A stretch of DNA of 64,000 bases from Haliclona indistincta (lineage: Eukaryota; Porifera; Demospongiae; Haplosclerida; Chalinidae): the NCBI GenBank assembly GCA_964017065.1, contig OZ024785.1:1383142-1447141 (forward strand). Reading direction: 5' to 3'. Positions 1 to 64,000 of this stretch are shown piece after piece (position 1 is the stretch's first letter; every line of letters begins with the position of its first letter). The notes below the pieces were generated by a model. That model was not told where the DNA came from and made no database searches. It saw only the letters and a list, made by a program, of their open reading frames with translations. Position numbers and translations under genes: made by a program.

Positions 1-331
1 TAGGTATCCAGTATACTCCAGTGTCCACTGGCCAGGACATTGACGCCGTGCTGGAATCATCAGTACAGCTGCTCTAGTGGAGACATGACAGACAGCACAT
101 GGAACATTGTGGTCATGCTGTACAGGAAGAGGGCTACCACCATCTACTTGATACTCTACTCCTTACATAGAACATGATTCTGCACTCCAGGAGCATACTC
201 TCCGTACTCTGGGTTATTTGGTAGACATTAATTGGTAGTTGCTTCCTGCTTCATTATTGTAGAATGATTTACCAGCTCTACCACTGTAGATGAGGCTTGT
301 TCCTGCTATGTTAGGACACGATGTCCTCCCC
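1..331 (-). pseudogene. Short-chain collagen C-terminal domain fragment (window edge)
   Basis: The minus strand encodes the middle of the cysteine-rich C-terminal domain seen in the intact copies downstream, and the homology runs off the left edge of the window. It stops abruptly at position 331, in the tryptophan-glycine-arginine stretch just after the collagen triplets, so no collagen repeats and no signal exon follow. Small indels break the frame near 155-250. The same truncation point recurs in the fragments ending at 13308 and 18358, so this copy was duplicated after it was truncated. The call as a collagen-array relic is secure; whether any of it is expressed cannot be told. Confidence 0.8.
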
Positions 332-609
332 TGGTTAAACCATTTTGCAAAATTATGCTCTTAAATTGCTCATCATGTCAGCATAGTGCTTATTATTACA
401 GTCAAATTATTCCTGCAAGGCCTACTTCAGTACTGCACACGAGTCCTTTTGATGATGTTCCTTTTGAGTTTGTAAAATAAAAAATATTCTAATTGCATGT
501 CAGAGCAACAACACTAAGGTGTAGGGAACAAAAGAAAAGTTTGTTTTTTAACTAAGAAAAGTCAAACAAAAAGTCTCTAAGTTCTAATAATCACATAATT
601 ATTGATTGT
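332..609. other. Spacer between truncated copy and intact collagen gene
   Basis: No gene is seen. The sequence is shared with 13309-13633 and 18359-18630, which also link a truncated collagen fragment to a full-length copy. It is AT-rich and holds the 3' flank of the gene ending at 610. Confidence 0.6.
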
Positions 610-1632
610 TCACTTGGTGCATACAGCACAGGTGAGCTCTTTCTGAGCATCATAAGGTGGACATGGTAGACCATTACAATTTGCTTCAACATGGTAGAAC
701 AACCCTCCATTAGCGTCAGCACTGCTACCAGGAACAGACTCTGCATCTTTATCAACACACTCGTATGTAGCTTTGCTGTGAGTATGACGTTCAGTCATTA
801 GGTATCCAGTATACTCCAGTGTCCACTGGCTAGGACATTGACGCCATGCTGGAATCACCAGTACAGCTGCTCTAGTGGAGACATGACAGACAGCACATGG
901 AACATTGTGGTCATGCAGTGCAGGAAGAGGGCTACCACCATCTAACTCAAACTCTACTCCATATATTGGAGCTCGATTCTGCACTCCAGGAGTATATGCT
1001 CCATACTCTGGGTTATTTGGTAGACATTGATAGTTGCCTCCTCCTCCTGAATGGGTATACCATGATTTACCAGCTCTACCACTGTAGACGAGGCTTGTTC
1101 CTGCAGTGTTAGGACACGATGTCCTCCCCCATCGTGTGTAGGTAGCTCCTCCACTAACAGGACCAGGTGGTCCTGCTATCCCTGCCTCTCCTCTCTCTCC
1201 ATTGTCTCCTTTCTGTCCATTTATTCCGTTTCTTCCAGAAGTACCAATGGCTCCCTTTTCTCCTTTCTGTCCATTAGTTCCATCTCTCCCAGAAGTACCA
1301 GCAACTCCCTTATCTCCTTTCTGTCCATCAGCTCCATCTCGACCATCTCTCCCAGGAGCTCCAGCAGGCCCTGGTAGACCATCTCTACCAGCTGGTCCAT
1401 CACGACCATCTCGACCACTCAGTAGCTCATGAACAACTTGTAGATCCTCCAGTACATCAGCTACTCTACTGATGTTAGATGCCTTGCGAGTTTCAGTAGA
1501 AACTGGTAGAGCCCATCCTAAAAATATTAATATTGACAACTTGTTATAACAAAAGTATCAACTACACTGTATACCTTTAGGCACAATTAGACCAACTGCA
1601 AGTATAAGCAGAAGAAATGAGAGTGTTCCCAT
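610..1632 (-). CDS. Short-chain (spongin-type) collagen, long-triplet copy, intact
   Basis: This looks like a secreted, fibril-associated short-chain collagen. Exon 1 (1575-1632) encodes a signal peptide starting MGTLSFLLLILAVGL; exon 2 (610-1517) follows a 57-nt GT-AG intron in phase 1. The 321-residue product has a short helical stretch with VADVLEDLQVVHELL (about 38-53), 29 uninterrupted Gly-X-Y triplets (54-140) and a 181-residue C-terminal domain with ten cysteines, including VPCAVC and LTCAVC pairs. The domain matches what I recognise from sponge short-chain collagens (the C4-like group, distantly related to the collagen IV NC1). It has twelve more triplets than its neighbours, from a duplicated 18-residue unit. 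A TATA box lies about 60 bp upstream. No disabling change was seen. Confidence 0.88.
1201..1308 (-). repeat. Two 54-bp collagen-triplet units
   Basis: Two adjacent 54-bp units each encode six Gly-X-Y triplets (GVAGTSGRDGTNGQKGEK-like). They account for all twelve extra triplets of this copy relative to the 17-triplet paralogues. Confidence 0.8.
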
Positions 1633-1690
1633 TGTCTTGTTGTACGAGACTATAAGATTAACAATACAATAAGTGCATTAGTTGTTAACT

Positions 1691-1700
1691 TCTTTTATAG
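1691..1700 (-). promoter_or_regulatory. TATA box of the collagen gene at 610-1632
   Basis: CTATAAAAGA on the minus strand lies about 60 bp before the start codon. The same motif at similar spacing precedes the related copies, which supports it as the core promoter element. Confidence 0.6.
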
Positions 1701-2290
1701 TCTCTCACTAAAAATAAGATATTGAATTGTGGACATAAAGGTATCTACCCTTATATCCACAGTACCATTCAGCTTGTTATTGTGATGTCACAAGGGATGC
1801 AGTGGTTCCCAGAAATGCCTCTCCTCTGATACCCTACAATAGTGAGAAATGGGTTTGAGACTGTTTTGATGGTTCACTCACAAACAGCTAGTGGGCAGTA
1901 CATAGGCCGCAGTCTCACACATACCAGACCTTCCTAGCCGCATCACATGACAAGCTTCATAAAAATGAATTTATTTCTGTCATAATTCTTTACCACATGC
2001 TGTAATAAAGTAAAGTAAAAATTTTTAATAAAAAACTGGAAAGTGTAGCCTTTAGTATGGTGCACATGAATTGACTTTGACATGTTACCTTGTATTCTGG
2101 TAATAAAATTAGAATATTTTATTTCACAAGTCTAGGCAAAAACTCACTCAGTGAGATTTAGGAAGAAAGAAAAGAATTCTTTAATCAAAGTAAAGTAATT
2201 ACAACAGACTAAACTGAAAACTAAACTAAAAGGCTAAAATTTCCTTTTGACCTACAAGTCCTGCTTTAAAGCAAAAAATTAATAGAACAC
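1701..2290. repeat. Upstream block shared by the MGT-type collagen copies
   Basis: No gene is seen. A block containing a stretch starting CCTCTCCTCTGATACCCTAC and one containing CAAACAGCTAGTGGGCAGTA recurs upstream of the copies at 11322-12236, 19864-20188 and 22567-23498. It marks segmental duplication that carried promoter and upstream DNA with the gene. Confidence 0.65.
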
Positions 2291-2304
2291 AATAATATTA
2301 TTGT

Positions 2305-3176
2305 TCACTTGGTGCATACAGCACAGGTGAGCTCTTTCTCAGCATCATATGGTGGACATGGTAGACCATTACAATCTGCTTCAACATGATAGAACAACCC
2401 TCCATTAGTGTTAGCATGCGACTACCAGGAACAGACACAGATTCTTTATCAACACGTGTTCAGTCATTAGGTATCCAGTATACTCCAGTGTCCATATTGG
2501 CTAGAACAGTGACGCTATGCTGGAATCATCAGTACAGCTGCTCAACACATGGAACATTGTGATCATGTACTGCAGGAAGAGGGCTACCAGTCTTTAATTC
2601 AAGCTCAAGTCCAAATAAGTATTGGAGCTAGATTCTGTACTCCGGGAGTATATGCTCCATACTTTGGTGTACAATTCTGTATTTGGCAGACATTGATAGT
2701 TGGCTCCTCCTCCTGAATGGCTATACCATGATTTACCAGCTCTACCACTGTAGACGAGGCTTGTTCCTGCAGTGTTAGGACACGATGTCCTCCCCCATCG
2801 TGTGTAGGTACCTCCTCCACTAACAGGACCAGGTGGTCCTGCTATCCCTGCCTCTCCTCTCTCTCCCTTGTCTCCTTTCTGTCCATTAGCTCCATCTCGT
2901 CCATCTCTCCCAGGAGCTCCAGCAGGTCCTGGTAGATCATCTTTACCAGCTGGTCCATCACGACCATCTCGACCACTCAGTAGCTCATGAATAATTTTTA
3001 AATCTTTCAGTACATCAGCTACTCTACTGTTTCATTAGAAACTGGCAAAGCCCATCCTACAATAAATTATGAGTGAATATTAAATTATCTTACAATAATT
3101 ACGTAGATTCTACATCGTACCTGCAGCAGAAAATACTCCTGCAAGGACCAACAGTGGTATTATCACTGTGATCCAT
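2305..3176 (-). pseudogene. Short-chain collagen pseudogene
   Basis: All parts of the gene are recognisable on the minus strand: signal exon around 3120-3176, the segment before the triplets, collagen triplets at 2820-2990 and the C-terminal domain at 2305-2800. Several lesions are visible. The only ATG before the signal exon (3174-3176) is out of frame with the hydrophobic stretch. A deletion near 2540 removes the VCHVSTRAAV region, part of the domain before the triplets is lost near 3030, and indels occur at 2420 and 2690. It clearly belongs to the array and is not a working gene. Confidence 0.82.
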
Positions 3177-3523
3177 TTTTTCACTGAATAAAGCACTGAA
3201 ACTGTTCTCACTTTATATAAAAATTATTTGCTACTTCAAAACAAATGATCCTCTTTCAAGACGCACCACCCTTACCTGATCATTGATGCTGATGACATGA
3301 AGCTCACCATGCACTCATCGGTCATTTCAAATTAAATCATTTTCCCTTTTGAGCAGACAATTGTTCTAACTAGCAATTATTCGCAACCTCCTATTGATTT
3401 CACAAGTACTGACTGCCTGATGAATATTAATAATGACCGAGCACCATTGAGTTAGAGACATTATCCATGATTTATATAAGTGTTGTAGATTTCAAAAGAA
3501 TTATCAGACATCTTGTCGATAAC

Positions 3524-3625
3524 ATCATGGCGTCACTGTCCAGCCAGTGGGCACTGGAGTATACTGGATACCTAATAACTGAACATCTTACTCACAGCAA
3601 AGCAACATACGAGTTTGTTGATAGT
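3524..3625 (+). pseudogene. Inverted fragment of the collagen C-terminal domain
   Basis: The plus strand encodes residues matching CPSQWTLEYTGYLMTE through the YECVD region of the collagen C-terminal domain, while every full-length copy lies on the minus strand. The fragment is about 100 bp and sits next to LINE-derived sequence. It is a small inverted relic with no sign of being a separate gene. Confidence 0.7.
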
Positions 3626-3635
3626 CTGTTCTTGG

Positions 3636-4138
3636 TAGCAGTGCTTTGCCAGCTTAACAAAGTTTTCTTCCAAAGGTTTGAGAACGGTTCCGATTCTGAT
3701 TTTTGGGGAGCTGCTAGATTGATGCAGGATCACAAAACCTCTTTTCCTAATCTTGTTGACGGCCCAAGCAATTGTCACCAGTGATGTTGCTAATTTAAAA
3801 GCTGAACTGTTGAACAACCATTTTGTAAATTCCCTTCAAAGACGGGAGCTTCTCAAGCTATCCTTCTTTTTTCAGATTCAAACGATAACTTTCATTATTT
3901 GGGCTCACCTGTGCATCCTTCCCCCATGGACCCTAGACTGAGAGGCTATGATCCTGCTCATGTAGCTAGCCTGATACCTCGTACTAAAGCCTACAAGTCC
4001 TCCTTTTTCCTGATGTTGTTGCAATGTGGAACGACCTTCCTTTTGAGCTGCACTCTCTACAATCCCTGTCTGCTTTTAAGAAGATTGTCCTCAACTATTG
4101 GAACACTAAATAATTATTACCTTGGCTTGTATCCTTGA
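3636..4138 (+). mobile_element. LINE relic (CR1/jockey-like ORF2 pieces), internally deleted
   Basis: Two separated parts of a non-LTR reverse transcriptase ORF are readable on the plus strand. The first (about 3690-3830) resembles the linker before the RT core, with FWGAARLMQ and LLNNHFV. The second (about 3950-4110) resembles the very C-terminus, with PRTKAYKSSFF and then AMWNDLPFEL in another frame. The RT core between them is missing and at least one frameshift is present. It is a dead fragment; the clade is uncertain. Confidence 0.65.
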
Positions 4139-4468
4139 ACTAGATTGGTACTGATACGACCATGCATATTATGTGAATTGTCATTAAAAAATATAATCTG
4201 TGGATATTCTCTGACTACCACTGATAACTGTGCACCGCTTTTGGTGTCTTTAACAATAATGCTTTTGTCAAATTACATGTATCATCAATTATACCATCTT
4301 TTATAGCACTAATCCAGCCTTCATGATTCAAATCGAACAATCATAAAGAACCAGTTGCAAAACTTAATTTTAATTCAAAAAATAAATAGTATCAGCACTG
4401 TCACAAAGTAGTGTGAGGGGGTTAGCTATGAGGCATTATCACAATGCACACATTGGAGTTTATTATGT

Positions 4469-4996
4469 TCACTTGGAGCATACAGCACAGGTGAGCGGCT
4501 CCTCAGCATTATACGGGGGACATGGTAGACCAATACAATCTGCTTCAACATGATAGAATCCTCCATTAGTGTCATTAGGGGTACCAGAAGCAGGCACTGA
4601 ATCTCTATCAACACACTCGTATGTTCCTGTGTTGTGACTGTTTCGTTCAGTCATTAGGTATCCACTATACTCCAGTGTCCACTGGCCAGGACATTGACGT
4701 CGTGCTGGAATCATCAGTACAGCTGCTCTAGTGGAGACATGACAGACAGCACATGGAACCTTGTCATATTCCCGGCCACTAAGAGGGCTAGCACCATTTA
4801 GTCGATACTCTACTCCATAAATGCGTGCAAGAGAATTGTGACTCTGCACTGGAGGATAAGGAAATAGTGCGTACTGTGGGGTATTTGGTAGACATTGATA
4901 GTTGCCTCCTCCTCCTGAATTGGAAGATGTTGATTTACCAGCTCTACTACTGTAGACGAGGCTTGTTCCTACAGTGCTAGGACACGATGCCCTCCC
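4469..4996 (-). pseudogene. Diverged collagen C-terminal domain, no collagen part
   Basis: A 126-residue open stretch (4469-4849) plus upstream homology to 4996 encodes most of the C-terminal domain and ends in the usual TCAVCSK. It is the most diverged copy (for example SGREYDKVPCAVC and SGTPNDTNGG). Homology breaks at 4996, just before the collagen triplets, where a copy of the 15.5-kb segment begins. It lacks a signal peptide and triplets, so it is probably a truncated relic, although this domain itself remains open. Confidence 0.7.
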
Positions 4997-5560
4997 ATCA
5001 AGTGATCAGATATCTCAGTACCTGGTCAGTGATGGTCTGGTGGATATTATTGTTGTCATTGTATGGTTACCTGGCCTCGCTACACGTCATTGAGTATACT
5101 CTCCAATTATCGCAGGGGTTCCTCATTGTTTACTCCTCATTGACGTGATGGATCGGCCGGTTTCGTTTATAATTCCATGATTTCGTCATAAAAGTGACGT
5201 CTGTTACAGCAGTTTCTTCAGTTTCACCTGATCAACCTCTTCTAGTAACAGTGGTGTTCCTGTTACAGCGACCACTGTCTGTCTTTAGTCAGATGTTGTG
5301 ATTGAGGATACTCTTCTAGCTACTGTAGTAGCAGTCTACAATGCTAAAAATATTCAGGTTAGTTTCTATGATCGGTATTATCATTCTGGTACATGTATAA
5401 ATGGTTATCACAATGATGGTGGTAAGTTAGTGTTTATATAGCTTCCTTCATTTACTACAAATGAAAATATAGCTAGAGCTGTCATTTGAATCAACTGTTT
5501 GCTTGCTAACCAACAATGGTATTTTCCAGCAATTGATCTAATCTCATTCATGACCAAATC
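4997..5560 (+). repeat. First copy of the orphan-signal-exon segment
   Basis: This segment is repeated at about 15510-16070 and 29200-29740. It includes ATCGGCCGGTTTCG-type sequence and a signal-exon equivalent at 5341-5421 that starts with ATG and ends at a GTAAGT donor. In this copy an in-frame TAA interrupts the hydrophobic stretch. No following exon was found. Confidence 0.55.
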
Positions 5561-5567
5561 TAGTTTT

Positions 5568-6785
5568 GACAAGAAAATAAAAAGATTTCTAACGAAATCA
5601 TAAGGATGTAGGGATGAATTAAATCTGCTGCTGGTCCACAATGTAAACCAACAAGGAACTAGCATGGAATGGTAACACGATTGACTTGCTAACAGACCAT
5701 AGATCCCTACATCAGTGGCTGCTGTGGTAGACTATAGCTAATTCAGCTAGTTGCCGTTGACTGACACCGAAGTGCATTGAATTAAATTAAACTTGACTGT
5801 GAAAAAAAATAATTATTGATCTTATGTACAGCCACTGATGTAGGGATCTATGGTCTGTTAGCAAGTCAATCGTGTTACCATTCCATGCTAGTTCCTTGTT
5901 GGTTTACATTGTGGACCAGCAGCAGATTTAATTCATCCCTACATCCTTATGATTTCGTTAGAAATCTTTTTATTTTCTTGTTTGTGTCCTTTTTTGAGTT
6001 CAAATTTTTGAATTCGGCAACATCATGTATTCTCTGTTTACACTATTAGTTTGGTCTACTGTTGTTGATATTTTTTTTATGTGACCTTTTTAACTTGTAG
6101 CTCAAAATGTATTATTCCTAAATACTGAAACTAGCTCATCCATTCTGCACAGCATTCGAGCCCCGCCCACTTTAGTTTACGAAATTCTGTAAGGCTGTGA
6201 TACTATCTGGCGAGCAACAGAACGGTGATACTACACGAACTTACTCGGTGAGTTGTTCTTCGAAGACTCCAGACGCCAATGTGCGCTCTCCATACGGCGA
6301 TACTCTACTTCTAGAATTCGTGTGGTTGGTCACGTGCGTATTGCGTAATCACAATAATGGCGTCTAACACTTAGCTGACAACTGTTCGTGATCGTGAACT
6401 CGTCAAATTTATATCGACGTTTCGCTAAAAACTAAGTTCAAAAGGCACATGCCAGAAGAATTTCACGACTGTTCGTGGGTGTTTTGGTCTCGGCACTGCT
6501 CACATAAAGGTGCTAGGCGAGTGGAAGAAAGAAGAAAGAAGAAAGAAGAAAACGAAGATGACGAAACACGATTTTCACCGTTTCCAGGTTCGTCACTTTA
6601 TTTACAATTTCGAGCAATCTCCTTGCTGCTGTAAGATGGGGCAACGCTAGAAAGCAGATCTAAGTGTCTTTGGACGAATAAAATTCATCACCAGGTGTAA
6701 TATCAGCGTTTGAACGCTAATACATTGTATGTAGCCGCCATTTTGTTTTCTTGGCCATCCCTACATAGGGAGGCACTACCGTGCC
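5568..6785. mobile_element. Foldback / non-autonomous DNA element, fullest copy
   Basis: Two long inverted arms (about 5568-5740 and 5812-5986) flank a short centre. Each arm carries GATCCCTACATCAGTGGC and its complement. The element continues into a unique part up to about 6785, with a (GAAA/GAAGAAA) tract at 6523-6555. Related sequence occurs at 47.3-50.3, 55.2-55.7 and 59.85-60.1 kb in both orientations. It interrupts the segment starting at 4997, which resumes at about 6790. No transposase is encoded, so the class is unknown. Confidence 0.65.
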
Positions 6786-8110
6786 TCCCTAATATGTAGC
6801 TACAGAATAATTTATAGCAGCATTCTATTGATATCTCGATACATACTGGTATTATCATGTTCTAGCACTAGTGCTGCATCAGTTTGCATTGATCGATGCT
6901 ACTAAAACACAGCAAACTATGACTACTTATTCAGTTTGCTTTTGTTAATATTAGTGTTTACACTTATGTTCATTGTACTATAGTTGTAGCTAAGGTAACC
7001 ACTATTGTGCTATAGCATACAGTTTCTGGACAGTATTAATTTTCTGCTCTGATGATGTGCAAGACTTGCAACTGCAAAAATAATCTATTGCTTAGCATGA
7101 CTCTGGAATAATATACAAACATTAAAGGACGGTTCTATTGCTTAGCCAGCTAGGTGCTAGTACAGCTGCAGTGAAGCACTAGCTGCTTGTATATACTTTC
7201 ACGACATAAATCCCTGTGCATCGCTCAGATCCCGCGTGTTGCCGGGCAACTTGACAACGTCATATGATGTCACGTAATTAAACCACTAATGTAAACACAG
7301 AAAGTCAGATAGTAATTAGTGCTGCATATTATCCACAGATAGCTGTACTGTTTACTATACTAATCTTAAAAAATAAATACTTTCTATATGAAAATATTTT
7401 CCTACACATCACCTCCATACAGGATTATGAACAGCAACACAGCTTCACCACACACCATGCAATAACTTAGGATACTGAGAGCTGATGATCAACACCACCA
7501 CACCATTCCCAGCAAGACTCACTTCTTATCTTAACATTAATGCTACACTAATTATAACACATACACTCAACTTCACAGTTGCTGTTAACAATGCTACCAC
7601 TTTACCGATAACAGATAACATTTGCATCTCCAAATAGAGTGACATGGTTGTCAATATAGACTATGTTACTTGCTTTGCTGTGACTCATTAGATATCTTAC
7701 AGTCATGTTGTAGCCAGAACAGCGACACCAATCATGCAGAATGAAGAATGTGTTATCATGTATATTCTACAGATAAGCAATGAATGACTTGGATGGTATA
7801 GTTACAACCACTCCTAGACCTGTCTATTAATATTAGTCTCACATTCCATCACATTCCATCACTTCAAGGAACTTCAATTCATCTCTACTAGTCACTTTCA
7901 AAGACAAGTTAGTACATTAAAAATTTTATAGATCATTGTTGTGTAGGTGTAAGAATTGTTCAATCATGATAAGTTTCCTCATTAAAGGGCAAAATTATGA
8001 TCAAAATTTGCTCTCCAAGCACAATGCTACTATGCTCATGAACATTATTATGTGCCCAACCAATTCACCACAGAGCCTGTAAGAGGCTTTCTATTGATGC
8101 TCTATTGAAA
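6786..8110. repeat. Remainder of the duplicated segment; no gene
   Basis: This matches about 16080-17560 and, in its first part, 29755-30560. Around 7625-7760 there is a faint match to the collagen C-terminal domain (TTGCTTTGCTGTGACTCATT, compared with the intact copies), suggesting an old collagen relic. No open frame is preserved across the copies except through recent duplication. Confidence 0.5.
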
Positions 8111-8229
8111 ATTTGACACCAAACAATAAAATTTTGTCACATTATTTTTCTCAAATGCTCATTATGTCAGCAAAATTACCCGTGCGCAGTATGCGCGAGC
8201 CGCGAGGGTTATGTGTTCGTGTCCGTTTA

Positions 8230-8233
<4 letters not shown>

Positions 8234-8307
<74 letters not shown>
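8234..8307. repeat. (GT)n microsatellite
   Basis: An almost perfect GT dinucleotide run of about 75 bp. Open frames across it are only translated repeat. Confidence 0.97.
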
Positions 8308-8309
<2 letters not shown>

Positions 8310-8312
<3 letters not shown>

Positions 8313-8866
8313 CCTCAAAAAACACGCCTGTTTGCGTCTTATACCGCTCGAAAATCTCCACGAAAAAACTCTATGCAGCTTCTTCACTGAATTTATAGTC
8401 CTATGAAGATGTTTTCTGTGCTGGTAAGTGTTGTTCAATCGGTTAGTCTCACACGTGTACCGTACGTCAGAGCTTCTTGAGGCCTATAGGATAATAGCTA
8501 CAGTATCAGTCTTTCTTGAGGCCTAATTCTGTGATGTGCCAATCAACTGTTAGTGCATGTATGCTATCATCTATTTTTCTGGAGCTGGCTATGGGCTAGC
8601 TGTAGTGTTTAGCTCCTAGTTCAGTGCACGGGTATGTGTTCATTAGAACTCTAGTTATGCCTGCAGTCAAGCCCTGCTTCAGTAGTACCTATGAGTCCTT
8701 TTTCTTTTGTGAGTCAATTATGCAATAAACACTGAGGTGAAGGAAGAAAAATATAATAATTTTTATTATTAAAATTAACTGCAAAAAGACTACACAAGGA
8801 GGTTTCTTTTTCCTATAAGTCCTTACTTTCAAAACATAATAATTAATTCTATCATTTACTTCATTT
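8310..8866. other. Intergenic, no gene seen
   Basis: AT-rich sequence between the microsatellite and the next collagen pseudogene. The last 200 bp resemble the 3' flanks at 17620-17840. Confidence 0.5.
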
Positions 8867-9759
8867 TTACTTGGTGCACACAGCACAGGTGAGCTCTTTC
8901 TCAGCATCATATGGTGGACATGGTAGACCATTACAATTTGCTTCAACATGATAGAACAACCCTCCATTAGTGTTAGCACTGCTCTGCATCTTTATCAACA
9001 CACTCGTATGTTGCTTTGCTGTAAGTACGATGTTCAGTCATTAGGTATCCAGTATACTCCAGTGTCCACTGGTTAGGACAGTCACGCCATGCTGGAATCA
9101 TCAGTACAGCTGCTCTAGTGGAGACATGACAGACAGCACATGGAACATTGTGTTCATCTAGTGCAGGAAGAGGGCTACCACCATTTAGTTGATACTCTAC
9201 TCCATATATTGGAGCTAGATTCTGCACTCCAGGAGTATATGCTCCATATTCAGGGTCATTTGGTAGACATTGATAGATGCCTCCTCCTCCTGAATGGCTA
9301 TACCATGATTTACCAGCTCTACCACTGTAGACGAGGCTTGTTCCTGTTATGTTAGGACACGATGTCCTCCCTCATCGTGTGTAGGTAGCTCCTCCACTAA
9401 CAGGACCAGGTGCATGGTCCTGCTATCCCTGCCTCTCCTCTCTCTCCCTTATCTCCTTTCTGTCCATTAGCTCCATCTCGTCCATCTGTCCCAGGAGCTC
9501 CAGCAGGTCCTGGTAGACCATCTCTACCAGCTGGTCCATCACGACCATCTCGACCACTCAGTAGCTCATGAACAACTTGTAGATCCTCCAGTACATCAGC
9601 TACTCTACTGATGTTAGATACCTTGCGAGTTTCAGTAGAAACTGGTAGAGCCCATCCTGTATAGAAAGAACCATTTAACTCATTAGATACGTTATCATAC
9701 ACTGTACCTATTGTAGATAGAGCTCCTGTGAGGATCACTAGTTGCAGTAGCATTGCCAT
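8867..9759 (-). pseudogene. Short-chain collagen pseudogene with two frameshifts
   Basis: The signal exon (starts at 9759, MAMLLQLVILTGALSTI) and the collagen part (about 9420-9655) are open. A 4-nt insertion near 9412 (an extra CATG-like step) shifts the frame just before the C-terminal domain. A 14-nt deletion near 8985 shifts it again by removing the VPGS region. The normal TGA stop is TAA here. Its flanks match the intact copy at 20847-21752, so it is the decayed partner in a two-gene segmental duplication. Confidence 0.83.
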
Positions 9760-9797
9760 TGGACTGGGAGTTACAAAATGAACTATGCTTTACCTCA

Positions 9798-9807
9798 CTT
9801 TTATAGC
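9798..9807 (-). promoter_or_regulatory. TATA box upstream of the 9759 start
   Basis: GCTATAAAAG on the minus strand about 40 bp before the start codon, matching the promoters of the other MA(I/M)-type copies. Confidence 0.5.
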
Positions 9808-10393
9808 AAAGTGGTAACATGTTTTACCACATCATAGTGAATGGATAATCTACTGAAGACACAATCATGTTGTACTTTTTGAATGTACCACATCAGTAAT
9901 ACTGACAACAACAGCACTCTACCATCAGATATCTTTGTTACATTGCTTCAAAGAGTTGCATCTTTCATGTTACAGTGATTGAGTGACCATATCATTGGAG
10001 GCTTCTAGATACGATGCTGTTTACAATCTCTGAGTATAACCACTCTATTACAACAAGTGGTTATGCAACAGTTAGAATAATCACCTCACTGACCATTAAT
10101 GGCTTCGATTCACATAGAAGATAGTAAATGCGTCCAACTGATGTTTATTGAAATGAAACAAGCACCATTGTATGGTTAGTCAGTCAGCATCTAGTATAGT
10201 GACATTATAATGGTGAAGGTGTGGTCAGCTTCTTACTATCAAGTGTAATTTATGTTATCCTGTCAGTGATTAGTACAGAAGCAACATCAGTTGTAAAGTA
10301 GTCGGCAAATAATGTATAGTTCTTACATGTACGTATGTAGAATATACAATATTATTGTGATCTTCCTTTTAAACACTGCCTATGCAAGAGTTC
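9808..10393. repeat. Segmental duplicate of 21800-22370; no gene
   Basis: Nearly collinear with the DNA upstream of the 20847-21752 gene. It contains no supported open frame. Confidence 0.55.
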
Positions 10394-10654
10394 ATTACCT
10401 AAGAGTATGCAACCGTCAATATACCCCCTAGGACAGCGTTGGACATTTTCTACGTCACAAGTTTACACAACCCAGCCAACCTCAGTCAGGCTCAGTGATG
10501 ATAGCATTACCACAGAGTGATGATTATCATTACAGCTGTTGTGAATATCATTAGCATAGCAGCCCTAATGCTTTCTGCTGTATAAACTTGTGACGTAGAA
10601 AATGTCCAACGCCGTCCTAGGGGGTATATTGACGGTTGCATACTCTTAGGTAAT
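10394..10654. mobile_element. MITE with ~75-bp terminal inverted repeats
   Basis: The ends read ATTACCTAAGAGTATGC and its reverse complement. The inverted homology continues through CCCCCTAGGACGGCGTTGGA-like sequence to a TTTATACAGC-like inner edge. The paralogous segment near 22370 lacks it, so this is an insertion after the segmental duplication. A clear target-site duplication was not resolved. Confidence 0.75.
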
Positions 10655-10869
10655 GTACTCTTGGCCTATGTTATATTGCAATGTCCTACATTGGGCACTT
10701 ACGAAAGAAGATAAATCATTATTCTGAGCATTGACAGCATTGTCAATCAATTGCAACCCTAATTAAAATTCTAACAATAATAACGTCAGCACTGTCACAA
10801 AGTGCTTTGAGGTTAGCTATGAGGCATTATCAGAACATCTCTGGTCATTTGTGTAAGTCTGCAATAAAC

Positions 10870-11165
10870 AATCATGATGAGGCCAGATACTTTGGCCCCA
10901 TCTTACCTTCCACTGGATATACCAGGAACACCTGTGAGGTTGCTGCTGATACCTGAAAGTTGGCTAAGTATGCCCATCTGGTTGTTCCGATTGCCATTGA
11001 AACTATTGGTTGCATGGATCCTTGCACCCTCAAGTTTCTGAAAGATCTGGGGCGACATTTGAGTCCTGTAGTGAACTCCAATCTTTCCTATGCCCATCTG
11101 GTGCAACGCCTGTCTGTGGCACTACAGTGGGGTAATGCAGCTTCGGTGTTGGGATCTATTTCTTG
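10870..11165 (+). mobile_element. Retroelement ORF relic (C-terminal RT-type segment)
   Basis: The plus-strand frame at 10960-11166 reads KYAHLVVPIAIETIG, then LKFLKDLGRHL, then QRLSVALQWGNAASVLGS. This is the pattern found at the C-terminal end of many retroelement reverse-transcriptase polyproteins. The upstream part is cut short. It lies between two collagen copies and is not present in the paralogous interval near 22.5 kb, so it inserted or was retained only here. The element family is not certain. Confidence 0.55.
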
Positions 11166-11321
11166 AACATAACAATCTTGAACCTTTACTCTTCCTTATT
11201 GTATATTATTTTTTAAACATTGTTCACTCAAAAAAATTTGTTGATCAAAAAATCTTGAGCATAATCTTTTTAGGCATATTTTTCAAATTTCAGCAATTCA
11301 ACACATTGGAGTTTATTAAGT

Positions 11322-12236
11322 TCACTTGGTGCACACAGCACAGGTGAGCTCTTTCTCAGCATCATATGGTGGACATGGTAGACCATTACAATTTGCTTCA
11401 ACATGATAGAATAACCCTCCATTGGTGTTAGCACTGCTACCAGGAACAGACTCTGCATCTTTATCAACACACTCATATGTTGCTTTGCCGTGAGTATGAT
11501 ATTCAGTCATTAGGTATCCAGTATACTCCAGTGTCTACTGGCTAGGACAGTGACGCCATGCTGGAATCATCAGTACAGCTGCTCTAGTGGAGACATGACA
11601 GACAGCACATGGAACATTGTGATATTGCAGTGCATAAAGTGGACTGCCAACATCTAGTCGATACTCCGCTCCATATATTGGAGCTAGATTCTGCACTCCA
11701 GGAGCATATGCTCCATACTCTGGGTTATTTGGTAGACATTGATAGTTGCCTCCTCCTCCTTTTTGACTGTAGAATGATTTACCAGCTCTGCCACTGTAGA
11801 CGAGGCTTGTTCCTGTTATGTTAGGACACAATGTCCTCCCCCATCGTGTGTAGGTAGCTCCTCCACTAACAGGACCAGGTGGTCCTGCTATCCCTGCCTC
11901 TCCTCTCTCTCCCTTGTCTCCTTTCTGTCCATCAGCTCCATCTCGTCCATCTCTCCCAGGAGCTCCAGCAGGTCCTGGTAGACCATCTCTACCAGCTGGT
12001 CCATCACGACCATCTCGACCACTCAGTAGCTCATGAACAACTTGTAGATCCTCCAGTACATCAGCTACTCTACTGATGTTAGATACCTTGCTAGTTTCAG
12101 TAGAAACTGGTAGAGCCCATCCTAAATATTTCAATTTTGACAACTTGTTATAACAAAAGCATCAACTACACTGTATACCTTTAGGCAGAATCAAACCGAC
12201 TGCTGTTACAAACAGAAGATTTGAGAATGTTCCCAT
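11322..12236 (-). pseudogene. Short-chain collagen copy with one nonsense codon
   Basis: Exon 1 (12179-12236, MGTFSNLLFVTAVGLIL) and exon 2 (11322-12121) splice in phase 1, exactly as in the intact genes. The frame is open through the signal, helical segment, 17 triplets and most of the C-terminal domain. A TGG to TAG change near 11531-11533 replaces the tryptophan in PSQWTLEY. The frame after the stop is intact to the normal terminator at 11322. So a single substitution separates it from a full gene; it could be a young pseudogene, a sequencing error or an allele. The flanks match the intact copy at 22567-23498. Confidence 0.82.
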
Positions 12237-12788
12237 TGTCTTGTTGTAGGAGGCTATAAAATTATCAATACAATAAGCGCATTTGTTGTTAACTTCTTTT
12301 ATAGTCTCTCATTAAAAATAAGAAATTGTTATTGAATTTGTGGATGTAAAGGTATCATCCCTTATATCTACAGTACCATTCAGCTTGTTACAAGGGAAGG
12401 ATTATGGTGCAGTGGTTCCCAGAAATGCCTCTCCTCTGATACCCTACAATAGTGAGAAATGGCTTTGAGGGTGTTTTGATGGTTCACTCACAAACAGCTA
12501 GTGGGCAGTACATAGGCCGCAGTCTCACACATACCAGACCTTCCTAGCACCACATAACAAGCTTCATAAAAATGAATTCAGTTCTGTTATAATTCTTTAC
12601 CACATATTACGTATTATGTAATCATTGGTGACAATTTTGCACTAGATGTGGACAATAACTTTTTCTCATACTAGCTACAAGATGCTTTATCTGTTGATTA
12701 GCAATCATGCATTGCCATTGACACAAACAATGCTTCCATTACCATATTGCAGTTTAAATCTAATAACATAATTGTAACATAATTGTTA
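12237..12788. repeat. Shared upstream block and spacer, no gene
   Basis: Contains the TATA box (about 12295-12304) and the CAAACAGCTAGTGGGCAGTA block shared with 1701-2290, 20200-20520 and 23510-23830. The remainder is AT-rich spacer. Confidence 0.55.
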
Positions 12789-13308
12789 ACTTGGTGCATA
12801 CAAAACAGGTAAGCTCTTTCTGAGAGTCATTATGAACATGGCACATACTCCATTACAGCTTGCTTCAACATGACATGATAGAACAACCCTCCATTAACGA
12901 TGGCTTGCCTACCAGGAACAGATTCAGCATCTTTATCAACACACTCATATGTTGCTTTGCTGTGAGTATGATGTTCAGTCATCAGGTATCCAGTATACTC
13001 CAGTGTCCACTGGCTAGGACAGCGATGCCATGCTGAAATCATCAGTACAGCTGCTCTAGTGGAGACATGGCAGACAGCACATGGAACATTGTGGTCATGC
13101 TGTACAGGAAGAGGGCTACCACCATCTAGTTGATACTCTACTCCATATAATTTATTGGAGCCACGTTCTGCACTCCAGGAGCATACTGTCCGTACTGTGG
13201 GTTGTTTGGTAGACATTGATAGTTGCCTCCTCCTCCATTTTGATTGTAGAATGACTACCACTGTAGAAGAGGCTTGTTTCTGTTATGTTAGGACACGGTG
13301 TCCTCCCC
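12789..13308 (-). pseudogene. Truncated collagen C-terminal domain (module copy 2)
   Basis: Homology covers the C-terminal domain only and breaks at 13308 at the same base context as the fragments ending at 331 and 18358. An internal deletion near 13254, shared with the 18.3-kb copy, removes the GRAGKS region, and the C-terminal end has lost its stop codon. It is a relic duplicated together with the intact gene at 13634-14536. Confidence 0.8.
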
Positions 13309-13633
13309 AGGTTAAACCATTTTGCAAAATTATGCTCTTAAAATGCTCATTATGTCATCATCAGCATTATGCTTATTGTTATAGTCAAATAAAATGCTCA
13401 TTATGTTATCATCAGCATTATGCATATTGTTATAGTCAAATTATTCCTGCAAGGCATACTTCAGTACTGCACACGAGTCCTTGTTATGATGTTGCTTTTG
13501 AATTTATAAAACAAAAATAAAAACATTCTAATTGCATGTCAGGGCAAGAATACTGAAGTCTACAGAACAAAAGAAAAGTTTTTTTAACTAAGAAAATTCA
13601 AAAAGGCTCCAAGTTCTAATAATCGCATAATTA
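13309..13633. repeat. Spacer with local ~60-bp duplication
   Basis: No gene is seen. AAATGCTCATTATGT-containing sequence of about 60 bp is present twice in tandem (about 13340-13440); the equivalent spacers near 360 and 18380 have it once. Confidence 0.55.
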
Positions 13634-14536
13634 TTATTGCATTGTTCGCTTGGTGCACACAGCACAGGTGAGCTCTTTCTCAGCATCATATGGTGGACAT
13701 GGTAGACCATTACAATTTGCTTCAACATGATAGAACAACCCTCCATTAGTGTCAGCATGGCTACCAGGAACAGACTCAGCATCTTTATCAACACACTCAT
13801 ATGTTGCTTTGCCGTGAGTACGATGTTCAGTCATTAGGTATCCAGTATACTCCAGTGTCCACTGGCTAGGACAGTGACGCCATGCTGGAATCATCAGTAC
13901 AGCTGCTCTAGTGGAGACATGACAGACTACACATGGAACATTATGATTATGTACAGGAAGAGGGCTACCACCATCTAGTTGATACTCTACTCCATATATT
14001 GGAGCCATGTTCTGCACTCCAGGAGCATATTGTCCATATTGTGGGTTATTTGGTAGACATTGATAGTTGCCTCCTCCTCCTGACTGAGTGTAGAATGATT
14101 TACCAGTTCTACCACTGTAGACGAGGCTTGTTCCTGCAGTGTTAGGACACGATGTCCTCCCCCATCGTGTGTAGGTAGCTCCTCCACTAACAGGACCAGG
14201 TGGTCCTGCTATCCCTGCCTCTCCTCTCTCTCCCTTGACTCCTTTCTGTCCACCAGCTCCATCTCGTCCATCTCTCCCAGGAGCTCCAGCAGGTCCTGGT
14301 AGACCATCTCTACCAGCTGGTCCATCACGACCATCACGACCACTCAGTAGCTCATGAACAATTTTTAAATCCTCCAGAACATCACCTACTCTGCTGATCT
14401 GATATGTTTCATTAGAAACTGGCAAAGCCCATCCTGCAATAAGTGAATATTCAAATATCTTATAATAATGTAGATTCTACATCGTACCTGTAGCAGAAAA
14501 TACTCCTGCAAGGACCACCAGTTGTAGTATCGCCAT
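13634..14536 (-). CDS. Short-chain collagen, intact, with C-terminal extension
   Basis: Secreted short-chain collagen of 282 residues. Exon 1 (14488-14536) encodes MAILQLVVLAGVFSAT and exon 2 (13634-14433) the rest, joined in phase 1 across a 54-nt intron. After the helical segment (VGDVLEDLKIVHELL) come 17 Gly-X-Y triplets and the ten-cysteine C-terminal domain. The stop codon used by its relatives is changed (TGA to CGA), so the protein runs four residues further (RTMQ) to a TAA. Three residues before the triplets are missing relative to other copies. A TATA box lies at 14578-14587. It sits in a module with the truncated copy at 12789-13308. Confidence 0.87.
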
Positions 14537-14577
14537 GATTCTTGTGCTCGCTGAATAAACCACTAAAACTGTTCTCA

Positions 14578-14587
14578 CTTTTATAGC
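14578..14587 (-). promoter_or_regulatory. TATA box of the 13634-14536 collagen gene
   Basis: GCTATAAAAG on the minus strand about 45 bp before the start codon; the spacing is conserved among related copies. Confidence 0.6.
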
Positions 14588-14589
14588 AA

Positions 14590-15440
14590 AAATTGTTCAC
14601 TACTTCAAAACAAATAATCCTCTTACAAGATACACCCTTACCTGATTATTGATGCTGATGACATAAACTCACCGCTCATCAGACTCTTCAAATTAAATCA
14701 TTTTCCTTTTTGAGAGAACAATTGTTCTAACAAGCAATTATGAGTCTTGATTAAGAGAGTTAGAGGCATTATGGTGCACTGGTCATGATTTATATAGTAG
14801 ACTTCTAAAGAATTATCAGACGTCTTGTCAATATGATCTGTGGAGCTTCTCTGATTCCCACTGATAACTGTGCAACGCTTTTGGTAAACAATTGCTATTG
14901 TCAACTAATCATTCTAACTAATGTTGTAGAAAATGTGCTACTTTTATAGCAATAATCTAGCAACCTCATGCTTCAAATTAAACAATCACAATCTTCTTTG
15001 TAGCTGCACTCACTTAATTAGTGATGTTGATGACATAGAACTGATCAGACGTTATTAAACCATGTTCCATGTGATCTGTTCAATAGACTCTTGATCAAGA
15101 GGACTCTGGCACGTTTGCAGACATTTTAGTGCACTAGTTATAGGTCATAAGAAGATTTATTGTGCAATCTGCAGAGCTTCTCTACTTTCACTATTGCTTG
15201 TGATGTCTGCGCAAATATTTTGTGGTAAGCATACAATTGCTATTGTTAAACTAACAATGGAATCATTGTTAACTCTTATTTGTACAATGTGTATTACAAT
15301 AAGATTGAACTTCAGCTAAATTATTTATGCTAAAAATTAATAATTGAAGAAAATCTAAAATAATAATTGTTTTCAACTTCTAAACTGCTGTTAAATAGTG
15401 AATTCATTCTAAAGGTGGTAATATTTAGAGATTAAGTAAA
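14590..15440. other. Intergenic, no gene seen
   Basis: AT-rich. Parts recur near 25150-25480 and 26700-27310, again marking segmental duplication of the DNA upstream of MA-type collagen copies. Confidence 0.5.
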
Positions 15441-15863
15441 GTGCTCTATGAATTATTCATGAACATGTTGCGTAAGTGGTTCGGAATACCTCTCTTTAGT
15501 CAGTCAGTATCATCGTACCAAGATCAAGTGATCAGATATCTCACCTGGTCAGTGATGGTCTGGTGGATATTCTTGTTGTCATTGTATGGCTACCCGGCCT
15601 CGCTACACGTCATTGAGTATACTCTCCAATTATTGCAGGGGTTCCTCATTGTTTACTCCTCATTAACGTGATGGATCGGCTGGTTTCGTTTATAATTTCA
15701 TGATGTCGTCATAAAAGTGACGTCTGTTACAGCAGTTTCTTTAGTTTCACCTGATCAACCTCTTCTAGTAACAGTGCTGTTCTTGTTACAGCGACCACTG
15801 TCTGTCTTTAGTCAGATGTTGTGATTGAGGATACTCTTCGAGCTACTGTAGTAGCAGTCTACA

Positions 15864-15941
15864 ATGCTAAACATGAGGTTAGTTTCTATGATCGGGATTA
15901 TCATTCTGGTACATGTATGCATGGTTATCACAATGGTAATG
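15864..15941 (+). other. Orphan signal-peptide exon, copy 2
   Basis: An open exon of 26 codons starts MLNMRLVSMIGIIILVHVC and ends exactly at a GTAAGT donor in phase 0. It looks like a secretory signal peptide. A CATAAAAG motif and a conserved upstream stretch precede it in all three copies (5341, 15864, 29540). No downstream exon could be identified before the segment ends near 17560. It may be the first exon of a lost gene, an exon of an unrecognised gene, or chance. Confidence 0.35.
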
Positions 15942-17560
15942 GTAAGTTAGTGTTTCTAGCTTCCTTCATTTGCTACAAATGACACACTATAGCTAGAGCT
16001 GTCACTTGAAACTTGCTAACCAACAATGGTATTTTTCCAGCAATTGATCTAATCTCATTCATGAGCAAAATGTAGTTTGATGTGTAGCTACAGTATATTG
16101 TTGTAGTCGCATTCTATTGGTATCTTGAGACATACTGGTATTACGATTTTATCATGTTCTAGCACGGCTGCATCAGTTTGCATGCAGTGATGCTGCAAAT
16201 TAAAATACAGCAAACTATGACTACTTATTCAGTTTGCCTTTGTTAATATTAGTGTTGACACTTATGTTCATTGCACTATAGTTGTAGCTAAGGTAACCAC
16301 TATTGTGCTATAGCATACAGTTTCTGGATGGCAGTGTGATTAATTTTTGCTCTGATGCTGTGCAAGACTTGCAACTGCAAACATAATGCATTGCTTAGCA
16401 TGACTCTGGAATAATAATTATACAAACATTAAAGAACGATTCTAATGCTAAGTGTCAGCACAGAAGCAGCAGTGAAGCACTAGGCTCCTTGCTTGTATAA
16501 ACCTTGCTGACCCCATGCTAAATTCCCGTGTATCGAGCGTAGACCCCGCGTGTTGCCGGGCAACTCTACAACGTCATATGATGTCACGTAATTAGACCAC
16601 TAATGTAAACACAGGAAGTCAGATAGTAATTAGTGCTGCATGATTATCCACAGGTGTTGATAGCTAACAATAGCTGTACTGTTTACTCTACTAATCTTCC
16701 CATCCTTTCTATATGACCATGTCTTCCTACATAACACCTCCATACAGGAATATGAACAGCAACACAGCTTCACCACAGACACCATGCAATAAGTATACTG
16801 GGAGCTGATGATCAACACCACCACACCATTCCCAGCAAGAATCACTTATTATCTCAACAATAATGCATCACTAATAACACATATGCAATTATGGTTGCAT
16901 AGTGTACTGTAGGCAAGCCCATAATCCCGATCCGGGCCACATGTATAATAATGCTACTAGTAGCTATAGCTTCAAGATGCTCAATCTCACAGTTGCTGTT
17001 TACAATGCTTAGTTTACCACTTTATCGATAACAGATAAACACTTGCATCTCCAAATAGAGCGACATGGTTATCAATATAGACTTTGTTACTTGCTTTGCT
17101 GTGACTCATTAGATATCTTACATGTTGTAGCCAGAACAGTGACACAATGCAGAATGAAGAATGCTGTGTTATCATGTATATTCTACAGATAAGCAATGAA
17201 TGTATAGTTAAAACAACTCTAAGACCTGTCTATTAATTTTAGTCACACATTCCATCACATTCCATCACATTCCATCACTTCAAGGAACTTCAATTCATCT
17301 CTACTAGTCACTTTCTAAGACAAGTTAGTATACTAAAAATTTTATAGATCATTGTTGTGTAGGTGTAAGAATTGTTCTATCATGATAAGTGTCCTCATTA
17401 AAGGGCAAAATTATGATCAAAATTTGCTCTCCAAGCACAATGCTACTATGCTTATGAATATTATTACGTGCCCAACCAATTCACCACAGAGCCTGTGAGA
17501 GGCTTTCTATTGATGCTCTATTGAACATTTGATACCACACCTACATGTACGTAGGCAATA
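15942..17560. repeat. Duplicated non-collagen segment (second copy)
   Basis: Collinear with 6786-8110 and, in its first part, 29621-30560. It contains a faint old collagen-domain relic around 17060-17160. No supported gene. Confidence 0.55.
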
Positions 17561-17844
17561 ATAGTTATTTTTTAATTTTTTAAAATGCTCATTATGTCAG
17601 CAAAATAATTATGCCAGCAGTCAATTGCAAATTGCTAAGGCCTACTTCAGTAGTACGTATGAGTCCTCTTTCTTTTGCGAGTCAAGACAATAAACACTGA
17701 GGTATAGGAAGAAAACCTTAGTAAATTATTTAAAAATTAACTGCAACAAGACTAAAAAAGAAGGCTAAAGGTTTCTTGTTTCCTATAAGTCCTTACTTTC
17801 AAAGCATAAAAATTAAATTTTATAGAACACAATTATTGTATTGT

Positions 17845-18358
17845 TCACTTGGTGCACACAGCACAGGTGAGCTCTTTCTGAGCATCATTATGGTGGACAT
17901 GGTAGACCATTACAATTCGCTTCAACATGATAGAATAATCCTCCATTAGTGTTAGCATGGCTACCAGGAACAGACTCAGCATCTTTATCAACACACTCGT
18001 ATGTTGCTTTGCTGTGAGTATGATGTTCAGTCATTAGGTATCCAGTATACTCCAGTGTCCACTGGCTAGGACAGTCACGCCATGCTGGAATCATCAGTAC
18101 AGCTGCTCTAGTGGAGACATGACAGACAGCACATGGAACATTGTGGTCATGCAGTGCAGGAAGAGGGCTACCAGTATTTAATTCAAGCTCAACTCCATAT
18201 ATTGGAGCCATGTTCTGCACTCCAGGAGCATACTGTCCATACCGTGGGTTATTTGGGAGACATTGATAGTTGCCTCCTCCTCCTCCTTTTTGATTGTAGA
18301 ATGACTACCACTGTAGAAGAGGCTTGTTCCTGTTATGTTAGGACATGACGTCCTCCCC
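17845..18358 (-). pseudogene. Truncated collagen C-terminal domain (module copy 3)
   Basis: The C-terminal domain is open over about 110 residues (17888-18220), but one extra T in the final CPPY region shifts the frame before the terminal cysteine pair. Homology ends at 18358 at the same junction as module copies 1 and 2, and the deletion near 18305 is identical to that in the 13.25-kb copy. Confidence 0.8.
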
Positions 18359-18630
18359 AGGTTAAACCATTTTGCAAAATTATGCTCTTAAAATGCTCAT
18401 TATGTCATTATGCTTATTGTTATAGTCAAATTATTCCTGCAAGGCCTACTTCAGTACTGTACACGAGTCCTTTTTATGATGTTGCTTTTGAATTTGTAAA
18501 ATAAAAAACATTCTAATTGCATGTCAGGGCAAGAATATTGAGGTGTACAGAACAAAAGAAAAGTTTTTTAACTAAGAAAATTCAAAAAAGGCTCCAAGTT
18601 CTAATATTCACATAATTATTATTGAATTGT
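18359..18630. repeat. Module spacer, no gene
   Basis: Equivalent to 332-609 and 13309-13633. Confidence 0.55.
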
Positions 18631-19527
18631 TCACTTGGTGCACACAGCACAGGTGAGTTCTTTCTGAGCATCATATGGTGGACATGGTAGACCATTACAA
18701 TTTGCTCCAACATGATAGAACAACCCTCCATCAGTGTTAGCATGGCTACCAGGAACAGACTCAGCATCTTTATCAACACACTCGTATGTTGCTTTGCTGA
18801 AATCGTATCCTTCAGTCATTAGGTATCCAGTATACTCCAGTGTCCACTGGCTAGGACATTGACGCCATGCTGGAATCCTCAGTACAGCTACTCTAGTGGA
18901 GACATGACAGACAGCACATGGTACATTATGATTATGCTGTAAAGGAAGAGGGCTACCACCATATAGTTGATACTCTACTCCATATATTGGAGCTAGATTC
19001 TGCACTCCAGGAGTATATGCTCCATATTGTGGGTTATTTGGTAGACATTGATAGTTGCCTCCTCCTCCTTTTTGATTGTAGAATGATTTACCAGCTCTAC
19101 CACTGTAGACGAGGCTTGTTCCTGTAGTGTTAGGACACGATGTCCTCCCCCATCGTGTGTAGGTAGCTCCTCCACTAACAGGACCAGGTGGTCCTGCTAT
19201 CCCTGCCTCTCCTCTCTCTCCCTTGTCTCCTTTCTGTCCATTAGCTCCATCTCGTCCATCTCTCCCAGGAGCTCCAGCAGGTCCTGGTAGACCATCTCTA
19301 CCAGCTGGTCCATCACGACCATCTTAACCACTCAGTAGCTCATGAACAATTTTTAAATCTTTCAGTACATCAGCTACTCTACTGATGTTAGATTCCTTGC
19401 GAGTTTCAGTAGAAACTGGTTGAGCCCATCCTGTAAAGACATGATAAACACCACAGTATGCAACCCATTAGATACTTGTACCTGTTATGAATAGTGATCC
19501 AGTGAGAACAACTAGTTGTAGTAGCAT
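18631..19527 (-). pseudogene. Short-chain collagen copy with a stop in the first triplet
   Basis: Exon 1 (19482-19527, MLLQLVVLTGSLFIT) and exon 2 (18631-19430) keep the canonical splice sites and phase. The codon after the first glycine of the triplet region is TAA instead of CGA (near 19325), so the protein would end before any collagen. Everything after it, including the ten-cysteine domain, is open to the normal stop at 18631. Both changed bases lie in one CpG, consistent with methylation decay on both strands. It is either a very young pseudogene or a sequence error. Confidence 0.8.
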
Positions 19528-19863
19528 TGCTATCAATTTTGATCAGATTTGAGAATCTGATAGATACAACTCGCTTGTATAATGCTATATCTACTCAGGG
19601 CTGGATTAGTTCCTTTTATACATGTTGTCCTACAGCTGCACCTGTGCATGATGTTGACAACCAATAAATTCACGACTAGATATTATTGGTACATGTACAT
19701 TACCTCAAAACTTGTGTACGTGTGAACAAATTTGATTAAATCATCAAATCGTATACAAAATTCCATTACTTTACGACCACGGTGACACTGTGGCTGTCAT
19801 TGTGCATTATATGAAGCCAACTTGTGTTCTCACAGCTGCTGGTTACAATGTTTGGGTGATCAA

Positions 19864-20188
19864 TTATCGGTAACAGATAATTGATCCATCACGTCCATCT
19901 CTCCCAGGAGCTCCAGCAGGTCCTGGTAGACCATCTCTACCAGCTGGTCCATCACGACCATCTCGACCACTCAGTAGCTCATGAACAACTTGTAGATCTT
20001 CTAGTACATCAGCTACTCTACTGATGTTAGATGCCTCGCAAGTTTCAGTAGAAACTGGTAGAGCCCATCCTAAAAATGTTATTATTGTCAACTTGTTATA
20101 ACAAAAAGCATCAACTACACTGTAAGGTACCTTTAGGCAGAATCAAACCAACTGCTAGTACAAACAGAAGATATGAGAGTGTTCCCAT
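19864..20188 (-). pseudogene. 5' half of a short-chain collagen gene
   Basis: Signal exon (20131-20188, MGTLSYLLFVLAVGLIL) and exon 2 (up to 20074) are open through nine collagen triplets. Homology then breaks at about 19880 and a stop follows within six codons (SIICYR). The whole C-terminal domain is missing. The upstream promoter block is retained. Confidence 0.8.
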
Positions 20189-20800
20189 TGTCTTGTTGTA
20201 GGAGAATAAGCAATAAGTGCATTAGTTGTTATGTTCTTTTATAGTCTCTCACTAAAAGTAAGAAATTGATATTGAATTTGTGAGCATAAATGTATCTACC
20301 TTTATACCATTCAGCTTTTTATTGTGATGTCACAAGAGGAGGATTGTGGCGCAGTGGTTCCCATCAACGCCTCTCCTCTGATACCCTACAATAGTGAAAA
20401 ATGGCTCTGAGACTGTTTTGATGGTTCACTCACAAACAGCTAGTGGGCAGTACATAGGCCGCAGTCTCACACATACCAGACCTTCTTAGCCGCATCACAT
20501 GACAAACTTCATAAAAATGAATTTATTTCTGTCATAATTCTTTACCACATGCTGTAAAGTAAAAGAGTTTTGATATAAAACTGAAAAGTGTAGCCTTTGG
20601 TATGGTGCACATGAATTGACTTTGACATGTTACGTACCTTGTACTCTGGTAATAAAATTAGAATAATTTATTTCGCAAGTCTAGGCAATAACTGACTCAG
20701 TGACATTTAGGGAGCAAGAAAAGAATTCTTTAATCAAAGTAAAGTAATTACAACAGACTAAACTGAAAACTAAAATAAAAAGTTAAAATTTCCTTTTGAC
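20189..20800. repeat. Shared upstream block and spacer, no gene
   Basis: Collinear with 1640-2290, including the TATA region near 20239 and the 3' flank before 20847. Confidence 0.55.
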
Positions 20801-20846
20801 CTACAAGTCCTGCACAAAAATTAATAGAACACAATTATTGTATTGT

Positions 20847-21752
20847 TCACTTGGTGCATACAGCACAGGTGAGCTCTTTCTGAGCATCATATGGTGGACA
20901 TGGTAGACCATTACAATTTGCTTCAACATGATAGAACAACCCTCCATTAGTGTCAGCATGGCTGCCAGGAACAGACTGTGCATCTTTATCAACACACTCG
21001 TATGTTGCTTTGCTGTGAGTACGATGTTCAGTCATTAGGTATCCAGTATACTCCAGTGTCCACTGGCTAGGACATTGACGCCATGCTGGAATCATCAGTA
21101 CAGCTGCTCTAGTGGAGACATGACAGACAGCACATGGAACATTATGTTGATCTAGTGCAGGAAGAGGGCTACCACCATATAGTTGATACTCAACTCCATA
21201 TATTGGAGCTAGATTCTGCACTCCAGGAGCATATGCTCCATATTGTGGGTTATTTGGTAGACATTGATAGTTGCCTCCTCCTCCTGAATGGGTATGCCAT
21301 GATTTACCAGCTCTACCACTGTAGACGAGGCTTGTTCCTGCAGTGTTAGGACACGATGTCCTCCCCCATCGTGTGTAGGTAGCTCCTCCACTAACAGGAC
21401 CAGGTGGTCCTGCTATCCCTGCCTCTCCTCTCTCTCCCTTGTCTCCTTTCTGTCCATTAGCTCCATCACGTCCATCTCTCCCAGGAGCTCCAGCAGGTCC
21501 TGGTAGACCATCTCTACCAGCTGGTCCATCACGACCATCTCGACCACTCAGTAGCTCATGAACAACTTGTAGATCCTCCAGTACATCAGCTACTCTACTG
21601 ATGTTAGATACCTTGCGAGTTTCAGTAGACACTGGTAGAGCCCATCCTGTATGCAAAGAACCATTATTTTACTCATTAGATACGTTATCATACACTATAC
21701 CTATTGTAGACAGAGCTCCAGTTAGGATCACTAGTTGCAGTAATATTGCCAT
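20847..21752 (-). CDS. Short-chain collagen, intact
   Basis: Secreted short-chain collagen of 283 residues. Exon 1 (21701-21752) encodes MAILLQLVILTGALSTI; exon 2 (20847-21646) follows a 54-nt intron in phase 1. Layout: signal peptide, VADVLEDLQVVHELL helix, 17 Gly-X-Y triplets (about residues 52-102), and a 181-residue C-terminal domain with all ten cysteines and the TCAVCTK end. It shares its flanks with the decayed copy at 8867-9759 and is followed upstream by the intact 22567-23498 gene, so the pair was duplicated as a unit. The TATA box is at 21791-21800. No lesion seen. Confidence 0.9.
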
Positions 21753-21790
21753 TGGACTGGGAGTCACAAAAATGAGCTACGCTTCACTTC

Positions 21791-21800
21791 ACTTTTATAG
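21791..21800 (-). promoter_or_regulatory. TATA box of the 20847-21752 collagen gene
   Basis: CTATAAAAGT on the minus strand about 40 bp before the start codon. Confidence 0.6.
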
Positions 21801-22560
21801 CAAAGCAGTAACATGCTTTTACCACATCATAGTGAATGCATAATCTTCTGAAGACGTTGCACTTTTTAATGTACCACATCACTAATACTGACAACAACAG
21901 CACTCTACCATCAGATACCTTTGTAACATTGCTTCAAAAGAGTTGCTTCTTTCATGTTACAGTGATTGAGTGTCCATATCATTAGAGGCTTCTAGATAAG
22001 ATGCTGTTTACAATCTCTGAGTATAACCACTCTATTACAACAAGTGGTTAACATGAAACAGTTAGAATAGTCACCTCAATGACCATTAATGGCTTTGATT
22101 GACATAGAAGATAGTAAATTCATCCAACTGATGTTTATTGAAATGAAAACAAGACAGTACTATAGTATAGTTAGTCAGTCAGCATCTAGTATAGTGATAT
22201 TATAATGGTGAAGCTGTGGTCAGCTTCTTACTATCAACTGTAATTTATGTTAGCCTGTCAGTGTTTAGTACAGAAGCAACATCAGTTGCAAAGTAGTCGG
22301 TAAATTAATAATGTATAGTTCTTACGTACATAGAATACACAATATTTTTTGGTCTTCTCATTAAACACTGTCAATGATATAATAGCATTCTCCTTCATTG
22401 GCCTCTTACGTAAAAAGGTAAAATCATTATTTTGAGCATGACATTATTGTCAATCATTTGCAACCCTTAATTATAATTCTAACAATAATAACATTAGCAC
22501 TGTCACAAAGTGCTGTGAGATTAGCTATGAGGCATTATCTAATATTCACATTGGAGTTTA
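21801..22560. repeat. Segmental duplicate of 9808-11300, without the MITE
   Basis: No gene seen. Near 22370 it shows the uninterrupted site corresponding to the MITE at 10394-10654. Confidence 0.55.
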
Positions 22561-22566
22561 TTATGT

Positions 22567-23498
22567 TCACTTGGTGCACACAGCACAGGTGAGCTCTTTC
22601 TCAGCATCATATGGTGGACATGGTAGACCATTACAATTTGCTTCAACATGATAGAACAACCCTCCATTAGTGTCAGCATGGCTACCAGGAACAGACTCTG
22701 CATCTTTATCAACACACTCATATGTTGCTTTGCCGTGAGTACGATGTTCAGTCATTAGGTATCCAGTATACTCCAGTGTCCACTGGCTAGGACAGTGACG
22801 CCATGCTGGAATCATCAGTACAGCTGCTCTAGTGGAGACATGACAGACAGCACATGGAACATTGTGATTATGTACAGGAACATTATGTACAGGAAGAGGA
22901 CTACCACCATCTAGTTGATACTCTACTCCATATATTGGAGCTAGATTCTGCACTCCAGGAGCATATACTCCATATTGTGGGTTATTTGGTAGACATTGAT
23001 AGTTGCCTCCTCCTCCTGAATGGCTATACCATGATTTACCAGCTCTACCACTGTAGACGAGGCTTGTTCCTGCAGTGTTAGGACACGATGTCCTCCCCCA
23101 TCGTGTGTAGGTAGCTCCTCCACTAACAGGACCAGGTGCTCCTGCTATCCCTGCCTCTCCTCTCTCTCCCTTGTCTCCTTTCTGTCCATTAGCTCCATCT
23201 CGTCCATCTCTCCCAGGAGCTCCAGCAGGTCCTGGTAGACCATCTCTACCAGCTGGTCCATCACGACCATCTCGACCACTCAGTAGCTCATGAACAACTT
23301 GTAGATCCTCCAGTACATCAGCTACTCTACTGATGTTAGATACCTTGCGAGTTTCAGTAGAAACTGGTAGAGCCCATCCTAAAAATATTAATTTTGACAA
23401 CTTGTTATAACAAAAGTATCAACTACACTGTATAAGGTACCTTTAGGCAGAATCAAACCAACTGCTAGTACAAGGAGAAGATATGAGAGTGTTCCCAT
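22567..23498 (-). CDS. Short-chain collagen, intact, with a small insertion
   Basis: Secreted short-chain collagen of 289 residues. Exon 1 (23441-23498) encodes MGTLSYLLLVLAVGLIL; exon 2 (22567-23378) joins in phase 1. It has 17 Gly-X-Y triplets and the ten-cysteine C-terminal domain. A 12-nt duplication adds a VHN-type repeat just before VPCAVC, a length-variable spot in the family. Its upstream DNA carries the block shared by all MGT-type copies and a TATA box near 23558-23567. Its segmental partner at 11322-12236 has a nonsense codon. Confidence 0.9.
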
Positions 23499-23557
23499 TG
23501 TCTTGTTGTAGGAGACTATAGACTATCAATACATTAAGTGCATTAGTTCTTATATTC

Positions 23558-23567
23558 TTTTATAGTC
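23558..23567 (-). promoter_or_regulatory. TATA box of the 22567-23498 collagen gene
   Basis: CTATAAAAGAATATA context on the minus strand about 60 bp before the start codon. Confidence 0.55.
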
Positions 23568-24014
23568 TCTCACTATTTGAAAATGAATTTGTGGGCATAA
23601 AGTATCTACCCTTATATCCACAGTACCATTCAGCTTGTTATTGTGATGTCACAAGAGGAGGATTGTGGCGCAGTGGTTCCCAGCAATGCCTCTCCTCTGA
23701 TACCCTACAATAGTGAGAAATGGCTCTGAGGGTGTTTTGATGGTTCACTCACAAACAGCTAGTGGGCAGTACATAGGCCGCAGTCTCACACATACCAGAC
23801 CTTCTTAGCACCACATAACAAGCTTCATAAAAATGAATTCCGTTCTGTTTACCACATACTACATATTATGTAATCATTTTTGACAATTTTGCACTAGATG
23901 TGAACAATAACTTTTTCTCATAAGTGCTTTATCTCATTCTGTTCATTAATAAAATAGCAGACATTGACACAAACACTGCTTCCATTATCATATTGCAGTT
24001 TAAAACTGCATGTA

Positions 24015-24172
24015 CAGTGAAACCTGCTTAATAAGACCACCCTTCGGACAAAATTTGGGGTCTTAATTAAGAGTGCCTATATATAATCGTGTATAAAATG
24101 ATCGAAAATTGTCGTCTTAGTAATAGAGGTGGTCTTATTACACAAGTGGTCTTTAAGACAGGTTTCACAGTG
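24015..24172. mobile_element. Short palindromic MITE, CAGTGAAACCT-type ends
   Basis: It begins CAGTGAAACCTG next to TA and ends with the complementary GGTTTCAC-type sequence. The two halves pair over most of their length (AATAAGACCACC against GGTGGTCTTATT). This resembles Tc1/mariner-derived MITEs with TA target sites. Related sequences lie at 31223-31378 and 54085-54267. Confidence 0.65.
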
Positions 24173-24177
24173 CAATT

Positions 24178-24365
24178 GTTTACTTGGTGCATACGCCACA
24201 TGCAGGTAAGCTCTTTCTGAGAATCATTATGGTGAACATGGTATAACAACCCTCCATTAATGATGGCTTGATTACCAGGAATTGACTCAGCATCTTTATC
24301 AACACACTCGTACATGTATGTATACTCCAGTGTCCACTGGCTAGGAGAGTGACGCCATGCTGGGC
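24178..24365 (-). pseudogene. Collagen C-terminal domain scrap
   Basis: About 190 bp with the domain end (TCACTTGGTGC-type terminus, VDKDAES region and CPSQWTLEY), with internal deletions and frame changes. Not a gene. Confidence 0.7.
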
Positions 24366-24837
24366 ATCAAATAAATAAGATTTTTGCAAAAAATTATAAT
24401 GACATGGTTATCAATAGACTTTGTTGACATACTCTCAGTAAATTGCTTGCTTTGCTGTGAGTGTGATGTTCACTCATTAGATATCCTAGCTAGCTAGAAC
24501 ACCATGCAGAAATGAAGAATGTTTAATGCAGTTCATGTGATCTCAGGTAATATCTACAAAAATTTAATAACTATTGAATAACAATTGGATGGTAGTTACA
24601 AGCACTCTAAGACCAGCCTAGTCTCACACTCCTTCACGCTCATCTCTTTCAGAAACTCTAGTTCATCTCTACTGGTATAACAAGAATTTCTTCAATTAGA
24701 AAATTCATCAAAATCACTAACATACATAAAGAAAACTAACTATTGCAACTGATTCAGAAGTCAAAACAAAGGCTACAAGTTGGTATCTACGGGTTCTTTT
24801 GAATCAACATGCATGCATGATCATAATTATTGCATTT

Positions 24838-24975
24838 TTCACTTAGTGCACACAGCACACTTAGCAGTCCACTTTATGCACTGCATAATCACAATGTTCC
24901 ATGTGCTGTCTGCCATGTCTCCACTAGAGCAGCTGTACTGATGATTCCAGCATGGCGTCACTGTCCTAGCCAGTG
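24838..24975 (+). pseudogene. Inverted collagen-domain fragment
   Basis: The plus strand reads LYALHNHNVPCAVCHVSTRA and on to RHCPSQW, opposite to the array. Directly after it (about 24985-25108), on the minus strand, lies a remnant of the start of exon 2 and the signal exon of a collagen copy. So an internal piece was inverted during rearrangement of one copy. Confidence 0.7.
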
Positions 24976-24984
24976 GACATATAG

Positions 24985-25108
24985 AAACTTGCAAAGCCCA
25001 TCCTACAATGAGTGAATAATTAATTATTTTATAATGTAGATTCTACATCGTACCTTGTAGCAGAAAATACTCCTGCTAGGACCACCAGTGTATGATATTT
25101 ACTGAATA
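24985..25108 (-). pseudogene. Remnant of collagen exon 1 and start of exon 2
   Basis: It carries the GWALPVS-type splice acceptor region and a decayed MA-type signal exon. The start codon is not preserved. It belongs with the inverted fragment at 24838-24975. Confidence 0.6.
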
Positions 25109-25752
25109 AACTGCTGAAACTGTTTCCACTTTTATAGCAAAATGTGATGTTGTAAAACAAATAATCCTCTTTCAAGACGCACCACCCTTACCTGATTATT
25201 GATGCTGATGACATGAAGCTCACCGGTTATCAAATTTAATTTTGAGAGAATAATTAAGCAAATAATTATGAGTATTGATTAAGAGAGTTAGAGGCATTAT
25301 GGCGCACTAGTCATGATTTATAATAGTAGACTTCAAAAGAATAATATTATCAGACGTCTTGTCGATATGATTTGTGGAGCTTCTCTGACTCCCACTGATG
25401 ACTGTGCAATAGCAACACCACTGGTAAACAATTGCTATTGTCAAACTAACAATTGATCTTTATAATGTGATCATAATCAATTTGAACTGAAGTATTCGGG
25501 AAGTAATAATCATCAATTAAATTAAACATTAATTTTAATATTGAAGAAAAGTATTTTCGATTTCGAAACTGCTGTTAAAAAGTATATTCATTCAAAATAT
25601 TCGATAAAACTGATAAAAATATTCGAGAGTCTAAAAAATGATAAATATACAACTGATTCACAAGTCAAGACAATGGCTACAAGTTGGTATCTACAGGTTC
25701 CTAAACTAGCTTTTGAAACAAAATGCATGCATAATCATAATTATTGTATTGT

Positions 25753-26625
25753 TCACTTGGTGCACACAGCACAGGTGAGCTCTTTCTGAGCATCATATGG
25801 TGGACATGGTAGACCATTACAATTTGCTTCAACATGATAGAACAACCCTCCATTAACGATGGCTTGACTACCAGGAACAGACTCAGCATCTTTATCAACA
25901 CACTCGTATGTTGCTTTGCTGTGACTGTTTCGTTCAGTCATTAGGTATCCAATATACTCCAGTGTCCACTGGCTAGGACAGTGACGCCATGCTGGAATCA
26001 TCAGTACAGCTGCTCTAGTGGAGACATGACAGACAGCACATGAAACATTGTGATATTGCAGTGCATAAAGTGGACTGCCAACATTTAGTCGATACTCTAC
26101 TCCATAAATAGAAGCATGATTCTGCACTCCAGGAGCATACTCTCCGTACTCTGGGTTATTTGGTAGACATTGATAGTTGCCTCCGGCTCCTTGATTGTAG
26201 AATGATTTACCAGCTCTGCCACTGTATAGACGAGGCTTGTTTATGTTATGTTAGGACACGATGTCCTCCCCCATCGTGTGTAGGTAGCTCCTCCACTAAC
26301 AGGACCTGATGCTCCTGCTATCCCTGCCTCTCCTCTCTCTTCCTTGTCTCCTTTCTGTCCATCAACTCCATCTCGTCCATCTCTCCCAGGAGCTCCAGCA
26401 GGTCCTGGTAGACCATCTCTACCAGCTGGTCCATCACGACCATCACGACCACCTCGACCACTCAGTAGCTTTTTAAATCCTCAACCAATCTGGTATGTTT
26501 CATTAGAAACTGGCAAAGCCCATTCTGCAATGAATGAATAATCAATATTATCTTATAATAATGTAGATTCTACAATGTACCAGCAGCAGAAAATAGTCCT
26601 GCAAAGACAACCGGTTGTAGTATTC
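25753..26625 (-). pseudogene. Short-chain collagen pseudogene
   Basis: The C-terminal domain is open from 25753 to about 26127. A two-base insertion near 26226 and further changes shift the frame, the helical segment before the triplets is mostly deleted (about 26465-26500), and the signal exon near 26580-26625 has lost its ATG. The GAGG to GGAGCC context in the GGGG stretch is shared with the copy at 27620-28512, so the two are sister copies. Confidence 0.8.
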
Positions 26626-26639
26626 TCACTTTAATAGTA

Positions 26640-27610
26640 AAACGTCATGTTGTTCGCTACTTCAATGCGAATGATCCTCTATCAAGATGCAAATGACCCT
26701 CTATCAAGATGCACCCTTACCTGATTATTTATGCCGATGACATAAGACTCACCACTCATCAGGCATTTAAAATTTAATCAAAAATTCCCTTTTGAGAGAA
26801 TATTGTTCTAACAAGCAAATAAAATTATGAGCCAGCAAAATAATATGCTGGGTCACATGCTGGGCCAGAGACTTGGTGTCTCTTTGCACATTACTATTCG
26901 ACAACATTTTCAAAAACTTTTGGTGACTCTCTGGCGGGGAAACGCTACTCTTCTGCTGAGGAGACGTCATCATGGTCCCCTTGCTCTTGACTGTCATTAC
27001 TAACTCTTACATTTTTGTCTGTGTCTTCTTTGTTGTTTTTTGTTTGTTTTGTCTTTATCCAGTTTTGTTTGTTCTTGTTCATGTATATCTTAGCTTAGCC
27101 GTATTATTTCTATTACATGTATTATCATTTTTACCTAATACGAGTCTTGATTGAGAGAGTTAGAGACATTATGGCGCACTAGTAATGATTTATATAGTAG
27201 ACTTCAAAGAATTATCGTCTTGTTGATATGATTTGTGGAGGTTCTCTGACTCCCACTGATGACTGTACAATAACAACGCTTTTGGTAAACAATTGTTATT
27301 GTCAAACTAACAATTGATCTTTTGTTACATTTATAATGTAATCATAATCAAATTGAACTGAAGTATTCGTATCATTAATTAAAAATTACATTAATTTTAG
27401 TATCGAAGAAAAATTGTTTTCGATTTCTAAACTGCTGTTAAAAAGTATGTTCACTCAAAAAAAGTCGTAATATTCAATATTACTGATAAAACTATTCGAG
27501 AGCCTAAATATACAAACTATTGCGTCAGAAGTCAAAACAATGGCTACGAGTTGGTATCTACAGGTTCCTAAACTTGCTTTTCAAACAAAATGCATGCATA
27601 ATCATAATTA
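26640..27610. repeat. Intergenic between two sister collagen pseudogenes
   Basis: It contains the duplicated 14.6-15.4-kb type sequence and, at 27000-27120, a T-rich plus-strand stretch with no supported gene. No RNA gene seen. Confidence 0.5.
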
Positions 27611-27619
27611 TTGTATTGT

Positions 27620-28512
27620 TCACTTGGTGCACATAGAACAGGTGAGCTCTTTCTGAGCATCATATGGTGGACATGGTAGACCATTACAATTTGCTTCAAC
27701 ATGATAGAATAACCCTCCATTAGTGTCAACATGGCTACCAGGAACTGACTCTGCATCTTTATCAACACACTCGTATGTTGCTTTGCTGTGACTGTTTCGT
27801 TCGGTCATTAGGTATCCAGTATACTCCAGTGTCCACTGGCTAGGACAGTGATGCCATGCTGGAATCATCAGTACAGCTGCTCTAGTGGAGACATGACAGA
27901 CAGCACATGGAACATTGTGATATTGCAGTGCATAAAGTGGACTGCCAACATCTAGTCGATACTCTACTTCATAAATAGAAGCATGATTCTGCACTCCAGG
28001 AGCATATTGTCCATACTCTGGGTTATTTGGTAGACATTGTTAGTTGCCTCCGGCTCCTTGATTGTAGAATGATTTACCAGCTCTACCACTGTAGATGAGG
28101 CTTGTTCCTGCAGTGTTAGGACATGGTGTCCTCCCCCATCGTGTGTAGGTAGCTCCTCCACTAACAGGACCAGGTGGTCCTACTATTCCTGGCTCTCCTC
28201 TCTCTCCCTTGTCTCATTTCTGTCCAACAGCTCCATCACGTCCATCTCTCCCAGGAGCTCCAGCAGGTCCTGGTAGACCATCTCTACCAGCTGGTCCATC
28301 ACGACCATCTCGACCACTCAATAGCTCATGAACAATTTCCAGCAAATCAGTTATTCTGCTGATTTGATACGTTTCATTAGAAACTGGTGAAGCCCATCCT
28401 GCATGCAAGAAAGAACGGATAAAAATGATCGTATAATAGATTAGTTCTATAATATTGTACCTGTAATGAATAATACTCCTACTAGGACCATCAGTTGTAG
28501 TATAGCCGCCAT
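27620..28512 (-). pseudogene. Short-chain collagen copy with two nonsense codons
   Basis: Exon 1 (28461-28512, MAAILQLMVLVGVLFIT) and exon 2 (27620-28398) keep the usual splice sites. A glycine codon in the triplets has become TGA (near 28215), and the tyrosine codon in the NYQCLP motif has become TAA (near 28041). The final domain is otherwise open. It is the farthest upstream collagen copy of the array on this strand. Confidence 0.8.
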
Positions 28513-29199
28513 TATGCTGGAATAATAGATTTCATTAATAACTTATGCTGTAGAAAATGTGCTACTTTTATAGCACTAGTCTAGCAACCTTTCATGCTTC
28601 AAATTAAACGATCACAATCTTCTTTACAGCTACACTCACTTAATTAGTTTTGATGACATAGAACTCAGGACTGATCGGACGTTATTAAATGATGTTCCAT
28701 GTGATCTGTTTAATAATCCCGATCAGACTCTTGATTAAGAGAACTTTGTCACATTCGCATGACATTATAGTGTGCTAGTTATAGGTCATAATAAGATTTA
28801 TTGTGCAATCTGCAGAGCTTCTCTACCGATGACATAAGACATATTGCTGGCATATTACTGACATATTGCTGACATATTACTTGTGGTGACTGCGCAAATA
28901 TTTGTGGTAAGCATACAATTACTATTGTCAAACTAACAATGGATTCATTGTTAGCTCTTAGTTGTACAATGTGTATTACAATAAGATTGAACTTAATTAA
29001 AGCTAAAAATTATTAATTGAAGAAAATCTAAAATAATAATGATTATTATTGTTTTCAACTTTGACACTGCTGTTAAAAAGTGAATTCATTTAAAAGGTGG
29101 TAATATTTAGAGATTAAGTAAAGTGCTTCATGAATTATTCATGAACATGTTGCGTAAGTGGTTCGGAATATCTCTCTTTAGTCAGTCAGTATCATCGTA

Positions 29200-30650
29200 C
29201 CAAGATCAAGTGATCAGATATCTCACCTTGTCAGTCATGGTCTCATTGTACGTTATACTGTCACCCGGCCTTGCTATACATCATTGAGTATACTCTTCAA
29301 TTATCGCAGGGGTTCCTCATTGTTTACTCTTCATTAACGTGATGGATCGACCGGTTTTGTTTATAATTTCATGATGTCGTTATAAAAGTGACGTCTGTTA
29401 CAGCAGTTTCTTTAGTTTCACCTGATCAACCTCTTCTAGTAACAGTGCTGTTCTTGTTACAGCGACCACTGTCTGTCTTTAGTCAGATGTTGTGATTGAG
29501 GATACTCTTTCGATTGAACTACTGTTGTGGTAGTCTACAATGCTAAAAATATTCAGGTTAGTCTCTGTGATGTGGATTATCATTCTGGTACATGTATGCA
29601 TGGTTGTCACAATGATGGTGGTAAGTTAGTGTTTCTAGCTTCCTTCATAATTTTGTTACACTATAGCTAGTGCTGCCACTTGAAACTTGCTAACCAACAA
29701 TGGTATTTTTCCAGCAATTGATCTAATCTCATTCATGAGCAAAATCTAGTTTGATGTGTAGCTACAGTATATTGTTGTAGTCGCATTCTATTGATATCTT
29801 GAGACATACTGGTATTACGATTTTATCATGTTCTAGCACTAGTGCTGCATCAGTTTGCATGCAGTGATCGATGCTACAAATTAAAATACAGCAAACTATG
29901 ACTACTTAATCAGTTTGCTTTTGCTAATATTAGTGTTGACACTTATGTTCATTGTACTATAGTTGTAGCTAAGGTAACCACTATTGTGCTATAGCATGCA
30001 GTTCTGGACAGTATTAATTTTTGCTCTGATGATGTGCAAGACTTGCAGCCGCAAACATAATCTATTGCTTAGAATGACCTTGGAATAATAATTATACAAA
30101 CATTAAAGAACGATTCTAATGCTAAGTGTCAGCACAGAAGCAGCAGTGAAGCACTAGGCTCCTTGTATAAACCTTTCCGACCCCATGCATAAATTCCCGT
30201 GTATCGCGCGCGTAGACCCCGCGTGTTGCCGGGCAACGTCACAACGTCATATGACGTCACATAATTAGACCACTAATATAAACACAGGAAGTCAGATAGT
30301 AATTAGTGCTTCATGATTATCCACAGGTGTTGATAGCTAATAATAGCTGTACTGTTTACTCTACTAATCTTCCCATCCTTTCTATATGACCATGTCTTCC
30401 TACATAACACCTCCATACAGGAATATGAACAGCAACAAAGCTTCACCACAGACACCATGCAATAAGGATACTGAGAGCTGATGATCAGCAACACCACACC
30501 ATTCCCAGCAAGAATCACTTATTATCTCAACATTAATGCATCACTAATTATAACACATACATACAGATGGTTGCATAGCCGTGTACTGTAGGCAAGCCCA
30601 TAATCTCAATCATGTCCACATGTATAATAATGCTAGTAGCTATAGCTTCA
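29200..30650. repeat. Third copy of the duplicated non-collagen segment
   Basis: Collinear with 15510-16900 and with 4997-5560 plus 6786-7560. The open frame on the minus strand at 30303-30518 is matched at 16630-16845 only because the duplication is recent. Confidence 0.6.
29540..29620 (+). other. Orphan signal-peptide exon, copy 3
   Basis: Twenty-seven open codons start MLKIFRLVSVMWIIILVHVC and end at a GTAAGT donor in phase 0. The hydrophobic core and donor are conserved with the 15864 copy although several bases differ. No further exon was found. Confidence 0.35.
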
Positions 30651-32700
30651 ATATGCGTAACATAATGTTCTTGAGTTTGTGATTAATCAGCAAATATAAT
30701 ATTGACTTCAGGTACACTACATGTACCATTATTGCATGTTGTTTGTTTATCATTCCTCTCATCGGTTTGCTCACTATGTTTTTACTTCACTATTGTATAT
30801 GTTTATTGTTTATCATACATAGTTCACTAGTATTTCCTTCATTCTTTCATACTGAATCACAAACACCACTATCACTACACATGCACCAGCTAGCTATACT
30901 ATCTGTTCTATAGTACCTGTTGTTCAGTCTCTCAATACTATTTTTCATCTCATGCAGTGAGTGAATTTATGTACATAGTTGTTCACAACACTTCGAACAT
31001 TTTGATTCATATCCACCACTTTATCATTACTTGCTGTTCTTTGTCTCTCAAATAGTTAGGTGGTACTCACGCTATGTTATTCTCAACTCTAGTACTGTCG
31101 GTATTATTCTGTTGTAGTTCATGACTTCGATCCTTTCTCAGTTGACGACCATCATGCATGCATTACACCAGTATTCACTAGCTAGTTGTATTTTACAATT
31201 ATTGGACGCTGTATGTTGCTATGCAGTAGAACCAGACTCTCCCAATAGTGGATACCTTCATGTAGTAGATGTAGTGAACAATTGTTGATGCACGCAACAA
31301 TACAGATTGAACCTCCATAATTATAATAGACAAAAAGCAATTGCCCCCAAAGTGTTCGTTATAGAGAGGTTTCACTGACCTCTCATTCTAGCTCTCTGAC
31401 CAATATTGAATCACTATAATGTCTACCTGCAGGTGCTGTTATTTGTCTCTCAATACTGTCAGTAACTATTCTGTGTATAATAATTACTGTTTGTTGTATT
31501 GTGTAACGGCTGTTCTCTCTATATCATTAGTTGTTCGTTCCACAATTCATAGTGAAACAATACCACATCAGAACCAGCTGTCAGTATACACATCTGTTAT
31601 TATACTTTGGCTCAGTTTCTCTACAGTTGCTGATACATTCTCTCATACATATTGAATCATAACACACATGTTGTTTGTCCCTCAGTATATTATATCTCAT
31701 TGCTACTACACTAGTATAATATCTGTTGTTGTGTACTCTGTCTCTTCAGTTGATCATTCCACTGCTCTGGTGGAACAATAGCACAGCTATGCTAGTTTAA
31801 TTATGTCATCAATATTGTGTAAACATTGACAAGGAACAATGATAACATAGATCTACTCAACATGGATACATCATACAGTCAGTGTATTGTAGTGTATACT
31901 ATTGGTCTATGGCTAACCAATACTGTGCTCTGGCAGGGAATATTGCTGACAGATGCCAGTGAAGTCTCACTATGTACCATCAGTGGGTGAAGGTACACAA
32001 CTATCATAATTATTATGGAATGAATAACAGCGAAGCACATCATACAGTGTGTCCTGATTGAAACAATAACATCAACACTTGATTTGCTTCACAATCAACC
32101 ACCTCACACATAATCATATGATATTATTATTACAGATATGTACATGATAGTGTTTTGCTTATGGCTTTTAGTGCATAAGACATGAATTATTCGTATAATA
32201 GTATTGATGGTGATGTTGGCTAACAATACAAGTTGAGTAGTATAGACACAAAATGTACATGCATGCTGAGTGGTACCATCAAACTAAGATTCGTCTGGGA
32301 TATAAAATTATCACTCCTATTTGTCTATGATTAGCTCAAAAGTTATTTTGTTGCATTGCTACTGAATAGTGATACACATAGAGGAGAGTTTGATTAACTC
32401 ACCCAAGGTAGTTGAAATTTGCCCACCCACTTCCCCCTGCTAGATGATAAAGCTAAAAATAACCACACTGCCTATTTATAATCTTTGTCCAAATAAGGCA
32501 CTTTTTGGCTAATGAATAACTTATGTAATAGCTTATTCATTATTGATATGTAAACAGTTACTATACCATACCCAGTCATTGACTAGTAATTAATAATAAC
32601 ATATAAAGTTTAATAGGAGTAACAGATAAGTGGAATAGTTTATCAAGTAAATTCAGTTGTACAGCTGTTAAAGATGCATGCATAACAAACTATTATTCTT
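30651..32700. other. About 2 kb without a recognisable gene
   Basis: AT-rich, with no frame or splice pattern I can support on either strand. A decayed CAGT-type MITE lies at about 31223-31378 (GCAGTAGAACC to GAGAGGTTTCACTG). Confidence 0.5.
31223..31378. mobile_element. Decayed CAGT-type MITE
   Basis: The ends resemble those of the elements at 24015 and 54085, with imperfect complementarity. The inner part is diverged. Confidence 0.4.
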
Positions 32701-32714
32701 CTATACTGTCTAGA

Positions 32715-34942
32715 TCACTTCATTTCAACACCACTTTCTTGCATACTGCAGAGAAGCACAACAAACTATGTTAGATTACAATATTTTTTTGCCTACCTGA
32801 TGTCGTCTATTGGTTTGCAACACGCTGTAAAAGAGACATCAACCCAGTCACTTATATTATGCAATGGCTTACTTTCTTTTATATACAATGCAGTCATCAC
32901 GGTTGCAATGATAGTGGCTATAAATAACAAAACAGCCAAAATACCAATGACGATCCATACCCAATCTGGGGGGCTAGTGGAGAAAGTGGGACAAGTGGGG
33001 CAAGTGGGGCTCGGTGTTGGAGAGACTGTTGATCAAGAAATAATTATATTATAAGAAATAAATTAACTCAAACTTCAAACTTCATTTCAAATTTATTAGC
33101 TATTGTAAACAAAATTAAATAGTACAAGAAACTTTTGAAGAAGTGTTCATAGTTGAGCTGTCACTGAATTCAAACCAAAAATGTTCCAATATCTCTTAAC
33201 CCTTAAGGAGACAATGTGTAGTACAGTTATACACAAACTGGTTAGTGTCATAAGGTGAGTACTTTAACTACTCACATTATGGTATAATTATGTGACTTAC
33301 GACCAATCAGATTGTTCAAAAAGTGTGCATTAAATAGCATAGATCATACTTAGGTGTGCATTAAGTTGATGCACACTTTTAGGTAAACAATGCTCAATGC
33401 TCAATGCGAAAGTCACGTGGTATGGTATATTACTTAACTTGGATAACCAATTAACTAAGCTTGCTATCTCACGTCTGCTTTGTGTGCATAGGGAACACTA
33501 GATAAGTATCTATTACAGCATCGCAATTACATGAGTATTTGTTACATAATTGCTTTACAATACATTATTATGAGCACAATAATCGTGCAATATCGAAGTG
33601 TTGTGCATCATTCTGACAGTACAAAACAACAGACTAGGAAAGTAATTGTTGCCCAGTAATAACTCACCAGTTACTAATACAAGACTGCTAGCACTTTGTC
33701 TTGCTAATCGATCTTCGCAGTACAGTCTAAAAGTAGTAGTAGTATTTATTGTGATACGTGATATGTTGTATTCCAATACTGGTCCAACAGGTATCATATA
33801 ATTGTCGAATTCATTGACCAACTGTAGTGTGTAATTTACACAACAATTAGGAGTATCAGCAGGAGGATCCCATGTCAACAGACGAAGAGTTGCATTATAA
33901 TTTAAATTCCGAGGAGCCGAAGGTCGATCTAAAGTGATAAATATTACTTATTTTATGCCTACCAGGTGTGAGTATACCATATACACGAGGTACGCCCTCG
34001 GGTTTATTAGCACAATACCAAGTGTGAATGGTAAACAGGCACCATGGTGGGCATGGAACATGTGACTTGTACGATGGTAACCTAAAGGTTGGCTTACTCC
34101 TTCCTTTTTCTTTCCAAGGGAAGGTAAGATGTTCATCACGACCATCAATTTTTGAAGGAAGGGATTTACCAACCCAGGTGGGTAATATACTGTATCCTCA
34201 CGTTAATCTCGAACGCTTCCATAGTTCATTGATCATTTTGGTTCAAGAGCTAACTCAGTCCGAGGCACTTCATCTTGATCTTTGTACAGTTGCGGGCTGT
34301 GCCTGGTCATGACGTAAGTAACACATACGTATACGAATAATAAGGCAAACTAGTGCATGTGCAAACAGCACCACCCACGCAATCGAGCCCCACCCCTTGA
34401 AGACGAGGCTAATCTTAAGGACTACCATAGTACAATCTATCTAACCCTAATAAAAATGAAATTATATTATAGTTGAACTTACCAGCCAAATTTACTGTAA
34501 CACTTTCGGTCACAACTCCATCAAAACAAAACAACAGTATGTCACTTGTGACCCTGTCAATAGTTGCTGTCGACATCAGTGTATTACCAGATTCTTCAGT
34601 AAGAAGCAAGGAAAATTCCCCCAATGAAGCAGTCGCTCCAGGATCATTAGCACTAGCAGTGAAGCGAAATGTAGTTCCACTAGCATCTCGCCATTCAAGT
34701 AACCCAATGGCAGTTGTTTGACAACTAAATGATCCTGTCGTGTCACCACACACAGTGCTATTAGATAGTGGTTGCAGGTTAACTGGGGACAATAATAAAG
34801 ATAAACACACATCGCCACGCCCCGTTTCACTGTAGTTTGAAATTCACTAACACTGGTAACACGACACGTACTTACCCTGCCCTGAAACCAGCCCGTAAGT
34901 ACTTATAAACACAGCAACAACGATGAATGACCAGATAGTCAT
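32715..34942 (-). CDS. Receptor gene A: Ig-FN3 single-pass protein, tyrosine-free tail
   Basis: Six exons splice in frame: 34876-34942, 34483-34782, 33668-33928, 32873-33025, 32797-32824 and 32715-32745, giving 279 residues. A signal peptide (MTIWSFIVVAVFISTYGLVS) leads into an Ig-like domain (about 23-122, cysteines in GSFSCQ and LLFCFDG, tryptophan in LLEWRD). An FN3-like domain follows (123-209, LLTWDPPADTP), then a Ser/Thr/Pro stalk with two cysteines and a transmembrane helix (about 231-258). The tail is about 21 residues and has no tyrosine. The intron between exons 2 and 3 is about 550 nt, unusually long here. It sits in tandem downstream of receptor gene B with the same strand and exon phases, so the two are probably paralogous. 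Ligand unknown. Confidence 0.72.
32951..33012 (-). repeat. Proline-rich stalk repeat of gene A
   Basis: A short GTGGGGCAAGTGGGAC-type repeat encodes the SPTCPTCPTFS stalk just outside the membrane. Confidence 0.5.
33930..34482. other. Large intron of receptor gene A
   Basis: No gene is seen on either strand. The open frames here overlap each other and lack partners. The size contrasts with the 45-120-nt introns typical of this window and suggests an insertion. Confidence 0.5.
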
Positions 34943-35203
34943 TTCGGCAAGCCGCTGGGAGATTCGGAAAGACTGAGAGTTTATGAGCTAATAAGCGCGG
35001 AGCTAAGTTCAGGATCGGGAACTGGGACTATGAGTCTGAGCGAGTGTCAACCCCGCGTAGCAGGCCTCATGATCAGTGACTAAAAGCCTAATCTGAGACC
35101 TGGTAGGACTATAGTGAGTTAATTGATAGACATGATGCTGAGCATTAGTATGCATCGATATATTTAATTGTTTACTATGACAGTGTTATTATTATAATTA
35201 TTA

Positions 35204-35883
35204 TCATTGCTGTACAGAAGCATAAATAATTTTGTCCCGATTGACAGCGGGTGGTGCAACTGGCGTTGCTCCTTTGGCAACTCCCAGGTCAGCATAAATT
35301 ATATTTTCATCTTTTTTACACTTAGTTTTGTCCTGTAAGTAACATTAAGCAAGTGTAGAAATTAAAACTAAATAGTTACTATATACCTCATTTTGATGTT
35401 GTTTGATACTTGAGTAGACCACAGGTTCAGCAGCTTGTGGTGGTATTGCTGGTGCTACTTTGTTAGGTGCTCGACCAAGATCAGCATAAATAATACTTTG
35501 TGGTTTTGGATTAGTTTGTTTCTAAAGGTATTATAATGAATAAGCTATCAAATACAATTATATACCTCATTTAGTTGTGTCACACTTGAGTAGACCACAG
35601 GTTCAGCAGCTTGTGGTGGTACTGCTGGTCTTACTGTTTTAGGTGCTCGACCAAGATCAGCATATATAATACCTTGCGGTTTTGGATTAGATTTTTTCTA
35701 TAGTATAATAATCATCAAGCTATCAACTTTGAATATAATTATTATTACCTCATTTTGCTGTCTAACACTTGAGTAGACCACAGGTTCAGCAGCTTGTGGT
35801 GGTATCGCTGGTGCTACTTTGTTAGGTGCTCGACCAAGATCAGCATATATAATTCCACCATGAAACATTGTATTAGCTTGTTC
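35204..35883 (-). repeat. Four tandem ITIM-like cytoplasmic exons
   Basis: Exons of 135, 132, 135 and 129 nt, all phase 0-0, separated by introns of about 45-55 nt. The first three share GRAPNKVAPAIPPQAAEP-like linkers almost exactly; the last is more diverged. Because every exon is a multiple of three in phase 0, any of them can be skipped without changing the frame. Confidence 0.8.
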
Positions 35884-37762
35884 CTATTATTAATAAGAAG
35901 ATAAACATAACCATGTTTTTACAATTCACAATACTTTGCTTTGCAGTTCAACACAGTTTTCCGGAAATAATGAGTAGGAATTTGCGGTACTTTCATCATT
36001 CAAGGGCTATAAATTATGTTATGATCAAATGCAAGCATTGTGAACATACTATTATACCTTTGTCAATTGCTGTTGATTATTAGTTTTATCTGATCAAAGT
36101 CGTAATTATTAACTCTAATATTAAGTGCTACTTACTTTTAATTCTAAAACACATAATAGCTCCTGTAATTGTTATCACAATTACTATGCTTATGACAACT
36201 ATTACTCCAAGTGAAGCTGCTATTACAGTAGTAGTGCTGCCACTAGCTGATGAGGTAATAATTACACAAAACTCAGTGGTGCAATTATAGTCACCTGACA
36301 TTGTTGGGAGTGAAGGTGTCAACTCAGACATAGAGGTCAATGTCACAGATGATGTATCTAGAAAATGCAACATAAGATTTTAAAGCATGCATATGGATGT
36401 CTAACTGTTTAGCTATAATACACATAATGAGATTACGCACCAGCAGTAGATGCATTGGGATCACCTGTCGATGAGCTCCTGGGAACACCATTCTCTATAG
36501 GAGAATTTTCTGCTGAGTACGTTGATGTTACTGCAATACCAGCAGAGGTTGATGATAATATTACTATAAGTAAATAAAGTGAAATGATTATGATTGGTTA
36601 TGTTATGCAGTGTACTACCAGTAACTGTATCTTGGGCACTTGTTCCTTGTCCAACAATATTCACAGCAGTCACATTGACTGAATAGTGACCTGGTGGTAC
36701 TCCATCAAGAGATACTTTAACAACTGGACTGGTATTATTAATGATAGTTGTACTTCCTGTTGCTGTCAGATTGTGTGTTAATATATAATGAGTGACTAAT
36801 GTACTCTCTATCTGAGGGACCTGTCACAAATCTAAAACGAGTTTTTATACACATTATATAGTCTTACAGTCCAGTTTATAAACAGGAAGTCCATCATAGT
36901 CACTATGGAGATGTTAAAGGGTGCTAGCTGTGGAACTGCATTTCTATAATAATAATTTAACTAATTGTGTTAGGTACTCACCATCCCATAAAATATCTAC
37001 CACCTCACTCCAAGGACCTGTTGTTAAATTAGCATCTTCAACAGCAACAGCAAAGTGATAACTCATAGCAACACTCAAGTCAGTAATTGTCAGTGATGTA
37101 GTGTTTGTTCTGTATTGAGTTACTAAACCATTGCTGCTACCATTGACAACATATGAGAACATGCAGTTATTATCAGGTGATGACCATGATAAGGAAATTG
37201 ATGTAGAACTTTGAGGAACAAGAGTGAGGTTAGGTGGTCTGGAAATGGCACCTAATAAAGAAGAACATAAAAACTGTACGTTTTATGATGACACTTACCT
37301 GATATTAAAATGGTAGCATCATCATTAACATCCATAATACCCACAGCAATGCATCGAATGTTAGTATTGTTGTGAGAGAGAAGAGCACCATTCAATGTAG
37401 CAGTAGTCACAATACTAAAATTTGAATCAAATGTATTTTGAAGTACTCTTATAGTAAATGATCCAAAGGATATACTTGAGTTCTCCGATTTGCCAATAAC
37501 ATTTAAGCTTAGCTGCATCACTACAACTCCCTGCTCACTATATGCCCAAAGCACATTTGCAGTTGGTACATCTGTTAAAGTGCAGTTGTATACTAGATCC
37601 TGTCCCGGGCACACTGTTACACCATGAGGACTGATTTGAGTCAGAGTTACTGGAGACATAAATCAGTACAGTATAAGTCACCACTGCGGGCTCACCTGAA
37701 CTGGACTCCACAATAGTTGATAACAACAGTAAGTGGACAAAAAGCATTACGTACACATGCAT
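35204..37762 (-). CDS. Receptor gene B: Ig-FN3-FN3 protein with eight ITIM-like motifs
   Basis: Fourteen exons read by splice signals and phase give 629 residues: 37696-37762, 37299-37649, 36982-37251, 36868-36935, 36619-36820, 36441-36563, 36295-36357, 36136-36246, 36058-36089, 35935-36006, 35749-35883, 35566-35697, 35387-35521 and 35204-35332. The order is signal peptide (MHVYVMLFVHLLLLSTIVE), Ig-like domain (23-139), FN3 (140-229), second FN3 (230-319), Ser/Thr-rich stalk, and a transmembrane helix (about 389-414). The last four exons each encode IIYADLG and a second motif (VVYSSV, VVYSSI or IIYASV). The tyrosines are at 466/490, 510/534, 554/578 and 600/624, always 24 apart. Both motif types fit the ITIM consensus, which in animals recruits tandem-SH2 phosphatases. 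The inhibitory role is inferred. Whether the 48-nt stretch 36247-36294 is intron or coding is uncertain; both keep frame. Confidence 0.78.
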
Positions 37763-37949
37763 ACTGGTAATAGGAGATTTACTGCCACGGTAACTGGCTA
37801 TAAGTCAGTCGCAAACTACTGAGGTTTTATAATAAACGGATACGGACATAAATCATACCCACGTCCACCTGTTTGTAAGCCCCGCCCCAAGTGATTTGAC
37901 CGAGGCGCTGCGAGGCTGATCTATATAATTTAGCGTACGATTAGGGATA

Positions 37950-38060
37950 TTTCTGATTTCAAGTTGGATTTCTAGGTGGATTTCTGGATTTCTAAATTTC
38001 TCGTTGGATTTGTTATTTCAGCGCTTGGATTTCTGGATTTCACTTGGATTTCTACTGACT
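37950..38060. repeat. Degenerate TTGGATTTCT repeat
   Basis: A short motif around TTGGATTTCT is repeated imperfectly several times between receptor gene B and the TIR element. Confidence 0.6.
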
Positions 38061-38092
38061 GTGTACGAGACTTTTCAGGCGTGTTGGACCGG

Positions 38093-39643
38093 TGTCATAA
38101 AATATCGGGGATCCCCTCAATCGGGGATCCCGGGTCCCCATTCTCCCGGTAGATCGGGGACCCCGGATCCCTATTCTACCGGTAGAATGGGGACTCCCAT
38201 CCCCATCCTCACGGTATAATGGGGATCCCGGGATCCCTATTCTACCGGTAGAACAGGGATCCCCTCGTGAGGATGGGGATCCCTTGCTCGCGATCGTAGT
38301 CAGGACTACTCAAGATAGTAAATAACAGTAGAATACAGCAACTATAGTGCCAACTCGAAGTTTATTACCTGCCTACCTAGTTATTACACAGAAACATCAG
38401 TAGGGATTAGACTAGTTAGTTTCATGTATCAGTTTCAATCATAGTTTTCTCAAAAGATAGATAGCTTGGTTAATATTCTAGTTCTATGGAATAAATACTG
38501 GCATACAGTGACTGCAATATTGAATCTTCCGAGGCAGCATTGTTCTTCTGTTTGAGGGTCACCAACATTGCCTGCATTATTATTAGATAATCAAAATTCA
38601 CAAGTGGATAGTTATCAAACTTGCCTGTTTGAACAGAGCATCATGTGCAAGCTTGAACACTAGCATATGATTGGTATACCCACACTCTTCAATTATTGTT
38701 TGTAGGACTGCTAAGACATCAGTGAGCTGTACAATTATCAATGTTTCAACTGTCATCTAATCATTTTTAATTTGTGCCATACTTACATATTCTTTCACTT
38801 CTTCAGATAGTCTTGGCCAATAGTACTTGCTAACAAGGTCTAGCATTCTATTTACACCAAGATGTCCACTGTCATGAGCGTTGGTCAGGATCCTCTTTCG
38901 CTTTTGCACATCTTCAACTACCAATTTCATCTTCTCTATCATCATGTGTATAGTGCATTGATAGCTATCATGCATGCATGCGCTTACTGGATTTGCTGCC
39001 AGTGTAGTATGAAACGCTCCCTTGCGTAGTAGAAAACTTCGCCCGTTTGCGCAACCCACTCTTTTCAGCCTTAGTGAATCCTTCCGGATAGGTGCCATCT
39101 CGTAGATACTTGTACAAGTGAGTATACTCAAATCTACCATCGCTCAGCTGCTCGCTTTTGCTACCATTGTCTACAGCAGAATCCATTGCCTCTGACATTG
39201 CCAATATTGCCTCTGACATTGCCAATATCCATTGTCGACAATTAATATTAATTTTTTTTACAAAAAATACTATTGCCAGTGTACTGAATAATAATAATAA
39301 TAAATCACTACATTTAAAAATGCAAGTGGTACAGCGTCTACTAAGACTACTGGATTTAAGTTGCACCTTTGTTCCCGATTCAACTGAGTAGGCTAGTTAG
39401 ATCAGACCTGCATGGTGTGGAATAGATTGACAGTTCAAATTATGCAAAGCTGCGTTCAGTCAGTTATAAGCTCCTTTGGCCAGCCTTTGCACGCTGACCG
39501 TGACTATGTAAAGGAAGGGATCCCCATTCTCACGAGGGGATCCCCATTATACCGTGAGGATGGGGATCCCGGGATCCCCATTCTACCGGTAGAATAGGGA
39601 CCCGGGATCCCCATCCTCACGGGATCCCCAATATTTTATGACA
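38093..39643. mobile_element. Ginger-like DNA element with long inverted arms
   Basis: The ends are TGTCATAAAATATCGGGG and, inverted, CCCCAATATTTTATGACA, each flanked by CCGG (38089-38092 and 39644-39647), a candidate 4-bp target duplication. The arms (about 38093-38290 and 39510-39643) are made of GGGATCCC- and CTACCGGTAG-type palindromic pieces. The interior holds a small spliced gene with an integrase-type H2C2 segment. The TGT ends, 4-bp duplication and integrase relationship point to the Ginger group; the catalytic core is absent, so it would be non-autonomous. Confidence 0.65.
38470..39219 (-). CDS. Integrase-derived H2C2-type protein without catalytic core
   Basis: Four exons (38988-39219, 38787-38935, 38625-38726, 38470-38571) join in frame to 194 residues; the third intron would use a GC donor. 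The N-terminal part (YLRDGTYPEGFTKAEKSGLR) and NAHDSGHLGVNRMLDLVSKY with YYWPRLSEEVKEY match the zinc-binding N-terminal region of gypsy and Ginger integrases. The expected CxxC half of the H2C2 finger is replaced by a different sequence (LTDVLAVLQTIIEECG), and no DDE core follows. It lies inside the TIR element, so it is either a shortened element protein or a host-type gene copied into it. The start is the first of three in-frame ATGs, in a 21-bp duplicated stretch. Confidence 0.55.
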
Positions 39644-39659
39644 CCGGCCCCTCGGTTGA

Positions 39660-40055
39660 CTACTCCACAAGGTCTGTTTAAATTTAAAGAACAACACTCG
39701 ATGAGGTAGTAACAGTTGCTGTAGCCTATAGCCGCCTATAGTCTTTATTTTAAAAGGCCAATCTCCGCTGCGATGGGCAGCATGATTATAGCAAAAGATA
39801 ATTTTGCCGGGCATGTGCCCAACAGAAAGTATCAACTGAGTTAAATTTAAAGGAAGAAACGGATTGGATAAAATTAGCTAGGAACAACTAGAGTATACTA
39901 GGAGAGGAGTATACTTGTCCCTAGAGTATACTAGGAACAAGGTACGTTTAGTATAGTATCATAGTAAACATGACTTCATTTACCTACTAGCTTTCTACCA
40001 ATAGACGTTATTCATAAATTCCGCGCGCGATTGCGTCACCAGTGACGCAATCTAC
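39660..40055. other. Intergenic, no gene seen
   Basis: Contains repeated GAGTATACTAGGA-type sequence around 39890-39940. No supported gene. Confidence 0.5.
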
Positions 40056-40951
40056 ATTATTATTATTATTATTATTGAAAAACACACCACATAAGGTGTA
40101 CATGTAGATTTAAAATTAATGTTAATCTGTAGCAATTGTCCTTAGCATTAAGTCAATAGAAGAGCTTCCCTGACAAATGTTAACAGTGCTTGATGACAGC
40201 AGGAAATCTCTTAATACTATAGCACATCTCTCGTCATCATTGGAATATTCTTTTAAATAAGTTCGACAACAAAAAATATTGTGTCCAGAGAAAGTATAAG
40301 CCAAATCTTCGTTAAAGATCAGTTTGACCAAAGTGTTTGAGTTGTTTTTTGCATTTTTGATAAATTTAAGCGATCTTGAAGAAACCAAGTTATAAATACT
40401 TTGGACTCTAGTACATCGATGCAGGATACCGGTATGCGTTCTACGAGGTAATCTCCAGATACGCCGCAGACAGTTGTTTAATACAACCTCTAAACTCCTT
40501 AGACCAGGAGAAGAAATATTCCAAAGTTCGCAACCATACAGAGCTAGACAATATGATGAAAACAGATATGTCATAGGAATCGGTCCGATATTTGGAAAAG
40601 TAGAAAATAAGCTATTAGCAGCCCTGGATAAATAACGAGATTTTAGCAGAATATCTTCATCGTCACAGAGATTATACTTTAGCTTGTTACCCAAGTGCAC
40701 GACGGTATTAGAAAATTGGAGAGGCGAGTCACAGAAGAGGAAATTAGAATTAATATTGTCAAAATCAGATATACACCCAAACGAAAATTAATAAGCTGAG
40801 TCTTGAGAGGATTGAAATGTAGACCAAGACAACTACCATGTGATTCACAAGTAGCAAGAAGGGTGCGTAATGCAGAGGCAGAAGGTGCCAAAAGCACTAT
40901 ATCATCTGCGTATGCAAGGGCGCCTGCATAATGGCTATTCCAAAAACATGA
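40056..40951 (-). mobile_element. LINE 3' fragment (family 2), RT palm onward
   Basis: The minus strand encodes ALAYADDIVLLAPSASALR (RT catalytic YADD) at about 40870-40930, then after a frameshift near 40690 a 192-residue C-terminal part with YGCELWNISSPGLRSLE and LRRIWRLPRRTHTG. The 3' end is an (ATT)n tract at 40055-40078. A second fragment of the same family is at 46567-46980. It is truncated at its 5' end close to the target duplication of the LINE at 40966-44263. Confidence 0.8.
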
Positions 40952-41072
40952 CCGGACCAATCGGCTACGTAACCGGATAGTTCAAAGTTCAAAGTTTATT
41001 ACTGTTGCCCTCTACGGGATAATAATGACAAAAACAAGAACTACTGAAGTAGATGAAATAAAAAATATAGAG

Positions 41073-42881
41073 TCAGTCTGTGAACTTTAGACACGAGATT
41101 TTCTCAGCAAGGTTAATAAGATCATGAAAGTTCTTGTTCTCCAGCCATTGTATTATGGTCTCAGTGCTGTATTTTGACTCAGGTAGATGACTTGAAAACA
41201 GATGTTCATAATAGTTCGATGGAATTTTATCGCCACAATGAGGACATAGTCTCTCACCAAAGGTCGGTCTTGAAAGAGCATTAAAAAGCCCCTGCATTAG
41301 CTTAGTTCCACGAACACCCAGCTCAAGTGCCTCATCCCATATGCTGTTCCAACTTGAGGCAATATTAGCTGTAGCTGACACAAGTGAGAGCGAGGGATGA
41401 GACTTGGACTCCGCTAGTGTTCCTTCCCAGTCACTCGCAAGAATATCTTGCTTCGCATCATGAACAATTGAAAGTGCATCAGGAGGATTGTGAAGACAGA
41501 GTTGCAGGAAATTGGTGCCAAAGAAGCTCTCCAGAAAACGGCATTGTTGTACCAGACTGATTTCATAAACATCATCCGAGGCCAGAGTACGAAAAACTCG
41601 AGAACTTATGTTATCGTTATTTACTAGAACTCTAGCCAGGAAATTGAGCTTTCGAATAAGGATGTGTGCCTTAACAGAGGGCCAGTGAAGACCAATCAAG
41701 GTACTGGTGTTAGAGTGGAATTTAGACAACCCCAAAATCCGCTTTCCAATCTCAGCTTGAAAAGACTCCAGAATTTGTAGATGGGATTCAGAGAGTATCC
41801 AGGTTTCACAACCATACAACAAGGTAGGCACAACAAATGTCTCAAATAAGCTACGTCCAGTGAGAGGATTTAGCTTCCCATGGAAAGCTCCAATGGAGCC
41901 TAAAGCAAAGAAGGCACGCCTAGCTTTGCTAATGCTCTCTTCAACAGACTTCAATGGAGACAAGTCATACCTCCACCACACACCAAGGCATTTCGCTTCT
42001 TTTTGAGTAACAACTTCCTGGCCAACTAATTCAAGCATACATTCATTATATCTCCCCTTAGTGGTTAGCACAACTTCAGTTTTACTAGCATTAAGCTTCA
42101 AGAAGTTTGCTTGACAAAATGCCTCAATTAGATTACCTTGAGTATGAGCAGCAGACTTGCTTAGGCTAACAGCCCTGACATCATCTGCATGAGCAGAAGC
42201 ACCCACATGTAAGCCCAACAGGTTTAAACCCTGGCCAGCACTCTCGAGAAAATGTAGAAGTGAGTCCATTACTGCAATAAACAAAGTCGGGGAGAGCACA
42301 GATCCCTGCTTCACACCACGACCTACTGGAAAGCAATCAGAACAAATTCCATTAACTTTCACGACACTACTGGTGTTCGAGTACCAGTCTTTAATCAGAC
42401 GCCAGCATCTACCATTGACACCCAACTTGAATATATGAGAAAGTAGTGTAGAGAACTCAACAGAGTCGAAAGCTTTCTCCAAATCAAAAAAGCACAGATA
42501 AGGAGTGTCACCATCACGGATATGTTTCAGGATTGTTTCTTGGGTTGAGAATATAGCATCGATACACGACAGACCTCTCTGATATGCTTTTTGGGAGGGG
42601 TGAGGAAATCCGATATCGACAAAAAGTGACAGCAATCGCTCAAGAATAATAACTTCAAGGCATTTTGAGAGAACAGATGTCAGAGTAATACCTCGGTAGT
42701 TGTTACAATTTAATGGGTCACGCCCCTTTCCTTTGTGCACAGGAACAATCATGCCAAGTTTAAAACTTGTAGGGATTTGCTCTAGCTGAAAGATGGCATC
42801 AAAAACACGTTTCAGCCACTTAACAATCCACGTGCCAGCATATTTAAGATGTTCAGCAGAGAGACCGTCAGGCACCAGCAC
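41073..42881 (-). pseudogene. LINE family 1 reverse transcriptase part
   Basis: A 602-residue frame begins at the conserved PDGLSAEHLKYAG stretch. It contains the RT blocks CFFDLEKAFDSV, GVKQGSVLSPTLF and the palm motif AHADD (usually YADD), then YGCETW and a C-terminal CPHC-x10-HLFSSH zinc-knuckle-like motif. It is separated from the endonuclease part by a single extra base near 42870 (GGTGCCTGAC where GGT-CCTGAC is expected). The remainder is open, so the insertion looks recent. The H in place of Y in the palm motif is unusual. Confidence 0.82.
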
Positions 42882-44242
42882 TCTTACTCAACTTGAGTCT
42901 CTTCAAAGCACTTTCAATTTCTTCACTAGTGGTAGGATAGTCAAGGATAAGATCCTCAAACCCATGAGATAGGGCTTCCATATCAGCCAGGTCAGATTCA
43001 TTCTTGTTAGCTACATTCACAGGAATTTTACTCTGAGAGAGTTCGGAGAAATGGTCTTTCCAAAAATTCCTGAGTTCATCATCATCAGAGACCAGAACAC
43101 CATCAACCATGAGCTTTCTGCATTCAGACCTTCGACGATTGATACTAAAACGGTGATCATCCCTTTTTCTAAACATCTCATCTCTGGCCTGTAAAACCTT
43201 TCGCTCCAACTTTGCTCGAGCTTTAACAACATGTGCTTTCACTTCTTTCTTGGTTGTTTTCATTTGTAAGTAAAGAGGACCTGTTCTCGGCCGGCCAGCA
43301 TCACGCCAACGTCTCCAAGCAGATTTACTACGCTGACAGTTTTCCTGTAGCTCTTTATCATGGATAAAGTCTTTTGCAGTTTTACGTTTGTGACGAGGGA
43401 TTGTATCATCAGCCGCTCGATGCAAGAGAGAGATGACAGTTTTAATTTCAGAGTCAACCTCATCAATGCTAGTCAAGGGTTTCTCACAAAAAGGTCTTAA
43501 ATACAAGGTCATCACATCTCGAAAAAGATCAATGCTGCCATCAGTAGAGGCCTTACGCCAGTCTAGCTTTGGAGTGGAACTGTCAGGATGAACCACAAAA
43601 TCAGGTCTACAATCAAGTCTTACTCTCAGAGCAAGATGATCTGACAGGTTTAGTGGGTGGTGATCAAGGACAGCACAATCAACAACCAAATGGGCAGCCC
43701 AACAGTCAAGGAAACAATAGTCAACAGTGGTATTCTCACTTCTACCACCATAAAAAGTATAAGAAGGACCAACAGAGAGATCACTTAATGATACTGCATA
43801 GTGACTGGTACGATCGATTAAGTCCATAAGTAGTTGTCCTTGCGGATTTGTTTGATCTTGTGCACGACAATCACAAAGTTGGCTAATATGAGCATTGAAA
43901 TCCCCGATCAATAGTACAGGACCATTGGACTGTAGAGCATACACCACATTTTCAAGCTCCTGCAAGTACTCTTTGTACACTGAAAGAGGATAGTCAGTTG
44001 TAGGAAGATAAACACCCACAATACTAAGAGTAGTTGACTCTCCCACGCACAGCTGTACAGCAATAATTCTATCAGAGTCAATCTGCAAGGTACTCACTGG
44101 TAGGATACTATTCCAAACAACACCAATTCCACCACACCCTCTAGAGAGAGTAGATCCCTCATGCAGTCTGCGATCAGAAAGACCCACTCCTTTAAAACCT
44201 GGGATAACTGAGTCAAGCTTGGAGAGTTCGTACGGCCAGAGC
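42868..44242 (-). pseudogene. LINE family 1 endonuclease part
   Basis: An APE-type endonuclease is encoded, with GDFNAH, VDYCFLD and LNLSDHLAL motifs, followed by the linker to the RT. The frame continues upstream of the first ATG (44187) through WPYELSKLDSV to about 44242, showing that the element is truncated rather than starting there. It ends in a stop right after the KSAGA motif because of the one-base insertion shared with the RT part. Confidence 0.8.
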
Positions 44243-44335
44243 CAGTGTCAGAGCCGGCCAGAGCCGGACCAATCGGCGCGCGCGCGCGTGTGAGTGGCGG
44301 ACCGGCTGCGAGGAGCGAGTGGCAAGCACCATGGC

Positions 44336-46180
44336 CGGGGCAAGAGCTGCTGCGCTATTGGGTGCACCAATCGTTATTCTAAAGATTCAACTATATAATT
44401 CTATCGAATTCCAACTAATCCTGACAGAAGGAAACAGTGGATTACTGCTATAAGGAGAGAAGGTTGGAATCCTGGTAGTTCAAGTTGCATCTGCAGGTGA
44501 GCACTTCGTGTCAGGTTAGCTACTTACCGATTTTTTTACAACCAGTATGTTATAATAGTTAACAGTGAACTATGCAACAACATTAAACTCGAATCGATTT
44601 TTATAGGTTGTAAAAGTGATGATAAAACTCATCCCGATTACGTTCCAAGCATTTTTTCTTTTTCGAATAGTCAAGATCTCGTTAGAAGAAAACGAGCATT
44701 GGAACGACACGTTCGTTCTATAAAATTACAAGCAAAAAGGAAAAACAATGGAGCTGAGGACAGAGCAGAAGAAACAATAAACATAGAAAATCAAACTCAG
44801 ATTAGTAGCAGAGTGGAAAGAACAACAATGGAAAATCCTACCTGCAGTGAAACTACATCTGGTGCTGAGGGCAGAGCAGAAGAAACAATAAACATAGAAA
44901 ATCATACTTCCCAAACTATTAGTAGCAGAGTGGAAAGAACAACAATGGAAAATCCTACCTCTGGTGCAACTACTTCTGGTACTACATGCTTGAGTTGTGC
45001 CACCCTGCTAAGTAAAGTAGACAATCTTTCGCATCAAGTGTCTGAGCTAAGAAAAGCTTAATCATCTCAGAAGTACATGCAAGTGAACAAAGGATCCAAC
45101 ATCTTCAATTGGAAATGTTGTTAAATCAGGCAACCGCTTCTATTGGTGTACTTCAGAAGGAGTGCATTGAGAGCAAAACTGCTTGTCATAGTCTTGCTGT
45201 AGTGAACACTGAGATACAAGTAGAAAAGTAATCATTGGTTGATGAACTTGAAGTTACTAAGAAGGAAAATAAGAAACTACAATACAATAAAAAAGAGTAA
45301 TTGGTGGATGAAAACAGAGAACTAGCAAGTTTTTTTTAATAGAAGAGAGTATGAAAACATCCAAAAAAGAAAAATTCTATTCTACACTGGTTTGCCAAAT
45401 TTCGAACCGCTAAAACTTGTTTTAGACACTACATGTAAGCACATCAAGTATAAAACAGAGAGGTCGACCAACATTCCTAGGTGATTTTCAAGAAATTGTT
45501 CTTATTTTAATGAAGCTAAGACTAGACTTAAGCGAAGAAGATATTGCATATCGATTTCGAATTTCCCAATCTACAGTTTCTAGAATATCTGGGAAATGGA
45601 TCAAGATTATGGCAGAGAGTTTAAAGTTTTTAATACGATGGCCGAGTAGAGATGAAGGGCAACCATTTCTCGCAACAACTTCCCAAGATGCACAGCTATT
45701 ATAGACTGCACTGAAGTATTCATACAAAGATCTTCAGATTTAGAAGCGCGAGTGCAGACATGGAGTCACTACAAACATCATAATACTGTTAAATTACTCA
45801 TCGCCATTAGTCCTCAAGGAACCATAACCTTTATCTCTAGGTCATATGGAGGACGAACATCCGATAAATATATAACGGAGAATTGTGGAGTACTTGATAA
45901 CCTGCTTCCAGGTGATCAAATTCTAGCAGATAGAGGATTCACAATAGAAGAAAGTGTAGGTCTATATTGTGCAGAGGTGAAAATTCCACCTTTCACCAAA
46001 GCCAAGAAACAACTAACACGCAGTGAGGTAGATCGTACAAGGAAGCTAGCACATGTACGCATTCATGTGGAACGTGTTATAGGCCAACTCAAGAAAAAGT
46101 TTAAAATATCGGCGCCCCCTGCACTAAACATACTGCCCCGGCATTTCTATGGCTTCAGTAAAAATTCCATAACATTTTAG
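44336..46180 (+). pseudogene. THAP-DDE transposase relic (ISL2EU / PIF-Harbinger type)
   Basis: The plus strand holds a broken THAP-type zinc finger: CAIGCTNRYS, then FYRIPTNPDRRKQW after an in-frame TAA, then CIC and EHFVS separated by a one-base insertion. After an intron (about 44516-44606) follows DDKTHPDYVPSIF, and then a region of duplicated ETINIENQ repeats. Downstream are a helix-turn-helix stretch (EEDIAYRFRISQSTVSRI) and a DDE core with [15 protein letters not shown] and [14 protein letters not shown]. At least three frame breaks and further stops are present. A THAP finger fused to DDE_4 is typical of ISL2EU elements. It is not functional. Confidence 0.75.
44759..44972 (+). repeat. 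~120-bp direct duplication inside the THAP relic
   Basis: Two direct copies with GCAGAAGAAACAATAAACAT and TAGTAGCAGAGTGGAAAGAA; they encode the repeated AEETINIEN part. Confidence 0.7.
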
Positions 46181-46199
46181 GAAAAACAAAATGGCTGCC

Positions 46200-46566
46200 A
46201 AGAAATTTTGGACATTTTATGGCTTCGGGTGCTCGGAAAACACATTTTTGCGCATTCTCTATGATCTGGGCTACATTTTACACTCACCAAAACCACTGCT
46301 ATTTATATGTACTTTTCAGTAGCCAGCCCCAAAGTACTAACTTTGAGCAAAATTTGACGAGGTCGCTGCACTTTATCGGCTTCACTTTCGAAGTGGGAGG
46401 GGCATATCGACCGAGTTGAGTGTGGGCAATTGCGGCTACTCACTGGGGTAAAAGGACGCAAATTTGAGACAAGTAGCTCAAAAGACACACGAGATATTCA
46501 CGAGAGAAGTGGTCAGCATTTACGAGGTTAAAATTTCAGCTGGATAATTTAGTAATTAAAGGGTTA
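46200..46566 (-). mobile_element. Diverged copy of the 53.3-kb MITE, inverted
   Basis: GACGAGGTCGCTGCACTT and flanking bases match the reverse complement of the element at 53345-53953, and the end reads TTAAAGGGTTAA at 46555-46566. The other end is not clear. Confidence 0.5.
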
Positions 46567-46980
46567 ATATCTGCTTGCGACGTATCTGGTCCCTACCTGC
46601 TAACACTCACACTTCTATTTTGCACTGTTGTGCTAATATGTTAAGTATTTATAACCTTGTAGTCTCTAGATCTGCTAAATTTATTGACAGAGCTTCTAAC
46701 AGTTCGAATCTGCTTGTTCGTGCTGTTTTTCGTGAGTCATCTGTTCTGGTGTATTCCTTTGCTGGTCTCAATTCTGTGTTTGGGTCACAATTTTTGAAAG
46801 TCTACCATGATGATGATAAATATTGTGCTGCTGTTGTTCGACCATTTTTGAAAAGGAATCTTGATATTATTCATGGTACTTCTGATACTGAACTAATGCT
46901 CCGGACTATTCTAACTTCTTAATTATATTTATGTACCTATGTTGGTGTGTGTTCTCAATAATAATAATAATAATAAGATT
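46567..46980 (+). mobile_element. LINE 3' fragment (family 2), second copy
   Basis: The plus-strand frame 46575-46922 (MRRIWSLPANTHTS to LMLRTILTS) is homologous to the C-terminal end of the element at 40056-40951, and it ends in the same type of AAT/AATA repeat tail (46959-46978). It is strongly 5' truncated. Confidence 0.8.
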
Positions 46981-48050
46981 TCGTCATTTTACTGCCTCGT
47001 AGCAGCGCGCCATTCATGCCATTGCATGGTAAATAGCGTACGTAGCCTGGATGGAGTGGAGAGCAAGATAGAGACAGCTGTGTCAGGCAAGACAGCTGTA
47101 CTAGGCAAGGTATATACGTTAATAAAAATTTTGGTTGGGCAAAAGCGAGGAGGCAAGCGCCTCCTCTGCCTCACGGTAGTTACGCTACTGGGTTTGGTTT
47201 TATTTCTCGATGCGTTAGCGCTCGAAACATTAGTAACATCAAATACGTAATTGGCGCTTAATAAATAATTTTGCGCATGCGCGTTAAGCTTCCGGAGTCG
47301 CTATTAGACGCCATTATTGTGATTGCGCAATACGCACGTGACCAAGCAGTGGTTAGCGCACGTGACCAAGCACTAGCTTGAGTATCACCACGCCGTATGG
47401 ATCACGGAGAACACACATTTGTCTGGAGTCTTCGAAGAACTGTAGGCTCGTATAGGATCACCATTCTGCGCTTGTCCGATAATTACAACCGCCGTACAGG
47501 TCTACCAGCTATTGTGGGCGGGGCTCGTATCCACTGCATGCATGCATGCGTAGGCAAGCTGATAATATAACAAGTATATTCAGCTACAAGTTTAAAATTC
47601 TTAATAATAAGGAAAAGCCATCAACAACAGGAAAACTAAACCAATGGTGGAAACAAAGACAGCTCAGTACATGCATGATATCGAACTGCACTGCACTGAA
47701 AAAGAGAAAAGGACACAAACAAGAAATTAAAAAGACTTCTATCGAAATCAAAAGGATGTAGGGTTGTGAAGTCTACCACTGGTCCACAATTTAAACTAAC
47801 AAGGAACAATCATGGAATGTTAACACAATTGACTTGCTAACAGACCATAGATCCCTACATCAGTGGCTGTACATGAGATCAATAAATTATTTTGTCACAA
47901 GCTGAATGCACGTTAGGTGTCAGTTAACAGCAACTAGCTGAACTAGCTATAGCCAATCACAGCAGCCACTGATGTAGGGATGTACTGATGTACTCATGTA
48001 CTGATGTAGCCACTGATCCATGTTTTTTTACACCCGCCCACGCACAGGTC
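46981..48050. repeat. Foldback-family sequence, partial copies
   Basis: Includes GCAATACGCACGTGACCA-type and GGGCGGGGCTCG-type sequence also seen at 6180-6350, 48120-48310 and 49500, and one arm with GATCCCTACATCAGTGGC at about 47757-47880. No gene seen. Confidence 0.55.
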
Positions 48051-49117
48051 AATACGCGAACTTGGATACCTCATTACATCAAAGAGAATTATTCATATCA
48101 TAGTTTAAATTTTGATTACGCAATACGCACGTGACCATGCAACCACACGAATTCTAGAAGTAGAGTATCGCCGTATGGAGAGCGCATATTGGCGTCTGGA
48201 GTCTTCGAAGAACAACTCACCAAGTAAGCTCGTGCAGTATCACCGTTCTGCTGCTCGCCAGATAGTATCACAGCCGTACAGAATTTTGTAAACTAGAGTG
48301 GGCGGGGCTCGAATGGTTTGCAGAATGCATGAGCTAGACTCAGCTAGTTTGAGTATTTAGGAATAATAAATTCTGAGCTACAAGTTAAAAAGGTCACATA
48401 AAGAAATTATCAACAACAGCAAACCAATGGTGCAAACAAAGAAATACATGATCTGGCTGAATTCGAACTGTACCAAAATCTGAAACTCAAAAAAGGACAC
48501 AAACAAGAAATAAAATGATTTCTAACGAAATCAAAAGGATGTAGTGATGAATGAAATCTGCTACTGGTCCACAATGTAAACCAACAAGGAACTAGCATGG
48601 AATGGTAACACGATTGACTTGCTAACAGACCATAGATCCACATCAGTGGCTGTACATATAATTTTGTCACTGTCAAGTTGAATACAATTCAATGCACTTC
48701 GGTGTCAGTCAACGGCGACTAGCTGAATTAGCTATAGTCTGCCACAGCAGCCACTGATGTAGGGATCTATGGTCTGTTAGCAATTCAATCGTGTTACCAT
48801 TCCATGCTAGTTCCTTGTTGGTTTACATTGTGGACCAGTAGCAGATTTCATTCATCACTACATCCTTTTGATTTCGTTACAAATCATTTTATTTCTTGTG
48901 TAGTGAAGGACGGAAAAACAAGATGGCGGCTACGTGCAATGTATTAGCGTTCAAATGCTGATATTTCGCCTGGTGATGAATTTTATACGTCCAAAGACAC
49001 TAAGATCTGCTCTCTGACGTTGCCCCATCTTACAGTAGCAAGGAGATTGCTCGAAATTGTTACTAAAGTGACGAACCTGGAAACTGTGAAAATCGAGTTT
49101 AGTCATCTTCGTTTTCT

Positions 49118-49207
<90 letters not shown>

Positions 49208-49302
49208 TTCCTTCCTTCCTTCCTTCCTTCCTTCCTTCCTTCCTTCCTTCCTTCCTTCCTTCCTTCCTTCCTTCCTTCCTTCCTTCCTTCCTTCCTTCCT
49301 TC

Positions 49303-49334
<32 letters not shown>

Positions 49335-49400
49335 TTCAGCGTGCATAGCGCCTTTATGCGAGCAGTGAGAGTATCACCACGCCGTATGGATCACGGAGAG
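48051..49400. mobile_element. Foldback element copy with expanded TTTC tract
   Basis: Opposite orientation to 5568-6785. It has two inverted arms (about 48500-48645 and 48750-48890), then the unique part with CGCCTGGTGATGAATTTTAT, then the TTTC microsatellite. No transposase. Confidence 0.6.
49112..49333. repeat. (TTTC)n / (TTCC)n microsatellite
   Basis: About 220 bp of tetranucleotide repeat: TTTC at both ends and TTCC in the middle. It sits where the related element at 6523-6555 has only about 30 bp of GAAA/GAAGAAA. Confidence 0.95.
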
Positions 49401-50280
49401 ACACATACCCTGTATTTGTCTTTGAAGAACGGTAAGTTCGTGTAGGATTGCCATTCTGCGCTTGCCAGATAATTGTAACCACCATATAGTTCTACAAACA
49501 AGTGTGGGCGGGGCTCGTATGCATGCGTAGGCGAGCTGATATGTACAGCATAACAATTTAGCTACAAGTTTAAAATTATTAATAATAAAGAAAAGCCATC
49601 AACAACAGGAAGACTAACCTAAGCCATCAACAACAGGAAGACTAATCTAATGATGGAAACAAAGACGGCTCAGTATACATGCATGATATTGAACTGAAAA
49701 AGAAAAAGGACACAAACAAGAAAATTAAAAAGATTTCTAAAGGATGTATGGATGCTGAAATCTACCACTGCATGGTTCACAATGTAAACAAACAAGGAAG
49801 CATGGAATGGTGACACGATTGACTTGCTAACAGACCATTGATCCCTCTTTATTACTTTAAAAAACGAATTAAACTTACTATAGCCTAACTCTTGTCTTTG
49901 TGTTTGCTTGTTTTTTTTTCCTAAAGTTTTCTGTTCTGTTCCTTACTTCACACATGTACATTACCACTCACTTATCTTTTCATTAATGATACTCTTAATA
50001 TTAGTCTAGTGCTGTTGAGTATCTGCAAAAAAATCAGTGGCTGTACTAAAGATCAATAAAAATTAATTATTTTTGTCACAAGCTGAATTCAATTCAATGC
50101 GGCACGTCAGGTGTCAGTGAACATACAGTAACTAGCTGAACTAGCTATAGTCTGGCCACAGCAGTCACTGATGTAGGGATCTATGGTCTGTTAGCAAGTC
50201 AATCGTGTTACCATTCCATGCTTGTTCCTTGTTGGTTTACATTGTGGACCAGTGGTAGATTTCATCATCCCTTTATAGTA
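49401..50280. repeat. Another foldback-family copy
   Basis: Arms around 49730-49850 and 50165-50270 with CAAGTCAATCGTGTTACCAT and its complement; a duplicated AAGCCATCAACAACAGGAAG lies at 49592 and 49621. No gene. Confidence 0.55.
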
Positions 50281-50506
50281 TCAATTTGACAATGTCTACA
50301 ATAAGTGAGTGTCCATATAATTATTATGGGTGTCCACAACAGGGGCTAAAATTCAGTCTCATTTTTTATATGCAAGCTACACTCTGTTTACTTCTAAAAT
50401 TTTCATTGCATGCCAATCGACTATCCTTATCTATTTGATAAATTTTTTTTCTATCCAGTTAGTGACAGACTTATAATTACGAGGCAGTAAATCTCCTATT
50501 ACCAGT

Positions 50507-52447
50507 ATGCATGTGTACATAATGCTTTTTGTCCACTTACTGTTGTTATCAACTATTGTGGAGTCCAGTTCAGGTGAGCCCGCAGTGGTGACCTATACTG
50601 TACTGATTTATGTCTCCAGTAACACTGACTCAAATCAGTCCTCATGGTGTAACAGTGTGTCCAGGACAGGATCTAGTATACAACTGCACTTTAACAGATG
50701 TACCAACTGCAAATGTGCTTTGGGCATATATTGAGCAGGGAGTTGTAGTGATGCCGCTAAGCTTAAATGTTATTGGCAAATCGGAGAACTCAAGTATATC
50801 CTTTGGATCATTTACTATAAGAGTACTTCAAAATACATTTGATTCAAATTTTAGTATTGTGACTACTGCTACATTGAATGGTGCTCTTCTCTCTCACAAC
50901 AATACTAACATTCAATGCCGCACTGCTGTGGGTAATAATATGGATGTTAGTGCCGCAGCTACCATTTTAATATCAGGTAAGTGTCATCATAAAACATCCA
51001 GTTTTTATGTTCTTCTTTATTAGGTGCCATTTCCAGACCACCTAACCTCACTCTTGTTCCTCAAAGTTCTACATCAATTTCCTTATCATGGTCATCACCT
51101 GATAATAACTGCATGTTCTCATATGTTGTCAATGGTAGCAGCAATGGTTTAGTAACTCAATACAGAACAAACACTACATCACTGACAATTACTGACTTGA
51201 GTGTTGCTATGAGTTATCACTTTGCTGTTGCTGTTGAAGATGCTAATTTAACAACAGGTCCTTGGAGTGAGGTGGTAGATATTTTATGGGATGGTGAGTA
51301 CCTAACACAATTAGTTAAATTATTATTATAGAAATGCAGTTCCACAGCTAGCACCCTTTAACATCTCCATAGTGACTATGATGGACTTCCTGTTTATAAA
51401 CTGGACTGTAAGACTATATAATGTGTATAAAAACTCGTTTTAGATTTGTGACAGGTCCCTCAGATAGAGAGTACATTAGTCACTCATTATATATTAACAC
51501 ACAATCTGACAGCAACAGGAAGTACAACTATCATTAATAATACCAGTCCAGTTGTTAAAGTATCTCTTGATGGAGTACCACCAGGTCACTATTCAGTCAA
51601 TGTGACTGCTGTGAATATTGTTGGACAAGGAACAAGTGCCCAAGACACAGTTACTGGTATTATAAAACCAATAATAATCATTTCAGTTCATTTACTTATA
51701 GTAGTATTATCATCAACCTCTGCTGGTATTACAGTATCATCGACGTACTCAGCAAAAAATTCTCCTATAGAGAATGGTGTTGCCAGGAGCTCATCGAAAG
51801 GTGATCCCAATGCATCTACTGCTGATGCGTCATCCTTAATCATTTCATTATGTACATGTATAACTAAAACAGCTAAGCATCTCAAATGTTGCAATTTTCT
51901 AGGTACATCATCTGTCACATTGACCTCTATGTCTGAGTTGACAACTTCACTCCCAACAATGTCAGGTGACTATAATTGCAAAGTTGACTCTGTGTAATTA
52001 ATAATGTAATTCTGTGTAATTATTACCTCATCAGCTAGTGACAGCACTACTACTGTAATAGCAGCTTCACTTGGAGTAATAGTTGTCATAAGTATAGCAC
52101 TTGTGATAACAATGACAGGAGCTATTATGTGTTTAAGAAATAGAAGAATCATTGAGTGGTGTGTTATGAGGAGAAGGAGACCATCATCACATGCTACAGC
52201 AACTACTGACCATGATAAAGAACAAGTCACTGAGCTAGCTACAGTGATCTATGACACACCTAATGTCATCAAGGAACACACCATCACTACTCAAGAGAAT
52301 GTAGCTTATGGAGGGACAATACCACTCAAAGAGAATGTAGCTTATGGAGGGACAATACCACTCAAAGAGAATGTAGCTTATGGAGGGACAATAATACCAC
52401 TTCAACACAATGAGGCTTATCAACAAGTGTATATCAACGATGTGTGA
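50507..52447 (+). CDS. Receptor gene C: gene-B ectodomain copy with a different tail
   Basis: Exons 50507-50573, 50620-50976, 51024-51293, 51340-51407, 51455-51656, 51702-51965 and 52035-52447 splice in frame to 546 residues. The signal peptide, Ig domain, two FN3 domains, stalk and transmembrane helix follow receptor gene B closely; exons 3-5 encode identical protein. The donor after the stalk exon is changed from GGTG to GATG, but the former 78-nt intron has no stop and stays in frame. After the membrane the tail is unrelated to gene B: a basic RRRR run, VIYDTP (Y482), three AYGGT repeats (Y501, Y513, Y525), EAYQQV (Y538) and VYINDV (Y542). YDxP suits Crk/Nck-type SH2 domains and YxN suits Grb2-type ones. 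Signalling role inferred. Confidence 0.7.
52292..52402 (+). repeat. Three 36-39-bp tail repeats in gene C
   Basis: Units of GAGAATGTAGCTTATGGAGG-type sequence encode ENVAYGGTIPLK three times; the last unit has an extra ATA codon. Confidence 0.9.
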
Positions 52448-52879
52448 ATGTACCGAGTGCTTGACTTGACTACATGTATAAAATAGTATTGTACTTGTTA
52501 CAGTAGTGTCATACTGTTTTATTCAAGCCTTGTATTATTATTTTTAAGTTTAAAAATTATTTGTTTAGCAAGCCTACAAACTATTTGATAGTGTGGTTTC
52601 TTTCAATGGACTATTTATACTAGTGTAAACATTACTATCAAGTACTAGTGATCACTGTGTAGATATGAAGTTATTCACTACATGCCCTCTCATTGTAGTG
52701 ATGTATCCATGGAGAAATTAATTAGTTTACTTTGCATACTGCTGCTTTTTAGTTGGCTCTGGCCCTCGTCGTACTCTTGAGTGCTGCTATGCACAAAGAC
52801 TGTGCATCACTGAGTATGGACTGTGCATTTTTAAAATAATAATTTGCAATTTGCAAATAGCCAACAATGCTAATTTAAA
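52448..52879. other. 3' flank of receptor gene C, no gene seen
   Basis: AT-rich. No separate coding region supported. Confidence 0.5.
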
Positions 52880-53344
52880 GTGAACCCTATAGGAAAAAAG
52901 ATTACAAGTAGGTAAGAGTGACTTAAACGAAGAGAGAGAGTAGAACAGTGAGGAATGAGAGAGTTCCAGAGAGAAACAGAATGAGGAATAAAAGAGTTTA
53001 GATGGGAAGAGGTTTTGACAAAAGGTTGAACAAGCAGAAGACGATGTGAAGAACGTGTTGCATAAGATGAAGGAGGCTTTCTAACAATGAGGCCCTCAGG
53101 AAAAACACTCTGATCTTGAAATTTTGTACAAGAGACACAGTGACAGTTCAGATCGTCTCCTCTGTAAAGTAGGAATTTGGAACTTGGATATAAGTGAATA
53201 GGGTATCCAGTATTCCACCCCCAGACTCACGATCTTAAGAGCAAGTTTCTGAACCAGCTCAATTTGGCAATCAAAGTAACTGTGTGAGGAGACCACACAG
53301 TCCAAGCATATTCTAGACGTGGTCTAACTAAAGAAAGATACAGT
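52880..53344 (-). mobile_element. LINE C-terminal fragment, interrupted by a MITE
   Basis: The minus strand carries pieces such as QIELVQKLALKIV, LPTLQRRRSELSLCLLYKIS (interrupted variants) and a closing SLWNSL-type segment in other frames, typical of the end of CR1/jockey-like RT ORFs. It is frameshifted and is cut at 53344 by the TTAA-flanked MITE. Confidence 0.6.
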
Positions 53345-53953
53345 TTAACTCTTTAGTGACTGAATTATTTTGACGAAAATTCGGCTTGCTCTAAACTGAC
53401 AGTTTGTCTTGCGATTTCTACAACATACAGTACGCTAGCTGTTCCAAACTAGCACTGTTTTTTCCTGGCATGTCAAAGTTTACGACCATGTACTAAACTC
53501 TGAGTTGGCCACTCCCAATTCGGAACTGAAGCCGCTTAAGTGCTGCGACCTCGTCATTTTTCAGCCAATTTTGGTCTTCGTTTAGCCCTGGTGACTGATA
53601 CAAAAACCTGGTGGTGTCCAGGTGAGCAAACAGCATAGTTTAGACCATATTCTATGCCCAAGTATGCATTTCCGGGCATCCTGAAGCCCCAAAAATGCCG
53701 AAAGCGGCGAGGGGCTCCGCCCCTTCGAACCCCGGGTTAAAGGGGGGACACCCCCCTTTAAAAATCCCCCCGTTCTATATATTTTAGTGGGGAGGGCGCG
53801 GCGAAAAACAGGTGATTTTTTTTCAGGTAAAGTTAGCTTTTGCAATTAAACTTTATTTGACCTTTCTAGAGCACTTTTCCCACTATTTATGACGTCTACA
53901 GTAGGTGGAGTCAATTATGACAGCTAAATCCGCTGTAGGCCTTAAAGGGTTAA
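53345..53953. mobile_element. piggyBac-like MITE (TTAA-flanked), copy 1
   Basis: The left end is TTAACTCTTTAGTG and the right end, inverted, TTAACCCTTTAAGG; both contain the TTAA target. The interior has GC-rich palindromic parts (GAACCCCGGGTT and GGGGCTCCGCCCC types) and no ORF. It inserted into a LINE fragment. Confidence 0.65.
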
Positions 53954-54084
53954 GCATATCAGAATTCCACCCGGCATATAAAACAATAACTACTTACACA
54001 AAAATTGGAGCAACATGCACAATGATCAAGTGTGCATAGTGAAATCACTTCATTCAAGCCACAACATCAAAAGTACAACCAATA

Positions 54085-54267
54085 CAGAGGAACCCCTCTT
54101 AGCAGACACCCCTCTCCTGTGGAAACCCTCTCTATGATGGACACTTACTGAATCCCAAATAGAACCTATACATAATGTATAATAAACCCCTGACCAGAGG
54201 ACACCCTCTCTATAATGGACAATTTTGTTGGTCCCAATGGTGTCCGCCTTATAGAGAGTTTCCACTG
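54085..54267. mobile_element. CAGT-type MITE flanked by TA
   Basis: TA, then CAGAGGAACCCCTCTTAGCA, to GAGAGTTTCCACTG, then TA. The halves are complementary (GGACACCCTCT- and AGACACCCCTC-type repeats). Related to 24015-24172. Confidence 0.65.
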
Positions 54268-54299
54268 TATAGATAACGTAACTCAATTATTTGCAGTAC

Positions 54300-56510
54300 A
54301 AAATTATTGTTGGAAGATTTGAGCTTGAGGTGGAAGAGGAGTGTGAGGAGCTGGGAGCAATAGAGTTTTATACAATGGTGGGCCGATTGGATGCCGACCG
54401 GTAGGCCTGTTCAGTAGTGAATATGGTCCAGTCATTCACATTATTTTTGTAATTGAGATCGTAAGAAAAGTCATAAGAGGGATTAGGTTGGAGAATTAGG
54501 GATGGATAAGATGTGACGGGGTGAAAAAAACATTAGAGGCTAGAGAGAGAAAGAAAAAACTTCCACATCAGCCTGACGAAATAAATGTTTCAACTTACAG
54601 TTTGCATATATGGAGTAGGAGTTAATATACGGATTGTTATATAAGGCGCCGGGCCGAGTAAGGAGAAACAAGGCTGTAGTAAAACAGTAAAATTAACATA
54701 ATCATAGCAAGAGCATGCAACATGAAAATGGAAAAGTAACAGTGTCCATAATCAAGAATGCACAAAACATTGAATTGTTGACTAATAGTTCCTAGCTGTC
54801 ATGCAGGAGCCTTGATTACCGTAAGGAGGTAAGCAGCATACAAGGGGGTTAGAATATCATGAGCTAGTGCTTGGTCATGTGCACTGGTTGCTCGAGGTCC
54901 TCTTCATGATACTCACACAGCTAGTGCTGAAGTACTGTCAGACGTGTGTCACTCTGCATTACCAATCAACTAGTATAAGACACACTCACCGACTGAGCTC
55001 TGACAGACCACTTGGAGTTGCAGAATGCTGCCTCTCCCAGGCCGGCTAATTTATTGCTTATTTCGTTTTGTCATCATTGATTTCACCCTTGTCATAACTA
55101 CTCACTAACCACTGCTCTAATTAACCTACTCCAGTTGTACATGTATCACTTATTTTGCTTCTTTATACTGCCGTATAATTAGATAAACTTAATATAATTA
55201 TCATTGCCGATCGACAATGATATGTAGGGATGACCTCGAACTAAGATGGCGGCTACTCATGTGTGAAAATGAGTTTTCGCACATATCTCTACTGTTATAC
55301 ATTTCTACTGCATTTTCACTATCTCTAAGTGAATCTGAAGTGCGAGCGCTTGTAGGAAGTCTATGAAAGTCGCCGGGACTGCTTGCTTGACGACGAAAAT
55401 CAATATGGCGACTCTCAGAGAGCAGTTCAGTGCAGATCTTCGCTGTTTTAGCGTTTCTCGAGATTCTAAACATCTAAGTTGATCAGGCGATTGTTCTGAG
55501 CATGAAAATACCTTTGGCGAAGCTGGCAGACGTTTCTAAAGTGGTAAACTAAAATCGCCGCCCACGCAAATTGTTCATCTTCTTTCTTTCTTCTTTCTTT
55601 CTTCTTTCTTTCTTTCTTCTTTCAGTAAGCCTAGCGCTGTCCTGAGTGAACGGATCACTACCAAACCTGCACCATCGCATGTGTATATTTCTGGGGTAGT
55701 GCACTTACTTCTTAGATAGGCATCAAACACTACCAGAAGCGAGTAATCTTTGAAAAACATGGTTTTTGAGCTGGTTTGGACTGTTAGAGAGACTCCATTA
55801 ATTAACCCTCTTGTCGCTTCTGATCATTGACTCCGCCCACATCAGTTTTCTCTCGCTTGCTCAGTTTTCTCTTGCTTGCTCTCGCTTGCTCTGTTCTCGA
55901 ACAGCTTCGCTTTGTCTCTGCTCTCAGTCTGGGCGCTTCAGCGCGCAAGCTAGAGGTATGAACATTTGTTTAAAGCAGTATGCTGACATCATGACCCACG
56001 GAAGGCACGAACCGGACGACGGCCAGTGATGATCAGTACGTATTATACCCGATCTAGCTAGCTAGGCTAGTCAGTTCTCAGTACAGTGCGTAAGCAGTGT
56101 ACCTATAGGACCCCTCTGCTGTTGACAACTGGAAATTCAGCTCATTGTAAAAAGCTAGAAGCGTCTATGATCGTGATATCGACATCAACATGCAAGCCAG
56201 CTGCCTGCCCATGATCACCATAGTGTTCCGAGGCACTGAGGTGTTTAGCCTGTTATTAGTCTCTTCTTCATCCATTACAGTGCTAAGAAATATCATGTTG
56301 TCAACTCATTCCCTCAACCTCTCTAAATAATTTCATTATTCTTGTGATTGCCGATAATAACATTCCATGTTCCTTGACTCTCTGTCTAGAGGCTATGCAG
56401 CACTACTAGACTAATTACTGCCGCTCACAGAGTTGTAAAAATGAAATAAAAGCTAGCATAGAATACAGCTAATAAGTTCAAACTGATAGTGATCAAAAAA
56501 GTAACAGGAA
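54300..56510. other. Repeat-rich interval without a supported gene
   Basis: Foldback-family related sequence (GTAGGGATGACC, AAGATGGCGGCTAC) at about 55220-55560 and a CTTTCTTCTTT tract at 55576-55624. Open frames (for example on the minus strand at 55201-55473) have no domain, no splice partners and cover repeat sequence. Confidence 0.5.
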
Positions 56511-56513
56511 CAA

Positions 56514-57388
56514 GTAAAGTAAAAAAGTTTTAATAAAAAAAACTAAAAAGTGTAGGGATGACACTTGCAAAAGTAAAGAAACAAGATGGGATGATGCTTG
56601 CAAAAGTAAAGGAACAAGATGGGATGATGCTTGCAAAAGTAAAGGAACAAGATGGGATGATACTTGCAAAAGTGAAGGAACAAGATGGAATAATGCTTGC
56701 AAATGTAAAAGTCCCAAGTATCCCTACATCAGCGGCTTGAAGGAGGACGCAGTCCGATGAAGTAATTGACGGTTGTAAATAACTAGAGGTATCTGTGTTT
56801 GGAGGACGCAGTCCGATGAAGTAGTTGACAGTTGTAAATAACTAGAGGTATATGTGTTTTGGAGGACGCAGTCCGATGAAGTAGTTGACAGTTGTAAATA
56901 ACTAGAGGTATCTGTGTTTGGAGGACGCAGTCCGATGAAGTAGTTGATAGTTGTAAATAAATAGAGGTATCTGTGTTTGGAAGACGCAGTCCGATAAAGT
57001 AGTTCAGTGACAGTTGTAAATAACTAGAGGTATATGTGTTTTGGAGGACACGGTCTGATAAGTAATTGACGGTTTTAAAAGGTATAGGAAGAGGATTTCG
57101 CATTTGTCAATTGCACATCGTCGCAGCAAGCCGCTGATGTAGGGAGTACTTGGGACTTTTACATTTGCAAGCATTATTCCATCTTGTTCCTTCACTTTTG
57201 CAAGTATCATCCCATCTTGTTCCTTTACTTTTGCAAGCATCATCCCATCTTGTTCCTTTACTTTTGCAAGCATCATCCCATCTTGTTCCTTTACTTTTGC
57301 AAGCATCATCCCATCTTGTTTCTTTACTTTTGCAAGTGTCATCCCTACACTTTTTAGTTTTTTTTATTAAAACTTTTTTACTTTACTT
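56514..57388. repeat. Compound inverted repeat enclosing tandem arrays
   Basis: The arms (about 56514-56730 and 57140-57388) are near-perfect inverted copies. Each arm consists of about five or six 33-bp units with GGGATGATGCTTGCAAAAGT. Between them are about six units of roughly 60 bp with GGAGGACGCAGTCCGATGAA (56741-57085). CCCTACATCAGCGGC borders link it to the foldback family. No gene. Confidence 0.75.
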
Positions 57389-57539
57389 ACTATAAATGTT
57401 CATCTGCTTTGAATAGTATTTAGCTCAAAAGTTCACATTGAGCACACTGTCATTAAAATTAATTGTAACATTTTATTAAGGGTTTTTCCCTGCAAGGAGT
57501 AACATAACAGCAATAGTGACAGAAACACATAAAACACAC

Positions 57540-58001
57540 CTTTCCACAATAAGCCTTTGTTATCTCGATGGCTTTTTGTAGTTCAGTCTTCTTCTGTAAA
57601 ATGCATGCATGTACGTCGCCACAGTTGGTGTATTCTTACCCCCATGGATGAGTCTGGTAACTTGCTCTGCAAGAAACTTTTGAGCTAAATACCTTTCTGG
57701 AGCAGACTTCACACAAGCTGATGTACAGCTACAGTGGTTGGTCAGCTTACCTTGTGTGCTTCCATTATTGAGCTGATCTGCTCTGAGCTCACAAGCGTAA
57801 AATAGTGCAAAAACCTTTCCACATCTTGGTCCGAGGTATTTACAAAATACTACAACACAGCAATAATCTATTTACAGAATGACTTGCTCACTTGATAGAG
57901 ATGGTATGGAGACATCTTGTCAGCTGAAAGCCAGACAGCATTGCCAGCAGACTTCCCAATTTTCTCGCCTGATGAGGTTGTGATCAATGGAACAGTAACT
58001 C
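57540..58001 (-). pseudogene. YARS2: Mitochondrial tyrosyl-tRNA synthetase fragment
   Basis: Exons at 57892-58001, 57751-57849, 57640-57706 and 57540-57593 carry the middle of a bacterial/mitochondrial-type Tyr[22 protein letters not shown] (the KMSKS-equivalent loop), [36 protein letters not shown] and APERYLAQKFLAEQVTRLIHG. The first three exons splice in phase. The fourth (KKTELQKAIEITKAY) is one base out of frame with the third, and neither the catalytic N-terminal exons nor the RNA-binding C-terminal domain was found. It is most likely a truncated, frameshifted copy of a complete gene elsewhere. Confidence 0.7.
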
Positions 58002-58126
58002 CTAAGAGTAGTGAATGTCAGTGAACTACAGGCGCCTGGAACACTAGCAAAATGAAGACGATGGAATAGAAATTTATTATTGCGAATACACGATTTGTTT
58101 AAAAGTTTGTCTTGATGCTAGCTAGC

Positions 58127-58510
58127 ATGGCGTCATATGAACAAGTTTTACTCACCCTGAACCCGAACCTTAGCAGACTTCCTAACAAACTCACATCCAC
58201 TGATGATATTTCCCCACTGATCTCTGCCTCCAAATCACTTACTCCCTCGCTCACTCATGCACAACCTCTAATCTCTCCTTCTCTTCCTTCTTCTCTCAAT
58301 CCAGTTCCAGCAGATCTACTGACCTACAGTATCACTGTCACCTTCCCTGCTGGCAGCACTAGTCAAGTTGTTTCCATACCGATCATTAATGACCTTATGT
58401 TCGAAATGGATGAGTCGTTTGAAGTGTTTCTGTGTAAAATAGAAGGTCAACCTGATGCTGTATACTGGGAATACCCAACTCTGGCAATGTGGTGATTGAG
58501 GATGATGACC
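58127..58510 (+). pseudogene. Calx-beta-like exon fragment, frameshifted
   Basis: The plus strand encodes a low-complexity Ser/Pro/Leu lead (PSLTHAQPLISPSLPSSL), then a half Calx-beta-like motif: VTFPAGSTSQVVSIPIINDL, FEMDESFEVFL and, after one missing base near 58458, GNVVIEDDD before a GTAAGT donor. The acidic DESFEV and EDDD residues are the calcium-binding signature of that domain. The frameshift and lack of further exons suggest an inactive fragment; one sequence error would undo this. Confidence 0.55.
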
Positions 58511-58628
58511 GTAAGTTAATACACTTCTGCTCAAGTGGTTATTGTTACTTACGTAAGACCAGAGAAACCTTTAACCAAAGTATAATGTAATGACGGGTTT
58601 CTAGACTGCATGATACCAAAATTAATAG

Positions 58629-59200
58629 AAAATTCGACTTGCTCTAAACTGACAGTTTGTCTTGCGATTTTCTACAACATGCAGTATGCTAGCTGTTCCA
58701 AACTAGCACTGTTTTTTCCTGGCATGTCAAAGTTTACGACAATGTACTAAACTCTGAGTTGGCCACTCCCACTTCATAACTGAAGCCATTTAAGTGCTGC
58801 GACATCGTCATTTTTCAGCCAATTTTGGTCTTCGTTTAGCCCTGGTGACTGATACAAAAACCTGGTGGTGTCCAGGTGAGCAAACAGCATAGTTTAGACC
58901 ATATTCTATGCCCAAGTATGCATTTCCGGGCATCCTGAATCCTTAAAAATGCCAAAAGTGGCAAGGGGCTCTGCCCCTTCGAACCCCGGGTTAGGGGGGA
59001 CACCCCTTTAAAATTCCCCCATGCTATACGTTTTAGTGGGGAGGGCGCGCCGAAAAACGGTGGGTTTTTTCAGGTAAAGTCATCTTTTGCAATTAAACTT
59101 GATTTGACTTTTCTAGAGCACTTTTTGCACTATTTATGACGTCTAGAGTAGGTGGACTCAATTATGGCAGCTAAAGGCGCTTTAGGCCTTAAATGGTTAA
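58629..59200. mobile_element. piggyBac-like MITE, copy 2
   Basis: Collinear with 53390-53953 throughout, with the right end TTAACCATTTAAGG (inverted). The left terminus is missing or replaced. Confidence 0.65.
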
Positions 59201-60399
59201 TCATCATGATGCTCATTATTCATTAAATGTGAATAATTATTAATTAAGTTTATATTACAGTCTATATATAAGTGGATTCGGGTGAGCTACAGAATCCAGC
59301 TCAATCAGAGAGAGGGCTCAACAAGTGGAAGAGCAAGTAGCACCATCGTCAGTTTCCAATCCACATACTGGACAAAACATAATCATAATTAGGTGTTATT
59401 ATAGTAACTAATACTCGCGCTTATCTATGCATTTTAGAATATCAACCGGAACCTTGTTTCTGGGGATGTACATAACTGATCTGCGATTTATGCCTGTTCT
59501 TCGGCTGACCACGTTAGCCGAAGAATTCACCCCCAGAAATAGGCCCGACTGATTAATATCTCCTCCGTTTGCTCCAACGGCTTGCATTCGAAGGGTGCAG
59601 TTAGTTGTCCCATATATTGTCTGATGTATATCTCAATAGATGCTCCAGAACGCCTGGAGATATCCGAACGAACCATACGGAGAACCTACGTCAATGCAAT
59701 AATTATGGGTACAATAGTTTAACTTTTGGTACCTCGTGGGTGTTAAGATCACTTAATGACTTGTATATCTCCGATAAAAAGGTGGTAATGATTTTAACGG
59801 AGTCCCGAACATCCTCGTCCTGAATGACACAAGAAAATAAAGGATGTCTAATGAAATCAAAAGGATCTAGGGATAAAGAAATCTGCTACTGGTTCACAAT
59901 GTAAACCAACAAGGAACTAGTTTGGAATGGTAACACGATTGACTTGGCTAACAGACCATAGATCCCTACATTACTGGCTGTTGTGGCTGACAATAGCTAG
60001 TTCAGCTAGTTGATGTTTACCTGACACTGACGTGCATTGAATTGAATTCGACTTGGCTGTGAAAAAATATTGATCTTATGTACAGCCATACCTATCTCAG
60101 GTAGGACAATAATGGTTATTGATCATTATACATTGGCACTATTTGAAAATCTTTGGCTTCATCTACTTTTCCCAAAATTTAGAGCTAATCAAAAAAACAA
60201 CGGGATCTATCTTGCTAATCATTGAAAAATTGCAATTACAAGCAGCAAATGGAGACAACGCATCAAAACATAATAATTTATTTAATCATTGTCCATGATG
60301 CAGTCTGTGTCAAAATGTTACTGATACACAGCATTACAGGTATACCACACTGACAAACACTGACTGGTTAACTTGAAGAGGCAAAGCAAAATACTAGGA
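59201..60399. other. No gene; one foldback-family arm
   Basis: Around 59845-60110 lies an arm with CAAGGAACTAG and GATCCCTACATTACTGGCTG. Elsewhere nothing is recognised. Confidence 0.5.
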
Positions 60400-61066
60400 C
60401 TAGTGAGTATTTGCATTGTGCATGTGACATGTCTCACGAGTAGCTACTGGATCCACATCTGCCGGCTTCTCAGTATCAGCAACTACTACCACTGGATCCA
60501 CATCTGCCGGCTTCTCAGTATCAGCAACTACTACCACTGGATCCACATCTGCCGGCTTCTCAGTATCAGCAACTGCTACCACTGGATCCACATCTGCCGG
60601 CTTCTCAGTATCAGCAACTACTAAGATTGATGTACACAACGTGGATCACGGTAAGTATGAAGACACTCACTTGGTACAAATGGATCCTCCGAGTCTATTG
60701 TGTAAGTTGTCTAGCAAAACCAAATTGAATTTCGTAAAGATAATGAATTGCACCATTACTGATCACTCACATTCAATGGTCTAGCCTTGTCTTCTCCTCC
60801 CTCGCCTTTTTGCTCTACAAGCAGCAGCATCCTCTTTGGTGTGCCTGGTGTCTCCTACAATAATAAACACAAGAGATTAATAACTAATGATCTACTGTAA
60901 TACATCTGTAACTCACCTCAAGTTTGAGTATCTGACATAGTCTCAGATCTTTCAGGTCAGTGCTGGCAGCCGTTGTTTCCAAAATTGCTTCTAATGATGA
61001 GGCCATTCCACGACTGTACTGCTGAAGAAGAATAGGTGCAATACTGTGACCGCTGCTTATCATCAT
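60400..61066 (-). CDS. Small four-exon gene with 15-residue repeats, function unknown
   Basis: Exons 60917-61066, 60771-60854, 60671-60710 and 60400-60620 have good splice sites and fit in frame (165 codons with the stop, 164 residues). The protein starts MMISSGHSIAPILLQQYSRG, has a short helical part (LKDLRLCQILKLE), a polar middle (TPGTPKRMLLLVEQKGEGG) and four 15-residue repeats with ADTEKPADVDPVV near the C-terminus. No signal peptide or transmembrane segment is seen and I recognise no domain. The consistent phases support a real gene, but further upstream exons may exist, since the 61.1-61.36-kb region is also open. Confidence 0.5.
60441..60620. repeat. Four 45-bp repeats
   Basis: Near-identical units with GGATCCACATCTGCCGGCTT encode the 15-residue repeats of the gene on the minus strand. 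Confidence 0.9.
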
Positions 61067-61109
61067 TCAGTTCACTGAACTCACCGAAGACCAGCAGGGT
61101 TGACTGATT

Positions 61110-61340
61110 CTTTCTGCGAACGCTGTCTCTTTCTGTAGCCGGGTAGCTCGATGCAATCTCAACGCTGTCTCTTCCTGTAGCCGGGTAGCTCGATGCAGTC
61201 TCAACGCTGTCTCTTCCTGTAGCCTGGTAGCTCGATGCAGTCTCTTATTGCGAACGCTGTCTCTTCCTGTAGCCGGGTAGCTCGATGCAGTCTCAACGCT
61301 GTCTCTTCCTGTAGCCGGGTAGCTCGATGCAGTCTCAACG
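61110..61340. repeat. ~42-bp minisatellite
   Basis: About five units containing GCTGTCTCTTCCTGTAGCCG. A 12-nt step between units two and three puts the units in different frames of the minus-strand ORF (ASSYPATGRDSV, then LHRATRLQEETA). Confidence 0.85.
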
Positions 61341-61379
61341 TGCTGATTCAATTCGATCATCTATGATTCGACTGAGGAC

Positions 61380-63150
61380 TGGCAACACGCGGCTGCTGTT
61401 TCAACTTAAGAACTGCACTTCAACACTTGATTACTAGTTGAGCCACGCCCTTGGATTAATTCTGTCTATGGTCAGACCTCTCTCTATAGCTACAAATCAA
61501 TGGACGAAACAAGAGTCACGTGTTGCAGTGCAAAACAGCTCTATCATTGACCAGGCCAGTGATTTTATTTTTTAATGTTGCCTTGGATCCAACTTACTGT
61601 TTGTACGCAGCTCTTGATAATAATGGCCAACTTTTTCCTGATGATATATGCTACTCTTTAAGCCCGACCATTGTATCAAGATAACAATGAGTATCGTCAG
61701 GAATAATTGGATGATTTTTAATGAATTGTAACTAAATTGAATCCATGGGTCAGCAGCAAGTGTGTGGTGTCATTTCAACTTGAGTGTTGTGAAGTGTCCA
61801 TCAATGTTTTCTCACAATCTAAAAATACAGCTGCTGTACATGTATGTAAGACACTAATCTTGAGGTTAAATGAGGTATATAAGGTTCATAGGTTGTAACA
61901 GTCTAGTCACAATTATCACAGAATGAGTCATAATAGCTACAATACCATGTTGCTGTGAGTCCGTCTTATTATGTGTGTGTCTCAATCACTAGCTAAGGAA
62001 GCATTAAACACATTATTGTACATGTGTGGGTTATCTGAAGCATTAAAACGAATTTTCAAGATGGTCTCTAGCTTCACGGACAAGTAAACATGGTGTCTGC
62101 ATACTGATGATACACTGATTTTGACTTCCAAACATGTCATGTTCATATCTCTTATTTCTCTTACAGGTCTTGAGTCAGGATGTCACTGTCCATCATGCAT
62201 GGGATACTCTAACAATTGAAGTCTGATATTGAACTGAGGTGGTACATGTAGTGGTGATATGGACACATTACCCAACACCATACTTATATTTTCATCACTC
62301 AAAGCCATGCGATGTCGTTGATCATTTGTTACCTGGTGCAGTTGCATTCCTGGTTGTCCCATCAGATCACTACCTAGGAAGTGATCAATGTTGTAATGTC
62401 GTTGTTCAATAGATACAGTGACACATACAAGGTATGTGGAAGTTGATAACCTTCTCTCTATTGAGCACCATACGAGGAGTACAGCTGTCTACCTTCTCTG
62501 TTACTAGCAACTAACCATTGATCCCCTCTTGTAATTTAACAGTTAACCTCACTACAAGTATTGTACAACGCACAATGATTGTGAGCTACATCTCTCATGC
62601 AGTGTGTCATGAGGGATGTTGCTCAGATTACAACACACATTTAGTGATCATGGCACACAGGTCATCTGCAGCCAGTGATCTAAAAATAACTTTATAATCA
62701 CATTGACATTATTGAACAGGTAATACCACTCGCTGTGTATGCTTGATGAGATCTCACACAGTGTGCTATTGAGCATGGCTCTCTATTGCTAGTACTGACA
62801 CTTGAGTCCAGAACTAATGCTCTGCTATAATAATACACGCCATTGGTGAACCCAAATAGTATGCAACAAGCATGTTACTGCCGAAAGTGTGTCTTTACAT
62901 AGAAGACTCATGTCATTCAAAGCTGAGAGGTGGATACAGCTAATACTTGTATTTCAACACAATAACGTCACAGCATAATAGTAATAATAGTGTGTTAGTC
63001 AGTCTGACTAGTTGTCTCAACAATATACATGTACATGTACTGGTTCTGACCTTTCTGTAAATTGCAGTGCAACATCATTATTGTAAACATCACTATAGCT
63101 GTCAGATACACTCTGATACAGTTAATTGTTGATTTTAGGTAAACATGTTA
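61380..63150. other. No supported gene
   Basis: AT-rich; scattered short frames without splice partners. It may contain lost 5' exons of the fragment at 63159-63743, but none could be identified. Confidence 0.45.
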
Positions 63151-63158
63151 TTGCCTAG

Positions 63159-63743
63159 CTCCTCCTCCACTGATAGCTGGTTTTCCAGTCCTTCACTATG
63201 TAGTGTCTTATAATACCAGTGATAACAGCACACTGATACACACACATGTGAACTCTTCTATGACTAGCTACACAGTGTCTGGTGTACCAGGAGTAACCTA
63301 CTATATTACAGTGATTGCTGTCAATGCTGTGGGACCAGGACCTATCAGTGATTACTCTATAGTGAATGGTGAAATAAAAAATTGAATTTACCACAAGCTC
63401 ATTCACCTTCAGTGTTAAGCAGTACAATACATGATGAAGTAATCTATTCACACACTCCAACTGCTACAGAGAGTAGCTCTACTGTTATTAGTGGGTTAAT
63501 CAACAACAACTTAATGACACAGAATACATACCTGAAGTGTTAGTTGTGTGTTTCCATTATAATAACTACTGGTTCTTAATTGTTAGTGTCTTGATAGTAT
63601 CAGTGATCAGTACAGCTATTATCACTAGTATCATTGTGTGGTGTGTTATGAGGAGAAGGAGACCATCATCACATGCTACAGCAACTACTGACCATGATAA
63701 AGAACAAGTCACTGAGCGATCTATGACACAGACATTTTTATAA
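63159..63743 (+). pseudogene. FN3-TM receptor fragment sharing gene C's tail start
   Basis: Exon 63159-63368 encodes most of an FN3 domain (PVLHYVVSYNTSDNS, then VPGVTYYITVIAVNAVGPGP). After a short open stretch, a transmembrane segment (VLIVSVISTAIITSIIVW) is followed by CVMRRRRPSSHATATTDHDK, identical to receptor gene C. A deletion of about 10 nt just after QVTE shifts the frame and ends the protein at 63743. No 5' exons were found in the window. It is a broken relative that could have supplied gene C's tail. Confidence 0.65.
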
Positions 63744-63787
63744 TTCGCGCCAAATTCTTATTAGAGCTCACCTCGTGTTGTAGCAAG

Positions 63788-63916
63788 ATGGTAGGCAACT
63801 TGGCATGCTTGCCTTGCTTGGCGATTCTGCCGATTCATGAATCCGCTGTCGAGAATCAGATAATGTATGAAGTTGAACGACAAAGAGGAGACATGTCACA
63901 ACACGTCAAAGTACAT
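63788..63916 (+). other. Possible first exon of a gene at the window edge
   Basis: Forty-three codons open with MVGNLACLPCLAILPIHES and end at a GTAAGT donor in phase 0. The next acceptor leads quickly to a stop near 63997, so support is weak. Confidence 0.22.
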
Positions 63917-64000
63917 GTAAGTCACAGTATAACTACTATAGCTGGCTACATTACTAGTCATTGATGTGCTGTAGGTAGCTGTACGTATTATCATCTAGAT

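Follow-up and report, generated by a model that had tools for sequence, protein, structure and literature searches.

The sponge Haliclona indistincta carries two receptor genes, A and C, that stand head-to-head with 12.7 kb between them, have a signal peptide, an Ig-like domain, two FN3 domains, a stalk and a transmembrane (TM) helix in common, and end in unrelated cytoplasmic tails. As judged from sequence, this layout, which recurs in a second pair, bears the evolutionary signature of paired receptors in vertebrates, in that ectodomains are alike within each pair and tails are kept apart. By analogy, A and C make a strong counterpart of these receptors, with a layout closest to that of SIGLEC11/16. 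On the further proposal that they act as a paired receptor system, in which A would be inhibitory and C positive or adhesive through a putative common ligand, we are evenly poised.

Two receptor genes with a common outer part and unlike tails

Exon models of A and C, with GT/AG sites throughout and unbroken frames, have exactly the ends given in a first-pass annotation of the window (the whole stretch of 64,000 nucleotides that was analysed; Table 1). The statement of that annotation that a nearly identical ectodomain and TM helix adjoin unrelated tails was confirmed: the inverted block of 92.6% identity stops where the TM exon ends and, on the other side, 50–55 bp upstream of the start codons. 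Of the Ig-FN3-FN3 architecture that it assigned to both genes, the FN3 part held (Pfam fn3 at 2e-11, in two stretches; receptor-type phosphatase delta chains matched residues 117–317 at E 1.8e-10 in a phmmer search against PDB), whereas the Ig-like domain reached Pfam Ig_3 only below threshold (E 0.07 for A and 0.15 for C), so that its assignment leans mostly on the C..W..C pattern. No significant wider homology beyond FN3 was found in Pfam or among PDB chains. The best PDB matches were receptor phosphatases, tenascin and titin for the FN3 part and, weakly, TCR alpha for the Ig part (E ~0.1–0.75); no SIRP, KIR or PILR was present among the best 60 of 62 phmmer matches at E up to 1, and a distant Ig-fold relation may exist.

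All eight tyrosines of the A tail lie inside the pattern [ILVST]xYxx[ILV], giving the eight ITIMs that had been annotated, as compared with 0 of 18 in the pooled ectodomains and TM helices of A and C. Within each pair of ITIMs, the tyrosines are 24 residues apart (counted by eye). Because the four tail exons are tandem duplicates, the run of eight is not independent evidence; what counts is the retention of ITIMs in the diverged last tail exon and in A′, the A gene of a second pair on another contig (C10). Over the nine tail exons of A and A′, 18 of 18 ITIMs are kept (10 of 10 in A′, by eye). Among the seven exons that are alike, variation affects 2 of the 12 motif columns and 6 of the 18 spacer columns (by eye), which is not a clear difference, and motif conservation inside these near-identical repeats was therefore not used as proof. 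Comparison of A and A′ gave no clear constraint on the tail exons (dN/dS 1.28 for the first and 0.58 for the last). The A tail had no match among PDB chains at E up to 10. A search with the full-length A protein returned nothing at E 0.001 among 8000 candidates scored, a result that is no evidence of rarity, since the database consists of uninterrupted predicted proteins and gene A is split into 12 exons.

In the C tail, none of six tyrosines fits the ITIM pattern. The annotated YDxP and YxN motifs are present (YDTP in VIYDTP; QVYIND), and NxxY at four of the six tyrosines (three ENVAY and one HNEAY), together with a single YxxV (EAYQQV), had been overlooked. None of the six tyrosines belongs to an ITAM and the TM helix (VIAASLGVIVVISIALVITMT) is uncharged, which leaves C without a known activating device.

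The C-type tail is the common tail of the family, found at ~120 places in the genome, and C is therefore not a partner dedicated to A. The last exon of C has 128 database relatives, and the 20 examined mostly keep VIYDTP, NVAYGGTIPL and NEAY. Twenty C-type tails with 102 tyrosines contained 71 NxxY, 9 YxN, no ITIM and 20 YDxP, the last largely by construction, as these tails were chosen by V[IV]YDT and [AD]YGG; 22 ITIM units from other loci were also chosen by a motif-containing pattern, and in neither set was the conservation of selected letters counted, because the patterns included them. Close copies of the A tail occur only in A and A′, and ATHATHTAYGCNGAYYTNGG has nine occurrences in 144 Mb, of which A and A′ account for eight (control, 0). 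FN3-type genes with ITIM exons, located at C3:650k, C3:954k, C8:6594k and C8:6694k, resemble A in that FN3-like frames are followed by a TM frame (in 3 of 4) and then by separate ITIM exons, with units of the form YADLG ... VIYSDA/VVYSTV (by eye, in unspliced frames); unlike A, they belong to another ectodomain lineage.

Gene B, the neighbour of A, had been described as an Ig-FN3 gene with a tyrosine-free tail. The tail (KETCCKPIDDISMQESGVEMK) indeed has no tyrosine; the closest one is in ALYIK, at the edge of the membrane. Neither of the two ectodomain exons, however, was identified as Ig or FN3 by Pfam. Elsewhere in the window, 1–31 kb is occupied by a tandem array of collagen genes, which we take to be of the short-chain kind. 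A silicatein motif had no match.

Table 1. Positions of the genes, exons, repeats and phosphatase loci (window positions unless a contig is named)
Feature	Position	Strand	Details
Gene A: signal peptide, Ig-like, FN3, FN3, stalk, TM, ITIM tail	35204..37762	minus	12 exons, 592 aa; open frame, GT/AG at every intron
Gene A exon 2, Ig-like domain	37299..37649	minus	C..W..C pattern; Pfam Ig_3 sub-threshold
Gene A exons 3–5, two FN3 domains	36619..37251	minus	intron inside second FN3
Gene A exons 6–8, stalk and TM helix	36136..36563	minus	
Gene A exons 9–12, four tandem tail exons	35204..35876	minus	two ITIMs each (IIYADL ... VVYSSV/VVYSSI/IIYASV)
Gene C: A-like ectodomain and TM, NxxY/YDxP/YxN tail	50507..52447	plus	7 exons, 546 aa; open frame, GT/AG at every intron
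Gene C exon 2, Ig-like domain	50620..50976	plus	93% aa identity with that of A
Gene C last exon, TM helix and tail	52035..52447	plus	VIYDTP, three ENVAYGG, HNEAYQQVYINDV
Inverted homologous block, A side	36135..37817	minus	92.6% identical to 50457–52146
Inverted homologous block, C side	50457..52146	plus	partner of 36135–37817
Gene B: two ectodomain exons, TM, short tail	32715..34942	minus	6 exons, open
LINE-type endonuclease and reverse transcriptase frames, between A and C	41073..44247	minus	Pfam Exo_endo_phos_2, RVT_1
DDE transposase frame, between A and C	45656..46180	plus	Pfam DDE_Tnp_4
SH2-SH2-PTP	C9:7652368-7653885		all three domains in one open frame
SH2-SH2-PTP	C9:7649661-7651151		all three domains in one open frame
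SH2-SH2-PTP, third	C2:12786026-12788136		in pieces

Exchange within pairs and the second pair

The second head-to-head pair, A′/C′, lies in a copied block that is ~85% identical and also includes the gene B stretch. A′ has five ITIM tail exons and C′ has four NVAYGG repeats; both genes are open, their splice sites are GT/AG, and the two start codons are 10.3 kb apart. After exon 6, both A′ and C′ use an earlier donor than A and C, with which their frames are open.

Differences between A and C are spread unevenly: over exons 3–5 including introns they differ at 1 of 633 compared positions, but at 11 of 324 positions of the Ig exon and at 37 of 430 further along the gene, counts that we read as conversion tracts. 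Synonymous divergence (dS), estimated from small counts, also varies along the gene and from one pair to the other. Site patterns across the four genes favoured partner over position by 76 to 2 from exon 1 to intron 6 (signal peptide to stalk), as against 2 to 25 from the TM exon onward (Fisher 1.2e-19), so that the tails track position. A tree of the Ig exon from 17 paralogues joined A with C (89/86) and A′ with C′ (99/99). These patterns indicate that gene conversion maintains the likeness of partners in their outer parts, with the Ig exon as the clearest case. On C10, exon 1, intron 1 and the Ig exon are the only parts in which partners are clearly homogenised. FN3-1 of C′ is 96.7% identical to that of C and 95.9% to that of A′, the corresponding values for intron 3 are 97.8% and 89.1%, intron 5 tracks position, and FN3 trees did not group A′ with C′. 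Between pairs, dN/dS in the Ig exon was 1.28 and 1.24 (point estimates only, from ~46 substitutions per comparison), and in FN3-1 it was 0.33 and 0.37.

Signalling by A and C and rival readings

An inhibitory role for A is plausible from its sequence, because A and A′ have lost none of their 18 ITIMs and tandem-SH2 SHP-type phosphatases are encoded, at three loci in the genome. Of the paired-receptor claim in the first-pass annotation, the layout stands, and it recurs on C10 with ectodomains alike within pairs, but opposite signalling is not supported as worded: with neither an ITAM nor a TM charge, and with a tail that is ordinary for the family, activation by C is without support.

We suggest that A and C would bind one common ligand, whereupon A would be phosphorylated on its paired ITIMs and recruit a tandem-SH2 SHP-type phosphatase, damping tyrosine signalling. 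The C tail would serve as a phosphotyrosine dock for PTB adaptors (at NxxY) and for SH2 adaptors that bind YDxP or YxN, and could give a positive or adhesive signal restrained by A. Exchange between the inverted copies of A and C preserves the likeness of their outer parts, while the Ig domain changes from one pair to the other. The family probably originated with C-type tails, and A probably acquired its tail through the fusion of an ectodomain-TM block to ITIM exons resembling those of other FN3 genes in the genome.

Alternatively, tails may have been shuffled without opposition, in a large adhesion or recognition family of which one lineage gained another docking tail; likeness of the ectodomains would then be a by-product of conversion between inverted copies that lie close together, with no selection for a common ligand. 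We hold this account to be possible, if doubtful. It fits with the C-type tail being the family default, and the A/C pattern may partly follow from geometry alone, because g775m and g778p, inverted neighbours that both have C-type tails, also share an Ig type. Moreover, conversion needs homology, and homogenisation of A and C must stop at the TM exon because their homology is lost there. However, the unlike-tail pair survived a block duplication and ~15% divergence with every ITIM intact, and FN3-1 is constrained while the Ig exon is fast between pairs and alike within them.

Two further readings concern the tail of A and the assembly. The ITIM tail could serve in endocytosis or as a positive scaffold of the SHP2 type; A and C would then either share a positive sign or be sorted differently, rather than oppose each other. 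We consider this improbable. SHP2, when docked, can act positively, and the A tail gave a sub-threshold Pfam match to the SHP2-interacting adaptor SIT; but this match (E 0.11) is not significant, and bare pairs of ITIMs usually mark inhibition. Misassembly, or the joining of exons from different genes, is very improbable: although a transposon-bearing interval separates A from C and the models were built from genomic DNA, the two genes recur on C10 in unchanged order and orientation at ~85% identity, and there too the frames are open and the splice sites GT/AG.

Known paired receptors and meaning for sponges

The primate genes SIGLEC11 and SIGLEC16 (PMC5701461) are head-to-head and ~9 kb apart, their ectodomain exons are near-identical through gene conversion, and one member is inhibitory. 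Both sponge pairs are likewise head-to-head, with homogenised ectodomain exons and one ITIM member. Siglec-16 uses an ITAM adaptor, whereas C has an uncharged TM helix and a long tyrosine tail of its own; no sequence relation of A/C to SIGLEC11/16 was seen among PDB chains. CEACAM pairs combine an ITIM member with a member that has its own tyrosine tail, and their N-domain exons are kept alike by conversion or recombination (PMC2832619, PMC5112662). A/C are similar in these partners and in the uneven synonymous divergence along the gene, but C has YDxP, NxxY and YxN in place of the ITAM-like motif of the CEACAM partner.

Among invertebrates, the excerpted parts of a 2025 review (PMC12065747) describe Botryllus fester co-receptors and Hydractinia Alr as Ig receptors of multigene families with ITIM or (hem)ITAM tails at allorecognition loci, and place ITIM and ITAM motifs from Hydractinia to mammals. 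A/C are similarly invertebrate Ig receptors in a multigene family, with an ITIM tail on A. In Botryllus, such receptors lie on several chromosomes, and a fester gene is paired with a co-receptor in proposed heterodimers; a head-to-head, homogenised pair with unlike tails does not appear in those parts of the review, which call invertebrate allorecognition mechanisms a mystery and the sponge, cnidarian and ascidian candidate proteins unrelated (PMC12065747). Among the papers listed from the open-licence literature, no title or abstract opening reports a sponge paired receptor.

The combination of the same outer part with unlike tails has so far been known mainly among vertebrate immune receptors. 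The presence in a sponge of an ITIM receptor and a partner with the same ectodomain would place paired-receptor logic near the animal base, or mean that it evolved more than once. Tentatively, and with more doubt than confidence, we propose that a sponge-grade animal evolved, separately from vertebrates, a true inhibitory/positive pair: conversion across a head-to-head inverted repeat would keep an Ig domain under diversifying selection identical in an ITIM receptor and in its NxxY/YDxP partner, and each change of ligand specificity would thereby reach both signal signs at once. The system supplies defined genes, motifs and phosphatases for testing and, if the paired-receptor reading is true, would be an obvious candidate for a part in how sponges recognise self and non-self or microbes.

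Genes A and C and their cytoplasmic tails

Exon models of the two candidate paired receptors, genes A and C, were built from the sequence of the window (C3:1383142–1447141; genome of 144 Mb in 46 contigs), and ended exactly at the coordinates that the first-pass annotation had given for them. Both proteins begin with a signal peptide (identified by eye), followed by one Ig-like exon, one FN3 exon, an FN3 domain spread over two exons, a stalk and an uncharged transmembrane (TM) helix. Pfam supported FN3 at a significant level (E 2e-11), as did a PDB sequence match of residues 117–317 to receptor-type phosphatase delta (E 1.8e-10); the Ig domain gave a sub-threshold Pfam match. The genes lie head to head with their 5′ ends 12.7 kb apart, separated by LINE and DDE transposase frames. 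They are 92.6% identical from 50–55 bp upstream of the start codon through the TM exon; beyond this exon the similarity is gone, which bears out the annotated near-equality of ectodomain and TM helix with unrelated tails. A long simple repeat with (FLSFFLSF)/(KERKKERK) frames occupies 49100–49370 of the window, in the stretch that separates the transposon frames from gene C. At 51819–51900, the donor used by A after stalk exon 6 is lost in gene C (GT to AT), past which gene C either reads in frame through the one-time intron or uses an earlier donor, as in A′ and C′, the counterparts of A and C on contig C10.

The gene A tail comprises four tandem exons with two ITIMs apiece, the eight that had been annotated, and all eight of its tyrosines match the ITIM pattern, compared with 0/6 in the C tail and 0/18 in the remaining A and C sequence through the TM helix. 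The C tail carries VIYDTP, three ENVAYGG and HNEAYQQVYINDV; its motifs comprise four NxxY, one lone YxxV, and the YDxP and YxN already reported, one each. Neither ITIM nor ITAM was present at any of its six tyrosines. NxxY is a PTB-type, YDxP a Crk-type and YxN a Grb2-type motif. In 20 C-type tails, selected by V[IV]YDT and [AD]YGG so that their 20 YDxP are largely a product of selection, 71 of 102 tyrosines were NxxY, 9 YxN and 0 ITIM. The last exon of C matched 128 database proteins, and the same blocks were mostly kept in the 20 examined (P0146 is without NVAYGG and P0239 without NEAY; P0189 has IFDTP, P0154 YDIP and P0236 VVYDVP).

Receptor genes, C10 copies of window segments and SH2–SH2–PTP loci
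Feature	Coordinates	Strand	Description
Gene A	window 35204–37762	minus	12 exons, 592 aa; AG/GT borders at all introns, no internal stop
Gene C	window 50507–52447	plus	7 exons, 546 aa; AG/GT borders at all introns, no internal stop
A′	C10:6083922 down to about 6081200		open; five ITIM exons, ten ITIMs
C′	C10:6094253 to about 6096176		open; four NVAYGG repeats
C10 copy	of window 27139–33216		83–87% identity
C10 copy	of window 33657–33940		76% identity
C10 copy	of window 34479–37900		85% identity
C10 copy	of window 50448–52614		85% identity
C10 copy	of window 52751–54371		91–96% identity
SH2–SH2–PTP	C9:7652368–7653885		three domains in one 572 aa open frame
SH2–SH2–PTP	C9:7649661–7651151		three domains in one 581 aa open frame
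SH2–SH2–PTP, third	C2:12786026–12788136		in pieces

A second pair and concerted evolution of the ectodomains

Window 27–54 kb has a collinear copy on C10, in which sequence related to gene B (the adjoining minus-strand gene), A and C keep their order and orientation. The stretch between A and C had mostly repeat-only matches on C10, and parts of window 55–57 kb matched other places on that contig. The 5′ ends of A′ and C′ are 10.3 kb apart. The presence of this second pair makes it very unlikely that the paired layout is an assembly artefact. A large cluster of FN3 matches with many tyrosine phosphatase matches, which may represent an expansion of FN3 receptor phosphatases, adjoins the C10 pair (C10:6104000–6511000). 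Window 1–31000 holds tandem collagen genes, presumably of the short-chain kind, with frames nearly all on the minus strand and many copies about 80–96% identical; each unit joins a collagen repeat to a conserved cysteine-rich C-terminal part. Together with overall gene content, this array is the basis for the probable assignment of the genome to a sponge.

In an alignment of A, C, A′ and C′, sites were scored as agreeing by partner (A with C, A′ with C′) or by position (A with A′, C with C′). From exon 1 to intron 6, 76 sites favoured partner and 2 position, with 3 crossed (Ig exon, 30 versus 0, and likewise 30 versus 0 for indel columns), whereas from the TM exon onward the counts were 2 and 25 (Fisher 1.2e-19). 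That test took in neither the 5′ flank, with counts of 4:1, nor exon 7 (0:1) or intron 7 (0:0). Among indel columns, 12 in the 5′ flank and 1 in intron 5 favoured position, as did part of those in intron 6 (8:6). A and C differed at 1/633 compared positions in exons 3–5 including introns, at 11/324 in the Ig exon (p 5e-5 versus exons 3–5) and at 37/430 in the later part (p 3e-14 versus exons 3–5). With at most seven synonymous changes each, dS for the Ig, FN3-1 and FN3-2 parts was 0.057, 0 and 0.016 between A and C, and 0.026, 0.121 and 0.049 between A′ and C′; because these profiles differ along the gene, conversion tracts seem to be differently placed in the two pairs. In the C10 pair, exon 1, intron 1 and the Ig exon are plainly homogenized; C′ is marginally nearer C (96.7%) than A′ (95.9%) in FN3-1 and clearly nearer C in intron 3 (97.8 versus 89.1%). 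Trees grouped A with C in the Ig exon (17 sequences; 89/86, below starred support) and exon 5 (98/93), the two being identical in FN3-1; A′ and C′ grouped in the Ig-exon tree (99/99) and in neither the FN3-1 nor the exon 5 tree. The TM tree of paralogues was without resolution.

Conversion must end where homology ends, and the A/C pattern is what paired receptors show, yet it is no proof of selection for pairing. Close inverted copies seem to convert whether their tails are unlike or not, because the inverted neighbours g775m and g778p share an Ig type (100/97) and both have C-type tails (assigned by position), with differing TM segments.

By Nei–Gojobori estimates, dN/dS for A–A′ and C–C′ was 1.28 and 1.24 in the Ig exon, 0.33 and 0.37 in FN3-1, and 0.40 and 0.56 in FN3-2; within pairs, the Ig exon gave 0.58 and 0.80 from few changes. 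Paralogues are about 66–73% identical to C in the Ig exon and about 88–96% in FN3-1; for the Ig exon, the two fragments of g617m gave 68 and 88%, and A gave 92%. The Ig domain is the variable part of the receptor, nearly equal within each pair. Tail dN/dS was 0.51 for C–C′; the A-type tail spacers are probably weakly constrained, because the A–A′ tail exons gave 1.28 (first) and 0.58 (last).

Tail types across the receptor family

Ectodomain search and exon mapping (131/580 candidates scored, making gene counts lower bounds) found a close ectodomain in at least 17 genes: A and C themselves, two genes on C10 and another 13 on C3 at 0.6–1.6 Mb. The TM-tail exon of C matched 139 stretches (141/141 candidates scored), merging by eye to about 120 places on C3, C8, C10, C5, C6 and C9, with the A and A′ TM exons left uncounted; given these places, the C-type tail is the default of the family. 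Close relatives of the A tail occurred genome-wide only in A and on C10 (next best E 8e-6), and the IIYADLG pattern nine times (A 4, A′ 4, C3:954k 1; reversed control 0). More distant ITIM tails, read by eye from unspliced frames, were seen in four FN3-type genes (C3:650k, C3:954k, C8:6594k and C8:6694k) and, with YADLHHSTNPPAPPLPVEPVQYATV-like units, in a cluster at C3:3.19–3.98 Mb. Tails at C3:3189000–3980000 (L047–L050, L053) carry several alternating YADLHHSTNPPAPPLP...VQYATV ITIM pairs, with a longest frame of up to 290 aa. The ITIM gene at C3:650k shares 96.5% identity with its downstream neighbour over 458 bp that start at the FN3 exon and are cut off by the locus end.

On C3:600000–1650000, most close members below 0.95 Mb are minus-strand genes and most above 1.2 Mb are plus-strand genes, and near-equal frames follow g665m and g1361p, as in a large inverted duplication. 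A C-type TM-tail exon piece at window 63627–63723, 96% identical to 52145–52241 and diverging past EQVTE, is perhaps a broken copy.

Known paired receptors and candidate signalling partners

Nearest in layout are SIGLEC11/16, a head-to-head pair separated by about 9 kb whose ectodomains undergo conversion (PMC5701461); CEACAM pairs resemble the A/C pairs in uneven synonymous divergence (PMC2832619). Among the matches listed, a PDB sequence search with the receptor returned no SIRP, KIR or PILR chain. Among invertebrates, ITIM receptors have been described in Botryllus and Hydractinia (PMC12065747), and a review of invertebrate Ig proteins mentions cell adhesion in connection with sponges (PMC11999971); a search of open-licence literature found no sponge paired receptor.

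The genome encodes at least three SH2–SH2–PTP loci (150/351 candidates scored). The two SHP-type phosphatase genes at C9:7649661–7653885 adjoin each other. The A/C pairs combine a head-to-head layout with concerted evolution; A would likely inhibit via SHP, and we infer that gene C may give a positive signal.
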